Assembly (NCBI GenBank): GCA_013076295.1
Contig: RQOL01000876.1
Span: 6,014,001 to 6,078,000 of the forward strand
Direction of reading: 5' to 3'
DNA: 64,000 bases
Source of the DNA: Sanderia malayensis
Lineage: Eukaryota > Cnidaria > Scyphozoa > Semaeostomeae > Pelagiidae
The position numbers and the translations under genes are program-made. How positions within the stretch are numbered: the first letter of the stretch is position 1; the number at the start of each line of letters is the position of its first letter. This document shows, in pieces, positions 1-64,000 of the stretch. Below the pieces are notes generated by a model, which saw only the letters and a list, made by a program, of their open reading frames with translations, was not told where the DNA came from and did not search any database.

Positions 1-648
1 ATAGCTAAATCTTAAAGCATGCATTGCTCTCAAAATTACAAAGGTATTCCATACGTTGGTTAAAAGCAATGCACGCTCTGGGATTTAGTCGCATATCATG
101 TCGAGGCAACAGTTGTTGCAAGGCGCAATTCTATAGAGCTTACGTCATTGTGAAACTGCTCTATTGGCACACTAAAGTTAGTAGTTCACAAACCTCTCAT
201 AACTGGTTGAAATATTGTCCTGTTAGTGTCATGCTTCATGAAATGAATCACACTATTTCCAACAGTGATGTTCTAGCTCAGAACAAAGCTTGGGCTGAAG
301 TAGTTCAAAGCAACAATGAAATTGTTCCGTTGTCCATTGTACAGAACCTTCCCACGCATGTGACTATTAATAACAATGATGGCTCGCAAGAGACAGTAAC
401 AGGCAAGGGAACGACGCATGACACTAACAGGACAATATTTCAACCAGTTATGAGAGGTTTGTGAACTACTAACTTTAGTGTGCCAATAGAGCAGTTTCAC
501 AATGACGTAAGCTCTATAGAATTGCGCCTTGCAACAACTGTTGCCTCGACATGATATGCGACTAAATCCCAGAGCGTGCATTGCTTTTAACCAACGTATG
601 GAATACCTTTGTAATTTTGAGAGCAATGCATGCTTTAAGATTTAGCTA
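1..648. repeat. Long palindromic (foldback) repeat
   Basis: Bases 1 to about 230 recur as their reverse complement at about 417-648, with a spacer of about 186 bases. The arms look almost perfect by eye, so the same translated peptide appears on both strands. The arm begins at the window edge, so its outer end is unknown. Inside the arm two related blocks start with GCATGCATTGCTCT and GCAATGCACGCTCTGG. A diverged direct copy of part of the arm continues at about 641-705 (GAACTTACGTTATTG against GAGCTTACGTCATTG). It could be a foldback transposon or an inverted-duplication artefact of assembly. No protein is supported here. Confidence 0.85.
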
Positions 649-965
649 TACATCATACCAGGGCAATAGTGGTTCCAAGGCGTATTTCAAAGAACTTACG
701 TTATTGATTTAATATTTTTCTTACTTTTTGATTTTCACTATTGATGACGTCATCGAAAGTTTCACACGTCATATCTTTTAACATTTTGATTTTAGGATAT
801 AGGTCTCATGGTATATTTTGTTCAGTTTTTCATGCTCTTTCGATTGATGCCATTTGTTTTTAAATTTGACGACTTTCATATTTTTCTGACCGTTACCCTT
901 TACGTCATCGATCACGTGACATGTGGGGAGAAATTTTTTTGGACACCCTTGAAAATTTGAAGGTA

Positions 966-1629
966 CTACCATGAGGAAGTCGAAACAAGTGAAAAATTCC
1001 CGGTTACCCTCTCCGCCAGTTTGTTGGAAAAAATTCCCTGTCTATGGGGCAGTCTATCAAATCCATGCTTGCTTTGCAGAATAACTTTAGTGCGAGCTTC
1101 TTCTTGATTGCTGACAAGATCATTTTCAATAATGATTTCCTCACTATTCATCCTCACACATTCACTCTCAGTAGAGAAATAAATTTCTTCGCATTCTAAC
1201 ATTTGCAGACATTGCACTCTGTTGCTCATCATAACGCCTCTCATTAAAATCATGCACGTTTTGTTCTTTCCGTTCTTTGAAAGCCCTTTGAAGTCCTGTG
1301 GCATCTTTGACTGGGGTGAGCGAATAACAATCTATTGTGAACTCCCTCTTTTGAAACGTTCTGCTCCTTTAATGGAATTTTCACGACATGTATCCAGCAA
1401 CTATATCTATTCGTCTCTATTTTGTTTGTAAACGTTTTAAAAATTTCCAAGTAAACTCTTCGTAGGCTGTAGGGATCTCTGTCATTTGTCGTATTTTCAT
1501 AAGCTGTGGATGTGTTTGACAGCACGAATGTTGAAATTGCTCCTCCGCAGGAGCACTCCACATAAAAAGCCTTCCCAGAATCACCAGCAGACCCCTATTT
1601 ACCATCACATTTGTGAACACCCGAGTCAA
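966..1629 (-). pseudogene. Broken copy of a repetitive metazoan ORF family with a degenerate EADT-type motif
   Basis: Three overlapping minus-strand frames can be chained with frameshifts. The first has EFTWKFLKRLQTK, the second a tail reading SKGFQRTERTKRA, and the third MPQDFKGLSKNGKNKT followed by SNQEEARTKVILQSKHG. The last segment resembles the SNHEEADTK-type motif of an uncharacterised protein family common in cnidarian and other invertebrate genomes. I recognise the pattern but not a function. The acidic residue normally in the EAD part is here an R, and at least two frame changes are needed, so it is not functional. The family assignment rests on memory of the motif and is moderate at best. 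Confidence 0.4.
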
Positions 1630-1977
1630 TAGCTATTCAAAAATCCACATCAGAATTTCTCTGGGCTGGGGTTGTGATTGCCGTAACCACAGCCTGGTCT
1701 AAATAGAAACTGTGGGCAAAACTAAATTTATTATTATTATTGCCCGCGCGGGAGCGCGCGGAGCGTGGCTTATAATCCGATATGCGAGATATGGAGAAGA
1801 TACTCATTTTTTCTTCTGAGTCAGCAAAAAAATTAAGAGAAAGTGGCTGCCCATGAAATCGAGGCAGTGGCTCTATTTTGATGAAGACATTGCTATGTAA
1901 ACATGGAAACAACCATTATCCAGTAATGTAAAAGCAGGTCTAATGTAGCAAAGGGAGCAGTTTTGTCGTTACGTAAG

Positions 1978-2480
1978 GTACATAAACCTTGCAATTTTTA
2001 GGAATTGAAGGAAATAAAAACAAAATTACAAACGAAAATAGCTGTACAGACCATTTTAGTTCAATCAATGGTTCAGAGGAAGCAATTGTTCTGTTATGAT
2101 TTAGGCCTAATATATTATATGCACATTTGTGTTGTTGAAGCCAAAGTTTAGCTTCAATTTTATGGTTATCATATTGATAAATAAACCTTGGAATTTTTAG
2201 GAATTGAAGGAACTGAAAACAAAATTATAACGAAAAATTGGTCTAGCTAGCTACACTTCTACAGTTGTACATACAGACGCAGCAATTTCGATTATTTATT
2301 TTGTCCTGCTATGCACATTTCTTGAAGCCAAAGAGACTATAGCTTCAATTTTTTGGTTATTACTGTATATTGAGATTTAATTTAAGCCAAAGACTAGCTT
2401 GAATTTTATGATTTATCATATTCAAATCTAATTTAAGCTACAGACTGGCTTGAATTTTATGGTTTATATTGAACTTTTTA
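1978..2480. repeat. Degenerate direct repeats, AT-rich
   Basis: A block of about 65 bases containing TTTTTAGGAATTGAAGGAA occurs near 1998-2040 and again near 2196-2245. After these, a shorter phrase (AAGCCAAAG ... AGCTT[CG]AATTTTATGG) recurs about four times between 2138 and 2475. The copies differ by substitutions and small indels. The rest of 1630-3158 shows no gene I can support; it holds only AT-rich sequence and a small hairpin at 2995-3022 (stem AGACGATT/AATCGTCT). Confidence 0.6.
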
Positions 2481-3158
2481 ATACTATTTTATTGAACTTG
2501 AAGGATATTAGCTAGATATGTGTATATGCAGTATGTATACGATGGTTCACATTTAAGTTGCACAGTTCACAATGATACAGTAACTGCTTAACCAGTATTT
2601 TTGATTTATGCTTTGTTCCTAGTAACTGGGGCTATGCCCTGCATTTTTTTGTGTGTGATTTTTTTGCAAATTGATTTTCTTTTGAAGTATGAAGGATGCA
2701 AAATATAATTGATAGGTCACACTTTATTAATGCAGCCAGATATAATGCAGTTGACTCTTTCATAGAAGTAGTTATGCTGTGTTATACCCATTGTTAGCTA
2801 ACATTGACAGGAGTGACTTCTTGCATGGTTTGTTTGTCACTTGTCAGCATTATGAAAATGCATTATTATCTGATAACAGCTGTTCTGCACAAACCCTAAG
2901 TAACATAAGAGAAAGAATGACCTGAGCTAGTTTTTTGTATTCTTCCATAGTACTTCCAACTTTCTTTGTTTCCAATTGTTTGTTTTTTTATTTAAGACGA
3001 TTGTTTTTAATAAAAATCGTCTACTGTTTTTTTTTCAAGAAATCCTTGCATCAAAAATAGGTCGTCCCAATAAAGGTTGCATTTGGGAACTAAATTTGAT
3101 GGGAACTGTGACTGTGCTCACATCTCGCCTGCATCTCGCATTGTCTTAAGAGAGGTTG

Positions 3159-4344
3159 CAGGCGCGGATCCAGGAGAAAATCTGAGCGTCGCAAATGGGG
3201 GTCAGGGGGGCAAAGTCCAACGAAAGTTTTGGGACCACGCCCTTATGGGCGGCGAAAAATTGCGGCCACGCCCCTTTTATTTAGTTCCTCTCATTGTGCT
3301 GCAGGCAAGGCCAAATAAGATATTTTTGTATTAAATTAAGTATTTGATACACATGAGCTTCATTCAAAGGATAATTTAATATGATGCCCGTGTTTAACTT
3401 TAAATAGCCCGAAACAAAGAGAACATGCAGGACATTCAATAATGGCAATGTTTTTTGCTTTGATAATTGTCAAGAAGAAAACAGAAATGTGAAAACAGAA
3501 AAGTCTAATCATACAAAGAATAAAAAATAAAAATAATTATTGGGCAAAATAATTAGCAAGAACAAGAACAAAAATTCAAATTGAGAAAACCCAAGCAGGC
3601 ATTGTCTAATCAGTGTGGCCTAAATCCAGAATGTCTGCGAGCCTCATTCGACGAGGATGACGAATAGCAAACGGTTGAACGATTTCTTATAATGTCTTAG
3701 TCAATAGAGCGATGAACGTGAAGCACAGCTAGGCCATTTAGCCCTTTTTCACACATGGTGCAACGAAACGAAGATGTGTTTTTCAGGCAGGATTGTGTTG
3801 TGTAACATGATATGAATTGTAACATTCTCTTCCGCTATACGAGCAGTAAGGAACAATAGGAGAAACAATTGCTGCATCATAATTTTTGCCTGATTGGCTT
3901 GCGACGGTCAAGGTCTCTTGCCATTGGCTTGCGACTACAGCGGACACTTGCTATTGGCTTGCGACTGTCAGTTGAACGACCGCTCCCGCTCTTTGATCCA
4001 CAGCAGCTGCTGTCCTTATATGATTTGTAGGAAAGCGGCCAAAGAGTCTCTCAAAGAGGAGTCTCTCAAAGAGTAAGAGCCGCAGAAATTATTCAAGTCA
4101 AAACAAAATCGGCTCAGTGAATGGGGCAAGCAGCTCAAAAATTCAAGAAAGAGAAAAGACCCGTGACAAAGCGAAGCGGGAATAAGATTATTTGCGGCGG
4201 AGACAAATCATGTTGTGTTTATCATGGACTTTAAAAGTTGTTTTGCTTCTTTAAGAAAGGTTCTATTTAAATAATAAATTTAGGTTATTGCTCAAATCTG
4301 ACCGTCGCAGCTGCGACGGTTGCGACCGTCTGGATCCGCGCCTG
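3159..4344. mobile_element. Non-autonomous DNA element, TIR CAGGCGCGGATCCAG
   Basis: The ends are perfect 15-base inverted repeats, CAGGCGCGGATCCAG at 3159-3173 and its complement at 4330-4344. Both sides are flanked by the direct repeat GGTTG (3154-3158 and 4345-4349), the likely target duplication. TIRs starting CAGGxGCGGATC are typical of hAT-like MITEs, but a 5-base duplication is short for hAT, so the superfamily is unresolved. The interior has no transposase. It carries three spaced copies of TTGGCTTGCGAC (about 3895-3965) and a perfect 20-base palindrome, ACCGTCGCAGCTGCGACGGT, at 4301-4320. A related end (CAGGGGCGGATCTAG) lies at 41856. Confidence 0.8.
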
Positions 4345-4544
4345 GGTTGTCTTTCGGAAACTCTCTATTTTGACTGTAGCGAACCAACTGCAATGACAGT
4401 TTCTAAGTTTTTAATTTTATACTGATTCTAGTTTTGGTTAACTTTTGGTGAGCCTAGAATTGTTCATTAACGATTTTGCACATCATGTAACCCTACTGTA
4501 ACATGTTTTAATCAAGTCTTTTTTCCTCTTCAGAGCATAGAAAT

Positions 4545-5348
4545 ATGCCGGTTGATGACGCCCTTGCTTTTCTCGGAAGAAATTTTACTCAATATTTAAA
4601 CGATTTGGGAGGACGCCGCCGGTCATCAAGCTCAACTCCTGCGACAGTTTGGTCCGGGGATGACAAGAAATGGTCCGGGGAAACTGTTTTGACCCAAGAT
4701 TCTTACATCTCTGGTCTTTTGAATTTGGCTTCCACTGGAAAACCTTTGACACTTGTCGAGGTTGATCATTTGATTGAAGCTTTGATAAAATACAAGCATG
4801 GAATTTATGAAACAATGGGTATGTCTCAATTTCCTTGAGATTTATTTCTTTACTTTAAAGTTTCTATCTGCCGTAATTTCCATATTCAGAGCTCTTATCG
4901 AGCAAAGTTTATGTCAGAGGATAATGGCAGCAATCGGGCAGCAAATGCAAGTCGAGGACAAATAAGAGAAAAATGACGTGCTTTTTCTCTGTAACCAGTT
5001 AATTTTTTATTATTAAGGATCACATCCTGCTGCGTTCAAAACACTGAATTACTTCTTCTTTACTTTTTATTTTGGGTTTAACCCCTTATATGTCCTGAGT
5101 CGCACACGAAAATTTTTCATGTGTCAATGGTAAATTTTGAATGTTGCCGTTTTGCATGCTAACAACTTTTATCGTTGATTTGTTTTCTTTTCTTATGAGA
5201 AGCTTTGATGGAATCTTTTAACACTGCTCTTGCTCTGTATTTTATCTTCAATCTTGAAGCAGGAAAGTCTGCTGCAAACTTTGAATCTGGTCATGATTCT
5301 TTTTCCGCCGGATCGCAAGTCTTCCTGGTACTTCATCAATGGCTACAG
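4545..5348 (+). CDS. Putative spliced host gene, two or three exons, unknown product
   Basis: A TTCCTCTTCAG acceptor at 4523-4533 precedes a start ATG at 4545. The first coding exon ends at 4818 before GTATGT. A second exon at 5263-5348 follows an AAGCAG acceptor and ends before GTGATA. Splicing 4818 to 5263 keeps one open frame: 274 bases leaving phase 1, then 86 bases completing it. A possible last exon begins at 5504 after TTTTTATAG and stops within seven codons. The predicted product is about 125 residues. It has a serine-rich stretch (RRRSSSS) near residue 25 and no membrane segment or motif I recognise. This is the only gene here that looks like host rather than transposon sequence, and the adjacent 3159-4344 element would sit in its 5' intron or promoter. 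Confidence 0.45.
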
Positions 5349-5646
5349 GTGATACCTTAGCATTAGATATATACAAATAATTGTATGGATGTTTTCCCTC
5401 AATACACCAGTCTTGCTGGCTTGTTATTGAAATTATGCAGTGCAAACTATGCATCACTTTTCCTAGCTGTGTTAATGTTGCTAACATAAATATATTTTTA
5501 TAGCAGCTTTTATTTCCTTATTAAATATGGACAACGACAGTAAAAGATTTGTAAGCTTTTCTAATCAACTTGAAGATTTCACGGTTGATCCTAACTTTCA
5601 AATACAAAAGTACCATCAGTCACTAACACTGGAGTATTGTTAGTCA

Positions 5647-5870
5647 CTAAGGCCCAAGTTCAACGTCGCTCTTCTCATGCGCCGAATCAAATAGGTGAAT
5701 TAGGTGCATGACAAGAGCGACGTATAACTTGATTAAGTACGGCAGATTTGATTTCGAGCGGCAGATTGCATTTGGAGCGACACGTCCAGTCGCTCCAAAT
5801 GCAATTATGCCACCCTGGAGCGACGTGGAGTTAAACGTCGAACTCTTCATGTGCCGAACTCAATGCATAA
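5647..5870. repeat. Hairpin-bearing short repeat
   Basis: A perfect 17-base stem (ATTGCATTTGGAGCGAC, 5765-5781, with 5789-5805) closes a 7-base loop. On either side are related direct phrases, AACGTCGCTCTTCTCATG near 5662 and AACGTCGAACTCTTCATG near 5834. This looks like a small MITE or its core. ORFs reading through it on both strands are products of the palindrome. The stretch 5871-6046 shows nothing else. Confidence 0.55.
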
Positions 5871-6046
5871 ATTATAAAGCAATTAACATGATATATTTGT
5901 CGTCTCAAACGAGGCGGAGCTTGCGCAGTTAGCAATTTATAGTCTCTTCCCCTGTCCCTGACAAAATATCTCTGTGACAATTGACAAAATATGATTCGTT
6001 TTTCACGAGTTTTTCCACATTGAAGTTGTAATGTGAAAAATAATGT

Positions 6047-6358
6047 TTAATGTGAGCCAAGAACAGAACCTTGTGGTACACCGCATTTAATATTCAGATG
6101 ACTAGATTTGCAACCAATTACAGATACGTACCGACTTCTGTTACTAAGGTAGGAACTGAACCATGCCAAAGCTGTACCACGAACACCATAATGTTCAAGC
6201 TTGTCTAGTAGAATTTTATGATTGAGTGCATCAAAGGCTTTTTGTAGGTGAAGGAAAATTCCACATCCGAATTTTTTGTTATTGATGGATTCAGTTAAAC
6301 TAATTAGTGCATGATTTACAGAATGCTTAGCACGAAAACCAAATTGGAGATCATACAA
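6047..6358 (-). pseudogene. LINE reverse transcriptase fragment
   Basis: About 103 codons match the central fingers/palm region of non-LTR retrotransposon RTs. In order are QFGFRAKHSVNHAL, the motif-A region LHLQKAFDALNHKILLDKL (the first Asp of the usual D-L-x-K-A-F-D is replaced by H), WFSSYLSNR, and motif B, CGVPQGSVLG. The catalytic YADD region, N-terminal endonuclease and 3' tail are absent, so this is a fragment truncated at both ends. Which LINE clade it comes from cannot be decided from this piece. Confidence 0.85.
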
Positions 6359-6519
6359 AATTTTGTGCTTTTACAAAATGAGGACTCTGACGGAGACAGT
6401 GACATTGACATACTTTAGCGTGAACACGTCATTTGTGAACTTTGCAACATTTTTCATAACGTCATTTATTACGTGTTTTCGGGAAAAGAGGACATTGTCT
6501 ATTTTTACCTTTCTTATCT

Positions 6520-6637
6520 CACTTTTGATTTTGTAAAGAACGCCTCCCTCTAATGAACGCCGCCCTCTATTAAACGCCGCATGCACAAGTTGGATTTTGA
6601 AAAGAACGCTGAGGCGTTCTTTAGAGGAAATACGGTA
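6520..6637. repeat. Fragment of a TACCGTA-type MITE
   Basis: Repeated AACGCC phrases end in GAGGAAATACGGTA (6624-6637), the reverse complement of the TACCGTATTTCCTC end seen at 40134. The other end was not found. Bases 6640-7472 contain no supported gene; the phrase TTAAAGGGGAACTGAAACC at 6834 looks like another TTAA-type element end. Confidence 0.45.
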
Positions 6638-7472
6638 ATTTACTTCTTCGAGTAAAGAAGTACCCCTTTTAAATTCCATTTACGTTTATGAAAGGTGCAT
6701 TTCTGTTGTGGGAAAGGCCACATTTGCCCTTTAAAAATCCTTGTCCCCAAAATAACAAGTGCTTTCTACGTTCATAATCTTTAATCTTAAAAATATTTAA
6801 GATAAACAGGGCATTGAATATACTGAGTTTTGCTTAAAGGGGAACTGAAACCATTTTTGAACTTTTTATAATCTGAAAGAACGTATTGAGTTACCCCGAA
6901 ATCTGACGTTTTTCGAAAATTTGAGCTATATTAAGCGAGATACGGGGGCAAGCGTGACGAATTTTTTTTTGTCAAAAAGTGGCACCCGGAAGGCTTATTT
7001 AATCACACACTTATCTATTTTCTGGTAACATTCTACATAATTATTTGCGCTGTAAGCAGCAAATATTAAAATACAGACGGTGTACAGGATTCACGCTTCA
7101 GTGAGAAGGCCAGAAATTGGCCAATGGCAGCAGCTAATTTCACAAAGACAATGGCTACAACAATGGCTAGTTATAGCGTATTGTTTATCAGATTAGGATT
7201 TGCCAAACACCCATAATAATACGTGCGCGCGCATTAATGTCAAACAACGGAACAATCAATGTATTGAAACGTGATGAAGTAATGAAAGTGAAGAAAATAA
7301 TATCAATATCAAATTAAAGACAAACGTTGCGAAGCTTAAGAGACAGAAGTCTTAATTATAATTGTGTATGTTTGTAAAATGATTTAGTCTTGAGTTGATT
7401 ATAAGAGTTGGCTGCTTATTCGTTCGTATTTTCTGACTCACTCTGCTTGGAACCTGAACACGCCACAGCAAG

Positions 7473-9021
7473 ATGGCCGATAAAGTAACAAAGACAAGGA
7501 ATACACTTCCAATTAAAAGAAAATACCAAGCTTTGCAAGATATTTCGTCTGGGATGCCAAAGAAATCCGTAGCAGAGAAATATGGAGTGCCGAGAAACAC
7601 AGTTTCAACTTGGCTTGCAAGCAGAGAAAAAATCGTTGCTGCTTACGAGTCTGGAGGAGTAAATCCTAAACGACAAAAGATGAGAAAAGCAGACAACGAA
7701 AACCTGGACAAAGCAGTTTACGCTTGGTTCCAAAACACTCGTGCCAATAATGTTCCAGTTTCAGGAGTGATTCTGAAAAACAAAGCCTTGGAATTTGCAA
7801 CATCATTACACCTTCCTGATTTCAGAGCTTCTGATGGCTGGCTTGACAGATGGAAAGCTAGACACAATGTCACTTTTAGATACGTGTCAGGGGAGGAAAA
7901 GTCGTGTACTCAGGAAATGACGGCACCTTGGGAAGAGACCTATCTCCCAACTATTCTTTTCCCGGTATGAATTAAAGAACATTTTCAACGCTGATGAATT
8001 TGGGCTTTTTTATAAAGCACTACCAACAAAAACTTTGCACTACAAGAACGAGCGATGCCCAGGGGGAAAAAACAGTAAAGAGCGATTGACAAGTTTAACT
8101 GCTGCTAATGCCATTGGAGAAAAGTTGCCTATGTTTGTGATAGGGAAATCAGCAAAGCCAAGATGTTTCAAAAACATCCAAAGTCTTCCTTGTCGCTATC
8201 GCTCGCAGAAAAAGAGTTGGATGGATGGTAGCCTCTTTACAGAATGGGTCAAGGAGATCGACCATAAGTTTGCTGCTGAGGGAAGAAATATTGCACTCAT
8301 CGTTGATAACTGCCCTGCTCATCCAACCATCGACAGTCTGCAAGCGGTAGAACTGATTTTCCTGCCTCCAAACACCACCTCCAAAACTCAGCCAATGGAC
8401 CAAGGTGTGATACGATCATTGAAAGCTTACTACCGTACACATGTTGTAAAGAAGTATATTGCAAGCATCGATGCAAACAAAGAAATACCCCGTATCCATA
8501 TCTTGAATGCAATGTCACATCTTGCAGAAGCCTGGGACCGAGTAACATCTGATACAATAGTCAACTGTTTTCGCAAAGCTGGTATCTGTACAGCAAGCCA
8601 ACAGCAAAGTTTGAACGATGCTGACCATCCGTTCCAAGAATTAGCCAATGAAATTGAGGAGTTAAGAGCACGAAATGAGGAACTGATACCGCAAGAATTG
8701 ACAGCAGACGACTACATAGACACTGACCATGGACTACTTGCTTTTCAAACATCTCAACTTACAGACGAAGAAATCATAGCTCAGGTATCCAGTGTTGATG
8801 GTGAAAGTGAAGAAGAATGCGAGCTAATAGAGGAAGAAGTTGTACAACCACCAACGAAGGGTGAAGTTTTTCAAGCTCTGGATGTGCTGCAAACATCGAG
8901 CCTTTTTTGTGCAGAAATGGGGAACGAAATGCGCAAGAAGATCAACTCAATTTCAAAATTATACGACATAGCAACCAGAAACAAAAAGGAACAAAAATAT
9001 ATCACCGATTTTTTTGCTTAA
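7473..9021 (+). pseudogene. Tigger/pogo-like transposase with one frameshift
   Basis: The first frame (from ATG at 7473) carries a CENP-B-type N-terminal helix-turn-helix (KRKYQALQDISSG ... GVPRNTVSTWL) and a second DNA-binding domain ending WLDRWKARHNV. A one-base change near 7958-7965, in a run of T, moves the reading into the second frame, which runs to 9021. That part has the DDE-superfamily core: NADEFGLFYK, IALIVDNCPAHP and LPPNTTSKTQPMDQGVI, giving a D-D-30-D triad as in Tigger elements. An acidic C-terminal tail follows. Apart from the single frameshift all catalytic landmarks are intact, so it is young. The 3' end probably lies at 9370, where TTCCACTGTA matches the Tigger-type end CAGTGGAA; the 5' TIR was not located. 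Confidence 0.85.
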
Positions 9022-9289
9022 AAGAACAAAATGAAATAAAAAGTAGAGAAAATAAAAATAGCTAGTAATGAAAAAATTGACATCAAGTTGTAATATCTTG
9101 CTTTGTTATTGTTCATTGTTAAACATATTTGAGCGTCTTTCCTGTTGCAATCTATCAGAGCAATAACTGTTGTCATCCTATAAACTGTTTTTTGGAACAA
9201 TACAGTGTTCCACTTAAGCGCGAATACTTGAGGGGGGTTCAATAGACATTCTGGCCCATTTGTGTTTGAAATTTTTCATAAAAAAATTT

Positions 9290-9370
9290 CCCTTCTGTAC
9301 AACGAACTCCCGCTATTACGAACTATTTTCTCGGTCCCTACAGAGTTCGTTATAGCGGGATTCCACTGTA
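9290..9370. repeat. Terminal snapback sequence next to Tigger
   Basis: Two related arms, AACTCCCGCTATTACGAACT and AGTTCGTTATAGCGGGATT, face each other and the block ends in CCACTGTA. It is either the right end of the Tigger element or a tiny MITE made from its TIR. Confidence 0.5.
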
Positions 9371-9392
9371 CTTGTATCAGGAATTTAATTTC

Positions 9393-10000
9393 TTATTCAC
9401 GGAATGTCTCAGAACATAGTCGCCAAGCTCTTGCAAGGAAACCTTTAAATACTCCTTTTACGATGTTTGGATTGATACAACTATTCGGTTTTATCTGAAC
9501 GTTCGTAATGGCATCTTTCCTGAAAACTTTAAAGTCATATGTACCAGAATAGTTGTTAGTAATCTGTAGGTCTAAGAAAGCAATAGTTTTATTCGCATTT
9601 TCACTCTCCATCGTATACTATATCTTATGGTCTTGAGAATTAAGGAGTTCCAAGAATCGTTCAGAAGATGATACATCCTTAAAACGGGCATGGGAACCGT
9701 CGACATATCTGTGGTATGAAAGAAGACCAATCTGATTATTCAAAGCTTGATTTATTTCCTTCTCTTCGAGGAACTGCAAGTAGCCTTCCGCCATTACTAC
9801 CATTAACGAGAGACCGATGGGACCAGCATCTTTAATCGTATGAATACGATGTCTCCAAACAAAATAACAATTCTGAATACATAGTTCAATTTCTCCGTCC
9901 GGTAAAAATTTGAAGAACATTCTTTGTAAGAATAAAGATCCGTTACCACCAAATTGTTGCCCTGGAGTATATAGACTTGATTGCACTTGTGGTAAATCAT
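9393..10000 (-). pseudogene. Penelope-like element reverse transcriptase fragment
   Basis: Two minus-strand frames read in order from 9986 and 9611. The first contains FGGNGSLFLQ, DAGPIGLSLMVVMAEGYLQFLE and the RT active-site region RYVDGSHARF. The second contains TIAFLDLQI, FKVFRKDAITNVQIKP and KGVFKGFLARAWRLCSE, the thumb region typical of Penelope-like elements. The catalytic motif reads Y-V-D-G where active enzymes have Y-x-D-D, so one metal-binding aspartate is missing. A frame change near 9612-9620 separates the parts. No GIY-YIG endonuclease is seen. Confidence 0.75.
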
Positions 10001-10484
10001 ACCTTGGAGAAACTAAAAAGAAAGTATTGACAAGATCTCTTGAACATCAATGAGACTCTATGCAAGGAAAATGGTCATCATCTGGTGTTACAGAACATTG
10101 CAAACAATGTCATGGACAGTTTAATTCTCAATTCCTGCCCGTCATGAATTGTTGTTAATAATTTTGTAGCCCCCAGATAAATTGATTAACATCTAGGTGA
10201 CAAGAAGCCAAATCAATGGCGGGGCGCCACTATCTATGCGAAAAGGACTTAACATGTTATAGCATAGGAACGCGAATACGGCATACGTCAATTCTCTTTA
10301 ACCAATAAGAATACGGCAAACACACTCGTGACTCAAACCTAGCATTCAGAACAAATCATGTTTTTCTAATTCTCCCCTCACTTGAATTGCGTGTGCCATG
10401 CTAGAGACACACGAACTCGAATTCTTATTCAAGACAAAATTTACCAACTTTTGAACGGCAAGATTATTATTTACCGTTGCTATC

Positions 10485-11186
10485 ATGCCGAAAGCAAGTG
10501 TCAGTAAAGAACGACGCAGTCATCGAAATACGACAATGGCTTCGACCATGGCTTCGACCACTAGCTCTCGCAACGTGCACACCGAACCAACTGCGTCAGA
10601 AGTCATTACCGAATCACCCTCCAAGCTGTCAGAAGAGCACATCCAGCAAATCAAAGCAATCGTGGAAGACTCGATTGAAACAAGTCTGTCCAAAGTCGCA
10701 CGAGAAGCAGCTAACGCCGCTGTTGAGCTCGCACTGGCCAACGGATCATTTTCAAAAACCGCACCTCAGCCCACAAACGAAACACAGCCGTCCATGAAAA
10801 ATCTGGAACGCCTGGGAAGAGCCTCAAGCCCAATCAACGCCGATCATTACCGATCCCAAGCAATGGATGAAGGTCTTACGTCCGAAATCCCAAGTGCTTA
10901 CGTGAGTAGCATTCAAGGGGGTGAGTTTTTTGATATTTCTAACTGCCCTCTGAAAATTTGTACCAGCTGGAAAATTCATGTCCTGATTATAGCAACCGAG
11001 GTGCCCTATGCCGAGCTCAGCCACGCCCCTAACCTGCATAAATGTAACAAGGCCGAATGGGGCGGATTTCAGCCCCCCATTGCCTGCTCACAGGATCGAG
11101 TACCTTCAATTCAACCTGTCCCCCCAGGAAACCCAACCTCATACCATTCAGATGAACAACCCACCAGACGTCCACACCGAATATAA
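10485..11186 (+). pseudogene. DIRS gag-like protein, deleted and frameshifted
   Basis: The product begins MPKASVSKERRSHRN and includes a predicted helical region (SEEHIQQIKAIVEDSIETSLSKVAREAANAAVELAL) near residues 48-85, matching the gag of the copy at 30001. After residue about 168 the deletion joins to the zinc-knuckle region, of which only the end (LHKCNKAEWGG) remains. Several cysteines of that region are missing. The frame then continues into non-gag sequence. Confidence 0.7.
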
Positions 11187-11299
11187 CTTTTCTACTTCCG
11201 AGTATGTCTGTAATTTTGATTTTAATGTTGTTAAAACACCTATATTGATTGATAATTTGTATGATTCGCTTTCCGGCAACCCAGACCCCCGGTTTGTAA

Positions 11300-12290
11300 A
11301 TGACCTATGTAATCAGCTTCGTTATGGAGCTCGTGTCGTTTACGAGGGATCTCGCGTTTTCTAAGGTCTTTCGCAACTTGCCTACTGCCTTTGAGCACCC
11401 CGATATTATCTCACAAAACCTCCAGCAGGAAGTCTTGCTGGGCCGCACAAGTGGCCCCTTTTTAGCCCCCCCCCCCATTTCCGAAGATTCAAGTTTTGTC
11501 TATCGGGATCGTGCCTAAGAATAACCCGGATAAACTTCACACTATTTTTACCTATCTCACCCCCGACATGGTAGCTCTATCAATTCAAATATCGACAAAA
11601 ATTTTTCCTCGATGACCTGCGTCACTATTGCCGATCCCATCTTTGCTCTTCGTTCTCTTGGCCAGGGCTCTTACATGGCTAAGACTGACATAGAGGCTGT
11701 TTTTCGACACATCCCGGTCCCCCTGACGATTGGGAACTCCTTGGTATGAAATGAAAAGGAAATACTATTTCGACAAAGTTCTACCCTTCGGCCATCGAAT
11801 TACCCCGCTCATTTTCAACCCCCTTCCGGACGCCCTGGAATGGAGTCTAACAAATAATGCGGTATTTCATTCGTTATTCCTCTCTTAGATGTTTTTTTTT
11901 CATCATTGAACCAGCTTTTTCACCGGGGGACGTCAAATCCAACTGTCAAATCAGTGTGACCGGCATGCTAACGGCCTTTCGAAATCTCGGCGTGCCCCTA
12001 GCCCCCCACAAAGCACAAGGGCCGTCCACGGTCCTCGAATTTCTAGGGATTATATTGGACTCTAATATCATGCCAGCCCGCCTCCCCGATGACAAGATAT
12101 TTCGTCACAAACTTAACCTGTGGACATCTAAGCACGCCGCTACTCTCAAAGAATTACAATCTTTGCTTGGTCTGCTTGATTTTGCGTGCAAGGTTATCCC
12201 CCCCCCCGGTCGCGTGTTTCTGCAAAGCATTATCAACTTTAGGTTGGTGTTTCGAAAAACAATCCTCACATTCGACCTAATCAGGAGTTC
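11300..12290 (+). pseudogene. DIRS reverse transcriptase remnant
   Basis: Across several frames are RT pieces: MAKTDIEAVFRHIPV (about 11670-11720), FDKVLPFGHR (about 11768-11800) and, in frame from 11941, LTAFRNLGVPLAPHKAQGPS, EFLGIILDSNIMPARLP and KELQSLLGLLDFACKVIPPPG. This order is that of DIRS/Ngaro-group RTs. The YLDD region around 11880 is disrupted. At least four frameshifts separate the pieces, and RNase H is not recognisable. Confidence 0.75.
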
Positions 12291-12993
12291 TACAAAGACA
12301 TTGAGATGTTCTATTACACTGATTACGCTATACGCTACCATCTACTTTCCCTGTTGCAATTTTTTTGTTTCGTCTATGGGGATTACGCGGAGCGTAATTT
12401 GTGGCAGCAAGTGCTCGCTCAATCCTTAGCTCTCACTTTTCATAGACTCACCAAATTACACTTTACAAAGGGGGGATCAGATATTGAATATAAGACCCCC
12501 CGCGTAGGGCTGATGAGACGTTTGCTGCCATGAACCATTTCCGCGTACTCCCACATAAACCTGAGTTGTTTTTCTTGTATTCTGTCTCCACTGCCAAATG
12601 CTAAAGATAAGTTCGCTTCCAACTACACTTGGGGCGGAAAAAGGATTAATTGGCAAAATCCGACAACTCTGGCCATTGAATCAACCTACAAAAATAGGAA
12701 GATAAGAGAAGCATTGGAGATCCAATGTATGAAAACTGGCCCAAATGAGGTAGAGGGCCTCAATCGCGATACTGGTGTGAACATTAATTCACAAGTTTGG
12801 AGGGCTTTCTTCTACGATTGGAGGAAAACGCATCCAGGACTAAAAAGATGGCAAAACTATTGGTGTACAGATGTAGCGTGTCAGAATTCGATTCTTTGTG
12901 ACGATGATTCTTTTAATGAACAATGTTTCGAACAACAACCGTTGGAAAACTCACTTCTGATGTTGCCTGGCTCCAGGCCAGGCGAAAATTTAA

Positions 12994-14495
12994 AGGCCTA
13001 CTGCAATCAAAAATCACTTTCCCGTTTTTTTTCATAAAATGAAATTTCAATCTTTACTGATTACTTTGGTGCCTGTTTTGTTTTTATTCGATCACGATAA
13101 GTATACTAAATTTGGCTTTGAAATGGGGCACTGACTGCGACATGGTATGACGTCATAACCAGGACACAAATCGAATTTTATAATGGGAGAGTATCGGGAA
13201 AAGTTTTTAAATCTGCACTATGCGTAACCCCGGCCCTTATTAAAAAATCGCTTCCCAGGGTACAAAACTATAACTTTCTGCGCGTCGTTTCAGCTATAAC
13301 CAAAAAAATTGAACTTACGGTAACGCTATAGCGGCGCTTTGAAAAAGGGTACTACAAACCGCGCGGTTAGTCAAAAGACATTTTATTCCGCGCGGTTTGA
13401 TTTCCAAGCAGCTGGAAGCATTCACAAAGGAAGTTTGTCAGAAATCATGGATGGCGGAGCTGTGTGAGTAAAACTAGTAACAAACACGATGGCCGGGGTT
13501 GTTGTTAGTGGACCAGGCAAAGTAAGCTGTTACAGCAGTTAAGTTAATTAATAAATGGTATTTTCAAGCAGCCGTTTTAAAAACAAATTTGAAATGAAAC
13601 AGATAAGGAGAGCTGGAAGCGTGCGTTTTGCTCACAATACACATAGGCCAGACAGAAATTAAAAACATAAAGCTACGGAACCACCAGTTTCATTTGTTGT
13701 CCATTTGGAATTTTGGAACCATCGTGTTTCAACAGAAAACTTGTAACACATCTGACTATGATAATAAATTGCTATGCAGAATATAGCGATTAGTTCTATT
13801 TTATTTCTCCAATTTCTACCCCGATGAAAACATTGAAGCAACTTGGCGTTCCAGCCAGACTTGATGTAAAAGTAATTCGTTTTGATAAGACTGGACTGAC
13901 AACAACTTAGCAGCATCAGATATATCTTAAAAAGCCAACTCTGAGCGTAAATAGTCCATGTAGATTCTGAAAACATCTCTGCATTCTATCACACATACAT
14001 CATATGCGACTCAGTCAAGTCAAATGCAAAAGTATATTTCATCTCGACACTGATAATCCCCGTTGTTTGCTTCCGCTCTCCGCCGCGGCTGATCGCCCTC
14101 CGGCAGTTTGACGTCACGACCAAAACTGCCCCAATTCAGACCCCAATTACTCCCCCCAAATCGCTTTCTAAAATTATGAAAAAAATTTTAAAATTTGTGA
14201 AAACATTTTAATATTTCTGCCTTGGGATGCGATTTTTAATTAATTAGTTATTTATTGAGCTAGACGGAGTGAAGCAAAAAGCTACAATACACTTCAATAC
14301 AAAAACTTGAAATGGGTCCTGGTTATTACGTCACGTTTGTCGCAGTTGAAATGGCAAAATCGACGACTTTGCGGGCTTGTAAAAACAATTCTACTGGATC
14401 AATTTTCATTCTGGAAACGGTTTTATGATCAGTTCGAATAGGTTTACCATGAAATGTAAAAAAATCATATCACTTTTTTTGATTGCAGTAGGCCT
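12994..14495. mobile_element. TTAA-flanked DNA element, copy A
   Basis: The ends are inverted repeats starting AGGCCTACTGCAATCAAAAA. TTAA duplications flank them at 12990-12993 and 14496-14499. TTAA targets are used by piggyBac and Kolobok elements, and the end sequence fits Kolobok-like MITEs better, by inference. The 1,502-base interior has no transposase. It includes two TGACGTCA sites (13148 and 14109). Copy B at 41239 shares the first ~615 bases and the stretch after 13985, but has a different middle. Confidence 0.8.
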
Positions 14496-14499
14496 TTAA

Positions 14500-15322
14500 G
14501 TACATAAAAACCGACGTTAGTTTTTTCCATACTGATGTTTATATATATTGATTAACGTTACTAACCTTAAAAAGATGTCTCTGAAAGATTATTTTAAATG
14601 TTAATGTCACAATCAGAGTCGTGCGCTGTGTCATATGAAGATGACAGCCATGCCCAGGCACAGTCTTCTTGTGAATTGGTGTTTGAATCAGTATCAGTTT
14701 CTGTTTTTTCTTTTTCATCGTCATTTTTGTGCGCATGTTTTGCCACATTTGTTATTCGCTTTCGTATTCGACGTGGGCCATGGTTAACTGGATCTTAATT
14801 ATCTGAAACCTTGTTGTCTACCTGGTTTTATTTCGCTGTCGAAGTTTTCTTTTCATATACCGTAAGTCTCCCAATTAGCCCCCTGGGATAAAGAAACTAC
14901 TCTTCTTCTGCAAATAACGCTGGATTACAAGGCCACCATGACATTTTTTACCTCGTGATAGACGTCAAAAACATGATCTGTGATCATGTTTTTGTTTCTT
15001 AATCATCAAAGTCAAAAAAAAATATCGAGTCCATGTTATGAGAGAAAGTCGACGTCGGATTTGTCACTTCTGTAGGGGGAAAAGCGGGGGAAAACCATGA
15101 TGTCATAGTGGACATGGCGAAAATGACGAAATATCGACACTTCCACACGTTATAACTCGCGAACTACACATCTGATTGACAAATAACTTTCGGTTCCGAA
15201 GTCAGCGCACAGAGTTTTATTGAATTCACAAATAAAAAAGGCCCTAGGGCCACTTTAATTAATCTATTTGGCCACAAAATTATTAACCACATTTGATGAC
15301 AGACAGGAATTGAAAATGTTTC
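14500..15322. other. Intergenic stretch with MITE end and hairpin
   Basis: No gene is supported. A TACCGTAAGTCTCCCAATTAG phrase at 14858 resembles the TACCGTA MITE ends found at 38996 and 39474. A perfect 13-base stem with a 3-base loop (CAAAAACATGATC TGT ...) lies at 14966-14994. Confidence 0.5.
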
Positions 15323-16139
15323 CCAGCTGGAAAATTCATGTCCTGATTATAACAGTGGAGGTGCTCTATGCCGAGCTCAGTTATGCCTCCCTCTACACTG
15401 CATAAATGTAACAAGGTGTCCAACTGTCAAATCAGTTCGACCAGCATGCTAACGGCTTTTCGAAATCTCGGCGTCCCCCTAGCCCTCCACAAAACCGTCC
15501 ACGGGCCGTCCACGGTCCTCGAATTTCTAGAGATTATATTGGACTCTAATATCATGCAAGCCCGCATCCCCGACAACAAGATATCTCGCCTTCGTCACGA
15601 ACTTAACCTGTGGACATCTAAGCACACCGCTACTCTCAAAGAATTACAATCTTTGATGGGTCTGCTTAATTTTGCGTGCAAGGTTATCCCCCTGGTCGCA
15701 TGTTTCTGCAACGCATTATCAACCTTAGGTTGGTGTTTCGAAAAACAATCCTCAGATTCGACTTAATCAGGAGTTCCACAAAGACATTGAGATGTTAGAT
15801 TACACTGATTACACTATACGCTACCATATACTTTCCCTTTTGTAATTTTTTTTTTCCTCTATGGGGATTACGCGGACCGTAGTTTGTTGCAGCAAGTGCT
15901 CGCTCCATCCTTAGCTCCCACTTTTCATAGACTCACCAAATTACACTTTGCAAAGGGGGGATCAGGTATTGAATATAAGACCCCCCGCGTAGGGCTGATG
16001 AGACGTTTGCTGCCATGAACCATTTCCGCGTACTCCCACATAAAACTTGTGTTGTTTTTCTTGTATTCTGTCTCCACTGCCAAATGCTAAAGATAAGTTC
16101 GCTTCCAACTACACTTGGGGCGAAAAAAGGATTAATTGG
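15323..16139 (+). mobile_element. DIRS-type retroelement, copy B (short remnant)
   Basis: The match to copy A begins at CAGCTGGAAAATTCATG and ends at ATTAATTGGC. It keeps the same gag deletion join as copy A, then a second deletion that runs from TGTAACAAGG straight to the RT segment (LTAFRNLGVPLALHK ... ACKVIP, 15445-15700). It finishes with the 3' terminal region. No intact ORF remains. Confidence 0.8.
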
Positions 16140-16710
16140 CTGAAAGTCAGATAAGAAATCATTCCTCCATTTTTTAACCAAGTTTCCTTTTGAACAAAAA
16201 TGTATTGTTTTCTTTACACGGTCTTTTTGACGTCGTTTCTTCTTTTCTTCTATACTCTCATTAGAGCGCCTAACTTCAGCTATCTATAACTATCAGAATA
16301 TCACGTAACGAATAAGGGTTATGAACAATTAAATTTCGTTAGCTAATAGTTTTACGTATGTTTGTTACTAATTTTACATTTTGTTCATGTGTAAATTCGA
16401 TATATAATTCAGTAGAGAGGAGAATCGACCATGGGTTAAGATCAAAATGACCAGAAGTGCACAAAGACAGTTTTTGACTCGCGACGCGCATGCGCAAGCG
16501 AGTAGATGTTTGTGAGTGGGGGAAATGTGGTGTTCTGTGTCAGTGTTCTGTGTTCTGTGTTTGTGTTTACTTGGCCATATAAGGTATGTGCCTCAGATTC
16601 AAACATTCACTTTTGATTTGAAATGAGGCTGCCAAGTATGGTATAACTTTGCGAATTTTGCATTGGATAAAATATAAACTTGTTGAAACAACAAACAATA
16701 TGACGTGCCA
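16140..16710. other. Intergenic, nothing recognised
   Basis: This AT-rich stretch has only a short TTCTGTGT tandem run near 16530-16560. I see no gene or element end. Confidence 0.5.
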
Positions 16711-17143
16711 TACACATTTTTTTTATAAGAACACATTTTATAAGAACACTGAGGCTCGATTTCTCAAAAAAATAAGAACAAGTTTAGAACATGCTCAGCC
16801 TCGGATGAGAAATTAAAAAAGAAACAAAAAGTGATTTTTGAATTTTTTCACTTCAACAAAACAAAACCATGTAATTCCTAAACAAAAGTCATTCATAAGA
16901 CAACGTGTTATGCCGTAGTAAAGTAGCTGAGTACATGTATAAATAATGTTTGAGTTCTGGTCTAATGTCACTGCAAAAATAAAATAAGAACATTTTTAAG
17001 AACATTTTAGCCTCAAATTATGAAAAAATTAAGAACATCGAAATAAGAACACTTTTAAGAACATTTTAGCCTCAAATTATGAAAAAATTAAGAACATCGA
17101 GCCTCGGCAAAAATTATCTGGTTCTTATAAAAAAAAGAGTGTA
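16711..17143. mobile_element. MITE with TACAC...TATAAGAAC ends and 57-base tandem repeat
   Basis: The left end TACACATTTTTTTTATAAGA is matched by the complementary right end (GTTCTTATAAAAAAAAGAGTGTA). TA at both tips fits a TA target. Inside, a unit of about 57 bases (TTTTAAGAACATTTTAGCCTC...AAGAACATCG) is repeated twice in tandem at about 16985-17100, and TAAGAAC recurs many times subterminally. A similar element with TAAGAAAC repeats lies at 42906-43468, and a lone end at 40043. Confidence 0.65.
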
Positions 17144-18961
17144 CTAGACGCTGGGCACGCTGTGACAGGGCGGAATCACGAGCACGAGCACGATCACCCA
17201 CGGAGAAGAGGAGCATTTTTGACTCGTTGTTGGAAGCATCTTTTCACTTGGAAGCAAGTGAAAAGAAGAGAGTTTTCTAGCTGTATGCTTATGCAACTAA
17301 TACAACAATTATAGTATTTCATTTTTTTTTGGAAATTTGGAAAGTTTTTTAACTTTGATGAAACATGATCGAAAATTGAAGTTAAAATGATTGCTTGAGT
17401 GGTCTCAACACAAATGTTTTTTAATTTGCTGCCTTCAATCCTGAAAATTGAATCCAGAATCTTTTATGTCCAGGAGTTAAAAAACGTGAATAGTCAATAA
17501 AATTAGTTATTCAGTTTTGCTCAAGCTCAATTTCTAGGCTCGCAAAGTTTGACTTTAATTTGATAATATTTTCTTCACTTTCTGGATAATCCAGTGAAGT
17601 AAAAGCCCTCTGTCGTGAGTCACCTCAAGGTTCCTTTGATTCTGTTCTTGAAGCACTCGTTGGGTCTATGACAACATAAAAAGGCACACAACAAAAGTAA
17701 ATTGATGTATTTATATAAATGTGTCATCTGACAATACAGGTCTTATTTATTTAATTACATCCAAGCAGGAATAAAGCAAATAACATAATATACCTACAAC
17801 AGCAAAAGATCAAATAACAATTAATCTTGATGAAAAAGTGTTTAAAAGGTCCTCCAAGCCTGAGTGAGACTATCTAGTTTCTTTCTTTCTACCTTTCAAA
17901 CCTTGCAAGTAATTCATTTTATTCCAGTAAACCCTCAAAACACAAGTTTTCATAATTGGTCACTTTCTCCAATTCTTCACTTTCATCCATATGAAAGACC
18001 AAAGAAAGAAACAAGTAGGCTAGTTTCATTCTCCAATAAAAATGCTATCAAATGCTGTGCAGTTTCACTGTATTATTTTCCAGTGCCACAATACCTTTTT
18101 TTATTTGCTATAACTATAGATCTCGCTAAATCTGAATCTGCTTTCACTTTTTTGATCTCATGAGTAATTTTTGAGCTACAAGGTGTTTTTCCTGACACTT
18201 TCGTGACAGACTTCGAGGATTGGGTCTAGGCTAATATGACATGATAGTAGGGACCCGGTTTTTTCCTGTGCTGAAGCAAGAAGTTTGACACTGATTTTCT
18301 CCCAGAAAACAAATATTTTTATTCGTTTTTTTACTCAAATATTTAGACATCGGGCGTGGTTACCCAGAATGGGATTTTTAAACAGTTTTGATCGATCAGT
18401 TGCTTTAAAATTCAAATGCAAAATTTCCTTGTAGTGGCTGTCTAATCTGTATTGGGGTTTAACCTAAGAGTAAAAGTGAGTTTATTTGTATGCAATTTAC
18501 TTTATTTCCTGTTCAAATGACTCTATTCGAAAATTTTCCATTTTCAAAAAGCGGCTTTAAAGATTTACATTGCAATTTTTGCAAAATTAAAAACAATTAG
18601 TGTAAATTATTGAAAATTTGAAGACATGAAGATGAAAATTGAGCAAAGCATACATAGTAAATAACATAAATGTAATGTATCGTAATAAAGTCAAATTTTT
18701 AGAATGCCTCTGCAGAATATGTTTGGCCTTCCGTGTCTTGCAGTTGCTGATTTTGGACGACTGTTTTAGATTTCAGCTTTCTTCTCCTCTTCGTTGTCTC
18801 ATCTAAAGTGGCCTTGTGGGCTTTCTTTAGCCTCTTCAGAGTCTTTTTCCTTGCAGCTTCAGAGAATTTTCACCAAATGCAATGCCCAAAACTTCAAAAA
18901 GAACATTCTGAAAGCTGACACCCATGGTGAATTGGCAAATTGTGACAGCTGTGTGCAAGGT
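17144..18961. other. Intergenic, no supported gene
   Basis: Only AT-rich sequence, short non-matching ORFs and one 11-base-stem hairpin (17240-17265) are seen in about 1.8 kb. Confidence 0.5.
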
Positions 18962-20228
18962 TCATTTTCCAACATATGTTGACTTAGGACACAATCTCCA
19001 AATGGTGTTATGAAGACTCATTTGAATTTTGCGTCCTATTCCTTGCACACCTCTTGAGCAATCCATCTTCAGTGAGTCATTGAAGATTGGGACAAGCTTT
19101 CGTCCAAAATCAACTGGCAATGTCGCATGGTCTGAATGAGACCCAGGAGATTCTTCTTTAGCTAATGCTCTTTGGAAAAAGCACCATGACCTCTCACCAG
19201 TAGGACAATGGTGATGTTTGGGGTGCTCATTGGATGAGGACATATGAAAAAGGATGGCAAATATTCTTTTCTTTAATAACTCGACATCACCAGAGTGATC
19301 CTTTATTGCACGTCCATAACAATTTTGGATCTTTTTTATTTTCATTGCTGCTAACTTTCCTTTTCCAATGATTGAGTGCTTTTGACTTTTGCACTCAACT
19401 ACCAATATCCTTAGAGCCTTTCCCATTCTTTTTGAAACGTGGTTGACACACTCTTCTTTTTCAATCGCAACATTGCCATATACCTTTACTTCAAACAGTG
19501 TATCATAAGCCTTGCTATAACCATCTGAAAGAACAGTGGTGTAGCGTAGCTTGTGCTCTTCTACATATCTTTGTCAGAGTGTTTTAGCAGCCTCAACTTC
19601 CATAGCATTGGCAGTGCCATTGAAATTCTTGGTGAACTTTTCAGCATGTGCAGCTCTCCACTCATCAGTTGTGTCTTCACCTGTCAATTTGCACTTTAAG
19701 CAAACATAGGAGATAACTTTGTAATCTATTGTCAGAAGATATATAACACAACCAATACCATTGTGAGAGGAATGGCCTCGTTTTGCCATGTACCATCAAA
19801 TGACAAAGCAATGTCCAAAACACCTTCGTCCTCATGTGTTGTGCCTGTTGCTTCATACGCAGCTGATATAGTTCTTTTGATATTTTATCAATTGTTTTAA
19901 TACTTGCTTCTTGCAACTTATCTTGAATACCAGAATAGGTTTTGTATGCCAGGCAGTTGGGGAAATTAATTATACTGCACCACTCTTTCGTGGATGCAAA
20001 ACCAGATCCTGTGCTTCTGAAAGCCAGTACACTTCTATAGCTTATGTTGAATTTTTGCCTGTTGGCAGAGCTCCCACCAATCCTCTGACTTGAAAACAAA
20101 TCCACAACGCCATCTTTACATCCAGTGCATTTGATAATGATCTTGACTGCAAAACCACAATGTGCGTCTTTGTTTAACTGAACTTCCAAAACACCAGGTT
20201 GTAAACAACTTGGGCATACAAGATTCAT
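18962..20228 (-). pseudogene. Mutator-like transposase, frameshifted
   Basis: Three minus-strand frames chain in order. The N-terminal one (from 20228) begins MNLVCPSCLQPGVLEV and has CTGCKDG, a zinc-binding-like start. The middle has MAKRGHSSHNGIGCVIYLLTIDYKVISYVCLKC and later NFNGTANAMEVEAAKTL. The C-terminal one has GKALRILVVECKSQKHSIIGKGKLAAMKIKKIQNCYGRAI and HHHCPTGERSWCFFQRAL. This series (RGHSSHNG, NGTANAMEVEAA, YGRAI, CP.G..SWC) is that of the Mutator-like transposase domain common in cnidarian and insect genomes. A stretch between 19427 and 19573 reads in yet another frame. At least three frame changes make it inactive. Confidence 0.75.
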
Positions 20229-20914
20229 AAAAAAACTATCCTCGGTTTCATCAACATCATTTTCTTTTGGTTAACAAAGGTTTTCCAATCATATCCCAAA
20301 TGCTTTCAACTTTTGGGCCGAAGCTGATTTCCTGACATTATGAGGGGCCCTATGGTATTCGCAAAATATGCTATCAAAATTCCAATTATACCGGAATTGT
20401 GTTATGCTGTTATCAGTAGAAGTAAACATAAAAAACAATACAATAGTGTAAATACCGAAACGCAAATTATGCGATTATCTAATGGCATAGTGTTCATTTC
20501 GGTAAGTAGGTATTACTTGCCGAAACACTAACTATGCGATTATCGAGACAATACCCTAAGTCCTCGAGTAAGCCCCCACTCTCGAATGGGCCCCTTTTCG
20601 AATAAGCCCCCATGGGGATTATTGGATTTTAGCAGAAATCGAATAACTGGAGTAATGTGATCATAAGTTTATAAGATGACTTTTGGATAACATTTGATAA
20701 AACTTGATATCTCTATATTTGAAAACTTTGGAGATTGTTTGTTATTTTAGTAAATACATTGTAACTTAGTAAATTAATTTCATTTTTGACTGGCTTTCTT
20801 CTCGTTTTTCAATATACTTGGACATAGATATCGCCATGAAAACAGCATATCTATGCTGACAATTTTTGCTTATACAGAATAAGCCCCCTTTAATAAGCCC
20901 CGCCCCCTCCCCTC
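20229..20914. other. Intergenic with MITE-like AAGCCCCC phrases
   Basis: Phrases such as TCCTCGAGTAAGCCCCCA (20571) and AATAAGCCCC (20880-20900) belong to the same repeat family as the MITEs at 38996 and 39474. The two clusters could be the ends of one larger element, about 340 bases, whose middle has no gene. Confidence 0.4.
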
Positions 20915-21253
20915 AAGGTATTTGGTTGTTTCCACCACATCAATTTCTTTGCTGCGGATTTTTAGATCCAAGCCCACATTATGGCTTTTGAACATGTTTT
21001 GTTTTGGTTTAGTAGAAACCAGCATCGACTATGTTTTTGCAACATTCAGGGTAAGTTTTTTGCCTTGCAGCCGATTTTCAAGGTTTTTGAGGTCATTGTT
21101 AATAACCCCGTTCAGCTGAGTAATGTCAGAGGACCGGTAGCACAGGTTGGTGTCATCAGCATACATAGACAAAGATGATTCCTGAATAGCCCGTGGGAGG
21201 TCGTTGATGTAAACAAGAATTAGTAAGGGACCGAGACATGACCCCTGAGGCAC
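20915..21253 (-). pseudogene. LINE reverse transcriptase fragment
   Basis: The minus strand reads MPQGSCLGPLLILVYINDLP, then the catalytic motif MYADDTNL and VINNDLKNLENRLQGKKLTLNVAKT. After an in-frame stop the typical continuation (SMLVSTKPK ... DLKIRSKEIDVVETTKY) runs to about 20920. It covers RT motifs B to E. The rest of the element is missing. Confidence 0.85.
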
Positions 21254-22186
21254 ACCAGTCTCCAGGTCACCAATATCGGAATCAATACTTTAAGGCTAAA
21301 GATCTAGTTCACTCATTTCACAATCATTTGTCTCAAAAACACCCCACTCCAAAGATATTTGGTTTAAGTAACTCCATTTTTACTCTGTGGTCACTGAACA
21401 ATAATTCCTTAATATTTATGAAGTCTCAAAACAGCACTGAATTGGTTAATGCTGTCAAGTCAATGGTAGTTTGATTTTTTGTCTGAATATCTTTCTTGGC
21501 TTTCTTTTCATGGTAATGAGCTTATCCATTCCTGATAATCGTACACTCCCCTCGCAAAAGTTTGTGAACCATTCGGAATTTAATGATGGCGGACACTAAC
21601 AACCAATGGCAATTTGTTTACAAACAATAAAAAATGATTTATTGCGCAATTATGCGATATAAGATACACTAGAGTGCCCACTTCAATTGACGCATCGATG
21701 CAAAATTTAAAGCATTGGTCGGCCATCTTGTTGGAGGCTCGCAGACGAAATTCAAGGTCTGAAGCCTTATAATTCAAATGTAAAACTATAAGGCTGTAAA
21801 ATCTTAGGCTTTATGATTAAAATATAAAATCAGGAGGTCATTGCCGATCGATTGATATCTAATATACCCTATTTCGGAGTAGTCGGTAAAATGGAAATCC
21901 GCCTTTCCAAAAACAATAGTAATACAATCGATCCAGCAATAAAACTTCAATATGTCAAACCGGCTATGATATTATGAAGGTTCCAATCTTAATTTTAGGT
22001 TAAGCAACCGTAATATCCACGTAATTCTTGTTCAAACTGTAATGCTTCAGGCCGTGAAATTCTCAAATGAGCCTCCAACGAGACCTGGTCCCAAATGAGT
22101 CACAGCGCGGTGCCTGGTTCCCACTCTACTCTAATAAATATTATAGTCTTGCTGAAACATAAAGGGCTCATCTGACCTTCCTAATG

Positions 22187-22310
22187 TGGCGTGTTCAGGT
22201 TCCAAGCAGAGTGAGTCAGAAAACACCAACGGATAAGCAGCCAACTCTTTTACAATCAATTCAAGACTAAATCATTTTACAAACATACACAATTATTATA
22301 AATACTTCTG
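22187..22310 (-). repeat. Fragment matching the Tigger 5' leader
   Basis: Read on the minus strand it matches about 7345-7470, the leader just upstream of the Tigger transposase start (GTTCCAAGCAGAGTGAGTCA and neighbours). The coding part is absent. Confidence 0.7.
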
Positions 22311-22437
22311 ACTCTGATCAATCAACGGATACGGATACATAAGTAGGAAATAACAATTGCACAACTACGGCTACAAACACAATTCAAAGCAAGAAATCAA
22401 GATTAAAACATTCAAAAGAATAACATATTAAATACAA

Positions 22438-23757
22438 TTATGATGATAGGCAAAAAGTGTAGTTGGCGTTGTTTAGCCCAAAACGGCACTCGTCGCTGAA
22501 AACTACATCTCTCCAATTGTCCACGGTCCAATCTTTGACAGCCTTCAACCAGCTTTTTCTTGCGGCTCTATTTTTTCGTTTTTTATGGGAGTAACTTTTG
22601 ATGGCATATCTGTGCAGTACATTAATCCCCAAAAATTTCGGACGGTTTAATTTTCGGACAAATATACAGTCCGAAAATTTAACCGTCCGAAATTTTTAGA
22701 ATCCGAAAATTTTACCGTCCGAAAATTTTACTGCCAATAAACTATATAAAAGTTGCGAAGTATGTATATTTCTTTATACTTCCGATATGTTTTATTGACC
22801 AAGCAAAAAGTTGAAAGTGACTGCAATGTCCTGTACAGGTAGAAACGAAATAGAAATAGCAAGCAAGTGTCAAAATACTAGCACGCCAGGTGTAGTCAAA
22901 CAGAAAACTCTATAAAAGAGCCAACGTTTTCTTCAGGGCATCCAATACGAATATAGCAGGATTCTTCTCATCATTTGACTAGCTTGAATGATCCTCGTCC
23001 TCAATATGATCATCATCATCAAGCATGATTAGCAGCAGCTCAGCTTCCTCTAAGTTCTCTGATTCATTTGCTTTTGTGTTTGGAAATGGTTCATCTGAAA
23101 ATTCCCCAGTTTCACTATCGACTTTTCTCGATTTTGATACAAACTAAAACTGTATTCATGTACTCAATCATTAGTGTTGTGTGTTTTGTTGAAGATCTCA
23201 TTGTTATGTTGTGTTATGAACCTTGAAGATACTATCCGAAAGTCCTTCGAGTCTCTTTACATTTTGTCCGAAATTTTTGTCCGAAATTGTCCGAAATAGG
23301 GATTTTTCAGTCCGAAATTTTCTGTCCGAAAATTAAACGTCCGAAATTAAACCGTCCGAAATTTTTGGGGATTAATGTATCCGTCTTGCAGTGCACAAAG
23401 ATAACGATTTGGAGGGAATTTTGCTCTGTATTTGTTTACAAAGCGACTTCAAGGAGTCAATCAAAACAATCTTCTCTTCCCGTGCGCCACGTTTAACAAT
23501 TCGTTCTTTCTTTTCAGTGAACTTTTAGGCCGGCCTGTCCTTTCGCTCATGGCCACAGAACCTGTTTTTTGAAACTTTGTCAAAATATTATAAGCACTTG
23601 TCTTTGTGCATCCAACAACTTTTGAAATTTTTCCACAGGAGTAACCTTCATTTCGGAGAGTAATTATGGCTACCAGATCTTGAAATGAAATTTCCTTCCC
23701 TTTTGCCATGCCAGGGAAGGTTGCCGGACCTTCCACCCCACCTGCGTTCCGCCCCAC
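22438..23757 (-). pseudogene. Tc1-like transposase split by a MITE
   Basis: The N-terminal part (23757 to about 23464) has a Tc1 paired-like helix-turn-helix: AIITLRNEGYSCGKISKVVGCTKTSAYNILTKFQKTGSV, then ERTGRPK with the GRP hinge. The remainder reappears at 22618 to 22438, ending with KSWLKAVKDWTVDNWRDVVFSDECRFGL, which includes the first catalytic Asp (FSDE). The 758-base MITE at 22620-23377 separates them. The second Asp and the Glu of the DDE triad are missing, so the gene is also 3'-truncated. Confidence 0.75.
22620..23377. mobile_element. TA-flanked non-autonomous element, TIR CATTAATCCCCAAAAATTTC
   Basis: The ends are inverted repeats of over 30 bases starting CATTAATCCCCAAAAATTTC, flanked by TA (22618-22619 and 23378-23379). 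Just inside both ends the phrase GTCCGAAA repeats many times. The core, read on the minus strand from about 23150 to 22985, holds an open stretch of over 50 codons ending in a strongly acidic tail (LLLIMLDDDDHIEDEDHSS then stop). That is like the C terminus of pogo/Tigger transposases, so it may be what remains of the parent's coding sequence. Confidence 0.8.
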
Positions 23758-24113
23758 ATACCTTCCGCCTCACCAATGTCATTCTGCCCCTCCACTCAAG
23801 TCGTTTCGTCCCGCCTTTAATCCTATAGCTAGAAAATAAATTCCGGCGCGTATTGCGCGAGAAATCAATCTCTGCGTTTATTAAATATAATAAAAATCCG
23901 TTCACTAGTAATTTAATTGAAGCTTTCCCAAACCAAACCAATCACCTTAGTAAATAATAGAACAAAGCAAGATACTCAACTAGAGATGTGTCACCTGCAA
24001 CTGCAAATGACTGCAAATGTTAATGAGGGCGTTTGTCTCATCCCAATTCAGTTATTGTCCGGTCGTTTGGATGTTTTGCGACAGAAGTTTGGATCAAAGG
24101 ATAGGTCGAGCCC

Positions 24114-24531
24114 AGGAAAGGGCTTTGCGGTTAGCACATAAAGATTACTGAAGCGATTTCGGCTCCCCCTTGGAACAGACTAAATCGGTGCCAATTCATG
24201 TGAGAAACCTGCAGTTGTTAATGACAGAAGTGTATAAGACCAAAACGATTTAAACTCACCTTTCATGAAGGACATTTTTGGGGAACGAAATATCAGCTAC
24301 AGTCTAAAGCATGGCAATGATGCTCAACTTCCAGTAGTGCGTACTACGTCATTTGCAGTTGAGACCATAGCCTACCTTGGAAATAAACTGTGGCAGCTGT
24401 TACCCCAAGAAATAAAACAATCTAAGAACTTGAATATTTTCAAAAAACGTATCAAGTACTGGAAAGGTGACAAATGCAACTGCAGGCTCTGTAAGACACA
24501 TCTTCCGCAAGTTGGTTTCCTAACAGGATAG
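24114..24531 (+). pseudogene. LINE ORF2 C-terminal tail
   Basis: It reads ERALRLAHKDY, a stop, then PIHVRNLQLLMTEVYKTK, a frame change, then FMKDIFGERNISYSLKHGNDAQLP, VETIAYLGNKLWQLLPQEIK and CNCRLCKTHLPQVGFL. This is the region after the RT domain in CR1/jockey-like LINEs, ending in a Cys-rich motif. A 3' untranslated region follows, with an ATG microsatellite at about 24696-24721. An almost identical copy is at 61834-62251. Confidence 0.8.
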
Positions 24532-24861
24532 ATTTTTTACTATCCTTTGTTTTCTAATCAGTATATACATATTGTAAATAAAATTATTTATATTATTATT
24601 ATTTTAAAAATTGGTAGAGTACAGTAGGCCTTAATTAGCCGTAATTTTGCTATTTTTTAATTCTGTGTTTAGTTTACGCCTACTATAAATAAATTAATGA
24701 TGATGATGATGATGATGATGATCACCCACTCAACGCTCTTGGGACAAAGCCACTATGAATGGGTAAACAATTACCATAGAAAATGAGTTGTGAGAAGCGT
24801 TTCGGGGTGTTATAGTTAAATCTGTCCAGTCCATAATATCCATTAACTAGTTGTATTAGTG

Positions 24862-24892
24862 TAGTTTGATGACATCAATTGTCATCAAACTA
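24862..24892. repeat. Perfect 13-base hairpin
   Basis: TAGTTTGATGACA and its complement enclose a 5-base loop. The same hairpin lies in the duplicated copy at 62582-62612. Its role is unknown. Confidence 0.6.
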
Positions 24893-25746
24893 TCACATTC
24901 TCAGCACTCAGCATGAGTAGCCCTGTTTGAGTAGGGTTTTGATCATTACAACAGAGTTAACGTGGGGTACACTTTTTTCAATAAGCAACTGTGCTCTGTG
25001 GGTCCATTATAGAGGGTGCAATATGCATACATCTAAATCGCAAAATATTGGTTAATGGCACTCAAATTTAGGCCAAATTTGCATAAAACCAGGGAAATTC
25101 TCCTATAAATTTGTAAATATTACGCACAGAGAAACAAAAAATAACATCGTTTTCTGCAATAATATTTTTGGTGACAAAAATGTCCGTGTTATTGCTGCGA
25201 AGGTGGCGTCAGTATCCAATTTCAAGCTTGAATTATCCGGCAAAAAATAATTAGGTGCAGGCCTAAAATTCGAATCGTTCACAAATTTTTGCGAGGGGAG
25301 TGTACTATCCCCCACCAATAATGAAGAGCATCCATTGTTACAACCTTCCCTGCTACAAATATATATTGTATGGGGGTATAAACATTTGGAAACAAAAGTA
25401 TGCAGGTCTGAGAGGGAAGTAAAGTTTCTTTACGAAAATACCCCTGATGTGCCTTGCTAATATCATCTTTATTCTAATGTCGCCAGGACAAGATTCAGGA
25501 CAAGATTCAGGACAAGATTTAGATTCGACAAAATTCTATTTTCATTCAATAAATAAGGCATCCAATAGTGAATACACAAAAACCAAACTAAAAATACCTG
25601 TTAGATATATCAATAAGCTTCAATATAAACCAAAAATCCGAATTATATTCCAGGTAATCTTGAAGCATTAACAGCTCGTGTGTTGTGTTGTCAATTTACG
25701 CAACCCCTCAAGACCGTGAACAATGGTCTCAAATCAAATAAATCAC

Positions 25747-26067
25747 TTAAGTTACTGTTAAGGTACTTAAGCTATTGAACAGAAGATTTGCAATATCCAT
25801 CTGCTGTATTGACTGGGTTATGCTTGGAAGTTCTTCGTCAGATGATATACGGAATTCATCTCTGTGTAGCACGATCAGGGCAGTGAGTCGGTCTGATTTT
25901 CGCTCGCGAATAGCTGGATCATTTATGTCAGAAAAGCTTTCAATCTTGCTATGCTGCTGAACACATTCGTCAAAGAGGCTCATCTCCACATCAATCGGTT
26001 TGTGTATGACTGATAGAAATAAGCTGCTGGTTTCCTCGCTAGAATCAGAGTCATATAGACAGGGCAT
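25747..26067 (-). CDS. Unrecognised 106-codon ORF, acidic/serine-rich start
   Basis: The frame begins MPCLYDSDSSEETSS and contains SLFDECVQQHSKIESFSDINDPAIRERKSDRLTALIVLHRDEF. I do not recognise it. The start codon lies at the outer edge of the foldback arm that begins at 26062, so the N terminus may be an artefact of that insertion. An identical ORF is in the duplicated copy at 63467-63787. It could be the last exon of a truncated gene. Confidence 0.25.
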   Translation of the reverse strand: MPCLYDSDSSEETSSLFLSVIHKPIDVEMSLFDECVQQHSKIESFSDINDPAIRERKSDRLTALIVLHRDEFRISSDEELPSITQSIQQMDIANLLFNSLSTLTVT

Positions 26068-28783
26068 ATAGTCTTACAATCTAACAAAGTGCCTAATGTT
26101 TGTTTTCTCGATTGATTCTGATATATATGATGATAAGCTTCAAAATTACCCTTGGTACCTTTCCGAAAATTACCCCAAAGTCACATGACTGATGACGTCA
26201 TTTTTCGGAAAATTTTTGGGCCTAATCGTTCATAACTTTTTTGTTGTTTATCTTAGGTCAAAATAAATTTCTGTTATAGGCTCTTCGTTGGAAGAGCTTT
26301 CGAATGATATATAGTTTTTATATTTTGCCGATATTTATATTTTGGTCACGTGACCTGGTCAATAACTCTAATAATCGCAAAAATTGCAATTCACGCTCAA
26401 ACCACGGCTTCCAATGGAGGAATTTTTATTTATGTAAAAGTACCCCCAAATAGCTGTGGGTACACCTCCATCAGGCCATAGACATGCGGCTGGCGCGATG
26501 ACAAATGTCAGATAATTGAAATTACCGGGTGCGCCAGAACATAATATACACGTTTGAAGAGACATGGTGATGCCAATTTCGGTTTTTGGACATCTAACTT
26601 TACTAGACATTATCTAATGTGTTTTTAAGATACCCCAAGCTTTAAGTTTGCTCTTTGGACAATGCGTTTGAGAAATAAGTCCAACTTTCTGTTGTAAAGA
26701 TGTTGAGAAATAGCTCTGCAAATGTCTCTACTTTTCCTTGTGCACCCGGTGTATGCCTATAAATGTGCGAAATTTCAGTATATCACTTTTATTTATCTCC
26801 GTCAAAAGAATTTCACGTTCATGGCATGTAGTCGTTATCTGAAGAAGTGATCAATTGACTGTCTGTTGTAGAAAAGTTGCTTTGCCACCCCGATAACCTC
26901 TCATTATCAGTGGTGGTAGATACATGTCCAGCTTTGAACGCAGTAGATTCCTCGCTCGGCATGTCAGAAAGGCATATTGACTATCGATTTTTTTTCGCCG
27001 TGGTGGTATATTGAGGCATCTGGCTCTGTATGGCAGATTGACTCTTCAGTAGCTTGGTCGGCTTTCCTGTATTTCTTCTTATATCATATATCGTAGAAAG
27101 GCTTGTCAGGTTTGTCAGGTTTGTCAGCGAGAAAATGTTTGTCAGGTGCTTCCTCAGTTGCGCGCAATAAATGGCGGCGACACGACAGCATATAAATTAA
27201 ATGTCGGAAAAATTAGAATTTTTAAGAAAATTGCAAAGAATAAAAAATTTCTAAAATTAATTGAAAACTTAGGCAAATCAAAAGACTTTGCGAAAGCGTC
27301 GTTGGTGCAAAGCAATTCAAGCAAGACATTATGTACAGTGGGGAAGAAAACGAAAGCCATGTTGAGAATTCATGCAGTTAAGAATTCTAAAATTTTACAT
27401 CATTCCAATCCTTACATATGGTTCCGAGTGCTGGACAGTATCTTCTACGGTGAGGAAACGAATCGAAGCTTCAGAAATGTGGTTTATTAGACGAATGCTA
27501 ATAATATCCTGGACATGACATGTCAGCAATGAGGAAACACTGCAGATAGCAAAAACGCAAAGATCGTTGTGGAAAGACATTACACAAAGGAAAAGAAAGT
27601 TTATAGGTCATGTGATACGGAAAGAAGAGTTGGAACAAATTGTATTGACAGGAAAGATTCAAGGCAAGAAAGCGAGAGGAAGGCAGAGAAAAATGATGTT
27701 ACCATCCACGGCAAAGATTATATGAGGACAACAAATGACATTCTACATGCGGCAAAATATCGAAGAAAAAAGGAAGACCATGACCATTTACGCCCATGAT
27801 GGTCATGGTACCTAGAGAGAGACACATGCAGTGCTCCTCGTAGCTTCGATGCTTAGACGCACAGGTACCTCGATTAGCCGACCAAGCTACTGAAGAGTCA
27901 ATCTGCCATACAGAGCCAGATGCCTCAATATACCACAACGGCGAAAAAAATCGATAGTCAATATTCCTTTCTGATATGCCGAGCGAGGAATCTAAAAGGT
28001 GATATACTGAAATTTCGCACAACTGAATTTATAACTTCAAAGTTTTGTTACGCTTTTTCAAATATATGTTATCTTAGCATTGTAGGCATATACCGGGTGC
28101 ACCCAGGAAAAGTAGAGACATTTGCAGAGCTATTTCTCAACATCTTTACAACAGAAAGTTGGACTTACTTCTCAAAAAGCATTGTCCAAAGAGCAAACTT
28201 AAAGCTTGGGGTACCTTAAAAACACATTAGATAATGTCTAGTGAAGTTAGATGTCCAAAAACCGAAATTGGTATTACCATGTCTCTTCAAACGTGTATAT
28301 CATTTTCTGGCGCACCCGGTAATTTCAATTATCTGACATTTGTCATCGCGCCAGCCGCATGTCTATGGCCTGATGGAGGTGTACCCACAACTATTTGGGG
28401 GCACTTTGACGTAAATAAAAATTCCTCCATTGGAATCCGTGGTTTGAGCGTAAATTGCAATTTTTGCGATTTTTAGAGTTATTGACCAGGTCACGTGACC
28501 AAAATATAAATATCGGCAAAATATAAAAAACTATATATCATTCGAAAGCTCTTCCAACGTAGAGCCTATAACAGAACTTTATTTTGACCTAAGATAAACA
28601 ACAAAAAAGTTATGAACGATTAGGCCCAAAAATTTTTCGGAAAATGACGTCATCAGTCATGTGACTTTGGGGTAATTTTCGGAAAGGTACCAAGTGTAAT
28701 TTTGAAGCTTACCATCATATCTATCAGAATCAAGCGAGAAAACAAACATTAGGCACTTTGTTAGATTGTTAGACTATATGCCC
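26062..28783. mobile_element. Foldback element with ~0.9-1 kb inverted arms
   Basis: The left arm (26062 to about 27053) and right arm (about 27883 to 28783) are inverted copies beginning GGGCATATAGTCT. Matching blocks include the CACATGACTGATGACGTCA region, CCTGATGGAGGTGTACCCA and CTGTATGGCAGATTGACTC. Arms differ by indels between 26760 and 26940. An 80-codon frame (GAPGNFNYLTFVIAPAACLWPDGGVP) is preserved in both arms (26610 to 26368 minus; 28234-28476 plus). I do not know whether it is translated. The middle holds a LINE tail. No target duplication is evident. Confidence 0.75.
27385..27740 (+). pseudogene. LINE ORF2 C-terminal tail inside the foldback element
   Basis: One frame reads PILTYGSECWTVSSTVRKRIEASEMWFIRRMLIISWT, a stop, HVSNEETLQIAKTQRSLWKDITQRKRKFIGHVIR and then TGKIQGKKARGRQR. 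This is the conserved post-RT tail of a large LINE group (YGSE.W, RRML..SWTD.VSNE, F.GH..R, GKI.G.R.RGRQ). It has one nonsense codon and no RT core. It lies between the inverted arms, so it is captured cargo or a LINE hit. Confidence 0.8.
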
Positions 28784-28829
28784 CGTCTAATAACTCGGCA
28801 GTTTATCTTTTCGTAGCAATTGCCCTATT

Positions 28830-29271
28830 TGCTCCCAGATATTGCAACTCTCTATCTTGTAGCGGCTGGTTTACCAACACGTGACTGTGAAAACCCCAAA
28901 GGAATGCGCTGCTTCACATGCAATTCAACAAACTTGTTACTTATAAGGCGAAGTTTTTTGCTGACAAACGTGGAGCTTTCTCGGATTTGCGGCATCGCTT
29001 CTCGGCTTTTGGCAGCTATCCAGAAGCGCAGCTACTTCAGTTCGTCTACACCAACGACGCCACATTTGCCTGCTTTCATGAACCTGTAAGCATTTAGACA
29101 TGTAAATATGCCACAGCTGACATTATCGCATTGTCTCTCGATTTCATCCGTGGACACTAAGGTAAACCTGTTGGCCAAATCTGCAAGTTTAGTCTTCAGA
29201 TGGAAAGACCATATCAGAGACAGACGAATCATGAAGGCCTCTCGCACTTCAGAAGTGTCGCCAGGCAACAA
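28830..29271 (-). pseudogene. Ulp1/C48-type cysteine protease fragment (transposon-derived)
   Basis: The minus strand reads SLIWSFHLKTKLADLANRF, then RQCDNVSCGIFTCLNAYRFMKAGK. Q-x-D-x-x-S-C-G-x-F is the catalytic-cysteine box of Ulp1-type SUMO proteases. A following frame (LRFWIAAKSREAMPQI) could be the C terminus. The histidine and aspartate boxes are not visible. Such domains are often carried by cnidarian DNA transposons. Short match, modest confidence. Confidence 0.4.
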
Positions 29272-29307
29272 TGAATCCGCATATACTACCAGATTTAGCT
29301 GGGGAAA

Positions 29308-29332
29308 TTATTATTATTATTATTATTAATTC
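29308..29332. repeat. ATT microsatellite
   Basis: About eight ATT units occur in a row, followed by an AT-rich stretch up to the DIRS start at 29550. Confidence 0.8.
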
Positions 29333-30000
29333 TTTAATTTAAAGTTGGCTGTTTACAATAGCTAAAAAGAAAAGCTAATTAAGGCCAACTATCTACAAAA
29401 AATATTTACAATATAAAAAGAAATATAAATTAATTACAATTTATAAAAACCCTAATTGATATATAAATATTTTTGCAAAACCTACAGTTACAATGCTGGC
29501 ATTTTGTGGATTTTAGATGTTTCTTGAAAACCCTTAGGGAGACTGAGGTTTTAATTGTCAATTCCTGCCTGTCATGAATTGTGGTTAATAATTTTGCAGC
29601 CAGATAAATTAATTAACGTTTAGGTGACAAGAAGCCAAATCAATGGCGGGGCGCCACTATCTATTCGAAAAGGACTTAACATGTTATAGCATAGGAACGC
29701 GAAGACGGCGTACGTCAATTCCCCTTAACCAATAAGAATACCGCAAACACACTCATGACTAACACCTAGCATTCAGAACAAATCATCTGTTTTCTAATTC
29801 TCCCCTCACTCGAATTGTGTGCGCCGTGCTAGAGACACACGAATTCAATTTCTGATTCAAGACAACAATTTTACAAACTTCGAACGTCCAGATCATTATT
29901 TACCGTCAGTTCATTACTACGAACGTCCAGTGGCTACCATTCCGAAAGCAAGTGTCGGAAAAGAACACGCAGTCGTCGAGATACCACTATCGCTTCGACC

Positions 30001-30714
30001 ATGGCTTCAACCCCTACTGCCCGTAACGAGCCATCAGAACCTTCCTCGTCAGCAGCAACTACGGAATCAACCTCTCAGCTGTCAGAAGACAACATGCAGC
30101 AAATCCGAGCAATCGTGGAGGAATCGATGGAAGCAAGTCTGTCCAGAGTCGCGCGGGAAGCAGCTCAAGCCGCTGTTGAGCTGACACTGGCCAACAGATC
30201 CATTCCACCAACCGCACCCGAGAACACCGTCATAACACAGCCGTCCATAGACGAGTTTGAACGCCTGGGAAGAGCCTCAATCCCCATCAACGGCAATCAG
30301 CACCGAGCTCAAGCCATCGATGGAGGTTTTACGCCAGAAATTCCAAATGCTTACGTCCGAAGCATTCAAGGGGGTGAGTTTTTTGAGATTTCTAAACTGC
30401 TCCCTGAAAATTTGTACCAACTGGACAATTCCTCTCTCGATTATAACAACGTCTCTTTATCTATGGGCCCCAACTCCGAACTCCGGTTAACAAAACGCAG
30501 TAGCGTGAAACGAATTGAAAACATATCTGAATGGACATCAGCTTTTCTTGCATATGTGAAACTGGTTGTCGACAAATTTCCTGCCTGTGCCAGAGAGCTT
30601 CTCGAATATATCGATATTATTCGGTATGCGGCAAAATATCACACGTCCCTGGCCTGGCTTTTATATGACCATAAGTTTCGCTACAAAGCGGCCAATGATA
30701 AATCTCTCCACTGA
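30001..30714 (+). CDS. DIRS gag-like protein
   Basis: The 237-residue frame has a Ser/Thr-rich start (residues 1-25), a helical stretch SEDNMQQIRAIVEESMEASLSRVAREAAQAAVELTL, then PNAYVRSIQGGEFFEISKLLPENLYQLD and a globular C-terminal part (RIENISEWTSAFLAYVKLVVDKFP). The copy A start codon is ATT here, so translation would begin at 30001 or the gene is damaged at its start. By position it is the nucleocapsid-type structural protein. It is the least damaged gene of this copy. Confidence 0.65.
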   Translation: MASTPTARNEPSEPSSSAATTESTSQLSEDNMQQIRAIVEESMEASLSRVAREAAQAAVELTLANRSIPPTAPENTVITQPSIDEFERLGRASIPINGNQHRAQAIDGGFTPEIPNAYVRSIQGGEFFEISKLLPENLYQLDNSSLDYNNVSLSMGPNSELRLTKRSSVKRIENISEWTSAFLAYVKLVVDKFPACARELLEYIDIIRYAAKYHTSLAWLLYDHKFRYKAANDKSLH

Positions 30715-30731
30715 TTGATCAAGAACTTTGG

Positions 30732-31094
30732 ATGAGAATTTTTACCGTCAAACAGTCTCAGCTGATGAGGGACTGTACACTTTTTAACAATGGACCCGTA
30801 TCTTTTAACTCCGGAGTTGGGGCAAAACGGGACGCAACATGCCACAATTTCAACCGAGGTGCCCCGTGCCTAGCTCAGCCATGCCCCTACCTGCATAAAT
30901 GTAACAGGACCGAATGTGGCGGATCTCACCCCCGTATTGCCTGCTCAAACGATCCAGCACCTTCAATCCAACCTGTCCCCAAGCCTCATACCATTCAGAT
31001 AAACAACCCACCAGACGCCCACACCAAAATAACTTTTCTACTTCTGAGTATGTCGGTAATTTTGATTTTAATGTTGTTAAAACACCTATATTGA
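30732..31094 (+). pseudogene. DIRS gag zinc-knuckle region
   Basis: After a stop and frame change the gag continues FNSGVGAKRDATCHNFNRGAPCLAQPCPYLHKCNRTECGGSHPRIAC. The Cys/His spacing (C-N-F-N-x-G-x-x-C-x4-C-x2-H-x-C) is the nucleic-acid-binding knuckle of DIRS/Ngaro gags. A frameshift near 31015 then leads into the pre-RT linker. Confidence 0.7.
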
Positions 31095-31221
31095 TCGATA
31101 GTTTGTATGATTCGCTTTCTGGCCACCCAGACCCCCGGTCTGTAGATGACTTATGTAATCAGCTTCGCTATGGAGCTCGTGTTGGTTACGAGGGACCCCG
31201 CGTTTCTAAGATCTCTCGAAC

Positions 31222-32674
31222 TTGCCTACTGCCTTTGAACACCCCGATATTGTCTCAAAAAACCTCGAGCAGGAAGTCTTGCTAGGCCGCACAAGTGGCC
31301 CCTTTTCTGCCCCCCCCATTTTCGAACTTTCAAGTTTCGCCTATCGGCTCGTGCCTAAGAAAAACTCGGATAAATTTCGCACTATTTTTCACCTATCTAC
31401 CCCCGATCTGGTAGCTCTATTATTCAAATATCGACAAAGAATCTTTCTCTATGACCTACGTCACTATTGACGATGCCATCTCTGCTCTGCGTTCTCTTGG
31501 CCAGGGCTCTTACATGGCTAAGACTGACATAGAGGCTGCTTTTCGACAAATTCCGGTCCACCCGGAGATTGGGAACTCCTTGGTATGAAATGGAAAGGAA
31601 AATACTATTTCGACAAAGTTCTACCCTTCGGCCTTCGAAGTGCCCCGTTCATTTTCAACCACCTTCCGGACGCCCTGGAATGGATTTTAACAAATAAATG
31701 CGGCATTTCATTTGTTATTCACCTTTAGATGATTTCTTGATCATTGAACCAGCTTCTTCACAAGGGGACGCCAAATCCAACTGTCAAATCAGTCTGTCCA
31801 GTATGCTAACGGCTTTTCGAAATCTCGGCGTCCCCCTAGCCCACCACAAAACACAAGGGCCTTCCACGGTCCTCGAATTTCTAGGGATTATATTGGATTC
31901 TAATATCATGCAAGCCCGCCTCCCCGATGATAAGATATCTCGCCTTCGTCACGAACTTAATCTTTGGAGATCTAAGCGCACCGCTACTCTCAAACAATTA
32001 CAATCTTGATCGGTCTGCTTAATTTTGCGTGCAAGGTTATTCCCCCGGTCGCGTGTTTCTACAACGTATTATCAACCTTACGGTTGGTGTTTCGCAAAAC
32101 CATCATCACATTCGACTTAATCAGGAGTTCTACAAAGACATTGAGATGTGGCAAGTATTTATCCACTCATGGAACGGGGAATACTTCTTTTTAAACATTC
32201 CTGGGAGGACTCAAACGCCCTGCATTTGTTTACAGATGCATCTGGTTCCCACGGATACAGGGGTTTCTATCAGACACATTGGTTTCAAGGCCAATGGCGT
32301 TCCCACCAAAGCTTAGATTCCCCCGGGATTAGTATAGCTTGGCAGGAGTTCTTTGCAATTCTCGTCGCTGTACTCTTTGGAGTAACTCGTGGCACTGTAA
32401 GCGAATTATACTGAACTGCGACAATGAAGCTGTTGTCCATGTCATTAACACAAAAAGGTCTAAGTGTCCTAAGATAATGGAACTCTTGCGTAGACTGACC
32501 CTGCTGACCTTAAAAAATAATTTCTATATCAAATCTCGACACGTCGCAGGCTGCAAGAACAACATCGCTGATGCATTATCTCGTTTTCAGGTGCATCGAT
32601 TTCGCCGACTTGCCCCCTGGGCTGATCAATTTCCGGAGAAGCTCCCCCGGATGTCTTACATCTTTGAACGCTGA
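31222..32674 (+). pseudogene. DIRS RT-RNase H, multiple frameshifts
   Basis: RT pieces are YRLVPKKNSDKFRTIFHLSTP, MAKTDIEAAFRQIPVHPEIG, FGLRSAPFIF-type sequence near 31640, HLDDFLII near 31722 and LTAFRNLGVPLAHHKTQGPS to NFACKVIPP. RNase H follows as LHLFTDASGSHGYRGFYQ and LNCDNEAVVHVINTKRSK. It ends with SRHVAGCKNNIADALSRFQ, the conserved RNase H tail of this group. At least five frame changes make it inactive. Confidence 0.8.
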
Positions 32675-32683
32675 CCTGAATCG

Positions 32684-33600
32684 CTATCTGCACGGTCCTT
32701 GGCAACCAATACAAAGCAGTCTTACACATCCGGTGAAAAACAATTTTTAATTTCTGTTTTGGTTTTAAACTTCACGAATCAGGCCCTATCCTTCCATCCA
32801 ACGAAGCCACCCTCTGTTATTTTGCCGTCTTTCTCACCAAAACGGTCAAATACGTTACTATTAAAAGCTACCTGTTTGCCGTAAAACATCTTCATCTCCA
32901 AAACAATTTTAATCTAGATCTTCAAAAATGCATACGGCTACAATACATACTGCGAGGGATTAAGCGTTCGCAAGGGCAGAAAAATAACATCCGACGCCCA
33001 ATAACGGCAAAACACCTAAACCTATTTTTTGAACTTCTTTGTCCGTATACAACAAGGCATTTTGATAGCATCATGCTATGGGCCGCGATGTGTTTGGCCT
33101 TCTTCGTTTCCTCCGCATAAGTGAATTTACGTCTGGACAACGATTTAAGACAAACATTGTCATCTGTCTCACTCTGATATCAAGTTGTTACCAAACGCAC
33201 ACAACCCACTCATCTCCGGATGGACGTGAAATCATCAAAAACTGATCCGTTTCGACAGGGGGTTTCCCTTGTCATCGGAGCCACCAATAATTCTCTCTGT
33301 GCAGTCAAGGCTCTGCAATGCTACCTGGAACTATCCCTTCACCTCTGGCCCTCTCTTTCGCTACCGTTCTGGGCAACCCCTTCAAGAGACACATTCACCA
33401 AAGACGTACGTAACTTACTCTCCCACGGCTTTTCCTCATCCGAGTTCGCTGGACAGCTTCCGCATAGGTGCAGCTACGTCAGCCGCAGCGGCAAAATGCC
33501 GTCTTGGTTGATCAAAACCCTCGGCCGTTGGACTTCTGATTGCTACGAACGATATGTTAGAACCCTGAGACCGTCTTGCTCGAGGCATCCAAAAATCTAA
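32684..33600 (+). pseudogene. DIRS tyrosine recombinase, frameshifted
   Basis: Early parts lie in several frames (FHPTKPPSVILPSF, AKHLNLFFELLCPYTTRHFDSIMLWAAMCLAFF). The catalytic part has KSSKTDPFRQGV, then FRIGAAT in a neighbouring frame (the arginine box), then LIKTLGRWTSDCYERYVRT, which holds the nucleophilic tyrosine. The enzyme would insert the circular cDNA. Frameshifts between boxes inactivate it. Confidence 0.8.
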
Positions 33601-33972
33601 GTAGAACTGATAATTTATAATACACTTACTACACTTTACGCTACCTTATACTTTCCCTGTTGTAATTTTTTGTTTCGTCTATGGGGATTACGCGGAGCGT
33701 AATTTGTGGCAGCAAGTGCTCGCTCAATCCTTAGCTCTCACTTTTCATAGACTCACAAATTACACTTTACAAAGGGGGCTCAGATATTGAATATAAGACC
33801 CCCGCGTAGGGCCTGATGAGACGCTTGCTGCCATGAACCATTTCCGCGTACTCCCACATATAACTTGTGTTGTTTTTCTTGTATTCTGTCTCCACTGCCA
33901 AATGCTAAAGATAAGTTCGCTTCCAACTACACTTGGGGCAGAAAAAGGATTAATTGATGATGATAATTTTGC

Positions 33973-34312
33973 CTATAATCTTTGACCCATAAATCTTACA
34001 GTATCTGTACCATAATTTGTTGTTTTCACTTTTGGTAGAATTAAATTGCTCGGGCATCTCAATTGATATGGCAATGTCTTTTCCTCAAAGATTTCATTCA
34101 TGAAAGTAGGATTCAAACCATTCCTTGTTTTGTAAATTTCCACCATTACCAACTGTATATTTTTCTGTTGAATAGACACCGAATTAGCATTTTTCAGCAA
34201 TTGCTCGAAATCAGAATTGTTATCTTTGTATGCGATTCAGAGGGCTCTTTCCTGTATCTTGTTTATTTTGTGTTCAATAGTTCTGTCATGGAACATCCAT
34301 GTCAATGGAAAG
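33973..34312 (-). pseudogene. LINE ORF2 C-terminal fragment
   Basis: The minus strand reads WMFHDRTIEHKINKIQERAL, a nonsense codon, IAYKDNNSDFEQLLKNANSVSIQQKNIQLVMVEIYKTRNGLNPTFMNEIF and PKVKTTNYGTDTVRFMG. It is the same LINE tail type as at 24114, another subfamily. It is cut off at the DIRS border (33956) and overlaps the end of the USP-like ORF in another frame. Confidence 0.8.
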
Positions 34313-34313
34313 A

Positions 34314-35620
34314 TTATGAACAACGCGTAGTGCCCCACGCTGCCAGGGTGGAACACCGGGAGCAGGACCATATCCGCAGTTCTGAAATTGTAGTACGAAA
34401 GGCTCTTCCAACTACCGCGTTCTCTGCCTTGTTGTTTCGTAACAACTTGAACAGGTATGAATTCCAGCACAGTATCTCTTTTTTATCATGTGACACCAAC
34501 GTTTGTAGGCAAGCATCCAGAACTTGTCCATTCAAAACACCTCCTTTTAACATGCTTATAATATCCGGTCGGCCTATGAGGCCAGTCATTTTCCTCTCAT
34601 TCAAGAGAATAAGACTAATGTCTCTGCAATCTTCAATAGACAGAGCCAGCCTTTCATTTATGAAATTTTCTTCCGTCATGCACTCTTTCCGGACATAGAA
34701 CAGCATTTTCACTCCTTTCTGTGTAAGTCGATCGTTGAGAATGGTATTCATATCTGTTGCATGTGTATTACGGTCGTCAAAAACTCTCACGGTTGTTTCT
34801 CCGTCACACACATATGCAGTATAGTGCCCTGATGTCACTCTCCACCCGGACCACTTTATCCATGCAAATATTTCATACTCTAGTGATGTGCCATCTCCTG
34901 CAATTAAGCATGTCAAATCAAGTGTGGGCGGTATCTGCACTCTTGTAGACATTGGCACATTTGTTCCAGGCGTTACTCGTTGAAGCATTAGCGGCAGAAA
35001 GACGGGAGCTTCTAGCAGACTTTGAAAATTTAACAGCTTGCTGTCTTCTGCAGGTGTAGTGCAGTGGCTGCACTTGATATCCGGTGAAAATTCATATCCA
35101 CAAGCCAGTGCGTTGCACAGCATATCTTTTAACTCATGCTTCACATCCCACTAGCGTTCAGGACTGGCAACAAAATACTGTTTGCTGTCTCAATTTTCCC
35201 ACTGGCATGCTTGCATCTCCCACAGTAGGCAATGTTTGTCATTTTCAACACGCCAAGTGACACATACGTGTTCATACTGTCATTAGCCACTCTTGCCATC
35301 GACATTGCAAAGCAATCCCCCACGTCCATCTGCTCCCCATTAATGGCCTGTGGGCCAACCAAAGCGGCCAATTCTCTAATGAGATCATTATTCACGCATA
35401 ACTCTTCACCGTCTCGGCTTCGCAATTCTTCGGCAATCTGCTCTGCAATGCGAGGCGGTTGTAAACCTCTCGCATCCATTTGTGACATCAACCATCGATA
35501 TATGTCAGTACCAAGTACCACTTGCACCATAGCATTCAGCCAACAGTTGTTAAATGTGTTGCGGATACCAATGGTATTATCCAAGTAGCTGATCTTAACG
35601 TGCGCCTGTGCACAATCATG
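34314..35620 (-). pseudogene. USP-type ubiquitin protease domain carried by a transposon
   Basis: The Cys box GIRNTFNNCWLNAMVQV (catalytic Cys codon at 35543-35545) sits in the same frame as the end of the transposase at 35830. It is followed by NGEQMDVGDCF and the zinc pair YCGRCKH. After a one-base frame change at 35141-35144 come a second zinc pair (KCSHC) and the His box SGHYTAYVCDG, then FDDRNT. These boxes are those of peptidase family C19, which removes ubiquitin. All catalytic residues are present; the visible break is the single frame change. It is shorter than most USP domains (about 400 residues). Fusion to a transposase suggests it protects that protein or blocks host ubiquitin signals; this is inference. 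Confidence 0.75.
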
Positions 35621-35829
35621 TGTTTTGTTTATTACCTCTGGCCAGTTAGATTTTTTAAAGTTTTGAAGGCATTTGAACTTCCTTCTGAGAGGCTCTCTGT
35701 TTGGGCAACTTGGCTTCATTTGTTTTGCTAGACTGCTAGCTAACAACTTCTGGGGACGCTGTTTTGTTGTCCAACGAGACTGCATTTGCCACCACACGTG
35801 TTGCTGAAGACACTGGATCAAAATGCAAC

Positions 35830-38584
35830 ACTTTGTGTGGAGGTTTCTGGTACTTTCCTGTATTCTGTCGACCTTTGTTTGGCACAGGAGATACCATTCT
35901 TCAACAGGGACGTCTGCTGTCTCCTCTGTTGAACTGTAAGTTTCTCCCCCATCGTTCATAAACTTCACGTGCCTCATGAAAGCTCTCTGCATGTTTGATT
36001 TTTTGTATGACATTTTCCCGACCGACGCTGTTACACCATCTACAAACGAGCGTTTTGCACCGCGTCTGCTTTCCCAGTGACGAGTGACAAAGTTATCTAG
36101 CGATGGCTTCATTTTACTTTGCTTCAGCAACCCAAAATATCTTTCTACATGACCTGTTGCATAAATAATAAACATATTAGTCTCTAAAACAAGAAATTTT
36201 TTACTGAAATCACCGTTAATAATTCTCACCTGTGGTCGAGGTGTCTCTAAGATTTTGAAATTGGAATAATCATTGTTGAATCGTTGGAAATCTCCAGATA
36301 AAATCTAGCTCCACAATACAATAGATGGTAGAAGGTAATCTTCACAATAATCCATGAATCTCGGATTATAGTATTTGTTGCACAACATGACCTTTGTAGT
36401 ACTTGGTGTACTTTCAAGTTTGCATTGTAGTCTTCCTAATCTGTTGCTCTAGTGGTTCTTTATGGCCGTCTGCTTTGCATGCAGCAAATCTTTCTCTTCA
36501 GATGTTAGCCCTTCTGCAGCTGTGCAGACTCATGCCACTGCAGAATCACCGTCTCCAACATTCTCTACTGTGTCGCAAGAAATGTTCTTCGCTGGACTAA
36601 ATGTATTTATGAAATACTCCAAGTCCCTCAGAGCCGTTTCCATTGCATCTGTCACATGTGGAGACTTGAAAACAACATAGGCAGCCATTACATTACAACA
36701 TCCGTGGCATCCAGTAATGATGAAGAATTAATTAGAAGGCCAAAGAAACGCATTGCCAGATGAACTTTAGACGTGTTTCAGGGTCACCAGGAACGTTAGC
36801 GTGTTTCTTAATGTTTTTCATCATATCCCAGAACACGTGAAAACGAACAGTTTCTGCAGTTCTTCGACGCTTGCTAGCCCAACCATTATCTTGTATGTAC
36901 GCTCCAGATATGCGCGGTACGATTCGTTGTTAAATTCCACCATAGCTGCTACAATTATTACCAAAGAAAAGTCTGTCATGATTCCCAGGGGTATTGAGTT
37001 TCCAGTTGCTTTGTAGACTAGTCTCTCTCGGTAACATAGTTCTTCAAAAAGCCGGCGTATGGAATCCGCCGTGTGCTCGTTGGCAATCATTTCAGCAACG
37101 GTGATTGGTGGACCTTTGCCAAACGGATGTGGAATAACCATGGCGTAATAAAGCAGACGCCCAACACCATTTATTTTCTCATGTAGTCCACCAGTCGCAT
37201 CTACATAAAACATCGTACACTTGGCAACTTTGTGGTACAGTCGTACCATGTCCTCTTCAACCATTACCAGCCTTACAGCCTCCTCTGTAAATGCCAAATC
37301 TTAAGTGTATCCAAAGAAAGTCCTTTCTTTTAGCCGACCGATGGACTCTGCTCTCACTTTGTCCTTTTTACGCAACTCAGTACGTAATGCGTACAATCTT
37401 TTGTCCATTCCCGCGATAGAGCGTTGTTCGTGTCTCTCTCTGGACGATATTAATCGAATAGCATTGCCGGAATCTCCCACACCTGTTCTGTTGCCACTGG
37501 TAAATTGATCGGTGTCAAGTGCAGCCAATCTTTCTGAATAAACTTTTCCCGGTTTCAGAATCGGATCTTTGCAAAAGTTACTGGCCAAAGCATCCCTCTC
37601 ATTGCCGGTGATGCGCCTACTACTTAAAACTCTCGCATCATGCTTGGGATTTTCTAGGTACGTTACACTGCATGTGTTGTCTTCAGAATTTTGAATTTGT
37701 AGTATTATCTTCACACCACAGCCTGCAAGTGTACAAGAAGCCGAGCCCTGCCAAAAGGGATAAAGTTTCTTCCTCGAATCATCGGCTTGTATGTAGTTTC
37801 TTTTGAAAGCCCAGCAGCATTCGTTATTGTGTTGCGAGAGCATTTTTGCAAACACGCTGCACCAACCTTTTCCAAAGCACTTCCCTGACTTCGTGGAATT
37901 AATTAGAATGGATCTCCAGCTGCACGGAATGGGTAATTTAATAATTTGGTTCACGAAATTGCGTTGCTTCTTCTTCATCGGGGTGGTAATGCTGGCCATC
38001 ATACGCAAAGGATTGGGCGAATGACTTCGTCTGTCTGCATTGTGGGTATCACCATCAGCACCAATTTCGGTTGCAGGCGTGTTTTCATCCAATTCGGGTA
38101 AGTGCCTCGTCTTCGCTTGTACTGTAGCCATTTCCGGTTTTACTCTTGAAGTAGAATGCGTTATTGTTTCAGCCACTATTGTTTCTAGCAATTCTTCTTC
38201 AGTCAACCCCAATGTGAAGGATGCTTTCTCGGCCACTTTATGTATCACGTTGCAGGCTCTTTTTACGGCATCCTTAGAGGTACTAGACAAACTGTCGCTC
38301 TTCTCTGGATCTGCTTCCACCAAGTCAGCATATGCGACATGTGGATCTCGAAGAACGTTTTGTGAAATACTCTCTGAAAAAGTAGGCAAGTGAAAATTAG
38401 AACAATACCAGCTGCATATTTTAGCATACCATACTATAAAGTAAATGCAGTTCCTCAATAAAAGCCCGCTGCAGTAATTGCCCACCCTCAAATAACAACA
38501 GGGATAAGAAGTTCTAAAAATCGCGTTCATATAGTAATTATCAATATCATGTATCATTACTGGTACGCCGTCCCAATGTAGCAA
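35830..38584 (-). pseudogene. DDE transposase (MULE/KDZ-like) upstream of and fused to the USP domain
   Basis: The minus-strand frame from 38584 includes CCWAFKRNYIQADD and LYPFWQGSASCTLAGCGVKI (zinc-binding-like, near residues 245-285). A nonsense codon at 37301-37303 interrupts it; the same frame goes on with MFYVDATGG (probable first catalytic Asp) and GRLLYYAMVIPHPFG, PITVAEMIANEH and MTDFSLVIIVAAM. After a frame change near 36840 come MMKNIKKHANVPGD, MAAYVVFKSPHVTDAME and CNKYYNPRF. Finally TNMFIIYATGHVERYFGLLKQ and HWESRRGAKRSFVDG run straight into the USP frame. The DATG and VE.YF..LK pattern fits MULE- or KDZ-related transposases, but I cannot fix the superfamily. No TIRs were located. 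Confidence 0.6.
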
Positions 38585-38995
38585 TTATTGGGTGGGTGTT
38601 CTCAGCACCAGGAAGCCCGAAGCGTTAGAAACTACAGTTTTCCAGGGAAACACCTAATATAATTTTCTTACTTAACTCTTCCTTGCAGCAGTTAAACTTT
38701 GCTAATTGACAGGGCATTACTTAAAACAATCTGACAACCTTCCTAACCAAGAGATTCCTAGCTAAGTGAGGATGAAGAATAAGAATAGAATAAACTTGGA
38801 AGCAGTAAAAACCGAGATTAGAATTATGATTTACGATGACATCATCTTAACACATTTATTTCACATGAAATTCCAGATCTTTTTATTGAATTGTAAAGAC
38901 AACGCCACTAAGCAGTGGTTCAATAGTTCTCTCGAACAATATACTTTTCATTTTTTATAACCCATATCAACGAATTGGCCTATGTCAGTAAGCAA
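38585..38995. other. Intergenic, nothing recognised
   Basis: AT-rich; it should contain the 5' end of the transposase-USP element, but I found no inverted repeat partner. Confidence 0.4.
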
Positions 38996-39244
38996 TACCG
39001 TAAATCCTCGAATAAGCCCCCACCTTCGAATAAGCCCTCCCCTCGAATAAGCCCCCATCCTGATTATTATTTGCAAGGCTATTGAGCCCAAGTTTCCAGA
39101 CATTGAAGTTGTTTAAAGAATGTATTGCAAATAGCAGCAAGTTTCAGCCAATTACTTCATTGATTGGCTGCATCGTATAGCTTTTATTTTACTTAATATT
39201 GATTAATAATCAGACTAAAATTTCGTTTTTGAGGATTTACGGTA
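38996..39244. mobile_element. TACCGTAAATCCTC MITE, 249 bases
   Basis: The ends TACCGTAAATCCTC and GAGGATTTACGGTA are perfect complements. Three AATAAGCCC phrases follow the left end. TA at the tips suggests a TA target. Confidence 0.8.
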
Positions 39245-39473
39245 TTTCACAAAGGTGCATCTAACAATTTGATGACGTCATTTAATTACCGAAAACGTTC
39301 ACAAAACTCGCAACTAAATATATTATTCGAGACATCTACTCAACTACTGTTCGATAGCGTTATTGTTACCATGTAATAATAACTCTATAAAAAATGTGAT
39401 GGCATTTCATAGCTGCCAAAATGACGTCATCTAAAATTATTCCTTCCATAAAAAATTTCAATGCTTCCGAGCG

Positions 39474-39576
39474 TACCGTAAATCCTCGAATTGCCCCCCT
39501 CCCCTCGAATAAGCCCCCCTCTGAAAATGTCCAAGATAAATAAGCCCCCAGGGGGCTAATTCGAGGATTTACGGTA
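39474..39576. mobile_element. TACCGTAAATCCTC snapback MITE, 103 bases
   Basis: It has the same ends as the 38996 element, with complementarity extending through CGAATTxGCCCCC, so nearly the whole element can fold back. No coding capacity. Confidence 0.85.
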
Positions 39577-40798
39577 TTCAGCTGTATTGGCAAGAAGTTT
39601 CCACTTGAGCTTATGGCAAACGTGCACTACTTTATTACGACAATGGAGGGAAAATTGAGGCTTTTGTATCAAGCATAGCCTTTAAAAGGTCTCCAATACC
39701 ACAGGGTGGTCTGGAAATACAGATTGTCTTGAAGATTTTTAAATCTGTTTCACCAGACAGGGTTTTCGACATTATGAAAGAGAAAGTGAACTCTTACTAT
39801 ACCGAACCCGATGAAATTCAATTCAACATTTAAAGTAATAATAAAGTTTGTTATTTTTCAGAAAACATAGCGTAAAATACTTTCTTGTTGAATTTTTGAC
39901 GATATTCTGCTTTTGCATTATGCGCATGCGTGGCTTTTTTGGTGCAGCTGTTCTATCCAGTCTCCCTTCTAATATCTTTGATTTCGTGCAGTCGGGGGTG
40001 CGCGAAAAATTGTACAGCGCGAGTTTAAATACAAATAAGGTATACACTCTTTTTTTTATAAGAATGCTTATTTTTTGCTGAGCCTCAATATTCCTAATGT
40101 TTTTCTATTTTGAACCTCGAAATATTCTTAAATTACCGTATTTCCTCTATGTAGCGCCCACCCTCTTTTAACCGCTCCCTGCAATAAGCGCCCAGCCTAA
40201 AATCAAAAAGTGTGAAATAAGCGCCCCCTCTATTAACCGTCCAGGGCGGGTTAAAGAATCCTTACATTTTCACTGTTTGGTTCAAATAATAACGTAGAAA
40301 CTCTTTAAGGCTAGAAAACACTTTCATCGGGTCGTGAGAGTTTGGAAAATGCAATGCAGTCAAGATCACCAGGGGCGTCGGAAGCACGGGGGCAGCTGCC
40401 CCCCCCTGCCCTGACGCTACGGGGGCGAGCGGGGGCAGCACTGTGCCCTTTTGAAAATCTCACTGTGTTACAGATGCAAAGGGATATGTGCTATTTGCAC
40501 AAGATGCTAAAAAATTAAAAGTATAGAGAGGATGTGAAGGATAAATTAGCCTGCATTTCTGACCTTATCGATTTAGACGCATTAAAAGACGAACTCCAAG
40601 AGTTGCCCATATATATTAAAATATACAACAAAGGGGTTGCTATGCCAATTTAAAAAACAACGAAGATAGATACAATTTGTGAAATTATGTCTCCAAAAGA
40701 ATGCCACAACGAATGTCTGCCAGAGCTACAAAGTATTGCAGCTATACAATTCGGTAGTACTTTCATCTGCTACAGCAGAACGTACAATTATGTAGGCT
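39577..40798. other. Mixed short repeats, no supported gene
   Basis: A 60-codon open stretch near 39655-39830 ends in IMKEKVNSYYTEPDEIQFNI; I do not recognise it. A lone TACACTCTTTTTTTTATAAG end lies at 40043, a lone TACCGTATTTCCTCTATG end at 40134, and a SINE/MITE-like phrase GGGGCGTCGGAAGCACGGGG at 40373. Confidence 0.4.
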
Positions 40799-41175
40799 TA
40801 CTACAAACGTCGTGCCAGCGCCGTGCCGTGCTGAACTCCAGCACGGCACTTGCACGACGTCTGAAGTAAACATGGATTTTTATGCCGTGCTGAAATCCTG
40901 GCATGGCATCTTTGCCGTTCCAGGATCGTCCAGCAGGGCCACAGCAATGCATGGAAACAAACGTCGTGCTATTGCCCTTCCAGATCATGTTCAATTAGGT
41001 TGGTCGGTTTTTTACTACGAATGAGTTATTTTGCTCCTGCGCGAATTACTAGGCTCAGTGAATTTTTCTGGCACGCCCAAGCACGACGTCTGAATTGAAC
41101 AGGCGTGCAAAATTGTGCTCGTGTTGTGCTAGAGAATGGCCAGCACGGCACGGCGCTGACACGACGTTTGTAGTA
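40799..41175. mobile_element. MITE with ~35-base GC-rich TIR
   Basis: The left end TACTACAAACGTCGTGCCAG continues with CGCCGTGCCGTGCTG; the right end is its complement with one mismatch. The inner sequence repeats CGTGCTG and CACGGCAC in both orientations, giving nested hairpins. TA at the tips fits a TA target. ORFs in it are palindrome artefacts. Confidence 0.85.
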
Positions 41176-41238
41176 AACGTTTTACAATGCGTCGAATAAA
41201 GACATGGCTAAGGTCTAATATGACAATAAACAGCTAAA

Positions 41239-42259
41239 AGGCCTACTGCAATCAAAAATCACTTTCCCTTTTTTTGCATAAAATGAAATTTCAATCTTCA
41301 CTGATTAATTTGGTGCCTGTTTTGTTTTTATTCGATCACGATAAGTATACTAAATTTGGCTTTGAAATGGCACTGACTGCGACATGGTATGACGTCATAA
41401 CCAGGACACAAATCGAATTTTATAATGGGAGAGTATCGGGAAAAGTTTTTAAATCTGCACTATGCGTAACCCCGGCCCTTATTAAAAAATCGCTTCCCAG
41501 GGTACAAAACTATAACTTTCTGCGCGTCGTTTCAGCTATAACCAAAAAAATTGAACTTACGGTAACGCTATAGCGGCGCTTTGAAAAAGGGTACTACAAA
41601 CCGCGCGGTCAGTCAAACGACATCTTATTCCGCGCGGTCTGATTTCCAAACAGCTGGAAGCATTCACAAAGGAAGTTTGTCGGAAATCATGGATGGCGGA
41701 GCTGTGTGAGTAAAACTAGTAACAAACACGATGGCCCGGGTTGTTGTTAGAGGACCAGGCAAAGTAAGCTGTTACAGCAGTTAAGTTAATTAATAAATGG
41801 GAATTTCAAGCAGCCGTTTTCAAAACAAATTTGAAATGAAACATAAGGAGAGCTCAGGGGCGGATCTAGACCAAAATCTGACTGGTGCAATTTTTGGGTT
41901 TTTAGGGGGTGTCCCCAGGCTTTCGTATACTGCCACACCCTTTGACAGACAACACATAACCATTCTGACTCAATAAATGCTTTAAAATATTTCTTTGGTT
42001 GTTTAGAAGAAGCTTTAAAGTAAAACACAAAATTTTAGAAGAAAACAAACCAAAATAGTTATACGTATTACTTTACTCAGAGGAGTTTCAGTTGAGGACA
42101 GGACATCAGTATCACTTACATCAAAACATCAACATTCCGATAAATATGTAATAATGACGTTTTGCCCCAGTCAGCCCTGCATTTTCTCTCACACTTACAT
42201 CATATGCGACTCAGTCAAGTCAAATGCAAAAGTACATTTCATCTCGACACTGATAATCC
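41239..42259. mobile_element. TTAA element copy B, with inserted or swapped middle, ending at the gap
   Basis: Bases 41239 to about 41852 match 12994-13611 almost exactly, and 42186-42259 match 13985 onward. Between them lies unrelated sequence starting CAGGGGCGGATCTAG, like a hAT-type MITE end. The right TIR would lie in or beyond the N run. Its left flank reads GCTAAA rather than TTAA. Confidence 0.75.
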
Positions 42260-42359
42260 NNNNNNNNNNNNNNNNNNNNNNNNNNNNNNNNNNNNNNNNN
42301 NNNNNNNNNNNNNNNNNNNNNNNNNNNNNNNNNNNNNNNNNNNNNNNNNNNNNNNNNNN
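42260..42359. other. Assembly gap of 100 N
   Basis: Exactly one hundred N bases, a conventional placeholder; the true gap length is unknown. ORFs reading through it are not real. The flanks are not obviously contiguous: the left side is the TTAA element, the right side (42360-42905) is AT-rich with nothing recognised. Confidence 0.95.
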
Positions 42360-42905
42360 TTAAATCTTGAACAAAAAATGCTCACATTGCTATATTCAAT
42401 GTGTTGGATAATGGGTTATTTCAGTTTACAGTCTTTATTCAAAAAAGATCAATAAGATATGATAAGATCTTTTCGATCCCTGTGTTACAAGACAAATTAT
42501 ATTAAGCAACTAATGCCTTTGAGTGTTTTTAAACCATGATTAAACACGAGTACACTTTAATTTTATTGTCTAAATTGTCACTACCCTCGCTCCGGCAGTC
42601 CCTGCTCAGGAAATACAATTTGATCATATCGTACAATTAGAAAATTAAAACAAATAAGAACAGAGTTGTTTGTTTACTCATAGTTTCAAGCTATCGTAAT
42701 CATCAGACAATAACGTGAGCTTTATTGTGTAAGTCCAAGCTCTAAGCATGAACGTCTTTGTGCGTTACTGTAAAGCAACGAAGGAACGAGATCTTTGTAA
42801 TCTGAAGAACCGCCCTTAACACGGCTTGAGAAGAATTGCTTACGTTTGCGCGTCCCTTCTCAAGCAGTGTTTGTTTTTCAAATTGACTTTCATTAGCAAT
42901 TTTAT

Positions 42906-43468
42906 TACACGTTTATTTATATAAGAAACCGCTTTATAAGAAACTCACTGGGTAAAAGGCCAAAAAATTTAAGAAACTTTTACTGGTAAATGAAAAATCA
43001 CTAAGAAACTTTTCAATAATAATAAAAAATAATTTTGGAAAACACCGTTCGACAGTGCTTAATACACATATGTGTAGAGCGATATATAGAATGAGTGATG
43101 TTCAAGAAAGACAGGGAATTATGTGTCTTTCTTGAACATCACTCAATTCTAAGAAACTTTTCAATTTTTTATTCTTGTTTGAAATACGGAAAATAACCAC
43201 TGTGCATGGTAATATCAATATCAAGGGAGTAGATATGATGCTTATTGATTAATGTTAGATATACAACTACTATATTAAATCGATTTTCCAGCCTAACCTT
43301 ACTTTTCACTTGTTTCCGATATTTTCGATTCTATTCGTGCGTTTTTCAATATCCAATTAAGAATCTTTTTAAGAAACTTTTACTGGTGTGTCAAAAAATG
43401 CCCTGAAATTAAGAAACTTTCACCGGTGAAGCTTTAGCCAGGTTTCTTATCAAAATAAAAAACGCGTA
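42906..43468. mobile_element. MITE with TATAAGAAACC ends and central hairpin
   Basis: Ends TACACGTTTATTTATATAAG and its imperfect complement (43441-43468) enclose many subterminal TAAGAAACTTTT repeats. Near the centre is a perfect 20-base stem with a 12-base loop (43093-43112 with 43125-43144, GAGTGATGTTCAAGAAAGAC). The design matches the 16711 element. Confidence 0.65.
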
Positions 43469-43547
43469 GTCCTACTCTTCTTAATAGTCAAAGACCTAAA
43501 TCCCCGAAACTGCTACGATAGCAGACGAAATCCCCAATTAGCTTCTA

Positions 43548-43588
43548 ATACGGTGGCCCAAAAAGACTTTCAATTCAGTAGTAAGAGG
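43548..43588. repeat. Trace of the Rep/transposase unit left of the array
   Basis: TTTCAATTCAGTAGTAAGAG at 43569-43588 is identical to the last 20 bases of every array unit. Just before it, ATACGGTGGCC (43548-43558) is identical to the motif at 46151 inside the unit. Together they suggest a deleted remnant of an earlier unit. Confidence 0.6.
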
Positions 43589-43616
43589 TACAATGAAATG
43601 CCAAAAGACAGGAAAC

Positions 43617-43904
43617 ATCCTTGCCAAAAAGACTTGGAACGGTTGAAAATATTGCTAACTGAAACACAATACGCGGCCTCTTAGAGCACAAACAACAAAT
43701 GCTTGTCAGGTACCTCTCCCTCCCCTCCCCCAAAAAACAATGTTGGTTGTTGGTTGTAAGGCATGTAGCATACTCGTGAATAGCGATTACCCGCTGAAAA
43801 ATAGACACAGTGAACAAAGATCAACATTGTATCGGGGGAGGGGAAAAATTTTGCAGAACGGAATGAAAATATTAGTAGCGTTCCAGCATTTTTGGCCAGG
43901 ATTG
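43617..43904. mobile_element. Left flanking MITE of the array
   Basis: The ends C(A)ATCCTTGCCAAAAA and TTTTTGGCCAGGATTG are near-perfect inverted repeats of about 26 bases. It is non-coding and has a pyrimidine tract near 43710. Its right end abuts the first base of unit 1. A second copy in the same orientation lies at 61257-61549. Confidence 0.85.
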
Positions 43905-44566
43905 ACACGCTTTGAATACAAATCGTGCTGAAGCCTGTAATTTTTTTGAAAACCTCACGAAGTTAGACCTGTGAATCACGAATATAAAATTATTTTTGCA
44001 ATTTCACCTGTATCTTTAATGAAAATGACGTCATTTGGAGCCAAAACGGTCTATTTTTATGGTTTTGGTCATTTTACCCTACTTTCTCATAATGATTATG
44101 TTTTAATGTTCTTAGCATCTCTGGGCTCTCATAAATTGTGATTATTTATGTTTACGGACGCCTTTCAATTGCCTGCTGTGCTATACTTTATGTTTATGAG
44201 TGAAAAGTTGAATGTGTAAAATAACATGAAATCGAGGCTGTCGCTAGTAGCTCATTTTTCTAGAGAATAGAAAGTGTCAGCTGTGGCAAACTCAAAATTT
44301 CATCTGTAATAAGCAATCCATTGAATCGTCTTTTGCTATTTTTAGTTTAAAACCCCTGAGATGCTTCAAAAGCTATAGAAATAGCGTGAAAATTATCTAT
44401 TGTCCAGTCCGAGTCACTAGAGAACGACAAACAATAGCAAAGAACAATATCAGTGATGTAGTGCCGAATCTAGTTGTTTACAGCTACAATAACTGTTAAA
44501 TGTCGGGTCACAGCACAGGTTTAGTAGATATTAAGATCCAGTGAGAGACGCACTTCTAATTTCGTA

Positions 44567-45673
44567 ATGGCCTTTAAGAAGAAGATATGTTCCAAAACAC
44601 GAGCTCTAGCCTATTTAATGGTTGCCCAACAAGGTAAAAGCTTTCGAGAAGTATCAAGGATTCTGAAAATTTCACATTCATCTGTTTATCGATGCTATAC
44701 CGAAGGAATAGATTCTACTCAAAGAACAAAGAAGCAAGGAAATGAGAAAAAGAAGCGTGGACGGCCAAGAATTTTGTCAGAGCGACAAGTCTCGTACTTT
44801 TTACGAACATTTCATGCATTGCGTGCTGATGGTCGAATCCAACAGTAAAGGAAATAATGAATGAAGCTGGTGTTACGGATGGCAGCTACAGAACATATGT
44901 CCGTATACTTAATGATGCCGGGTATCGTAAGTTGCAGCCAAGAAAGAAGGGCTTGTTGTCTGTCAAAGATAAAGTCAGCCGCAAAAGGTTCGCTAGGCAA
45001 GCATTAAAGCAACACGAGGATAGTTTCTGGACAAAAGAAGTGGCGTTCTACTTAGATGGCGTATCATTTATACACAAATATAACCCATTTCAAGAAGCCT
45101 CAAAACCAAAAGGACGCATTTACAGAAAGCGAAGTGAAGGTCTGAGATACACAACAAGTGGCTCAAAGAATCTCGCCGGTGGCAGAAGATTTCATGTTCT
45201 TGTCGCTGTATCATACAATTCAGGCGTGATTATGGTGGAACCATATGAAAAAATGACTGGACAGTTCTTTGCAGACTTTGTTAGAAGCAAGCTTCCGCGT
45301 GCATTTATTGGAGCACGTGTTCAGTGCAGAAAAAGCAGAATGGCAAAGTTCTTCGTCATGGACAATGAGCCATGTCAGACTAGTAAGCTTGCCATGGATG
45401 CATTACACGATATCGGTTGCAACGTTATTGAGGATACCAGCAAGGTCACCAGACCTCAATCCAATTGAAAACGTTTTTCATAATGTTAAGCGTGCATTAC
45501 AGAACCAAGCATTGGCTAAGAAATTAACAAGAGAATCATATGAGGAGTTTTCAAGAAGAGTGTTGGATACACTATGGAACTTTGACAAAGACGTTATACA
45601 GAGAACAATAGATAACATGCCTCAGCGTATGAAGTTAATTGTTGCTACTAAGGGTGACAGAACAAAATACTGA
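44567..45673 (+). pseudogene. Unit 1 Tc1/IS630-type transposase, two frame breaks
   Basis: This is the same gene as at 48905, but with single-base length differences near 44834 (after the residues RADGR) and near 45417 (after HDIG). The first cuts the protein between the second DNA-binding domain and the catalytic core. The unit's 5' flank has four further one-base length differences from the other copies, so low sequencing accuracy here is possible. Confidence 0.85.
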
Positions 45674-46375
45674 AAATATACTAGAGCTTTTGTCTATTTA
45701 TTATTTTATCTCTCATTTTGTCGTTTCAAGTTGATATTTTGCGATGTGACATTTTTAACCTAATTGTATTTCTCTTCGTCAAGTGTATTCTGCTATGCTC
45801 TCTGCGCATTATTGCACGGTATTTCATGAACTGCTTGGATTTGAAATCTCATCGGAGTTTATGTTTACATACTGACAATTGTGTATAAACCATTAGCAAA
45901 AAGCAATGTGGTGCTCATGAAGGCCTAATTTCTCATTTCTAGAAATTTCCTATGACATGACAAATAAGAGAAACAACGATATCCACGGTTACCACGACGG
46001 CGGCCATTTACAAAGCGGATATTTAGCAGTACAATTAAGCAATATATTACTAATTTTGAGGTAAGATTCTCATCTTTATGCATCTGTTGTTTTTATGGCA
46101 TGTCTTTAAAAAGTATTTTTCAATTATCTCCCATTATTCATGCAAAACGTATACGGTGGCCAGTCATTTCTAAATGAAATTTGATATCTTCGTTTCTATT
46201 CTTTATTATTTACTGGCAACCGTACAAAAAACCCTCATAAGTGAAGTTTTAATGCGAGCAGACAAAAAATAGACAACACATGTGATTTATAACGATTGAA
46301 AATGTTATGCTATATCTAAATATGTGAGTATATATATTGAAAATTATATCAAACACAAAATTACTAAAAATGTTT

Positions 46376-46391
46376 CACGGTGGCCACCGTG
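46376..46391. other. Unit 1 perfect palindrome, candidate origin element
   Basis: CACGGTGGCCACCGTG is a perfect 16-base palindrome 44 bases beyond the Rep stop. The half-site ACGGTGGCC recurs as ATACGGTGGCC at 46151-46161, in the manner of Rep-binding iterons. Between them and the transposase stop a weak hairpin (AATTA 46033, TAATT 46051) has ATATATTAC in its loop, one base off the circular-virus nonanucleotide NANTATTAC. Origin function is inference. Confidence 0.4.
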
Positions 46392-46434
46392 GATAGCGTG
46401 AACAAAGCTTCGACCACAACACATTGTTGACATA

Positions 46435-47742
46435 TTATGCAATGAGCATCGCAAAGCAATTTGCACAGCAAGGAACCTCTTTGCATTCATCCACCTGAAG
46501 TTGATGACGTAATGCAAAATGTTTCCACCTCACATCCATCATTTCGGTTTCCCGCTCATCAATTGTCCCATTTTTTAAATATATCAGGGGTGCTTTGCTT
46601 GTGCAGAAAACTGGGGTATCTTTGATTAAGCAGATATCTTGCGAGTAGTGCGTCTTTGGAGCAGGAAAATGAACTAACTGTCCTTCCAGTAGCAGGAGCA
46701 TATCTGCCCAAGATATTATATTTCTTTCCCAGCGGAAGTCGTTCAAGAATATGACTTCTTTTTGTTCCACCCCGACCCATGCAAATGTTCCTGCAGCTGG
46801 GTTACAAAATGCGTCAAACACCTCTACGAGAGGGTTTAGCAAAAATGTCTTCCCGCAATTTGCTGGACCAGTAAGCAAGATATTCCGCCCTTTGCCCCTA
46901 CCTTTCTGCAGAAGATCCTTTACTGCCTTAGAAAAATCTGCGACATCAATGCCATTCCGCTCCAACACTTCGGTAGCACACTTTAGCCATTGCCTATCAC
47001 AAATGCAGGGCTTATCGAGGGCATTGGTTAGAATCTCCATTCTCAGCATGTTCTGTCTCTGCAAGGTCTGTTCTGCTGTTTCAGCATCCCACACAGTTGC
47101 AATAAATTCTACAATGGTCTTTGTAGACCTTTCAATGCAAAATTTGTACAAGGCGGGTTGTCCTTCTTTTCTCAGTGCATTAGCATGCTGCAGAAGGTGA
47201 ATTCTATCGCGAATGCTGTTTTTCACAATCAGTTCAGCAACCTCTAGCTTCCCCATGCGTTTTCCTTTTTTTTCCATTTTTTTGGTCACCTTCACATTTG
47301 TTGCTGCATAGGTCTTTGGCTTCACAACTACATCTGGGTGAGAATCACTGTAAAGCACATGCCTGTCTTCCTTCTTCACGTAGTTGTACGCACTATAGTA
47401 CCCGCCATGCCCAGAGAAGTTTACAGTAATACCATGGGTTTGCTGAATATGCTGTCTTACACGGCTCCAACGTGTTGGCCTGTCTAATAAAACAGCCATA
47501 TGATAATGTGGCGTGCCATCTTGATGCTCTTCTACACAGCAACACCAATGCTTAATTGAAGATGACGTCACTTCTGCAAATGCAGATGTCACTGCCTCTG
47601 CAAATCTTTTCTTATCGTACTCAGTTGTATTTGCTCTGCTCCAAGTTACTAAGTACGCCTGTCTTTTCATTTTGACAGCTAACTGTTCTGGCTCGAAATC
47701 TTCCTCGTTACTCATAATTTCATCATTATTATTGCAAGCCAT
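46435..47742 (-). CDS. Unit 1 Rep: HUH nuclease plus SF3 helicase
   Basis: 435 residues. Rolling-circle motif 1 is degenerate (AYLVTWSRAN, residues 29-38). Motif 2 is PHYHMAVLL with the metal-binding pair H79 and H81. Motif 3 is YNYVKKE with the likely nicking tyrosine Y121 and K124. A linker with basic residues (about 140-165) leads to an SF3 ATPase: Walker A GPANCGKT (292-299), Walker B EVIFLNDF (329-336) and motif C TPVFCTSK (376-383), where a Lys stands in place of the usual Asn. The C terminus is Cys-rich (ECKEVPCCANC). This is the layout of CRESS-DNA virus and plasmid Reps, which nick the origin and unwind DNA. It is intronless with an A at -3 and G at +4. The frame looks fully intact. 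Confidence 0.9.
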   Translation of the reverse strand: MACNNNDEIMSNEEDFEPEQLAVKMKRQAYLVTWSRANTTEYDKKRFAEAVTSAFAEVTSSSIKHWCCCVEEHQDGTPHYHMAVLLDRPTRWSRVRQHIQQTHGITVNFSGHGGYYSAYNYVKKEDRHVLYSDSHPDVVVKPKTYAATNVKVTKKMEKKGKRMGKLEVAELIVKNSIRDRIHLLQHANALRKEGQPALYKFCIERSTKTIVEFIATVWDAETAEQTLQRQNMLRMEILTNALDKPCICDRQWLKCATEVLERNGIDVADFSKAVKDLLQKGRGKGRNILLTGPANCGKTFLLNPLVEVFDAFCNPAAGTFAWVGVEQKEVIFLNDFRWERNIISWADMLLLLEGQLVHFPAPKTHYSQDICLIKDTPVFCTSKAPLIYLKNGTIDERETEMMDVRWKHFALRHQLQVDECKEVPCCANCFAMLIA

Positions 47743-48904
47743 CTTATCTATACGTCCACTCGTGTTACAGAGGCATCGAAACTAAAGAAATTATTATCCC
47801 TGCCAGTAAAGTCAACTCAGTTAGCAACGTGTGGATATTTACAGTGCATTGAGTGCTGGAACGGCATCAACTATCTCTTGCCGCATACTGTCGTCATTAC
47901 TTTGTGTCTATTCTCCCGCACATGCAACTTCCTGCTTAAGCCCATTTGTTAGACAGTTGGAATATATTTCATGAAAATGATAATACTAAACTTATAAACT
48001 CCATTATCCATCATATTACTGCAGAATTTCATGCAAGCAAAACATGCAGTGTTGGGCTTTGCCATGCACAGGGAAATGACCGTCAAAAGCAGGGTGTGGT
48101 CAAAAATGACGTCATTTTTTAAATATGATCATTCATAATACATCTATTATCAACAAATGTAATCCACGCTTGTTATTTGGTGATATAACTTATGTAGCTG
48201 CAAGTAAAAACAAAAATTTTCAATTCAGTAGTAAGAGACTACACGCTTTGAATACAAATCGTGCTGAAGCCTGTAATTTTTTTGAAAACCTCACGAAGTT
48301 AGACCTGTGAATCACGAATATAAAATTATTTTTGCAATTTCACCTGTATCTTTAATGAAAATGACGTCATTTGGAGCCAAAACGGTCTATTTTTATGGGT
48401 TTTGGTCATTTTTACCCTACTTTCTCATAATGATTATGTTTTAATGTTCTTAGCATCTCTGGGCTCTCATAAATTGTGATTATTTATGTTTACGGACGCC
48501 TTTCAATTGCCTGCTGTGCTATACTTTATGTTTATGAGTGAAAAGTTGAATGTGTAAAATAACATGAAATCGAGGCTGTCGCTAGTAGCTCATTTTTCTA
48601 GAGAATAGAAAGTGTCAGCTGTGGCAAACTCAAAATTTCATCTGTAATAAGCAATCCATTGAATCGTCTTTTGCTATTTTTAGTTTAAAACCCCTGAGAT
48701 GCTTCAAAAGCTATAGAAATAGCGTGAAAATTATCTATTGTCCAGTCCGAGGTCACTAGAGAACGACAAACAATAGCAAGAACAATATCAGTGACGTAGT
48801 GCCGAATCTAGTTGTTTACAGCTACAATAACTGTTAAATGTCGGGTCACAGCACAGGTTTAGTAGATATTAAGATCCAGTGAGAGACGCACTTCTAATTT
48901 CGTA
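47743..48904. promoter_or_regulatory. Divergent promoter region spanning junction 1-2
   Basis: About 1.16 kb between the Rep and transposase starts, containing the unit junction at 48238-48240. Two perfect ATGACGTCAT (CRE/ATF-type) palindromes flank the junction, at 48106 and about 48361. Both genes must be driven from here if transcribed from the integrated or circular form. No clear TATA box was identified. Confidence 0.45.
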
Positions 48905-50011
48905 ATGGCCTTTAAGAAGAAGATATGTTCCAAAACACGAGCTCTAGCCTATTTAATGGTTGCCCAACAAGGTAAAAGCTTTCGAGAAGTATCAAGGATT
49001 CTGAAAATTTCACATTCATCTGTTTATCGATGCTATACCGAAGGAATAGATTCTACTCAAAGAACAAAGAAGCAAGGAAATGAGAAAAAGAAGCGTGGAC
49101 GGCCAAGAATTTTGTCAGAGCGACAAGTCTCGTACTTTTTACGAACATTTCATGCATTGCGTGCTGATGGTCGAAATCCAACAGTAAAGGAAATAATGAA
49201 TGAAGCTGGTGTTACGGATGGCAGCTACAGAACATATGTCCGTATACTTAATGATGCCGGGTATCGTAAGTTGCAGCCAAGAAAGAAGGGCTTGTTGTCT
49301 GTCAAAGATAAAGTCAGCCGCAAAAGGTTCGCTAGGCAAGCATTAAAGCAACACGAGGATAGTTTCTGGACAAAAGAAGTGGCGTTCTACTTAGATGGCG
49401 TATCATTTATACACAAATATAACCCATTTCAAGAAGCCTCAAAACCAAAAGGACGCATTTACAGAAAGCGAAGTGAAGGTCTGAGATACACAACAAGTGG
49501 CTCAAAGAATCTCGCCGGTGGCAGAAGATTTCATGTTCTTGTCGCTGTATCATACAATTCAGGCGTGATTATGGTGGAACCATATGAAAAAATGACTGGA
49601 CAGTTCTTTGCAGACTTTGTTAGAAGCAAGCTTCCGCGTGCATTTATTGGAGCACGTGTTCAGTGCAGAAAAAGCAGAATGGCAAAGTTCTTCGTCATGG
49701 ACAATGAGCCATGTCAGACTAGTAAGCTTGCCATGGATGCATTACACGATATCGGTGCAACGTTATTGAGGATACCAGCAAGGTCACCAGACCTCAATCC
49801 AATTGAAAACGTTTTTCATAATGTTAAGCGTGCATTACAGAACCAAGCATTGGCTAAGAAATTAACAAGAGAATCATATGAGGAGTTTTCAAGAAGAGTG
49901 TTGGATACACTATGGAACTTTGACAAAGACGTTATACAGAGAACAATAGATAACATGCCTCAGCGTATGAAGTTAATTGTTGCTACTAAGGGTGACAGAA
50001 CAAAATACTGA
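48905..50011 (+). CDS. Unit 2 Tc1/IS630-type DD34E transposase
   Basis: 368 residues. The N terminus has a paired-like helix-turn-helix (about 12-45, SFREVSRILKISHSSVYRCY), the hinge RGRPR (64-68) and a second helix-turn-helix (70-125). The DDE core has D164 (FYLDGVSF), D266 (FFVMDNEPCQ) and E301 (RSPDLNPIENVF), with 34 residues between the last two, the Tc1-type spacing. The second motif lacks the His usual in DNAPxH. Length and order match Tc1 transposases (about 340). It would cut and join DNA at TA targets, yet the unit has no recognisable TIRs for it. ATG has G at -3 and +4. It is fully open and identical in units 2-4 as translated. Confidence 0.93.
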   Translation: MAFKKKICSKTRALAYLMVAQQGKSFREVSRILKISHSSVYRCYTEGIDSTQRTKKQGNEKKKRGRPRILSERQVSYFLRTFHALRADGRNPTVKEIMNEAGVTDGSYRTYVRILNDAGYRKLQPRKKGLLSVKDKVSRKRFARQALKQHEDSFWTKEVAFYLDGVSFIHKYNPFQEASKPKGRIYRKRSEGLRYTTSGSKNLAGGRRFHVLVAVSYNSGVIMVEPYEKMTGQFFADFVRSKLPRAFIGARVQCRKSRMAKFFVMDNEPCQTSKLAMDALHDIGATLLRIPARSPDLNPIENVFHNVKRALQNQALAKKLTRESYEEFSRRVLDTLWNFDKDVIQRTIDNMPQRMKLIVATKGDRTKY

Positions 50012-50713
50012 AAATATACTAGAGCTTTTGTCTATTTATTATTTTATCTCTCATTTTGTCGTTTCAAGTTGATATTTTGCGATGTGACATTTTTAACCTA
50101 ATTGTATTTCTCTTCGTCAAGTGTATTCTGCTATGCTCTCTGCGCATTATTGCACGGTATTTCATGAACTGCTTGGATTTGAAATCTCATCGGAGTTTAT
50201 GTTTACATACTGACAATTGTGTATAAACCATTAGCAAAAAGCAATGTGGTGCTCATGAAGGCCTAATTTCTCATTTCTAGAAATTTCCTATGACATGACA
50301 AATAAGAGAAACAACGATATCCACGGTTACCACGACGGCGGCCATTTACAAAGCGGATATTTAGCAGTACAATTAAGCAATATATTACTAATTTTGAGGT
50401 AAGATTCTCATCTTTATGCATCTGTTGTTTTTATGGCATGTCTTTAAAAAGTATTTTTCAATTATCTCCCATTATTCATGCAAAACGTATACGGTGGCCA
50501 GTCATTTCTAAATGAAATTTGATATCTTCGTTTCTATTCTTTATTATTTACTGGCAACCGTACAAAAAACCCTCATAAGTGAAGTTTTAATGCGAGCAGA
50601 CAAAAAATAGACAACACATGTGATTTATAACGATTGAAAATGTTATGCTATATCTAAATATGTGAGTATATATATTGAAAATTATATCAAACACAAAATT
50701 ACTAAAAATGTTT

Positions 50714-50729
50714 CACGGTGGCCACCGTG
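50714..50729. other. Unit 2 origin-like palindrome
   Basis: Same 16-base palindrome as unit 1; the related ATACGGTGGCC lies at 50489-50499. Confidence 0.4.
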
Positions 50730-50772
50730 GATAGCGTGAACAAAGCTTCGACCACAACACATTGTTGACATA

Positions 50773-52080
50773 TTATGCAATGAGCATCGCAAAGCAATTT
50801 GCACAGCAAGGAACCTCTTTGCATTCATCCACCTGAAGTTGATGACGTAATGCAAAATGTTTCCACCTCACATCCATCATTTCGGTTTCCCGCTCATCAA
50901 TTGTCCCATTTTTTAAATATATCAGGGGTGCTTTGCTTGTGCAGAAAACTGGGGTATCTTTGATTAAGCAGATATCTTGCGAGTAGTGCGTCTTTGGAGC
51001 AGGAAAATGAACTAACTGTCCTTCCAGTAGCAGGAGCATATCTGCCCAAGATATTATATTTCTTTCCCAGCGGAAGTCGTTCAAGAATATGACTTCTTTT
51101 TGTTCCACCCCGACCCATGCAAATGTTCCTGCAGCTGGGTTACAAAATGCGTCAAACACCTCTACGAGAGGGTTTAGCAAAAATGTCTTCCCGCAATTTG
51201 CTGGACCAGTAAGCAAGATATTCCGCCCTTTGCCCCTACCTTTCTGCAGAAGATCCTTTACTGCCTTAGAAAAATCTGCGACATCAATGCCATTCCGCTC
51301 CAACACTTCGGTAGCACACTTTAGCCATTGCCTATCACAAATGCAGGGCTTATCGAGGGCATTGGTTAGAATCTCCATTCTCAGCATGTTCTGTCTCTGC
51401 AAGGTCTGTTCTGCTGTTTCAGCATCCCACACAGTTGCAATAAATTCTACAATGGTCTTTGTAGACCTTTCAATGCAAAATTTGTACAAGGCGGGTTGTC
51501 CTTCTTTTCTCAGTGCATTAGCATGCTGCAGAAGGTGAATTCTATCGCGAATGCTGTTTTTCACAATCAGTTCAGCAACCTCTAGCTTCCCCATGCGTTT
51601 TCCTTTTTTTTCCATTTTTTTGGTCACCTTCACATTTGTTGCTGCATAGGTCTTTGGCTTCACAACTACATCTGGGTGAGAATCACTGTAAAGCACATGC
51701 CTGTCTTCCTTCTTCACGTAGTTGTACGCACTATAGTACCCGCCATGCCCAGAGAAGTTTACAGTAATACCATGGGTTTGCTGAATATGCTGTCTTACAC
51801 GGCTCCAACGTGTTGGCCTGTCTAATAAAACAGCCATATGATAATGTGGCGTGCCATCTTGATGCTCTTCTACACAGCAACACCAATGCTTAATTGAAGA
51901 TGACGTCACTTCTGCAAATGCAGATGTCACTGCCTCTGCAAATCTTTTCTTATCGTACTCAGTTGTATTTGCTCTGCTCCAAGTTACTAAGTACGCCTGT
52001 CTTTTCATTTTGACAGCTAACTGTTCTGGCTCGAAATCTTCCTCGTTACTCATAATTTCATCATTATTATTGCAAGCCAT
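50773..52080 (-). CDS. Unit 2 Rep (HUH + SF3)
   Basis: Intact and identical in translation to the unit 1 protein. It converges with the unit 2 transposase and is separated from it by 761 bases. Confidence 0.92.
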   Translation of the reverse strand: MACNNNDEIMSNEEDFEPEQLAVKMKRQAYLVTWSRANTTEYDKKRFAEAVTSAFAEVTSSSIKHWCCCVEEHQDGTPHYHMAVLLDRPTRWSRVRQHIQQTHGITVNFSGHGGYYSAYNYVKKEDRHVLYSDSHPDVVVKPKTYAATNVKVTKKMEKKGKRMGKLEVAELIVKNSIRDRIHLLQHANALRKEGQPALYKFCIERSTKTIVEFIATVWDAETAEQTLQRQNMLRMEILTNALDKPCICDRQWLKCATEVLERNGIDVADFSKAVKDLLQKGRGKGRNILLTGPANCGKTFLLNPLVEVFDAFCNPAAGTFAWVGVEQKEVIFLNDFRWERNIISWADMLLLLEGQLVHFPAPKTHYSQDICLIKDTPVFCTSKAPLIYLKNGTIDERETEMMDVRWKHFALRHQLQVDECKEVPCCANCFAMLIA

Positions 52081-53243
52081 CTTATCTATACGTCCACTCG
52101 TGTTACAGAGGCATCGAAACTAAAGAAATTATTATCCCTGCCAGTAAAGTCAACTCAGTTAGCAACGTGTGGATATTTACAGTGCATTGAGTGCTGGAAC
52201 GGCATCAACTATCTCTTGCCGCATACTGTCGTCATTACTTTGTGTCTATTCTCCCGCACATGCAACTTCCTGCTTAAGCCCATTTGTTAGACAGTTGGAA
52301 TATATTTCATGAAAATGATAATACTAAACTTATAAACTCCATTATCCATCATATTACTGCAGAATTTCATGCAAGCAAAACATGCAGTGTTGGGCTTTGC
52401 CATGCACAGGGAAATGACCGTCAAAAGCAGGGTGTGGTCAAAAATGACGTCATTTTTTAAATATGATCATTCATAATACATCTATTATCAACAAATGTAA
52501 TCCACGCTTGTTATTTGGTGATATAACTTATGTAGCTGCAAGTAAAAACAAAAATTTTCAATTCAGTAGTAAGAGTCTGACACGCTTTGAATACAAATCG
52601 TGCTGAAGCCTGTAATTTTTTTGAAAACCTCACGAAGTTAGACCTGTGAATCACGAATATAAAATTATTTTTGCAATTTCACCTGTATCTTTAATGAAAA
52701 TGACGTCATTTGGAGCCAAAACGGTCTATTTTTATGGGTTTTGGTCATTTTTACCCTACTTTCTCATAATGATTATGTTTTAATGTTCTTAGCATCTCTG
52801 GGCTCTCATAAATTGTGATTATTTATGTTTACGGACGCCTTTCAATTGCCTGCTGTGCTATACTTTATGTTTATGAGTGAAAAGTTGAATGTGTAAAATA
52901 ACATGAAATCGAGGCTGTCGCTAGTAGCTCATTTTTCTAGAGAATAGAAAGTGTCAGCTGTGGCAAACTCAAAATTTCATCTGTAATAAGCAATCCATTG
53001 AATCGTCTTTTGCTATTTTTAGTTTAAAACCCCTGAGATGCTTCAAAAGCTATAGAAATAGCGTGAAAATTATCTATTGTCCAGTCCGAGGTCACTAGAG
53101 AACGACAAACAATAGCAAGAACAATATCAGTGATGTAGTGCCGAATCTAGTTGTTTACAGCTACAATAACTGTTAAATGTCGGGTCACAGCACAGGTTTA
53201 GTAGATATTAAGATCCAGTGAGAGACGCACTTCTAATTTCGTA
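52081..53243. promoter_or_regulatory. Divergent promoter region spanning junction 2-3
   Basis: Filler TCTG at 52576-52579. It differs from the previous region at the C/T site near 53131 (GATGTAG here and in unit 1, GACGTAG in units 2 and 4). Confidence 0.45.
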
Positions 53244-54350
53244 ATGGCCTTTAAGAAGAAGATATGTTCCAAAACACGAGCTCTAGCCTATTTAATGGTT
53301 GCCCAACAAGGTAAAAGCTTTCGAGAAGTATCAAGGATTCTGAAAATTTCACATTCATCTGTTTATCGATGCTATACCGAAGGAATAGATTCTACTCAAA
53401 GAACAAAGAAGCAAGGAAATGAGAAAAAGAAGCGTGGACGGCCAAGAATTTTGTCAGAGCGACAAGTCTCGTACTTTTTACGAACATTTCATGCATTGCG
53501 TGCTGATGGTCGAAATCCAACAGTAAAGGAAATAATGAATGAAGCTGGTGTTACGGATGGCAGCTACAGAACATATGTCCGTATACTTAATGATGCCGGG
53601 TATCGTAAGTTGCAGCCAAGAAAGAAGGGCTTGTTGTCTGTCAAAGATAAAGTCAGCCGCAAAAGGTTCGCTAGGCAAGCATTAAAGCAACACGAGGATA
53701 GTTTCTGGACAAAAGAAGTGGCGTTCTACTTAGATGGCGTATCATTTATACACAAATATAACCCATTTCAAGAAGCCTCAAAACCAAAAGGACGCATTTA
53801 CAGAAAGCGAAGTGAAGGTCTGAGATACACAACAAGTGGCTCAAAGAATCTCGCCGGTGGCAGAAGATTTCATGTTCTTGTCGCTGTATCATACAATTCA
53901 GGCGTGATTATGGTGGAACCATATGAAAAAATGACTGGACAGTTCTTTGCAGACTTTGTTAGAAGCAAGCTTCCGCGTGCATTTATTGGAGCACGTGTTC
54001 AGTGCAGAAAAAGCAGAATGGCAAAGTTCTTCGTCATGGACAATGAGCCATGTCAGACTAGTAAGCTTGCCATGGATGCATTACACGATATCGGTGCAAC
54101 GTTATTGAGGATACCAGCAAGGTCACCAGACCTCAATCCAATTGAAAACGTTTTTCATAATGTTAAGCGTGCATTACAGAACCAAGCATTGGCTAAGAAA
54201 TTAACAAGAGAATCATATGAGGAGTTTTCAAGAAGAGTGTTGGATACACTATGGAACTTTGACAAAGACGTTATACAGAGAACAATAGATAACATGCCTC
54301 AGCGTATGAAGTTAATTGTTGCTACTAAGGGTGACAGAACAAAATACTGA
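53244..54350 (+). CDS. Unit 3 DD34E transposase
   Basis: Intact 368-residue frame, translation identical to unit 2. Confidence 0.92.
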   Translation: MAFKKKICSKTRALAYLMVAQQGKSFREVSRILKISHSSVYRCYTEGIDSTQRTKKQGNEKKKRGRPRILSERQVSYFLRTFHALRADGRNPTVKEIMNEAGVTDGSYRTYVRILNDAGYRKLQPRKKGLLSVKDKVSRKRFARQALKQHEDSFWTKEVAFYLDGVSFIHKYNPFQEASKPKGRIYRKRSEGLRYTTSGSKNLAGGRRFHVLVAVSYNSGVIMVEPYEKMTGQFFADFVRSKLPRAFIGARVQCRKSRMAKFFVMDNEPCQTSKLAMDALHDIGATLLRIPARSPDLNPIENVFHNVKRALQNQALAKKLTRESYEEFSRRVLDTLWNFDKDVIQRTIDNMPQRMKLIVATKGDRTKY

Positions 54351-55052
54351 AAATATACTAGAGCTTTTGTCTATTTATTATTTTATCTCTCATTTTGTCG
54401 TTTCAAGTTGATATTTTGCGATGTGACATTTTTAACCTAATTGTATTTCTCTTCGTCAAGTGTATTCTGCTATGCTCTCTGCGCATTATTGCACGGTATT
54501 TCATGAACTGCTTGGATTTGAAATCTCATCGGAGTTTATGTTTACATACTGACAATTGTGTATAAACCATTAGCAAAAAGCAATGTGGTGCTCATGAAGG
54601 CCTAATTTCTCATTTCTAGAAATTTCCTATGACATGACAAATAAGAGAAACAACGATATCCACGGTTACCACGACGGCGGCCATTTACAAAGCGGATATT
54701 TAGCAGTACAATTAAGCAATATATTACTAATTTTGAGGTAAGATTCTCATCTTTATGCATCTGTTGTTTTTATGGCATGTCTTTAAAAAGTATTTTTCAA
54801 TTATCTCCCATTATTCATGCAAAACGTATACGGTGGCCAGTCATTTCTAAATGAAATTTGATATCTTCGTTTCTATTCTTTATTATTTACTGGCAACCGT
54901 ACAAAAAACCCTCATAAGTGAAGTTTTAATGCGAGCAGACAAAAAATAGACAACACATGTGATTTATAACGATTGAAAATGTTATGCTATATCTAAATAT
55001 GTGAGTATATATATTGAAAATTATATCAAACACAAAATTACTAAAAATGTTT

Positions 55053-55068
55053 CACGGTGGCCACCGTG
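55053..55068. other. Unit 3 origin-like palindrome
   Basis: Same palindrome; related motif at 54828-54838. Confidence 0.4.
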
Positions 55069-55111
55069 GATAGCGTGAACAAAGCTTCGACCACAACACA
55101 TTGTTGACATA

Positions 55112-56419
55112 TTATGCAATGAGCATCGCAAAGCAATTTGCACAGCAAGGAACCTCTTTGCATTCATCCACCTGAAGTTGATGACGTAATGCAAAATGTT
55201 TCCACCTCACATCCATCATTTCGGTTTCCCGCTCATCAATTGTCCCATTTTTTAAATATATCAGGGGTGCTTTGCTTGTGCAGAAAACTGGGGTATCTTT
55301 GATTAAGCAGATATCTTGCGAGTAGTGCGTCTTTGGAGCAGGAAAATGAACTAACTGTCCTTCCAGTAGCAGGAGCATATCTGCCCAAGATATTATATTT
55401 CTTTCCCAGCGGAAGTCGTTCAAGAATATGACTTCTTTTTGTTCCACCCCGACCCATGCAAATGTTCCTGCAGCTGGGTTACAAAATGCGTCAAACACCT
55501 CTACGAGAGGGTTTAGCAAAAATGTCTTCCCGCAATTTGCTGGACCAGTAAGCAAGATATTCCGCCCTTTGCCCCTACCTTTCTGCAGAAGATCCTTTAC
55601 TGCCTTAGAAAAATCTGCGACATCAATGCCATTCCGCTCCAACACTTCGGTAGCACACTTTAGCCATTGCCTATCACAAATGCAGGGCTTATCGAGGGCA
55701 TTGGTTAGAATCTCCATTCTCAGCATGTTCTGTCTCTGCAAGGTCTGTTCTGCTGTTTCAGCATCCCACACAGTTGCAATAAATTCTACAATGGTCTTTG
55801 TAGACCTTTCAATGCAAAATTTGTACAAGGCGGGTTGTCCTTCTTTTCTCAGTGCATTAGCATGCTGCAGAAGGTGAATTCTATCGCGAATGCTGTTTTT
55901 CACAATCAGTTCAGCAACCTCTAGCTTCCCCATGCGTTTTCCTTTTTTTTCCATTTTTTTGGTCACCTTCACATTTGTTGCTGCATAGGTCTTTGGCTTC
56001 ACAACTACATCTGGGTGAGAATCACTGTAAAGCACATGCCTGTCTTCCTTCTTCACGTAGTTGTACGCACTATAGTACCCGCCATGCCCAGAGAAGTTTA
56101 CAGTAATACCATGGGTTTGCTGAATATGCTGTCTTACACGGCTCCAACGTGTTGGCCTGTCTAATAAAACAGCCATATGATAATGTGGCGTGCCATCTTG
56201 ATGCTCTTCTACACAGCAACACCAATGCTTAATTGAAGATGACGTCACTTCTGCAAATGCAGATGTCACTGCCTCTGCAAATCTTTTCTTATCGTACTCA
56301 GTTGTATTTGCTCTGCTCCAAGTTACTAAGTACGCCTGTCTTTTCATTTTGACAGCTAACTGTTCTGGCTCGAAATCTTCCTCGTTACTCATAATTTCAT
56401 CATTATTATTGCAAGCCAT
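55112..56419 (-). CDS. Unit 3 Rep (HUH + SF3)
   Basis: Intact 435-residue frame, translation identical to units 1 and 2. Confidence 0.92.
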   Translation of the reverse strand: MACNNNDEIMSNEEDFEPEQLAVKMKRQAYLVTWSRANTTEYDKKRFAEAVTSAFAEVTSSSIKHWCCCVEEHQDGTPHYHMAVLLDRPTRWSRVRQHIQQTHGITVNFSGHGGYYSAYNYVKKEDRHVLYSDSHPDVVVKPKTYAATNVKVTKKMEKKGKRMGKLEVAELIVKNSIRDRIHLLQHANALRKEGQPALYKFCIERSTKTIVEFIATVWDAETAEQTLQRQNMLRMEILTNALDKPCICDRQWLKCATEVLERNGIDVADFSKAVKDLLQKGRGKGRNILLTGPANCGKTFLLNPLVEVFDAFCNPAAGTFAWVGVEQKEVIFLNDFRWERNIISWADMLLLLEGQLVHFPAPKTHYSQDICLIKDTPVFCTSKAPLIYLKNGTIDERETEMMDVRWKHFALRHQLQVDECKEVPCCANCFAMLIA

Positions 56420-57585
56420 CTTATCTATACGTCCACTCGTGTTACAGAGGCATCGAAACTAAAGAAATTATTATCCCTGCCAGTAAAGTCAACTCAGTTA
56501 GCAACGTGTGGATATTTACAGTGCATTGAGTGCTGGAACGGCATCAACTATCTCTTGCCGCATACTGTCGTCATTACTTTGTGTCTATTCTCCCGCACAT
56601 GCAACTTCCTGCTTAAGCCCATTTGTTAGACAGTTGGAATATATTTCATGAAAATGATAATACTAAACTTATAAACTCCATTATCCATCATATTACTGCA
56701 GAATTTCATGCAAGCAAAACATGCAGTGTTGGGCTTTGCCATGCACAGGGAAATGACCGTCAAAAGCAGGGTGTGGTCAAAAATGACGTCATTTTTTAAA
56801 TATGATCATTCATAATACATCTATTATCAACAAATGTAATCCACGCTTGTTATTTGGTGATATAACTTATGTAGCTGCAAGTAAAAACAAAAATTTTCAA
56901 TTCAGTAGTAAGAGACATCTGACACGCTTTGAATACAAATCGTGCTGAAGCCTGTAATTTTTTTGAAAACCTCACGAAGTTAGACCTGTGAATCACGAAT
57001 ATAAAATTATTTTTGCAATTTCACCTGTATCTTTAATGAAAATGACGTCATTTGGAGCCAAAACGGTCTATTTTTATGGGTTTTGGTCATTTTTACCCTA
57101 CTTTCTCATAATGATTATGTTTTAATGTTCTTAGCATCTCTGGGCTCTCATAAATTGTGATTATTTATGTTTACGGACGCCTTTCAATTGCCTGCTGTGC
57201 TATACTTTATGTTTATGAGTGAAAAGTTGAATGTGTAAAATAACATGAAATCGAGGCTGTCGCTAGTAGCTCATTTTTCTAGAGAATAGAAAGTGTCAGC
57301 TGTGGCAAACTCAAAATTTCATCTGTAATAAGCAATCCATTGAATCGTCTTTTGCTATTTTTAGTTTAAAACCCCTGAGATGCTTCAAAAGCTATAGAAA
57401 TAGCGTGAAAATTATCTATTGTCCAGTCCGAGGTCACTAGAGAACGACAAACAATAGCAAGAACAATATCAGTGACGTAGTGCCGAATCTAGTTGTTTAC
57501 AGCTACAATAACTGTTAAATGTCGGGTCACAGCACAGGTTTAGTAGATATTAAGATCCAGTGAGAGACGCACTTCTAATTTCGTA
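56420..57585. promoter_or_regulatory. Divergent promoter region spanning junction 3-4
   Basis: Longest filler, ACATCTG, at 56915-56921; the rest matches the other divergent regions. Confidence 0.45.
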
Positions 57586-58692
57586 ATGGCCTTTAAGAAG
57601 AAGATATGTTCCAAAACACGAGCTCTAGCCTATTTAATGGTTGCCCAACAAGGTAAAAGCTTTCGAGAAGTATCAAGGATTCTGAAAATTTCACATTCAT
57701 CTGTTTATCGATGCTATACCGAAGGAATAGATTCTACTCAAAGAACAAAGAAGCAAGGAAATGAGAAAAAGAAGCGTGGACGGCCAAGAATTTTGTCAGA
57801 GCGACAAGTCTCGTACTTTTTACGAACATTTCATGCATTGCGTGCTGATGGTCGAAATCCAACAGTAAAGGAAATAATGAATGAAGCTGGTGTTACGGAT
57901 GGCAGCTACAGAACATATGTCCGTATACTTAATGATGCCGGGTATCGTAAGTTGCAGCCAAGAAAGAAGGGCTTGTTGTCTGTCAAAGATAAAGTCAGCC
58001 GCAAAAGGTTCGCTAGGCAAGCATTAAAGCAACACGAGGATAGTTTCTGGACAAAAGAAGTGGCGTTCTACTTAGATGGCGTATCATTTATACACAAATA
58101 TAACCCATTTCAAGAAGCCTCAAAACCAAAAGGACGCATTTACAGAAAGCGAAGTGAAGGTCTGAGATACACAACAAGTGGCTCAAAGAATCTCGCCGGT
58201 GGCAGAAGATTTCATGTTCTTGTCGCTGTATCATACAATTCAGGCGTGATTATGGTGGAACCATATGAAAAAATGACTGGACAGTTCTTTGCAGACTTTG
58301 TTAGAAGCAAGCTTCCGCGTGCATTTATTGGAGCACGTGTTCAGTGCAGAAAAAGCAGAATGGCAAAGTTCTTCGTCATGGACAATGAGCCATGTCAGAC
58401 TAGTAAGCTTGCCATGGATGCATTACACGATATCGGTGCAACGTTATTGAGGATACCAGCAAGGTCACCAGACCTCAATCCAATTGAAAACGTTTTTCAT
58501 AATGTTAAGCGTGCATTACAGAACCAAGCATTGGCTAAGAAATTAACAAGAGAATCATATGAGGAGTTTTCAAGAAGAGTGTTGGATACACTATGGAACT
58601 TTGACAAAGACGTTATACAGAGAACAATAGATAACATGCCTCAGCGTATGAAGTTAATTGTTGCTACTAAGGGTGACAGAACAAAATACTGA
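57586..58692 (+). CDS. Unit 4 DD34E transposase
   Basis: Intact 368-residue frame, translation identical to units 2 and 3. Confidence 0.92.
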   Translation: MAFKKKICSKTRALAYLMVAQQGKSFREVSRILKISHSSVYRCYTEGIDSTQRTKKQGNEKKKRGRPRILSERQVSYFLRTFHALRADGRNPTVKEIMNEAGVTDGSYRTYVRILNDAGYRKLQPRKKGLLSVKDKVSRKRFARQALKQHEDSFWTKEVAFYLDGVSFIHKYNPFQEASKPKGRIYRKRSEGLRYTTSGSKNLAGGRRFHVLVAVSYNSGVIMVEPYEKMTGQFFADFVRSKLPRAFIGARVQCRKSRMAKFFVMDNEPCQTSKLAMDALHDIGATLLRIPARSPDLNPIENVFHNVKRALQNQALAKKLTRESYEEFSRRVLDTLWNFDKDVIQRTIDNMPQRMKLIVATKGDRTKY

Positions 58693-59394
58693 AAATATAC
58701 TAGAGCTTTTGTCTATTTATTATTTTATCTCTCATTTTGTCGTTTCAAGTTGATATTTTGCGATGTGACATTTTTAACCTAATTGTATTTCTCTTCGTCA
58801 AGTGTATTCTGCTATGCTCTCTGCGCATTATTGCACGGTATTTCATGAACTGCTTGGATTTGAAATCTCATCGGAGTTTATGTTTACATACTGACAATTG
58901 TGTATAAACCATTAGCAAAAAGCAATGTGGTGCTCATGAAGGCCTAATTTCTCATTTCTAGAAATTTCCTATGACATGACAAATAAGAGAAACAACGATA
59001 TCCACGGTTACCACGACGGCGGCCATTTACAAAGCGGATATTTAGCAGTACAATTAAGCAATATATTACTAATTTTGAGGTAAGATTCTCATCTTTATGC
59101 ATCTGTTGTTTTTATGGCATGTCTTTAAAAAGTATTTTTCAATTATCTCCCATTATTCATGCAAAACGTATACGGTGGCCAGTCATTTCTAAATGAAATT
59201 TGATATCTTCGTTTCTATTCTTTATTATTTACTGGCAACCGTACAAAAAACCCTCATAAGTGAAGTTTTAATGCGAGCAGACAAAAAATAGACAACACAT
59301 GTGATTTATAACGATTGAAAATGTTATGCTATATCTAAATATGTGAGTATATATATTGAAAATTATATCAAACACAAAATTACTAAAAATGTTT

Positions 59395-59410
59395 CACGGT
59401 GGCCACCGTG
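59395..59410. other. Unit 4 origin-like palindrome
   Basis: Same palindrome; related motif at 59170-59180. Confidence 0.4.
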
Positions 59411-59453
59411 GATAGCGTGAACAAAGCTTCGACCACAACACATTGTTGACATA

Positions 59454-60760
59454 TTATGCAATGAGCATCGCAAAGCAATTTGCACAGCAAGGAACCTCTT
59501 TGCATTCATCCACCTGAAGTTGATGACGTAATGCAAAATGTTTCCACCTCACATCCATCATTTCGGTTTCCCGCTCATCAATTGTCCCATTTTTTAAATA
59601 TATCAGGGGTGCTTTGCTTGTGCAGAAAACTGGGGTATCTTTGATTAAGCAGATATCTTGCGAGTAGTGCGTCTTTGGAGCAGGAAAATGAACTAACTGT
59701 CCTTCCAGTAGCAGAGCATATCTGCCCAAGATATTATATTTCTTTCCCAGCGGAAGTCGTTCAAGAATATGACTTCTTTTTGTTCCACCCCGACCCATGC
59801 AAATGTTCCTGCAGCTGGGTTACAAAATGCGTCAAACACCTCTACGAGAGGGTTTAGCAAAAATGTCTTCCCGCAATTTGCTGGACCAGTAAGCAAGATA
59901 TTCCGCCCTTTGCCCCTACCTTTCTGCAGAAGATCCTTTACTGCCTTAGAAAAATCTGCGACATCAATGCCATTCCGCTCCAACACTTCGGTAGCACACT
60001 TTAGCCATTGCCTATCACAAATGCAGGGCTTATCGAGGGCATTGGTTAGAATCTCCATTCTCAGCATGTTCTGTCTCTGCAAGGTCTGTTCTGCTGTTTC
60101 AGCATCCCACACAGTTGCAATAAATTCTACAATGGTCTTTGTAGACCTTTCAATGCAAAATTTGTACAAGGCGGGTTGTCCTTCTTTTCTCAGTGCATTA
60201 GCATGCTGCAGAAGGTGAATTCTATCGTGAATGCTGTTTTTCACAATCAGTTCAGCAACCTCTAGCTTCCCCATGCGTTTTCCTTTTTTTTCCATTTTTT
60301 TGGTCACCTTCACATTTGTTGCTGCATAGGTCTTTGGCTTCACAACTACATCTGGGTGAGAATCACTGTAAAGCACATGCCTGTCTTCCTTCTTCACGTA
60401 GTTGTACGCACTATAGTACCCGCCATGCCCAGAGAAGTTTACAGTAATAGCATGGGTTTGCTGAATATGCTGTCTTACACGGCTCCAACGTGTTGGCCTG
60501 TCTAATAAAACAGCCATATGATAATGTGGCGTGCCATCTTGATGCTCTTCTACACAGCAACACCAATGCTTAATTAAAGATGACGTCACTTCTGCAAATG
60601 CAGATGTCACTGCCTCTGCAAATCTTTTCTTATCGTACTCAGTTGTATTTGCTCTGCTCCAAGTTACTAAGTACGCCTGTCTTTTCATTTTGACAGCTAA
60701 CTGTTCTGGCTCGAAATCTTCCTCGTTACTCATAATTTCATCATTATTATTGCAAGCCAT
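59454..60760 (-). pseudogene. Unit 4 Rep, broken in the helicase domain
   Basis: Residues up to about 349 are readable, including HYH, YVKK, Walker A and Walker B. One base fewer than the other copies near 59712 then shifts the frame, so motif C and the C terminus are lost. Three substitutions also occur: S62 to L, G104 to A and R178 to H. This is the most diverged Rep of the array. Confidence 0.9.
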
Positions 60761-61256
60761 CTTATCTATACGTCCCCTCGTGTTACAGAGGCATCGAAAC
60801 TAAAGAAATTATTATCCCTGCCAGTAAAGTCAACTCAGTTAGCAACGTGTGGATATTTACAGTGCATTGAGTGCTGGAACGGCATCAACTATCTCTTGCC
60901 GCATACTGTCGTCATTACTTTGTGTCTATTCTCCCGCACATGCAACTTCCTGCTTAAGCCCATTTGTTAGACAGTTGGAATATATTTCATGAAAATGATA
61001 ATACTAAACTTATAAACTCCATTATCCATCATATTACTGCAGAATTTCATGCAAGCAAAACATGCAGTGTTGGGCTTTGCCATGCACAGGGAAATGACCG
61101 TCAAAAGCAGGGTGTGGTCAAAAGTGACGTCATTTTTTAAATATGATCATTCATAATACATCTATTATCAACAAATGTAATCCACGCTTGTTATTTGGTG
61201 ATATAACTTATGTAGCTGCAAGTAAAAACAAAAATTTTCAATTCAGTAGTAAGAGA

Positions 61257-61549
61257 CAATCCTTGCCAAAAAGACTTGGAACGGTTGAAAATATTGCTAA
61301 CTGAAACACAATACGCGGCCTCTTAGAGCACAAACAACAAATGCTTGTCAAATACCTCTCCCTCCCCTCCCCCCAAAAAACAATGTTGGTTGTTGGTTGT
61401 AAGGCATGTAGCATACTCGTGAATAGCGATTACCCGCTGAAAAATAGACACAGTGAACAAAGATCAACATTGTATCGGGGGGAGGGGAGAAAATTTTGCA
61501 GAACGGAATGAAAATATTAGCAGCGTTCCAGCATTTTTGGCCAGGATTG
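61257..61549. mobile_element. Right flanking MITE of the array
   Basis: 293 bases with ends CAATCCTTGCCAAAAA and TTTTTGGCCAGGATTG, nearly identical to and in the same orientation as the left one. It begins within one or two bases of the end of unit 4 and ends exactly where homology to 23830 begins (TAGAAAATAAATTCC). Confidence 0.85.
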
Positions 61550-64000
61550 TAGAAAATAAATTCCGGCGCGTATTGCGCGAGAAATCAATCTCTGCGTTTA
61601 TTAAATATAATAAAAATCCGTTCACTAGTAATTTAATTGAAGCTTTCCCAAACCAAACCAATCACCTTAGTAAATAATAGAACAAAGCAAGATACTCAAC
61701 TAGAGATGTGTCACCTGCAACTGCAAATGACTGCAAATGTTAATGAGGGCGTTTGTCTCATCCCAATTCAGTTATTGTCCGGTCGTTTGGATGTTTTGCG
61801 ACAGAAGTTTGGATCAAAGGATAGGTCGAGCCCAGGAAAGGGCTTTGCGGTAAGCACATAAAGATTACTGAAGCGATTTCGGCTCCCCCTTGGAACAGAC
61901 TAAATCGGTGCCAATTCATGTGAGAAACCTGCAGTTGTTAATGACAGAAGTGTATAAGACCAAAACGATTTAAACTCACCTTTCATGAAGGACATTTTTG
62001 GGGAACGAAATATCAGCTACAGTCTAAAGCATGGCAATGATGCTCAACTTCCAGTAGTGCGTACTACGTCATTTGCAGTTGAGACCATAGCCTACCTTGG
62101 AAATAAACTGTGGCAGCTGTTACCCCAAGAAATAAAACAATCTAAGAACTTGAATATTTTCAAAAAACGTATCAAGTACTGGAAAGGTGACAAATGCAAC
62201 TGCAGGCTCTGTAAGACACATCTTCCGCAAGTTGGTTTCCTAACAGGATAGATTTTTTACTATCCTTTGTTTTCTAATCAGTATATACATATTGTAAATA
62301 AAATTATTTATATTATTATTATTTTAAAAATTGGTAGAGTACAGTAGGCCTTAATTAGCCGTAATTTTGCTATTTTTTAATTCTGTGTTTAGTTTACGCC
62401 TACTATAAATAAATTAATGATGATGATGATGATGATGATGATCACCCACTCAACGCTCTTGGGACAAAGCCACTATGAATGGGTAAACAATTACCATAGA
62501 AAATGAGTTGTGAGAAGCGTTTCGGGGTGTTATAGTTAAATCTGTCCAGTCCATAATATCCATTAACTAGTTGTATTAGTGTAGTTTGATGACATCAATT
62601 GTCATCAAACTATCACATTCTCAGCACTCAGCATGAGTAGCCCTGTTTGAGTAGGGTTTTGATCATTACAACAGAGTTAACGTGGGGTACACTTTTTTCA
62701 ATAAGCAACTGTGCTCTGTGGGTCCATTATAGAGGGTGCAATATGCATACATCTAAATCGCAAAATATTGGTTAATGGCACTCAAATTTAGGCCAAATTT
62801 GCATAAAACCAGGGAAATTCTCCTATAAATTTGTAAATATTACGCACAGAGAAACAAAAAATAACATCGTTTTCTGCAATAATATTTTTGGTGACAAAAA
62901 TGTCCGTGTTATTGCTGCGAAGGTGGCGTCAGTATCCAATTTCAAGCTTGAATTATCCGGCAAAAAATAATTAGGTGCAGGCCTAAAATTCGAATCGTTC
63001 ACAAATTTTTGCGAGGGGAGTGTACTATCCCCCACCAATAATGAAGAGCATCCATTGTTACAACCTTCCCTGCTACAAATATATATTGTATGGGGGTATA
63101 AACATTTGGAAACAAAAGTATGCAGGTCTGAGAGGGAAGTAAAGTTTCTTTACGAAAATACCCCTGATGTGCCTTGCTAATATCATCTTTATTCTAATGT
63201 CGCCAGGACAAGATTCAGGACAAGATTCAGGACAAGATTTAGATTCGACAAAATTCTATTTTCATTCAATAAATAAGGCATCCAATAGTGAATACACAAA
63301 AACCAAACTAAAAATACCTGTTAGATATATCAATAAGCTTCAATATAAACCAAAAATCCGAATTATATTCCAGGTAATCTTGAAGCATTAACAGCTCGTG
63401 TGTTGTGTTGTCAATTTACGCAACCCCTCAAGACCGTGAACAATGGTCTCAAATCAAATAAATCACTTAAGTTACTGTTAAGGTACTTAAGCTATTGAAC
63501 AGAAGATTTGCAATATCCATCTGCTGTATTGACTGGGTTATGCTTGGAAGTTCTTCGTCAGATGATATACGGAATTCATCTCTGTGTAGCACGATCAGGG
63601 CAGTGAGTCGGTCTGATTTTCGCTCGCGAATAGCTGGATCATTTATGTCAGAAAAGCTTTCAATCTTGCTATGCTGCTGAACACATTCGTCAAAGAGGCT
63701 CATCTCCACATCAATCGGTTTGTGTATGACTGATAGAAATAAGCTGCTGGTTTCCTCGCTAGAATCAGAGTCATATAGACAGGGCATATAGTCTTACAAT
63801 CTAACAAAGTGCCTAATGTTTGTTTTCTCGATTGATTCTGATATATATGATGATAAGCTTCAAAATTACCCTTGGTACCTTTCCGAAAATTACCCCAAAG
63901 TCACATGACTGATGACGTCATTTTTCGGAAAATTTTTGGGCCTAATCGTTCATAACTTTTTTGTTGTTTATCTTAGGTCAAAATAAATTTCTGTTATAGG
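61550..64000. repeat. Duplicate of 23830-26280
   Basis: A constant offset of 37,720 bases and near identity (I noticed only GCGGTTAGC versus GCGGTAAGC) extend from 61550 to the window end. It contains the same LINE tail (61834-62251), ATG microsatellite, hairpin, right TIR of the Tc1-like element (ending 63024), the 106-codon ORF (63467-63787) and the start of the foldback arm. Because unrelated elements are copied together, it is a segmental duplication or duplicate assembly of one locus, not a single transposon. Confidence 0.9.
61834..62251 (+). pseudogene. LINE ORF2 tail, duplicate of 24114-24531
   Basis: Same stop and frame change as the other copy, which shows that the duplication happened after the LINE had decayed. 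Confidence 0.8.

What the first reader, a model, noticed from the sequence alone, without database searches (positions are those of the whole stretch)
43905..61255. Hybrid replicon: CRESS-like Rep and Tc1-type transposase in one 4.33-kb unit, four in tandem
Seen directly: each unit pairs an intact HUH + SF3 Rep (minus) with an intact DD34E transposase (plus), in an ambisense circular-replicon layout, repeated head to tail. Known: circular Rep-encoding viruses normally pair Rep with a capsid gene, and Tc1 elements are single-gene with TIRs. Inference: this is a capsid-less circular element that replicates by rolling circle and uses, or has borrowed, a DDE transposase for integration. I know of no named family with this pair.
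Basis: partly seen in the sequence, partly recalled or inferred. Interest (0 to 1): 0.96.

Follow-up and report, generated by a model that had tools for sequence, protein, structure and literature searches.

The report
Replicon-transposon hybrid with hairpin ends
This stretch of a probably cnidarian animal genome holds four tandem copies of a mobile element that carries both a Tc1-type transposase gene and a gene for a predicted rolling-circle replication protein, the array bounded by repeats predicted to fold into hairpins; copies elsewhere in the genome sit mostly at TA sites, so it likely lives both as a cut-and-paste transposon and as a self-replicating circle, a combination we did not find in print.

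Summary
Four 4.34-kb units pair a HUH-SF3 Rep with a Tc1-like DD34E transposase, tail to tail. Rep is frame-broken in unit 4 and the transposase in unit 1.

The host genome is held. There the insertion form is mostly TA-FB-genes-FB-TA. The joined flanks of one insertion match an empty site at 100% with a single TA. Solo FBs, multimers, and gene-gene junctions with 0-2-nt FB remnants occur. Two further families (Rep 38-49% identical) have their own FB of the same design. Of 89 Rep loci, 67 have a transposase within 5 kb (0.6 expected), and Rep and transposase distances correlate.

Best reading: a composite-like transposon moved by the Tc1-type enzyme at FB ends, with FB likely also the Rep origin, so that circles and concatemers feed the arrays. 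Transposase action is well supported; rolling-circle replication is inferred.

The layout converges on KolobokP (Kojima and Bao 2022), but the enzymes differ. Ten literature searches found no paper on this pair.

The parts
43568..43587 (+). 20-bp remnant identical to the right end of a unit
   Evidence: exact match to 4 other places in the window
43617..43904 (+). left foldback (FB), inverted ends, begins at the third base of the full form, no TA on its left
   Evidence: 97.9% identical to the right FB; DNA fold z -3.3
43905..48239 (+). unit 1
44567..45670 (+). transposase of unit 1, frame-broken
   Evidence: tblastn pieces
46435..47742 (-). Rep of unit 1, 435 aa
48238..48241 (+). junction unit 1/2, no FB, A-C-T before ACACGC
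48240..52576 (+). unit 2
48905..50011 (+). Tc1-like DD34E transposase, 368 aa
   Evidence: Pfam DDE_3 7e-16 (unit-3 copy; 100% identical); fold Mos1/Sleeping Beauty
50773..52080 (-). HUH-SF3 Rep, 435 aa
52576..52579 (+). junction unit 2/3, TCTG directly after AAGAG
52577..56918 (+). unit 3
53244..54350 (+). transposase, 368 aa
55112..56419 (-). Rep, 435 aa
56915..56921 (+). junction unit 3/4, A-CA-TCTG: 2-nt FB remnant
56919..61256 (+). unit 4
57586..58692 (+). transposase, 368 aa
59457..60760 (-). Rep of unit 4, frame-broken
   Evidence: tblastn in two pieces
61257..61549 (+). right foldback (FB), CAATCC...GGATTG, followed by TA
   Evidence: (DNA fold z -5.5)

Best explanation
The array is four copies of a composite-like DNA element in whose insertion form a Tc1-type transposase gene and a predicted rolling-circle Rep gene lie between direct repeats of a ~293-bp foldback; the transposase is inferred to insert the foldback-genes-foldback unit at TA, and Rep is predicted to use the foldback as its origin to make circles and concatemers that would feed the tandem arrays. 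SHOWN: the usual insertion form is TA-FB-TCTG..genes..AAGAGA-FB-TA; one insertion has an exact empty site elsewhere in the assembly; solo FBs, FB dimers, multimers with FB at internal junctions, and unit-unit junctions with 0-2 nt of FB left all exist; three Rep families each have an FB with CAAT..ATTG ends, AGA and TCT on the gene sides, TA on the genomic sides read, and a shared inner stem sequence. INFERRED: the Tc1-type enzyme cuts at FB ends with a 2-nt stagger (remnants CA or C at unit-unit junctions; the matching CA missing at FB-FB joints), so any pair of FB ends can be mobilised: one FB alone, FB-unit-FB, or a multimer. PREDICTED, UNTESTED: Rep nicks in the FB; two direct FBs would act like the two origins of a partial dimer and release a unit+FB circle, and concatemers of that circle would give the transposase new FB-unit-FB substrates.
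For: TA flanks: of 42 FB copies read at 40 fetched places, right genomic flanks start TA in 22 of 23 distinct, left end TA in 13 of 19 distinct; TA is 6.7% of dinucleotides in the window. Empty site: 300 nt of joined C422 flanks match C835 at 100%, the 339- and 337-bp flanks overlapping there by exactly 2 bp. The two FBs of C422, C692 and C612 are 100% identical. Family 2 singles C616 and C807 show the same TA/AGA pattern; the family 3 array end reads FB|TA. Remnants at 6 clean unit-unit junctions in 4 loci. FB-FB joints (2 of 2) lack the last and the first two bases. FB folds: z -5.5, -8.3, -8.7; inner CAATGTTG/CAACATTG arms in 3 of 3 families. Linkage 67 of 89, 60 convergent. Rep/transposase distances correlate, r 0.93, 0 of 5000 permutations (11 pairs). 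Folds: Mos1 transpososome 1.7e-13; AAV Rep68 4.5e-11, TM 0.40. Pointers to circles or concatemers: contig C754 (23,254 bp) appears to be array from end to end (head, tail and one junction read, gene spacing between); in family 1, 4 of 4 unit-FB-unit junctions (three loci) lack the TCTG seen at left outer ends, which plain unequal crossover of single insertions does not give.
Against: No circle, single strand or nick was observed; no reads were available. Multimers could arise by unequal crossover or by transposition of a ready multimer; the internal FB junctions read in families 2 and 3 keep TCTG and fit crossover. 6 of 19 left flanks lack TA, including the window's own left FB, and the C781 4.15-Mb copy lacks it on both sides. 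Only 4 of 7 solo FBs have TA on both sides, and solos could be recombination products. No canonical CRESS nonanucleotide was recognised by eye. 22 of 89 Rep loci and 39 of 108 transposase loci were unpaired in the (truncated) lists, and 2 of 5 unpaired transposases checked had no Rep in the 3 kb read. The contig-length pile-up at 3.5-5 kb (31 of 119 Rep and 33 of 119 transposase rows) also fits collapsed repeats. Rep fold matches span both domains only loosely (pTM 0.58, rmsd about 21 for Rep68).
Confidence: 0.68

Rival explanations
1. A composite-like Tc1 transposon in which Rep is not a replicase of the element but an accessory nuclease or helicase; arrays arise by unequal crossover between the direct FBs, as proposed for KolobokP.
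For: All insertion features need only the transposase. KolobokP shows the same multimers and solos without a Rep. Internal FB junctions read in families 2 and 3 keep TCTG, as crossover predicts.
Against: The HUH histidines, Y121, the Walker lysine and N334/D335 are invariant in 24 aligned Reps, K124 in at least 90%, and Rep co-varies with the transposase. Unequal crossover between a left FB (followed by TCTG) and a right FB would keep TCTG at internal junctions; 4 of 4 unit-FB-unit junctions of family 1 lack it (three loci, one seen on two contigs).
Confidence: 0.2
2. An endogenous virus related to capsid-bearing RepE1 cressviruses or parvoviruses that lost its capsid gene and gained a transposase; the copies are relics without present replication.
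For: RepE1 cressviruses with capsids, and apparent endogenisation, are reported from sea anemone datasets. The Rep fold matches NS1, AAV Rep and E1.
Against: Identical FB pairs, open genes and a 100% identical empty site point to recent movement. Several diverged families keep the pair.
Confidence: 0.08
3. Chance neighbours or assembly artefact: a Rep relic and a Tc1 element side by side, multiplied by the assembler.
For: Haplotigs seem present (e.g. C774 shares flanks with the C303 locus) and single-base indels break two genes.
Against: 67 of 89 linked against 0.6 expected; different junctions in one array; the same architecture in three families.
Confidence: 0.03

Closest known systems
KolobokP (Kojima and Bao 2022, PMC9587614)
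   Same: Internal two-gene region between long terminal direct repeats that have their own inverted ends; solo repeats, (LTDR-INT)n-LTDR multimers, single-repeat excision with remnants; second nuclease beside a DDE transposase (abstract, section 8, first part of section 13 and passages read).
   Different: [quoted passage not shown] here Tc1-type DD34E, TA target and a HUH-SF3 Rep, and the repeats are foldbacks.
Tc1/mariner transposons (Mos1, Sleeping Beauty)
   Same: Transposase fold and DD34E, TA duplication, remnants compatible with a 2-nt stagger (the stagger of known members is recalled).
   Different: Two genes, direct repeats each with inverted ends, a Rep, tandem arrays.
RepE1 cressviruses (preprint, PMC11071296)
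   Same: Rep with E1-type helicase; reported from sea anemone datasets and apparently endogenised (section 12 and passages read).
   Different: Those carry capsid genes, and no transposase is mentioned in section 12; homology to our Rep was not tested.
AAV/parvovirus Rep-NS1 with hairpin terminal repeats
   Same: HUH-SF3 protein by fold; palindromic replication ends as an analogy (recalled).
   Different: Direct not inverted repeats, no VP-like ORF seen, TA duplications.
Teratorn (PMC10175614)
   Same: Precedent for a DNA virus genome fused with a DDE transposon (abstract and passages read).
   Different: 180-kb herpesvirus plus piggyBac.
Helitrons and Replitrons
   Same: HUH endonuclease of a eukaryotic mobile element (recalled).
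   Different: No DDE transposase and no TA duplication (recalled); not tested by alignment.

Membership tests
Tc1/mariner superfamily (enzyme) | DD34E catalytic triad and Tc1/mariner fold | tested here: met
   D164, D266, E301 with 34 residues between the last two; Foldseek Mos1 1.7e-13, Sleeping Beauty 9.6e-9
Tc1/mariner superfamily (enzyme) | TA target-site duplication | tested here: met
   Empty site with 2-bp overlap at one insertion; flanks 22 of 23 and 13 of 19
Tc1/mariner superfamily (element) | single transposase gene between simple terminal inverted repeats | tested here: not met
   Two genes; ends are direct FB repeats, each with its own inverted ends
KolobokP | INT between long terminal direct repeats that carry own TIRs, with solos and multimers | tested here: met
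KolobokP | Kolobok DDD/E transposase and His-Me finger nuclease | tested here: not met
   Pfam: DDE_3 and HTH models for the transposase, weak Parvo_NS1, REP_ORF2-G2P and Phage_GPA for Rep; target is TA. No separate His-Me search was made.
Cressdnaviricota / CRESS-DNA virus | HUH endonuclease plus SF3 helicase Rep | tested here: met
   Motifs; folds
Cressdnaviricota / CRESS-DNA virus | capsid gene | tested here: not met
   Beside Rep and transposase the longest unspliced ATG ORF is 149 aa, antisense to Rep; spliced genes not modelled
Cressdnaviricota / CRESS-DNA virus | stem-loop origin with nonanucleotide | tested here: inconclusive
   Foldback conserved, no shared nonanucleotide seen by eye
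Cressdnaviricota / CRESS-DNA virus | circular ssDNA genome | not testable with these tools
   no reads
Parvoviridae | linear genome with terminal hairpins and a VP gene | tested here: not met
   No VP-like ORF; FB repeats direct and integrated at TA
Helitron | HUH plus SF1 helicase, insertion without target duplication | tested here: not met
   SF3-type fold matches, TA duplication; Helitron definition recalled

The most novel reading that the evidence does not exclude
A class of animal mobile element with two engines on one set of ends: the replication origin of a rolling-circle replicon is itself a minimal Tc1-type transposon. Rep makes circles and concatemers from FB; the transposase cuts any FB-to-FB interval out of them and pastes it at TA. 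It is a capsid-less replicon that became a transposon, or the reverse, and a living link between HUH-SF3 viruses and cut-and-paste transposons.
Probability: 0.5. Interest if true: 0.93.

Novelty: new variant of a known kind. Interest (0 to 1): 0.85.

Why it matters
If right, replication and integration are joined in one DNA element without a capsid: Rep supplies copies, the Tc1-type enzyme supplies chromosomal insertion, and both act on the same foldback. That would explain how a cut-and-paste element multiplies without relying on host repair, give a second, independent case of the KolobokP layout, and offer a route by which virus-type Reps enter and stay in animal genomes. One protein collection holds 514 Rep and 839 transposase relatives; of the 120 listed in each, one Rep is named from Acropora and one transposase from Dendronephthya, so the proteins, at least, are widespread. 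Whether all of those relatives sit in such paired elements is not known.

Tried and rejected
Phage records, viral contigs and prokaryote genomes: no Rep relative; the transposase gave three 28-34% matches in viral contigs, not followed. Taking the 4.34-kb unit as the mobile unit was dropped once FB was found. Reading the 293-bp repeat as an unrelated MITE was dropped because FBs of the same design bound or join the gene units in three families. Terminal inverted repeats of the bare unit: not seen by eye. Contig-length matching of external pairs gave 8 equal lengths against a mean of 1.4 at offsets of 1-20 bases. I dropped four: 1771 and 2691 bp (too short for both genes) and 4631 and 3742 bp (different sources). 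The correlation with 14 pairs (three of the dropped ones included) was r 0.78, 0 of 5000; with 11 pairs 0.93, 0 of 5000; with 9 pairs without near-duplicates 0.79, 1 of 5000. Within the dropped matches, P0014 and P0015 (Reps 87% identical) would have transposases only 42% identical: either a false match or an exchange of transposase. COX1 for host identity: none found. HSP70: nearest named hit of normal length Rhopilema esculentum 78%, one unnamed EukProt hit 94%, so cnidarian is an inference. A seventh unit-unit junction (C781, L067) holds a decayed FB and was not counted. A second joined-flank search (C45 solo FB) gave related repeat copies matching 1-268 of 300 at 82-89%, no identical empty site. 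Literature: ten searches listed no paper that from title or abstract start pairs such a Rep with a Tc1-type transposase. Opened: passages of PMC7468197 and PMC6668415 besides the three papers under Closest known systems. The library holds no bioRxiv set, and Repbase was not searched.
Full report
WHAT IS THERE. The window (G000:C829:6014001-6078000, in an assembly of 184 Mb and 918 contigs) holds four head-to-tail units of 4337-4342 bp from 43903 to 61256. Each has a transposase gene on the plus strand and a Rep gene on the minus strand, tail to tail, with a ~761-bp convergent spacer and a ~1.16-kb divergent spacer in which the unit junction lies. Rep is open in units 1-3 and frame-broken in unit 4; the transposase is open in units 2-4 and frame-broken in unit 1. 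Beside these, the longest unspliced ATG ORF is 149 aa and antisense to Rep.

THE PROTEINS. The transposase matches DDE_3 (7e-16), has D164/D266/E301 with 34 residues between the last two, and folds like Mos1 and Sleeping Beauty (pLDDT 83). Rep has the HUH motif, YxxK and SF3 motifs. Of 24 aligned Reps, 13 match REP_ORF2-G2P, 7 the papillomavirus E1 helicase and 6 Parvo_NS1; one matches the geminivirus Rep domain at 0.0092. Its model (pLDDT 86, pTM 0.58) matches AAV Rep68 best, then large T antigen, E1 and NS1, with a CRESS-type Rep (Vientovirus) at rank 27 and some CRESS Reps among the viral models; TM-scores for the whole protein are 0.24-0.48. HUH-SF3 initiator is therefore a safe name; CRESS-like is loose.

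THE MISSED PART. A direct repeat bounds the array: 43617-43904 and 61257-61549, 97.9% identical. Each copy is a foldback (FB): outer arms CAATCC..GGATTG, an inner C-tract plus ACAATGTTG/CAACATTGT stem, DNA fold z -5.5 for the right copy and -3.3 for the left. The genome has 42 matches, a lower bound. I read 40 places holding 42 copies. They sort as 12 genomic|FB|TCTGACACGC or a near variant (left ends), 14 AAGAGA|FB|genomic or a near variant (right ends), 7 solo FBs, 4 unit|FB|unit, 1 genomic|FB|unit without TCTG (the window's left copy), and 4 copies in two FB-FB pairs.

INSERTION AT TA. Right genomic flanks begin TA in 22 of 23 distinct cases (20 TAG); left flanks end TA in 13 of 19 (11 CTA); TA makes up 6.7% of window dinucleotides. 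The six left exceptions are the window's own FB, C781 (4.15 Mb, which also lacks TA on the right), C25 and three solos; so 4 of 7 solos have TA on both sides. The decisive case is C422, FB-unit-FB at 15387-20311. Its joined flanks match C835 over 300 of 300 bases, and the 339- and 337-bp flanks overlap in C835 by exactly 2 bp. The sequence is a repeat: three further uninterrupted copies are 93-94% identical. The two FBs of C422, C692 and C612 are identical. The C422 copy is thus a recent insertion, absent from the matching C835 sequence, that duplicated TA and carried both FBs.

CUTTING AT FB ENDS. Unit-unit junctions without FB occur three times in the window and once each in C492, C632 and C781. 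They read AAGAGA-CA-TCTG (two), AAGAGA-C-TCTG (two), AAGAG-TCTG (one) and AAGAGA-C-T-ACACGC (one). These are what excision of one FB with a 2-nt stagger and trimming would leave. Conversely, both FB-FB pairs (L032, L044) have lost the last base of one copy and the first two of the next. That a Tc1-type enzyme did this is an inference from the remnants; deletion of a palindrome by slippage is a possible alternative that in my judgement would not so regularly stop at the FB boundary. Why family 1 junctions that keep FB lack TCTG (4 of 4, three loci), while the remnants keep it (5 of 6), is not settled; loss of TCTG may protect an FB from excision. Internal FB junctions read in families 2 and 3 keep TCTG (3 of 3).

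THE SAME DESIGN IN OTHER FAMILIES. A second family (Rep about 48-49% identical) has a 279-bp FB with ends CAATAGGGG..CCCCTATTG. Single insertions C616 and C807 read TA|FB|TCTGGTA..CCAGA|FB|TA. A third (Rep 38-47% in pieces, tandem in C466) has a 254-bp FB with AGA and TCTG on the gene sides and TA at the array end. DNA folds are z -8.7 and -8.3. The inner CAATGTTG/CAACATTG arms are in all three families.

LINKAGE. Merging 120 Rep rows and 112 transposase rows gives 89 and 108 loci. 67 Rep loci have a transposase within 5 kb, 60 of them tail to tail; 0.6 would be expected for scattered genes. Seven near pairs are not tail to tail, three of them (two on C440, one on C628) with both genes on one strand. 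Lists were truncated: of five transposases that looked alone, three have a Rep beside them (two tail to tail, one on the same strand) and two do not within 3 kb. Conversely, the Rep at C829:2.24 Mb is followed by only 177 bp of unit, a truncated copy. Across 11 pairs, Rep and transposase distances correlate at r 0.93 (0 of 5000 permutations); without near-duplicates, 9 pairs, r 0.79 (1 of 5000). Outside this genome there are 514 Rep and 839 transposase relatives, a few of them possibly from the same species. Of the 120 listed in each, one bears the name of Acropora millepora (Rep) and one of Dendronephthya gigantea (transposase). 31 of 119 Rep rows and 33 of 119 transposase rows have a longest contig of 3.5-5 kb, about the size of a unit.

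HOW IT LIKELY WORKS. The transposase treats FB ends as its ends. From a chromosomal or circular multimer it can take FB alone (solo FBs and remnants), FB-unit-FB (standard insertions) or more. Rep would nick at FB. A chromosomal FB-unit-FB then resembles a partial dimer with two origins, from which a unit+FB circle could be released and amplified as concatemers, giving fresh FB-unit-FB substrates. Pointers to circles or concatemers: arrays in several families, one contig that appears to be array from end to end (C754), and the shared TCTG-less junction of family 1. None proves replication. Without Rep activity, unequal crossover or transposition of multimers would have to suffice (the main rival).

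AGAINST KNOWN KINDS. The layout was described for KolobokP: direct repeats with own inverted ends, solos, multimers, repeat excision. The present element shares the layout and the pairing of a DDE transposase with a second nuclease, but not the enzymes or the target. It fails the single-gene definition of Tc1/mariner elements and the capsid criterion of CRESS viruses and parvoviruses. RepE1 cressviruses, some of them apparently endogenised, were reported from sea anemone datasets and could be where the Rep came from; I did not test that. Ten literature searches listed no description of this pair. I file it as a new variant of composite-like transposons; if Rep replication is shown, it would be a class of its own.

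HOST. HSP70 points to a cnidarian: Rhopilema esculentum at 78% is the nearest named hit of normal length, and two corals (recalled) hold named relatives of Rep or transposase. No species is claimed.

Noticed in passing
23830-26280 and 61550-64000: A 2451-bp stretch repeated at 99.96% starts immediately after the right foldback and runs to the window end; its left boundary coincides with the TA of the array.
   Followed up: partly
46376, 50714, 55053, 59395 (+15): A perfect 16-nt palindrome CACGGTGGCCACCGTG sits in the convergent spacer of every unit.
   Followed up: no
44022-44036 and 48104-48118 (and the other units): TGACGTCA (CREB/ATF-type motif, recalled) lies about 120 bp from each end of a unit; 2 in the family 1 divergent spacer, 5 in each of two family 2 spacers, none in family 3, 8 in 43 kb of control.
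   Followed up: partly
L069, L070: Family 2 carries three to four tandem ~355-bp repeats beside its foldback, so unit length varies with repeat number.
   Followed up: partly
G000 C440, C628, C522: One related group has transposase and Rep on the same strand, with gaps of 535-621 bp in C440 and C628.
   Followed up: no
7473-9021 +: A pogo-type element (CENP-B_N, HTH_Tnp_Tc5, DDE_1) split over two ORFs.
   Followed up: no
34314-38557 -: Three long ORFs in a row, one with a ubiquitin carboxyl-terminal hydrolase domain.
   Followed up: no
42260-42359: A 100-N gap about 1.2 kb left of the left foldback.
   Followed up: no
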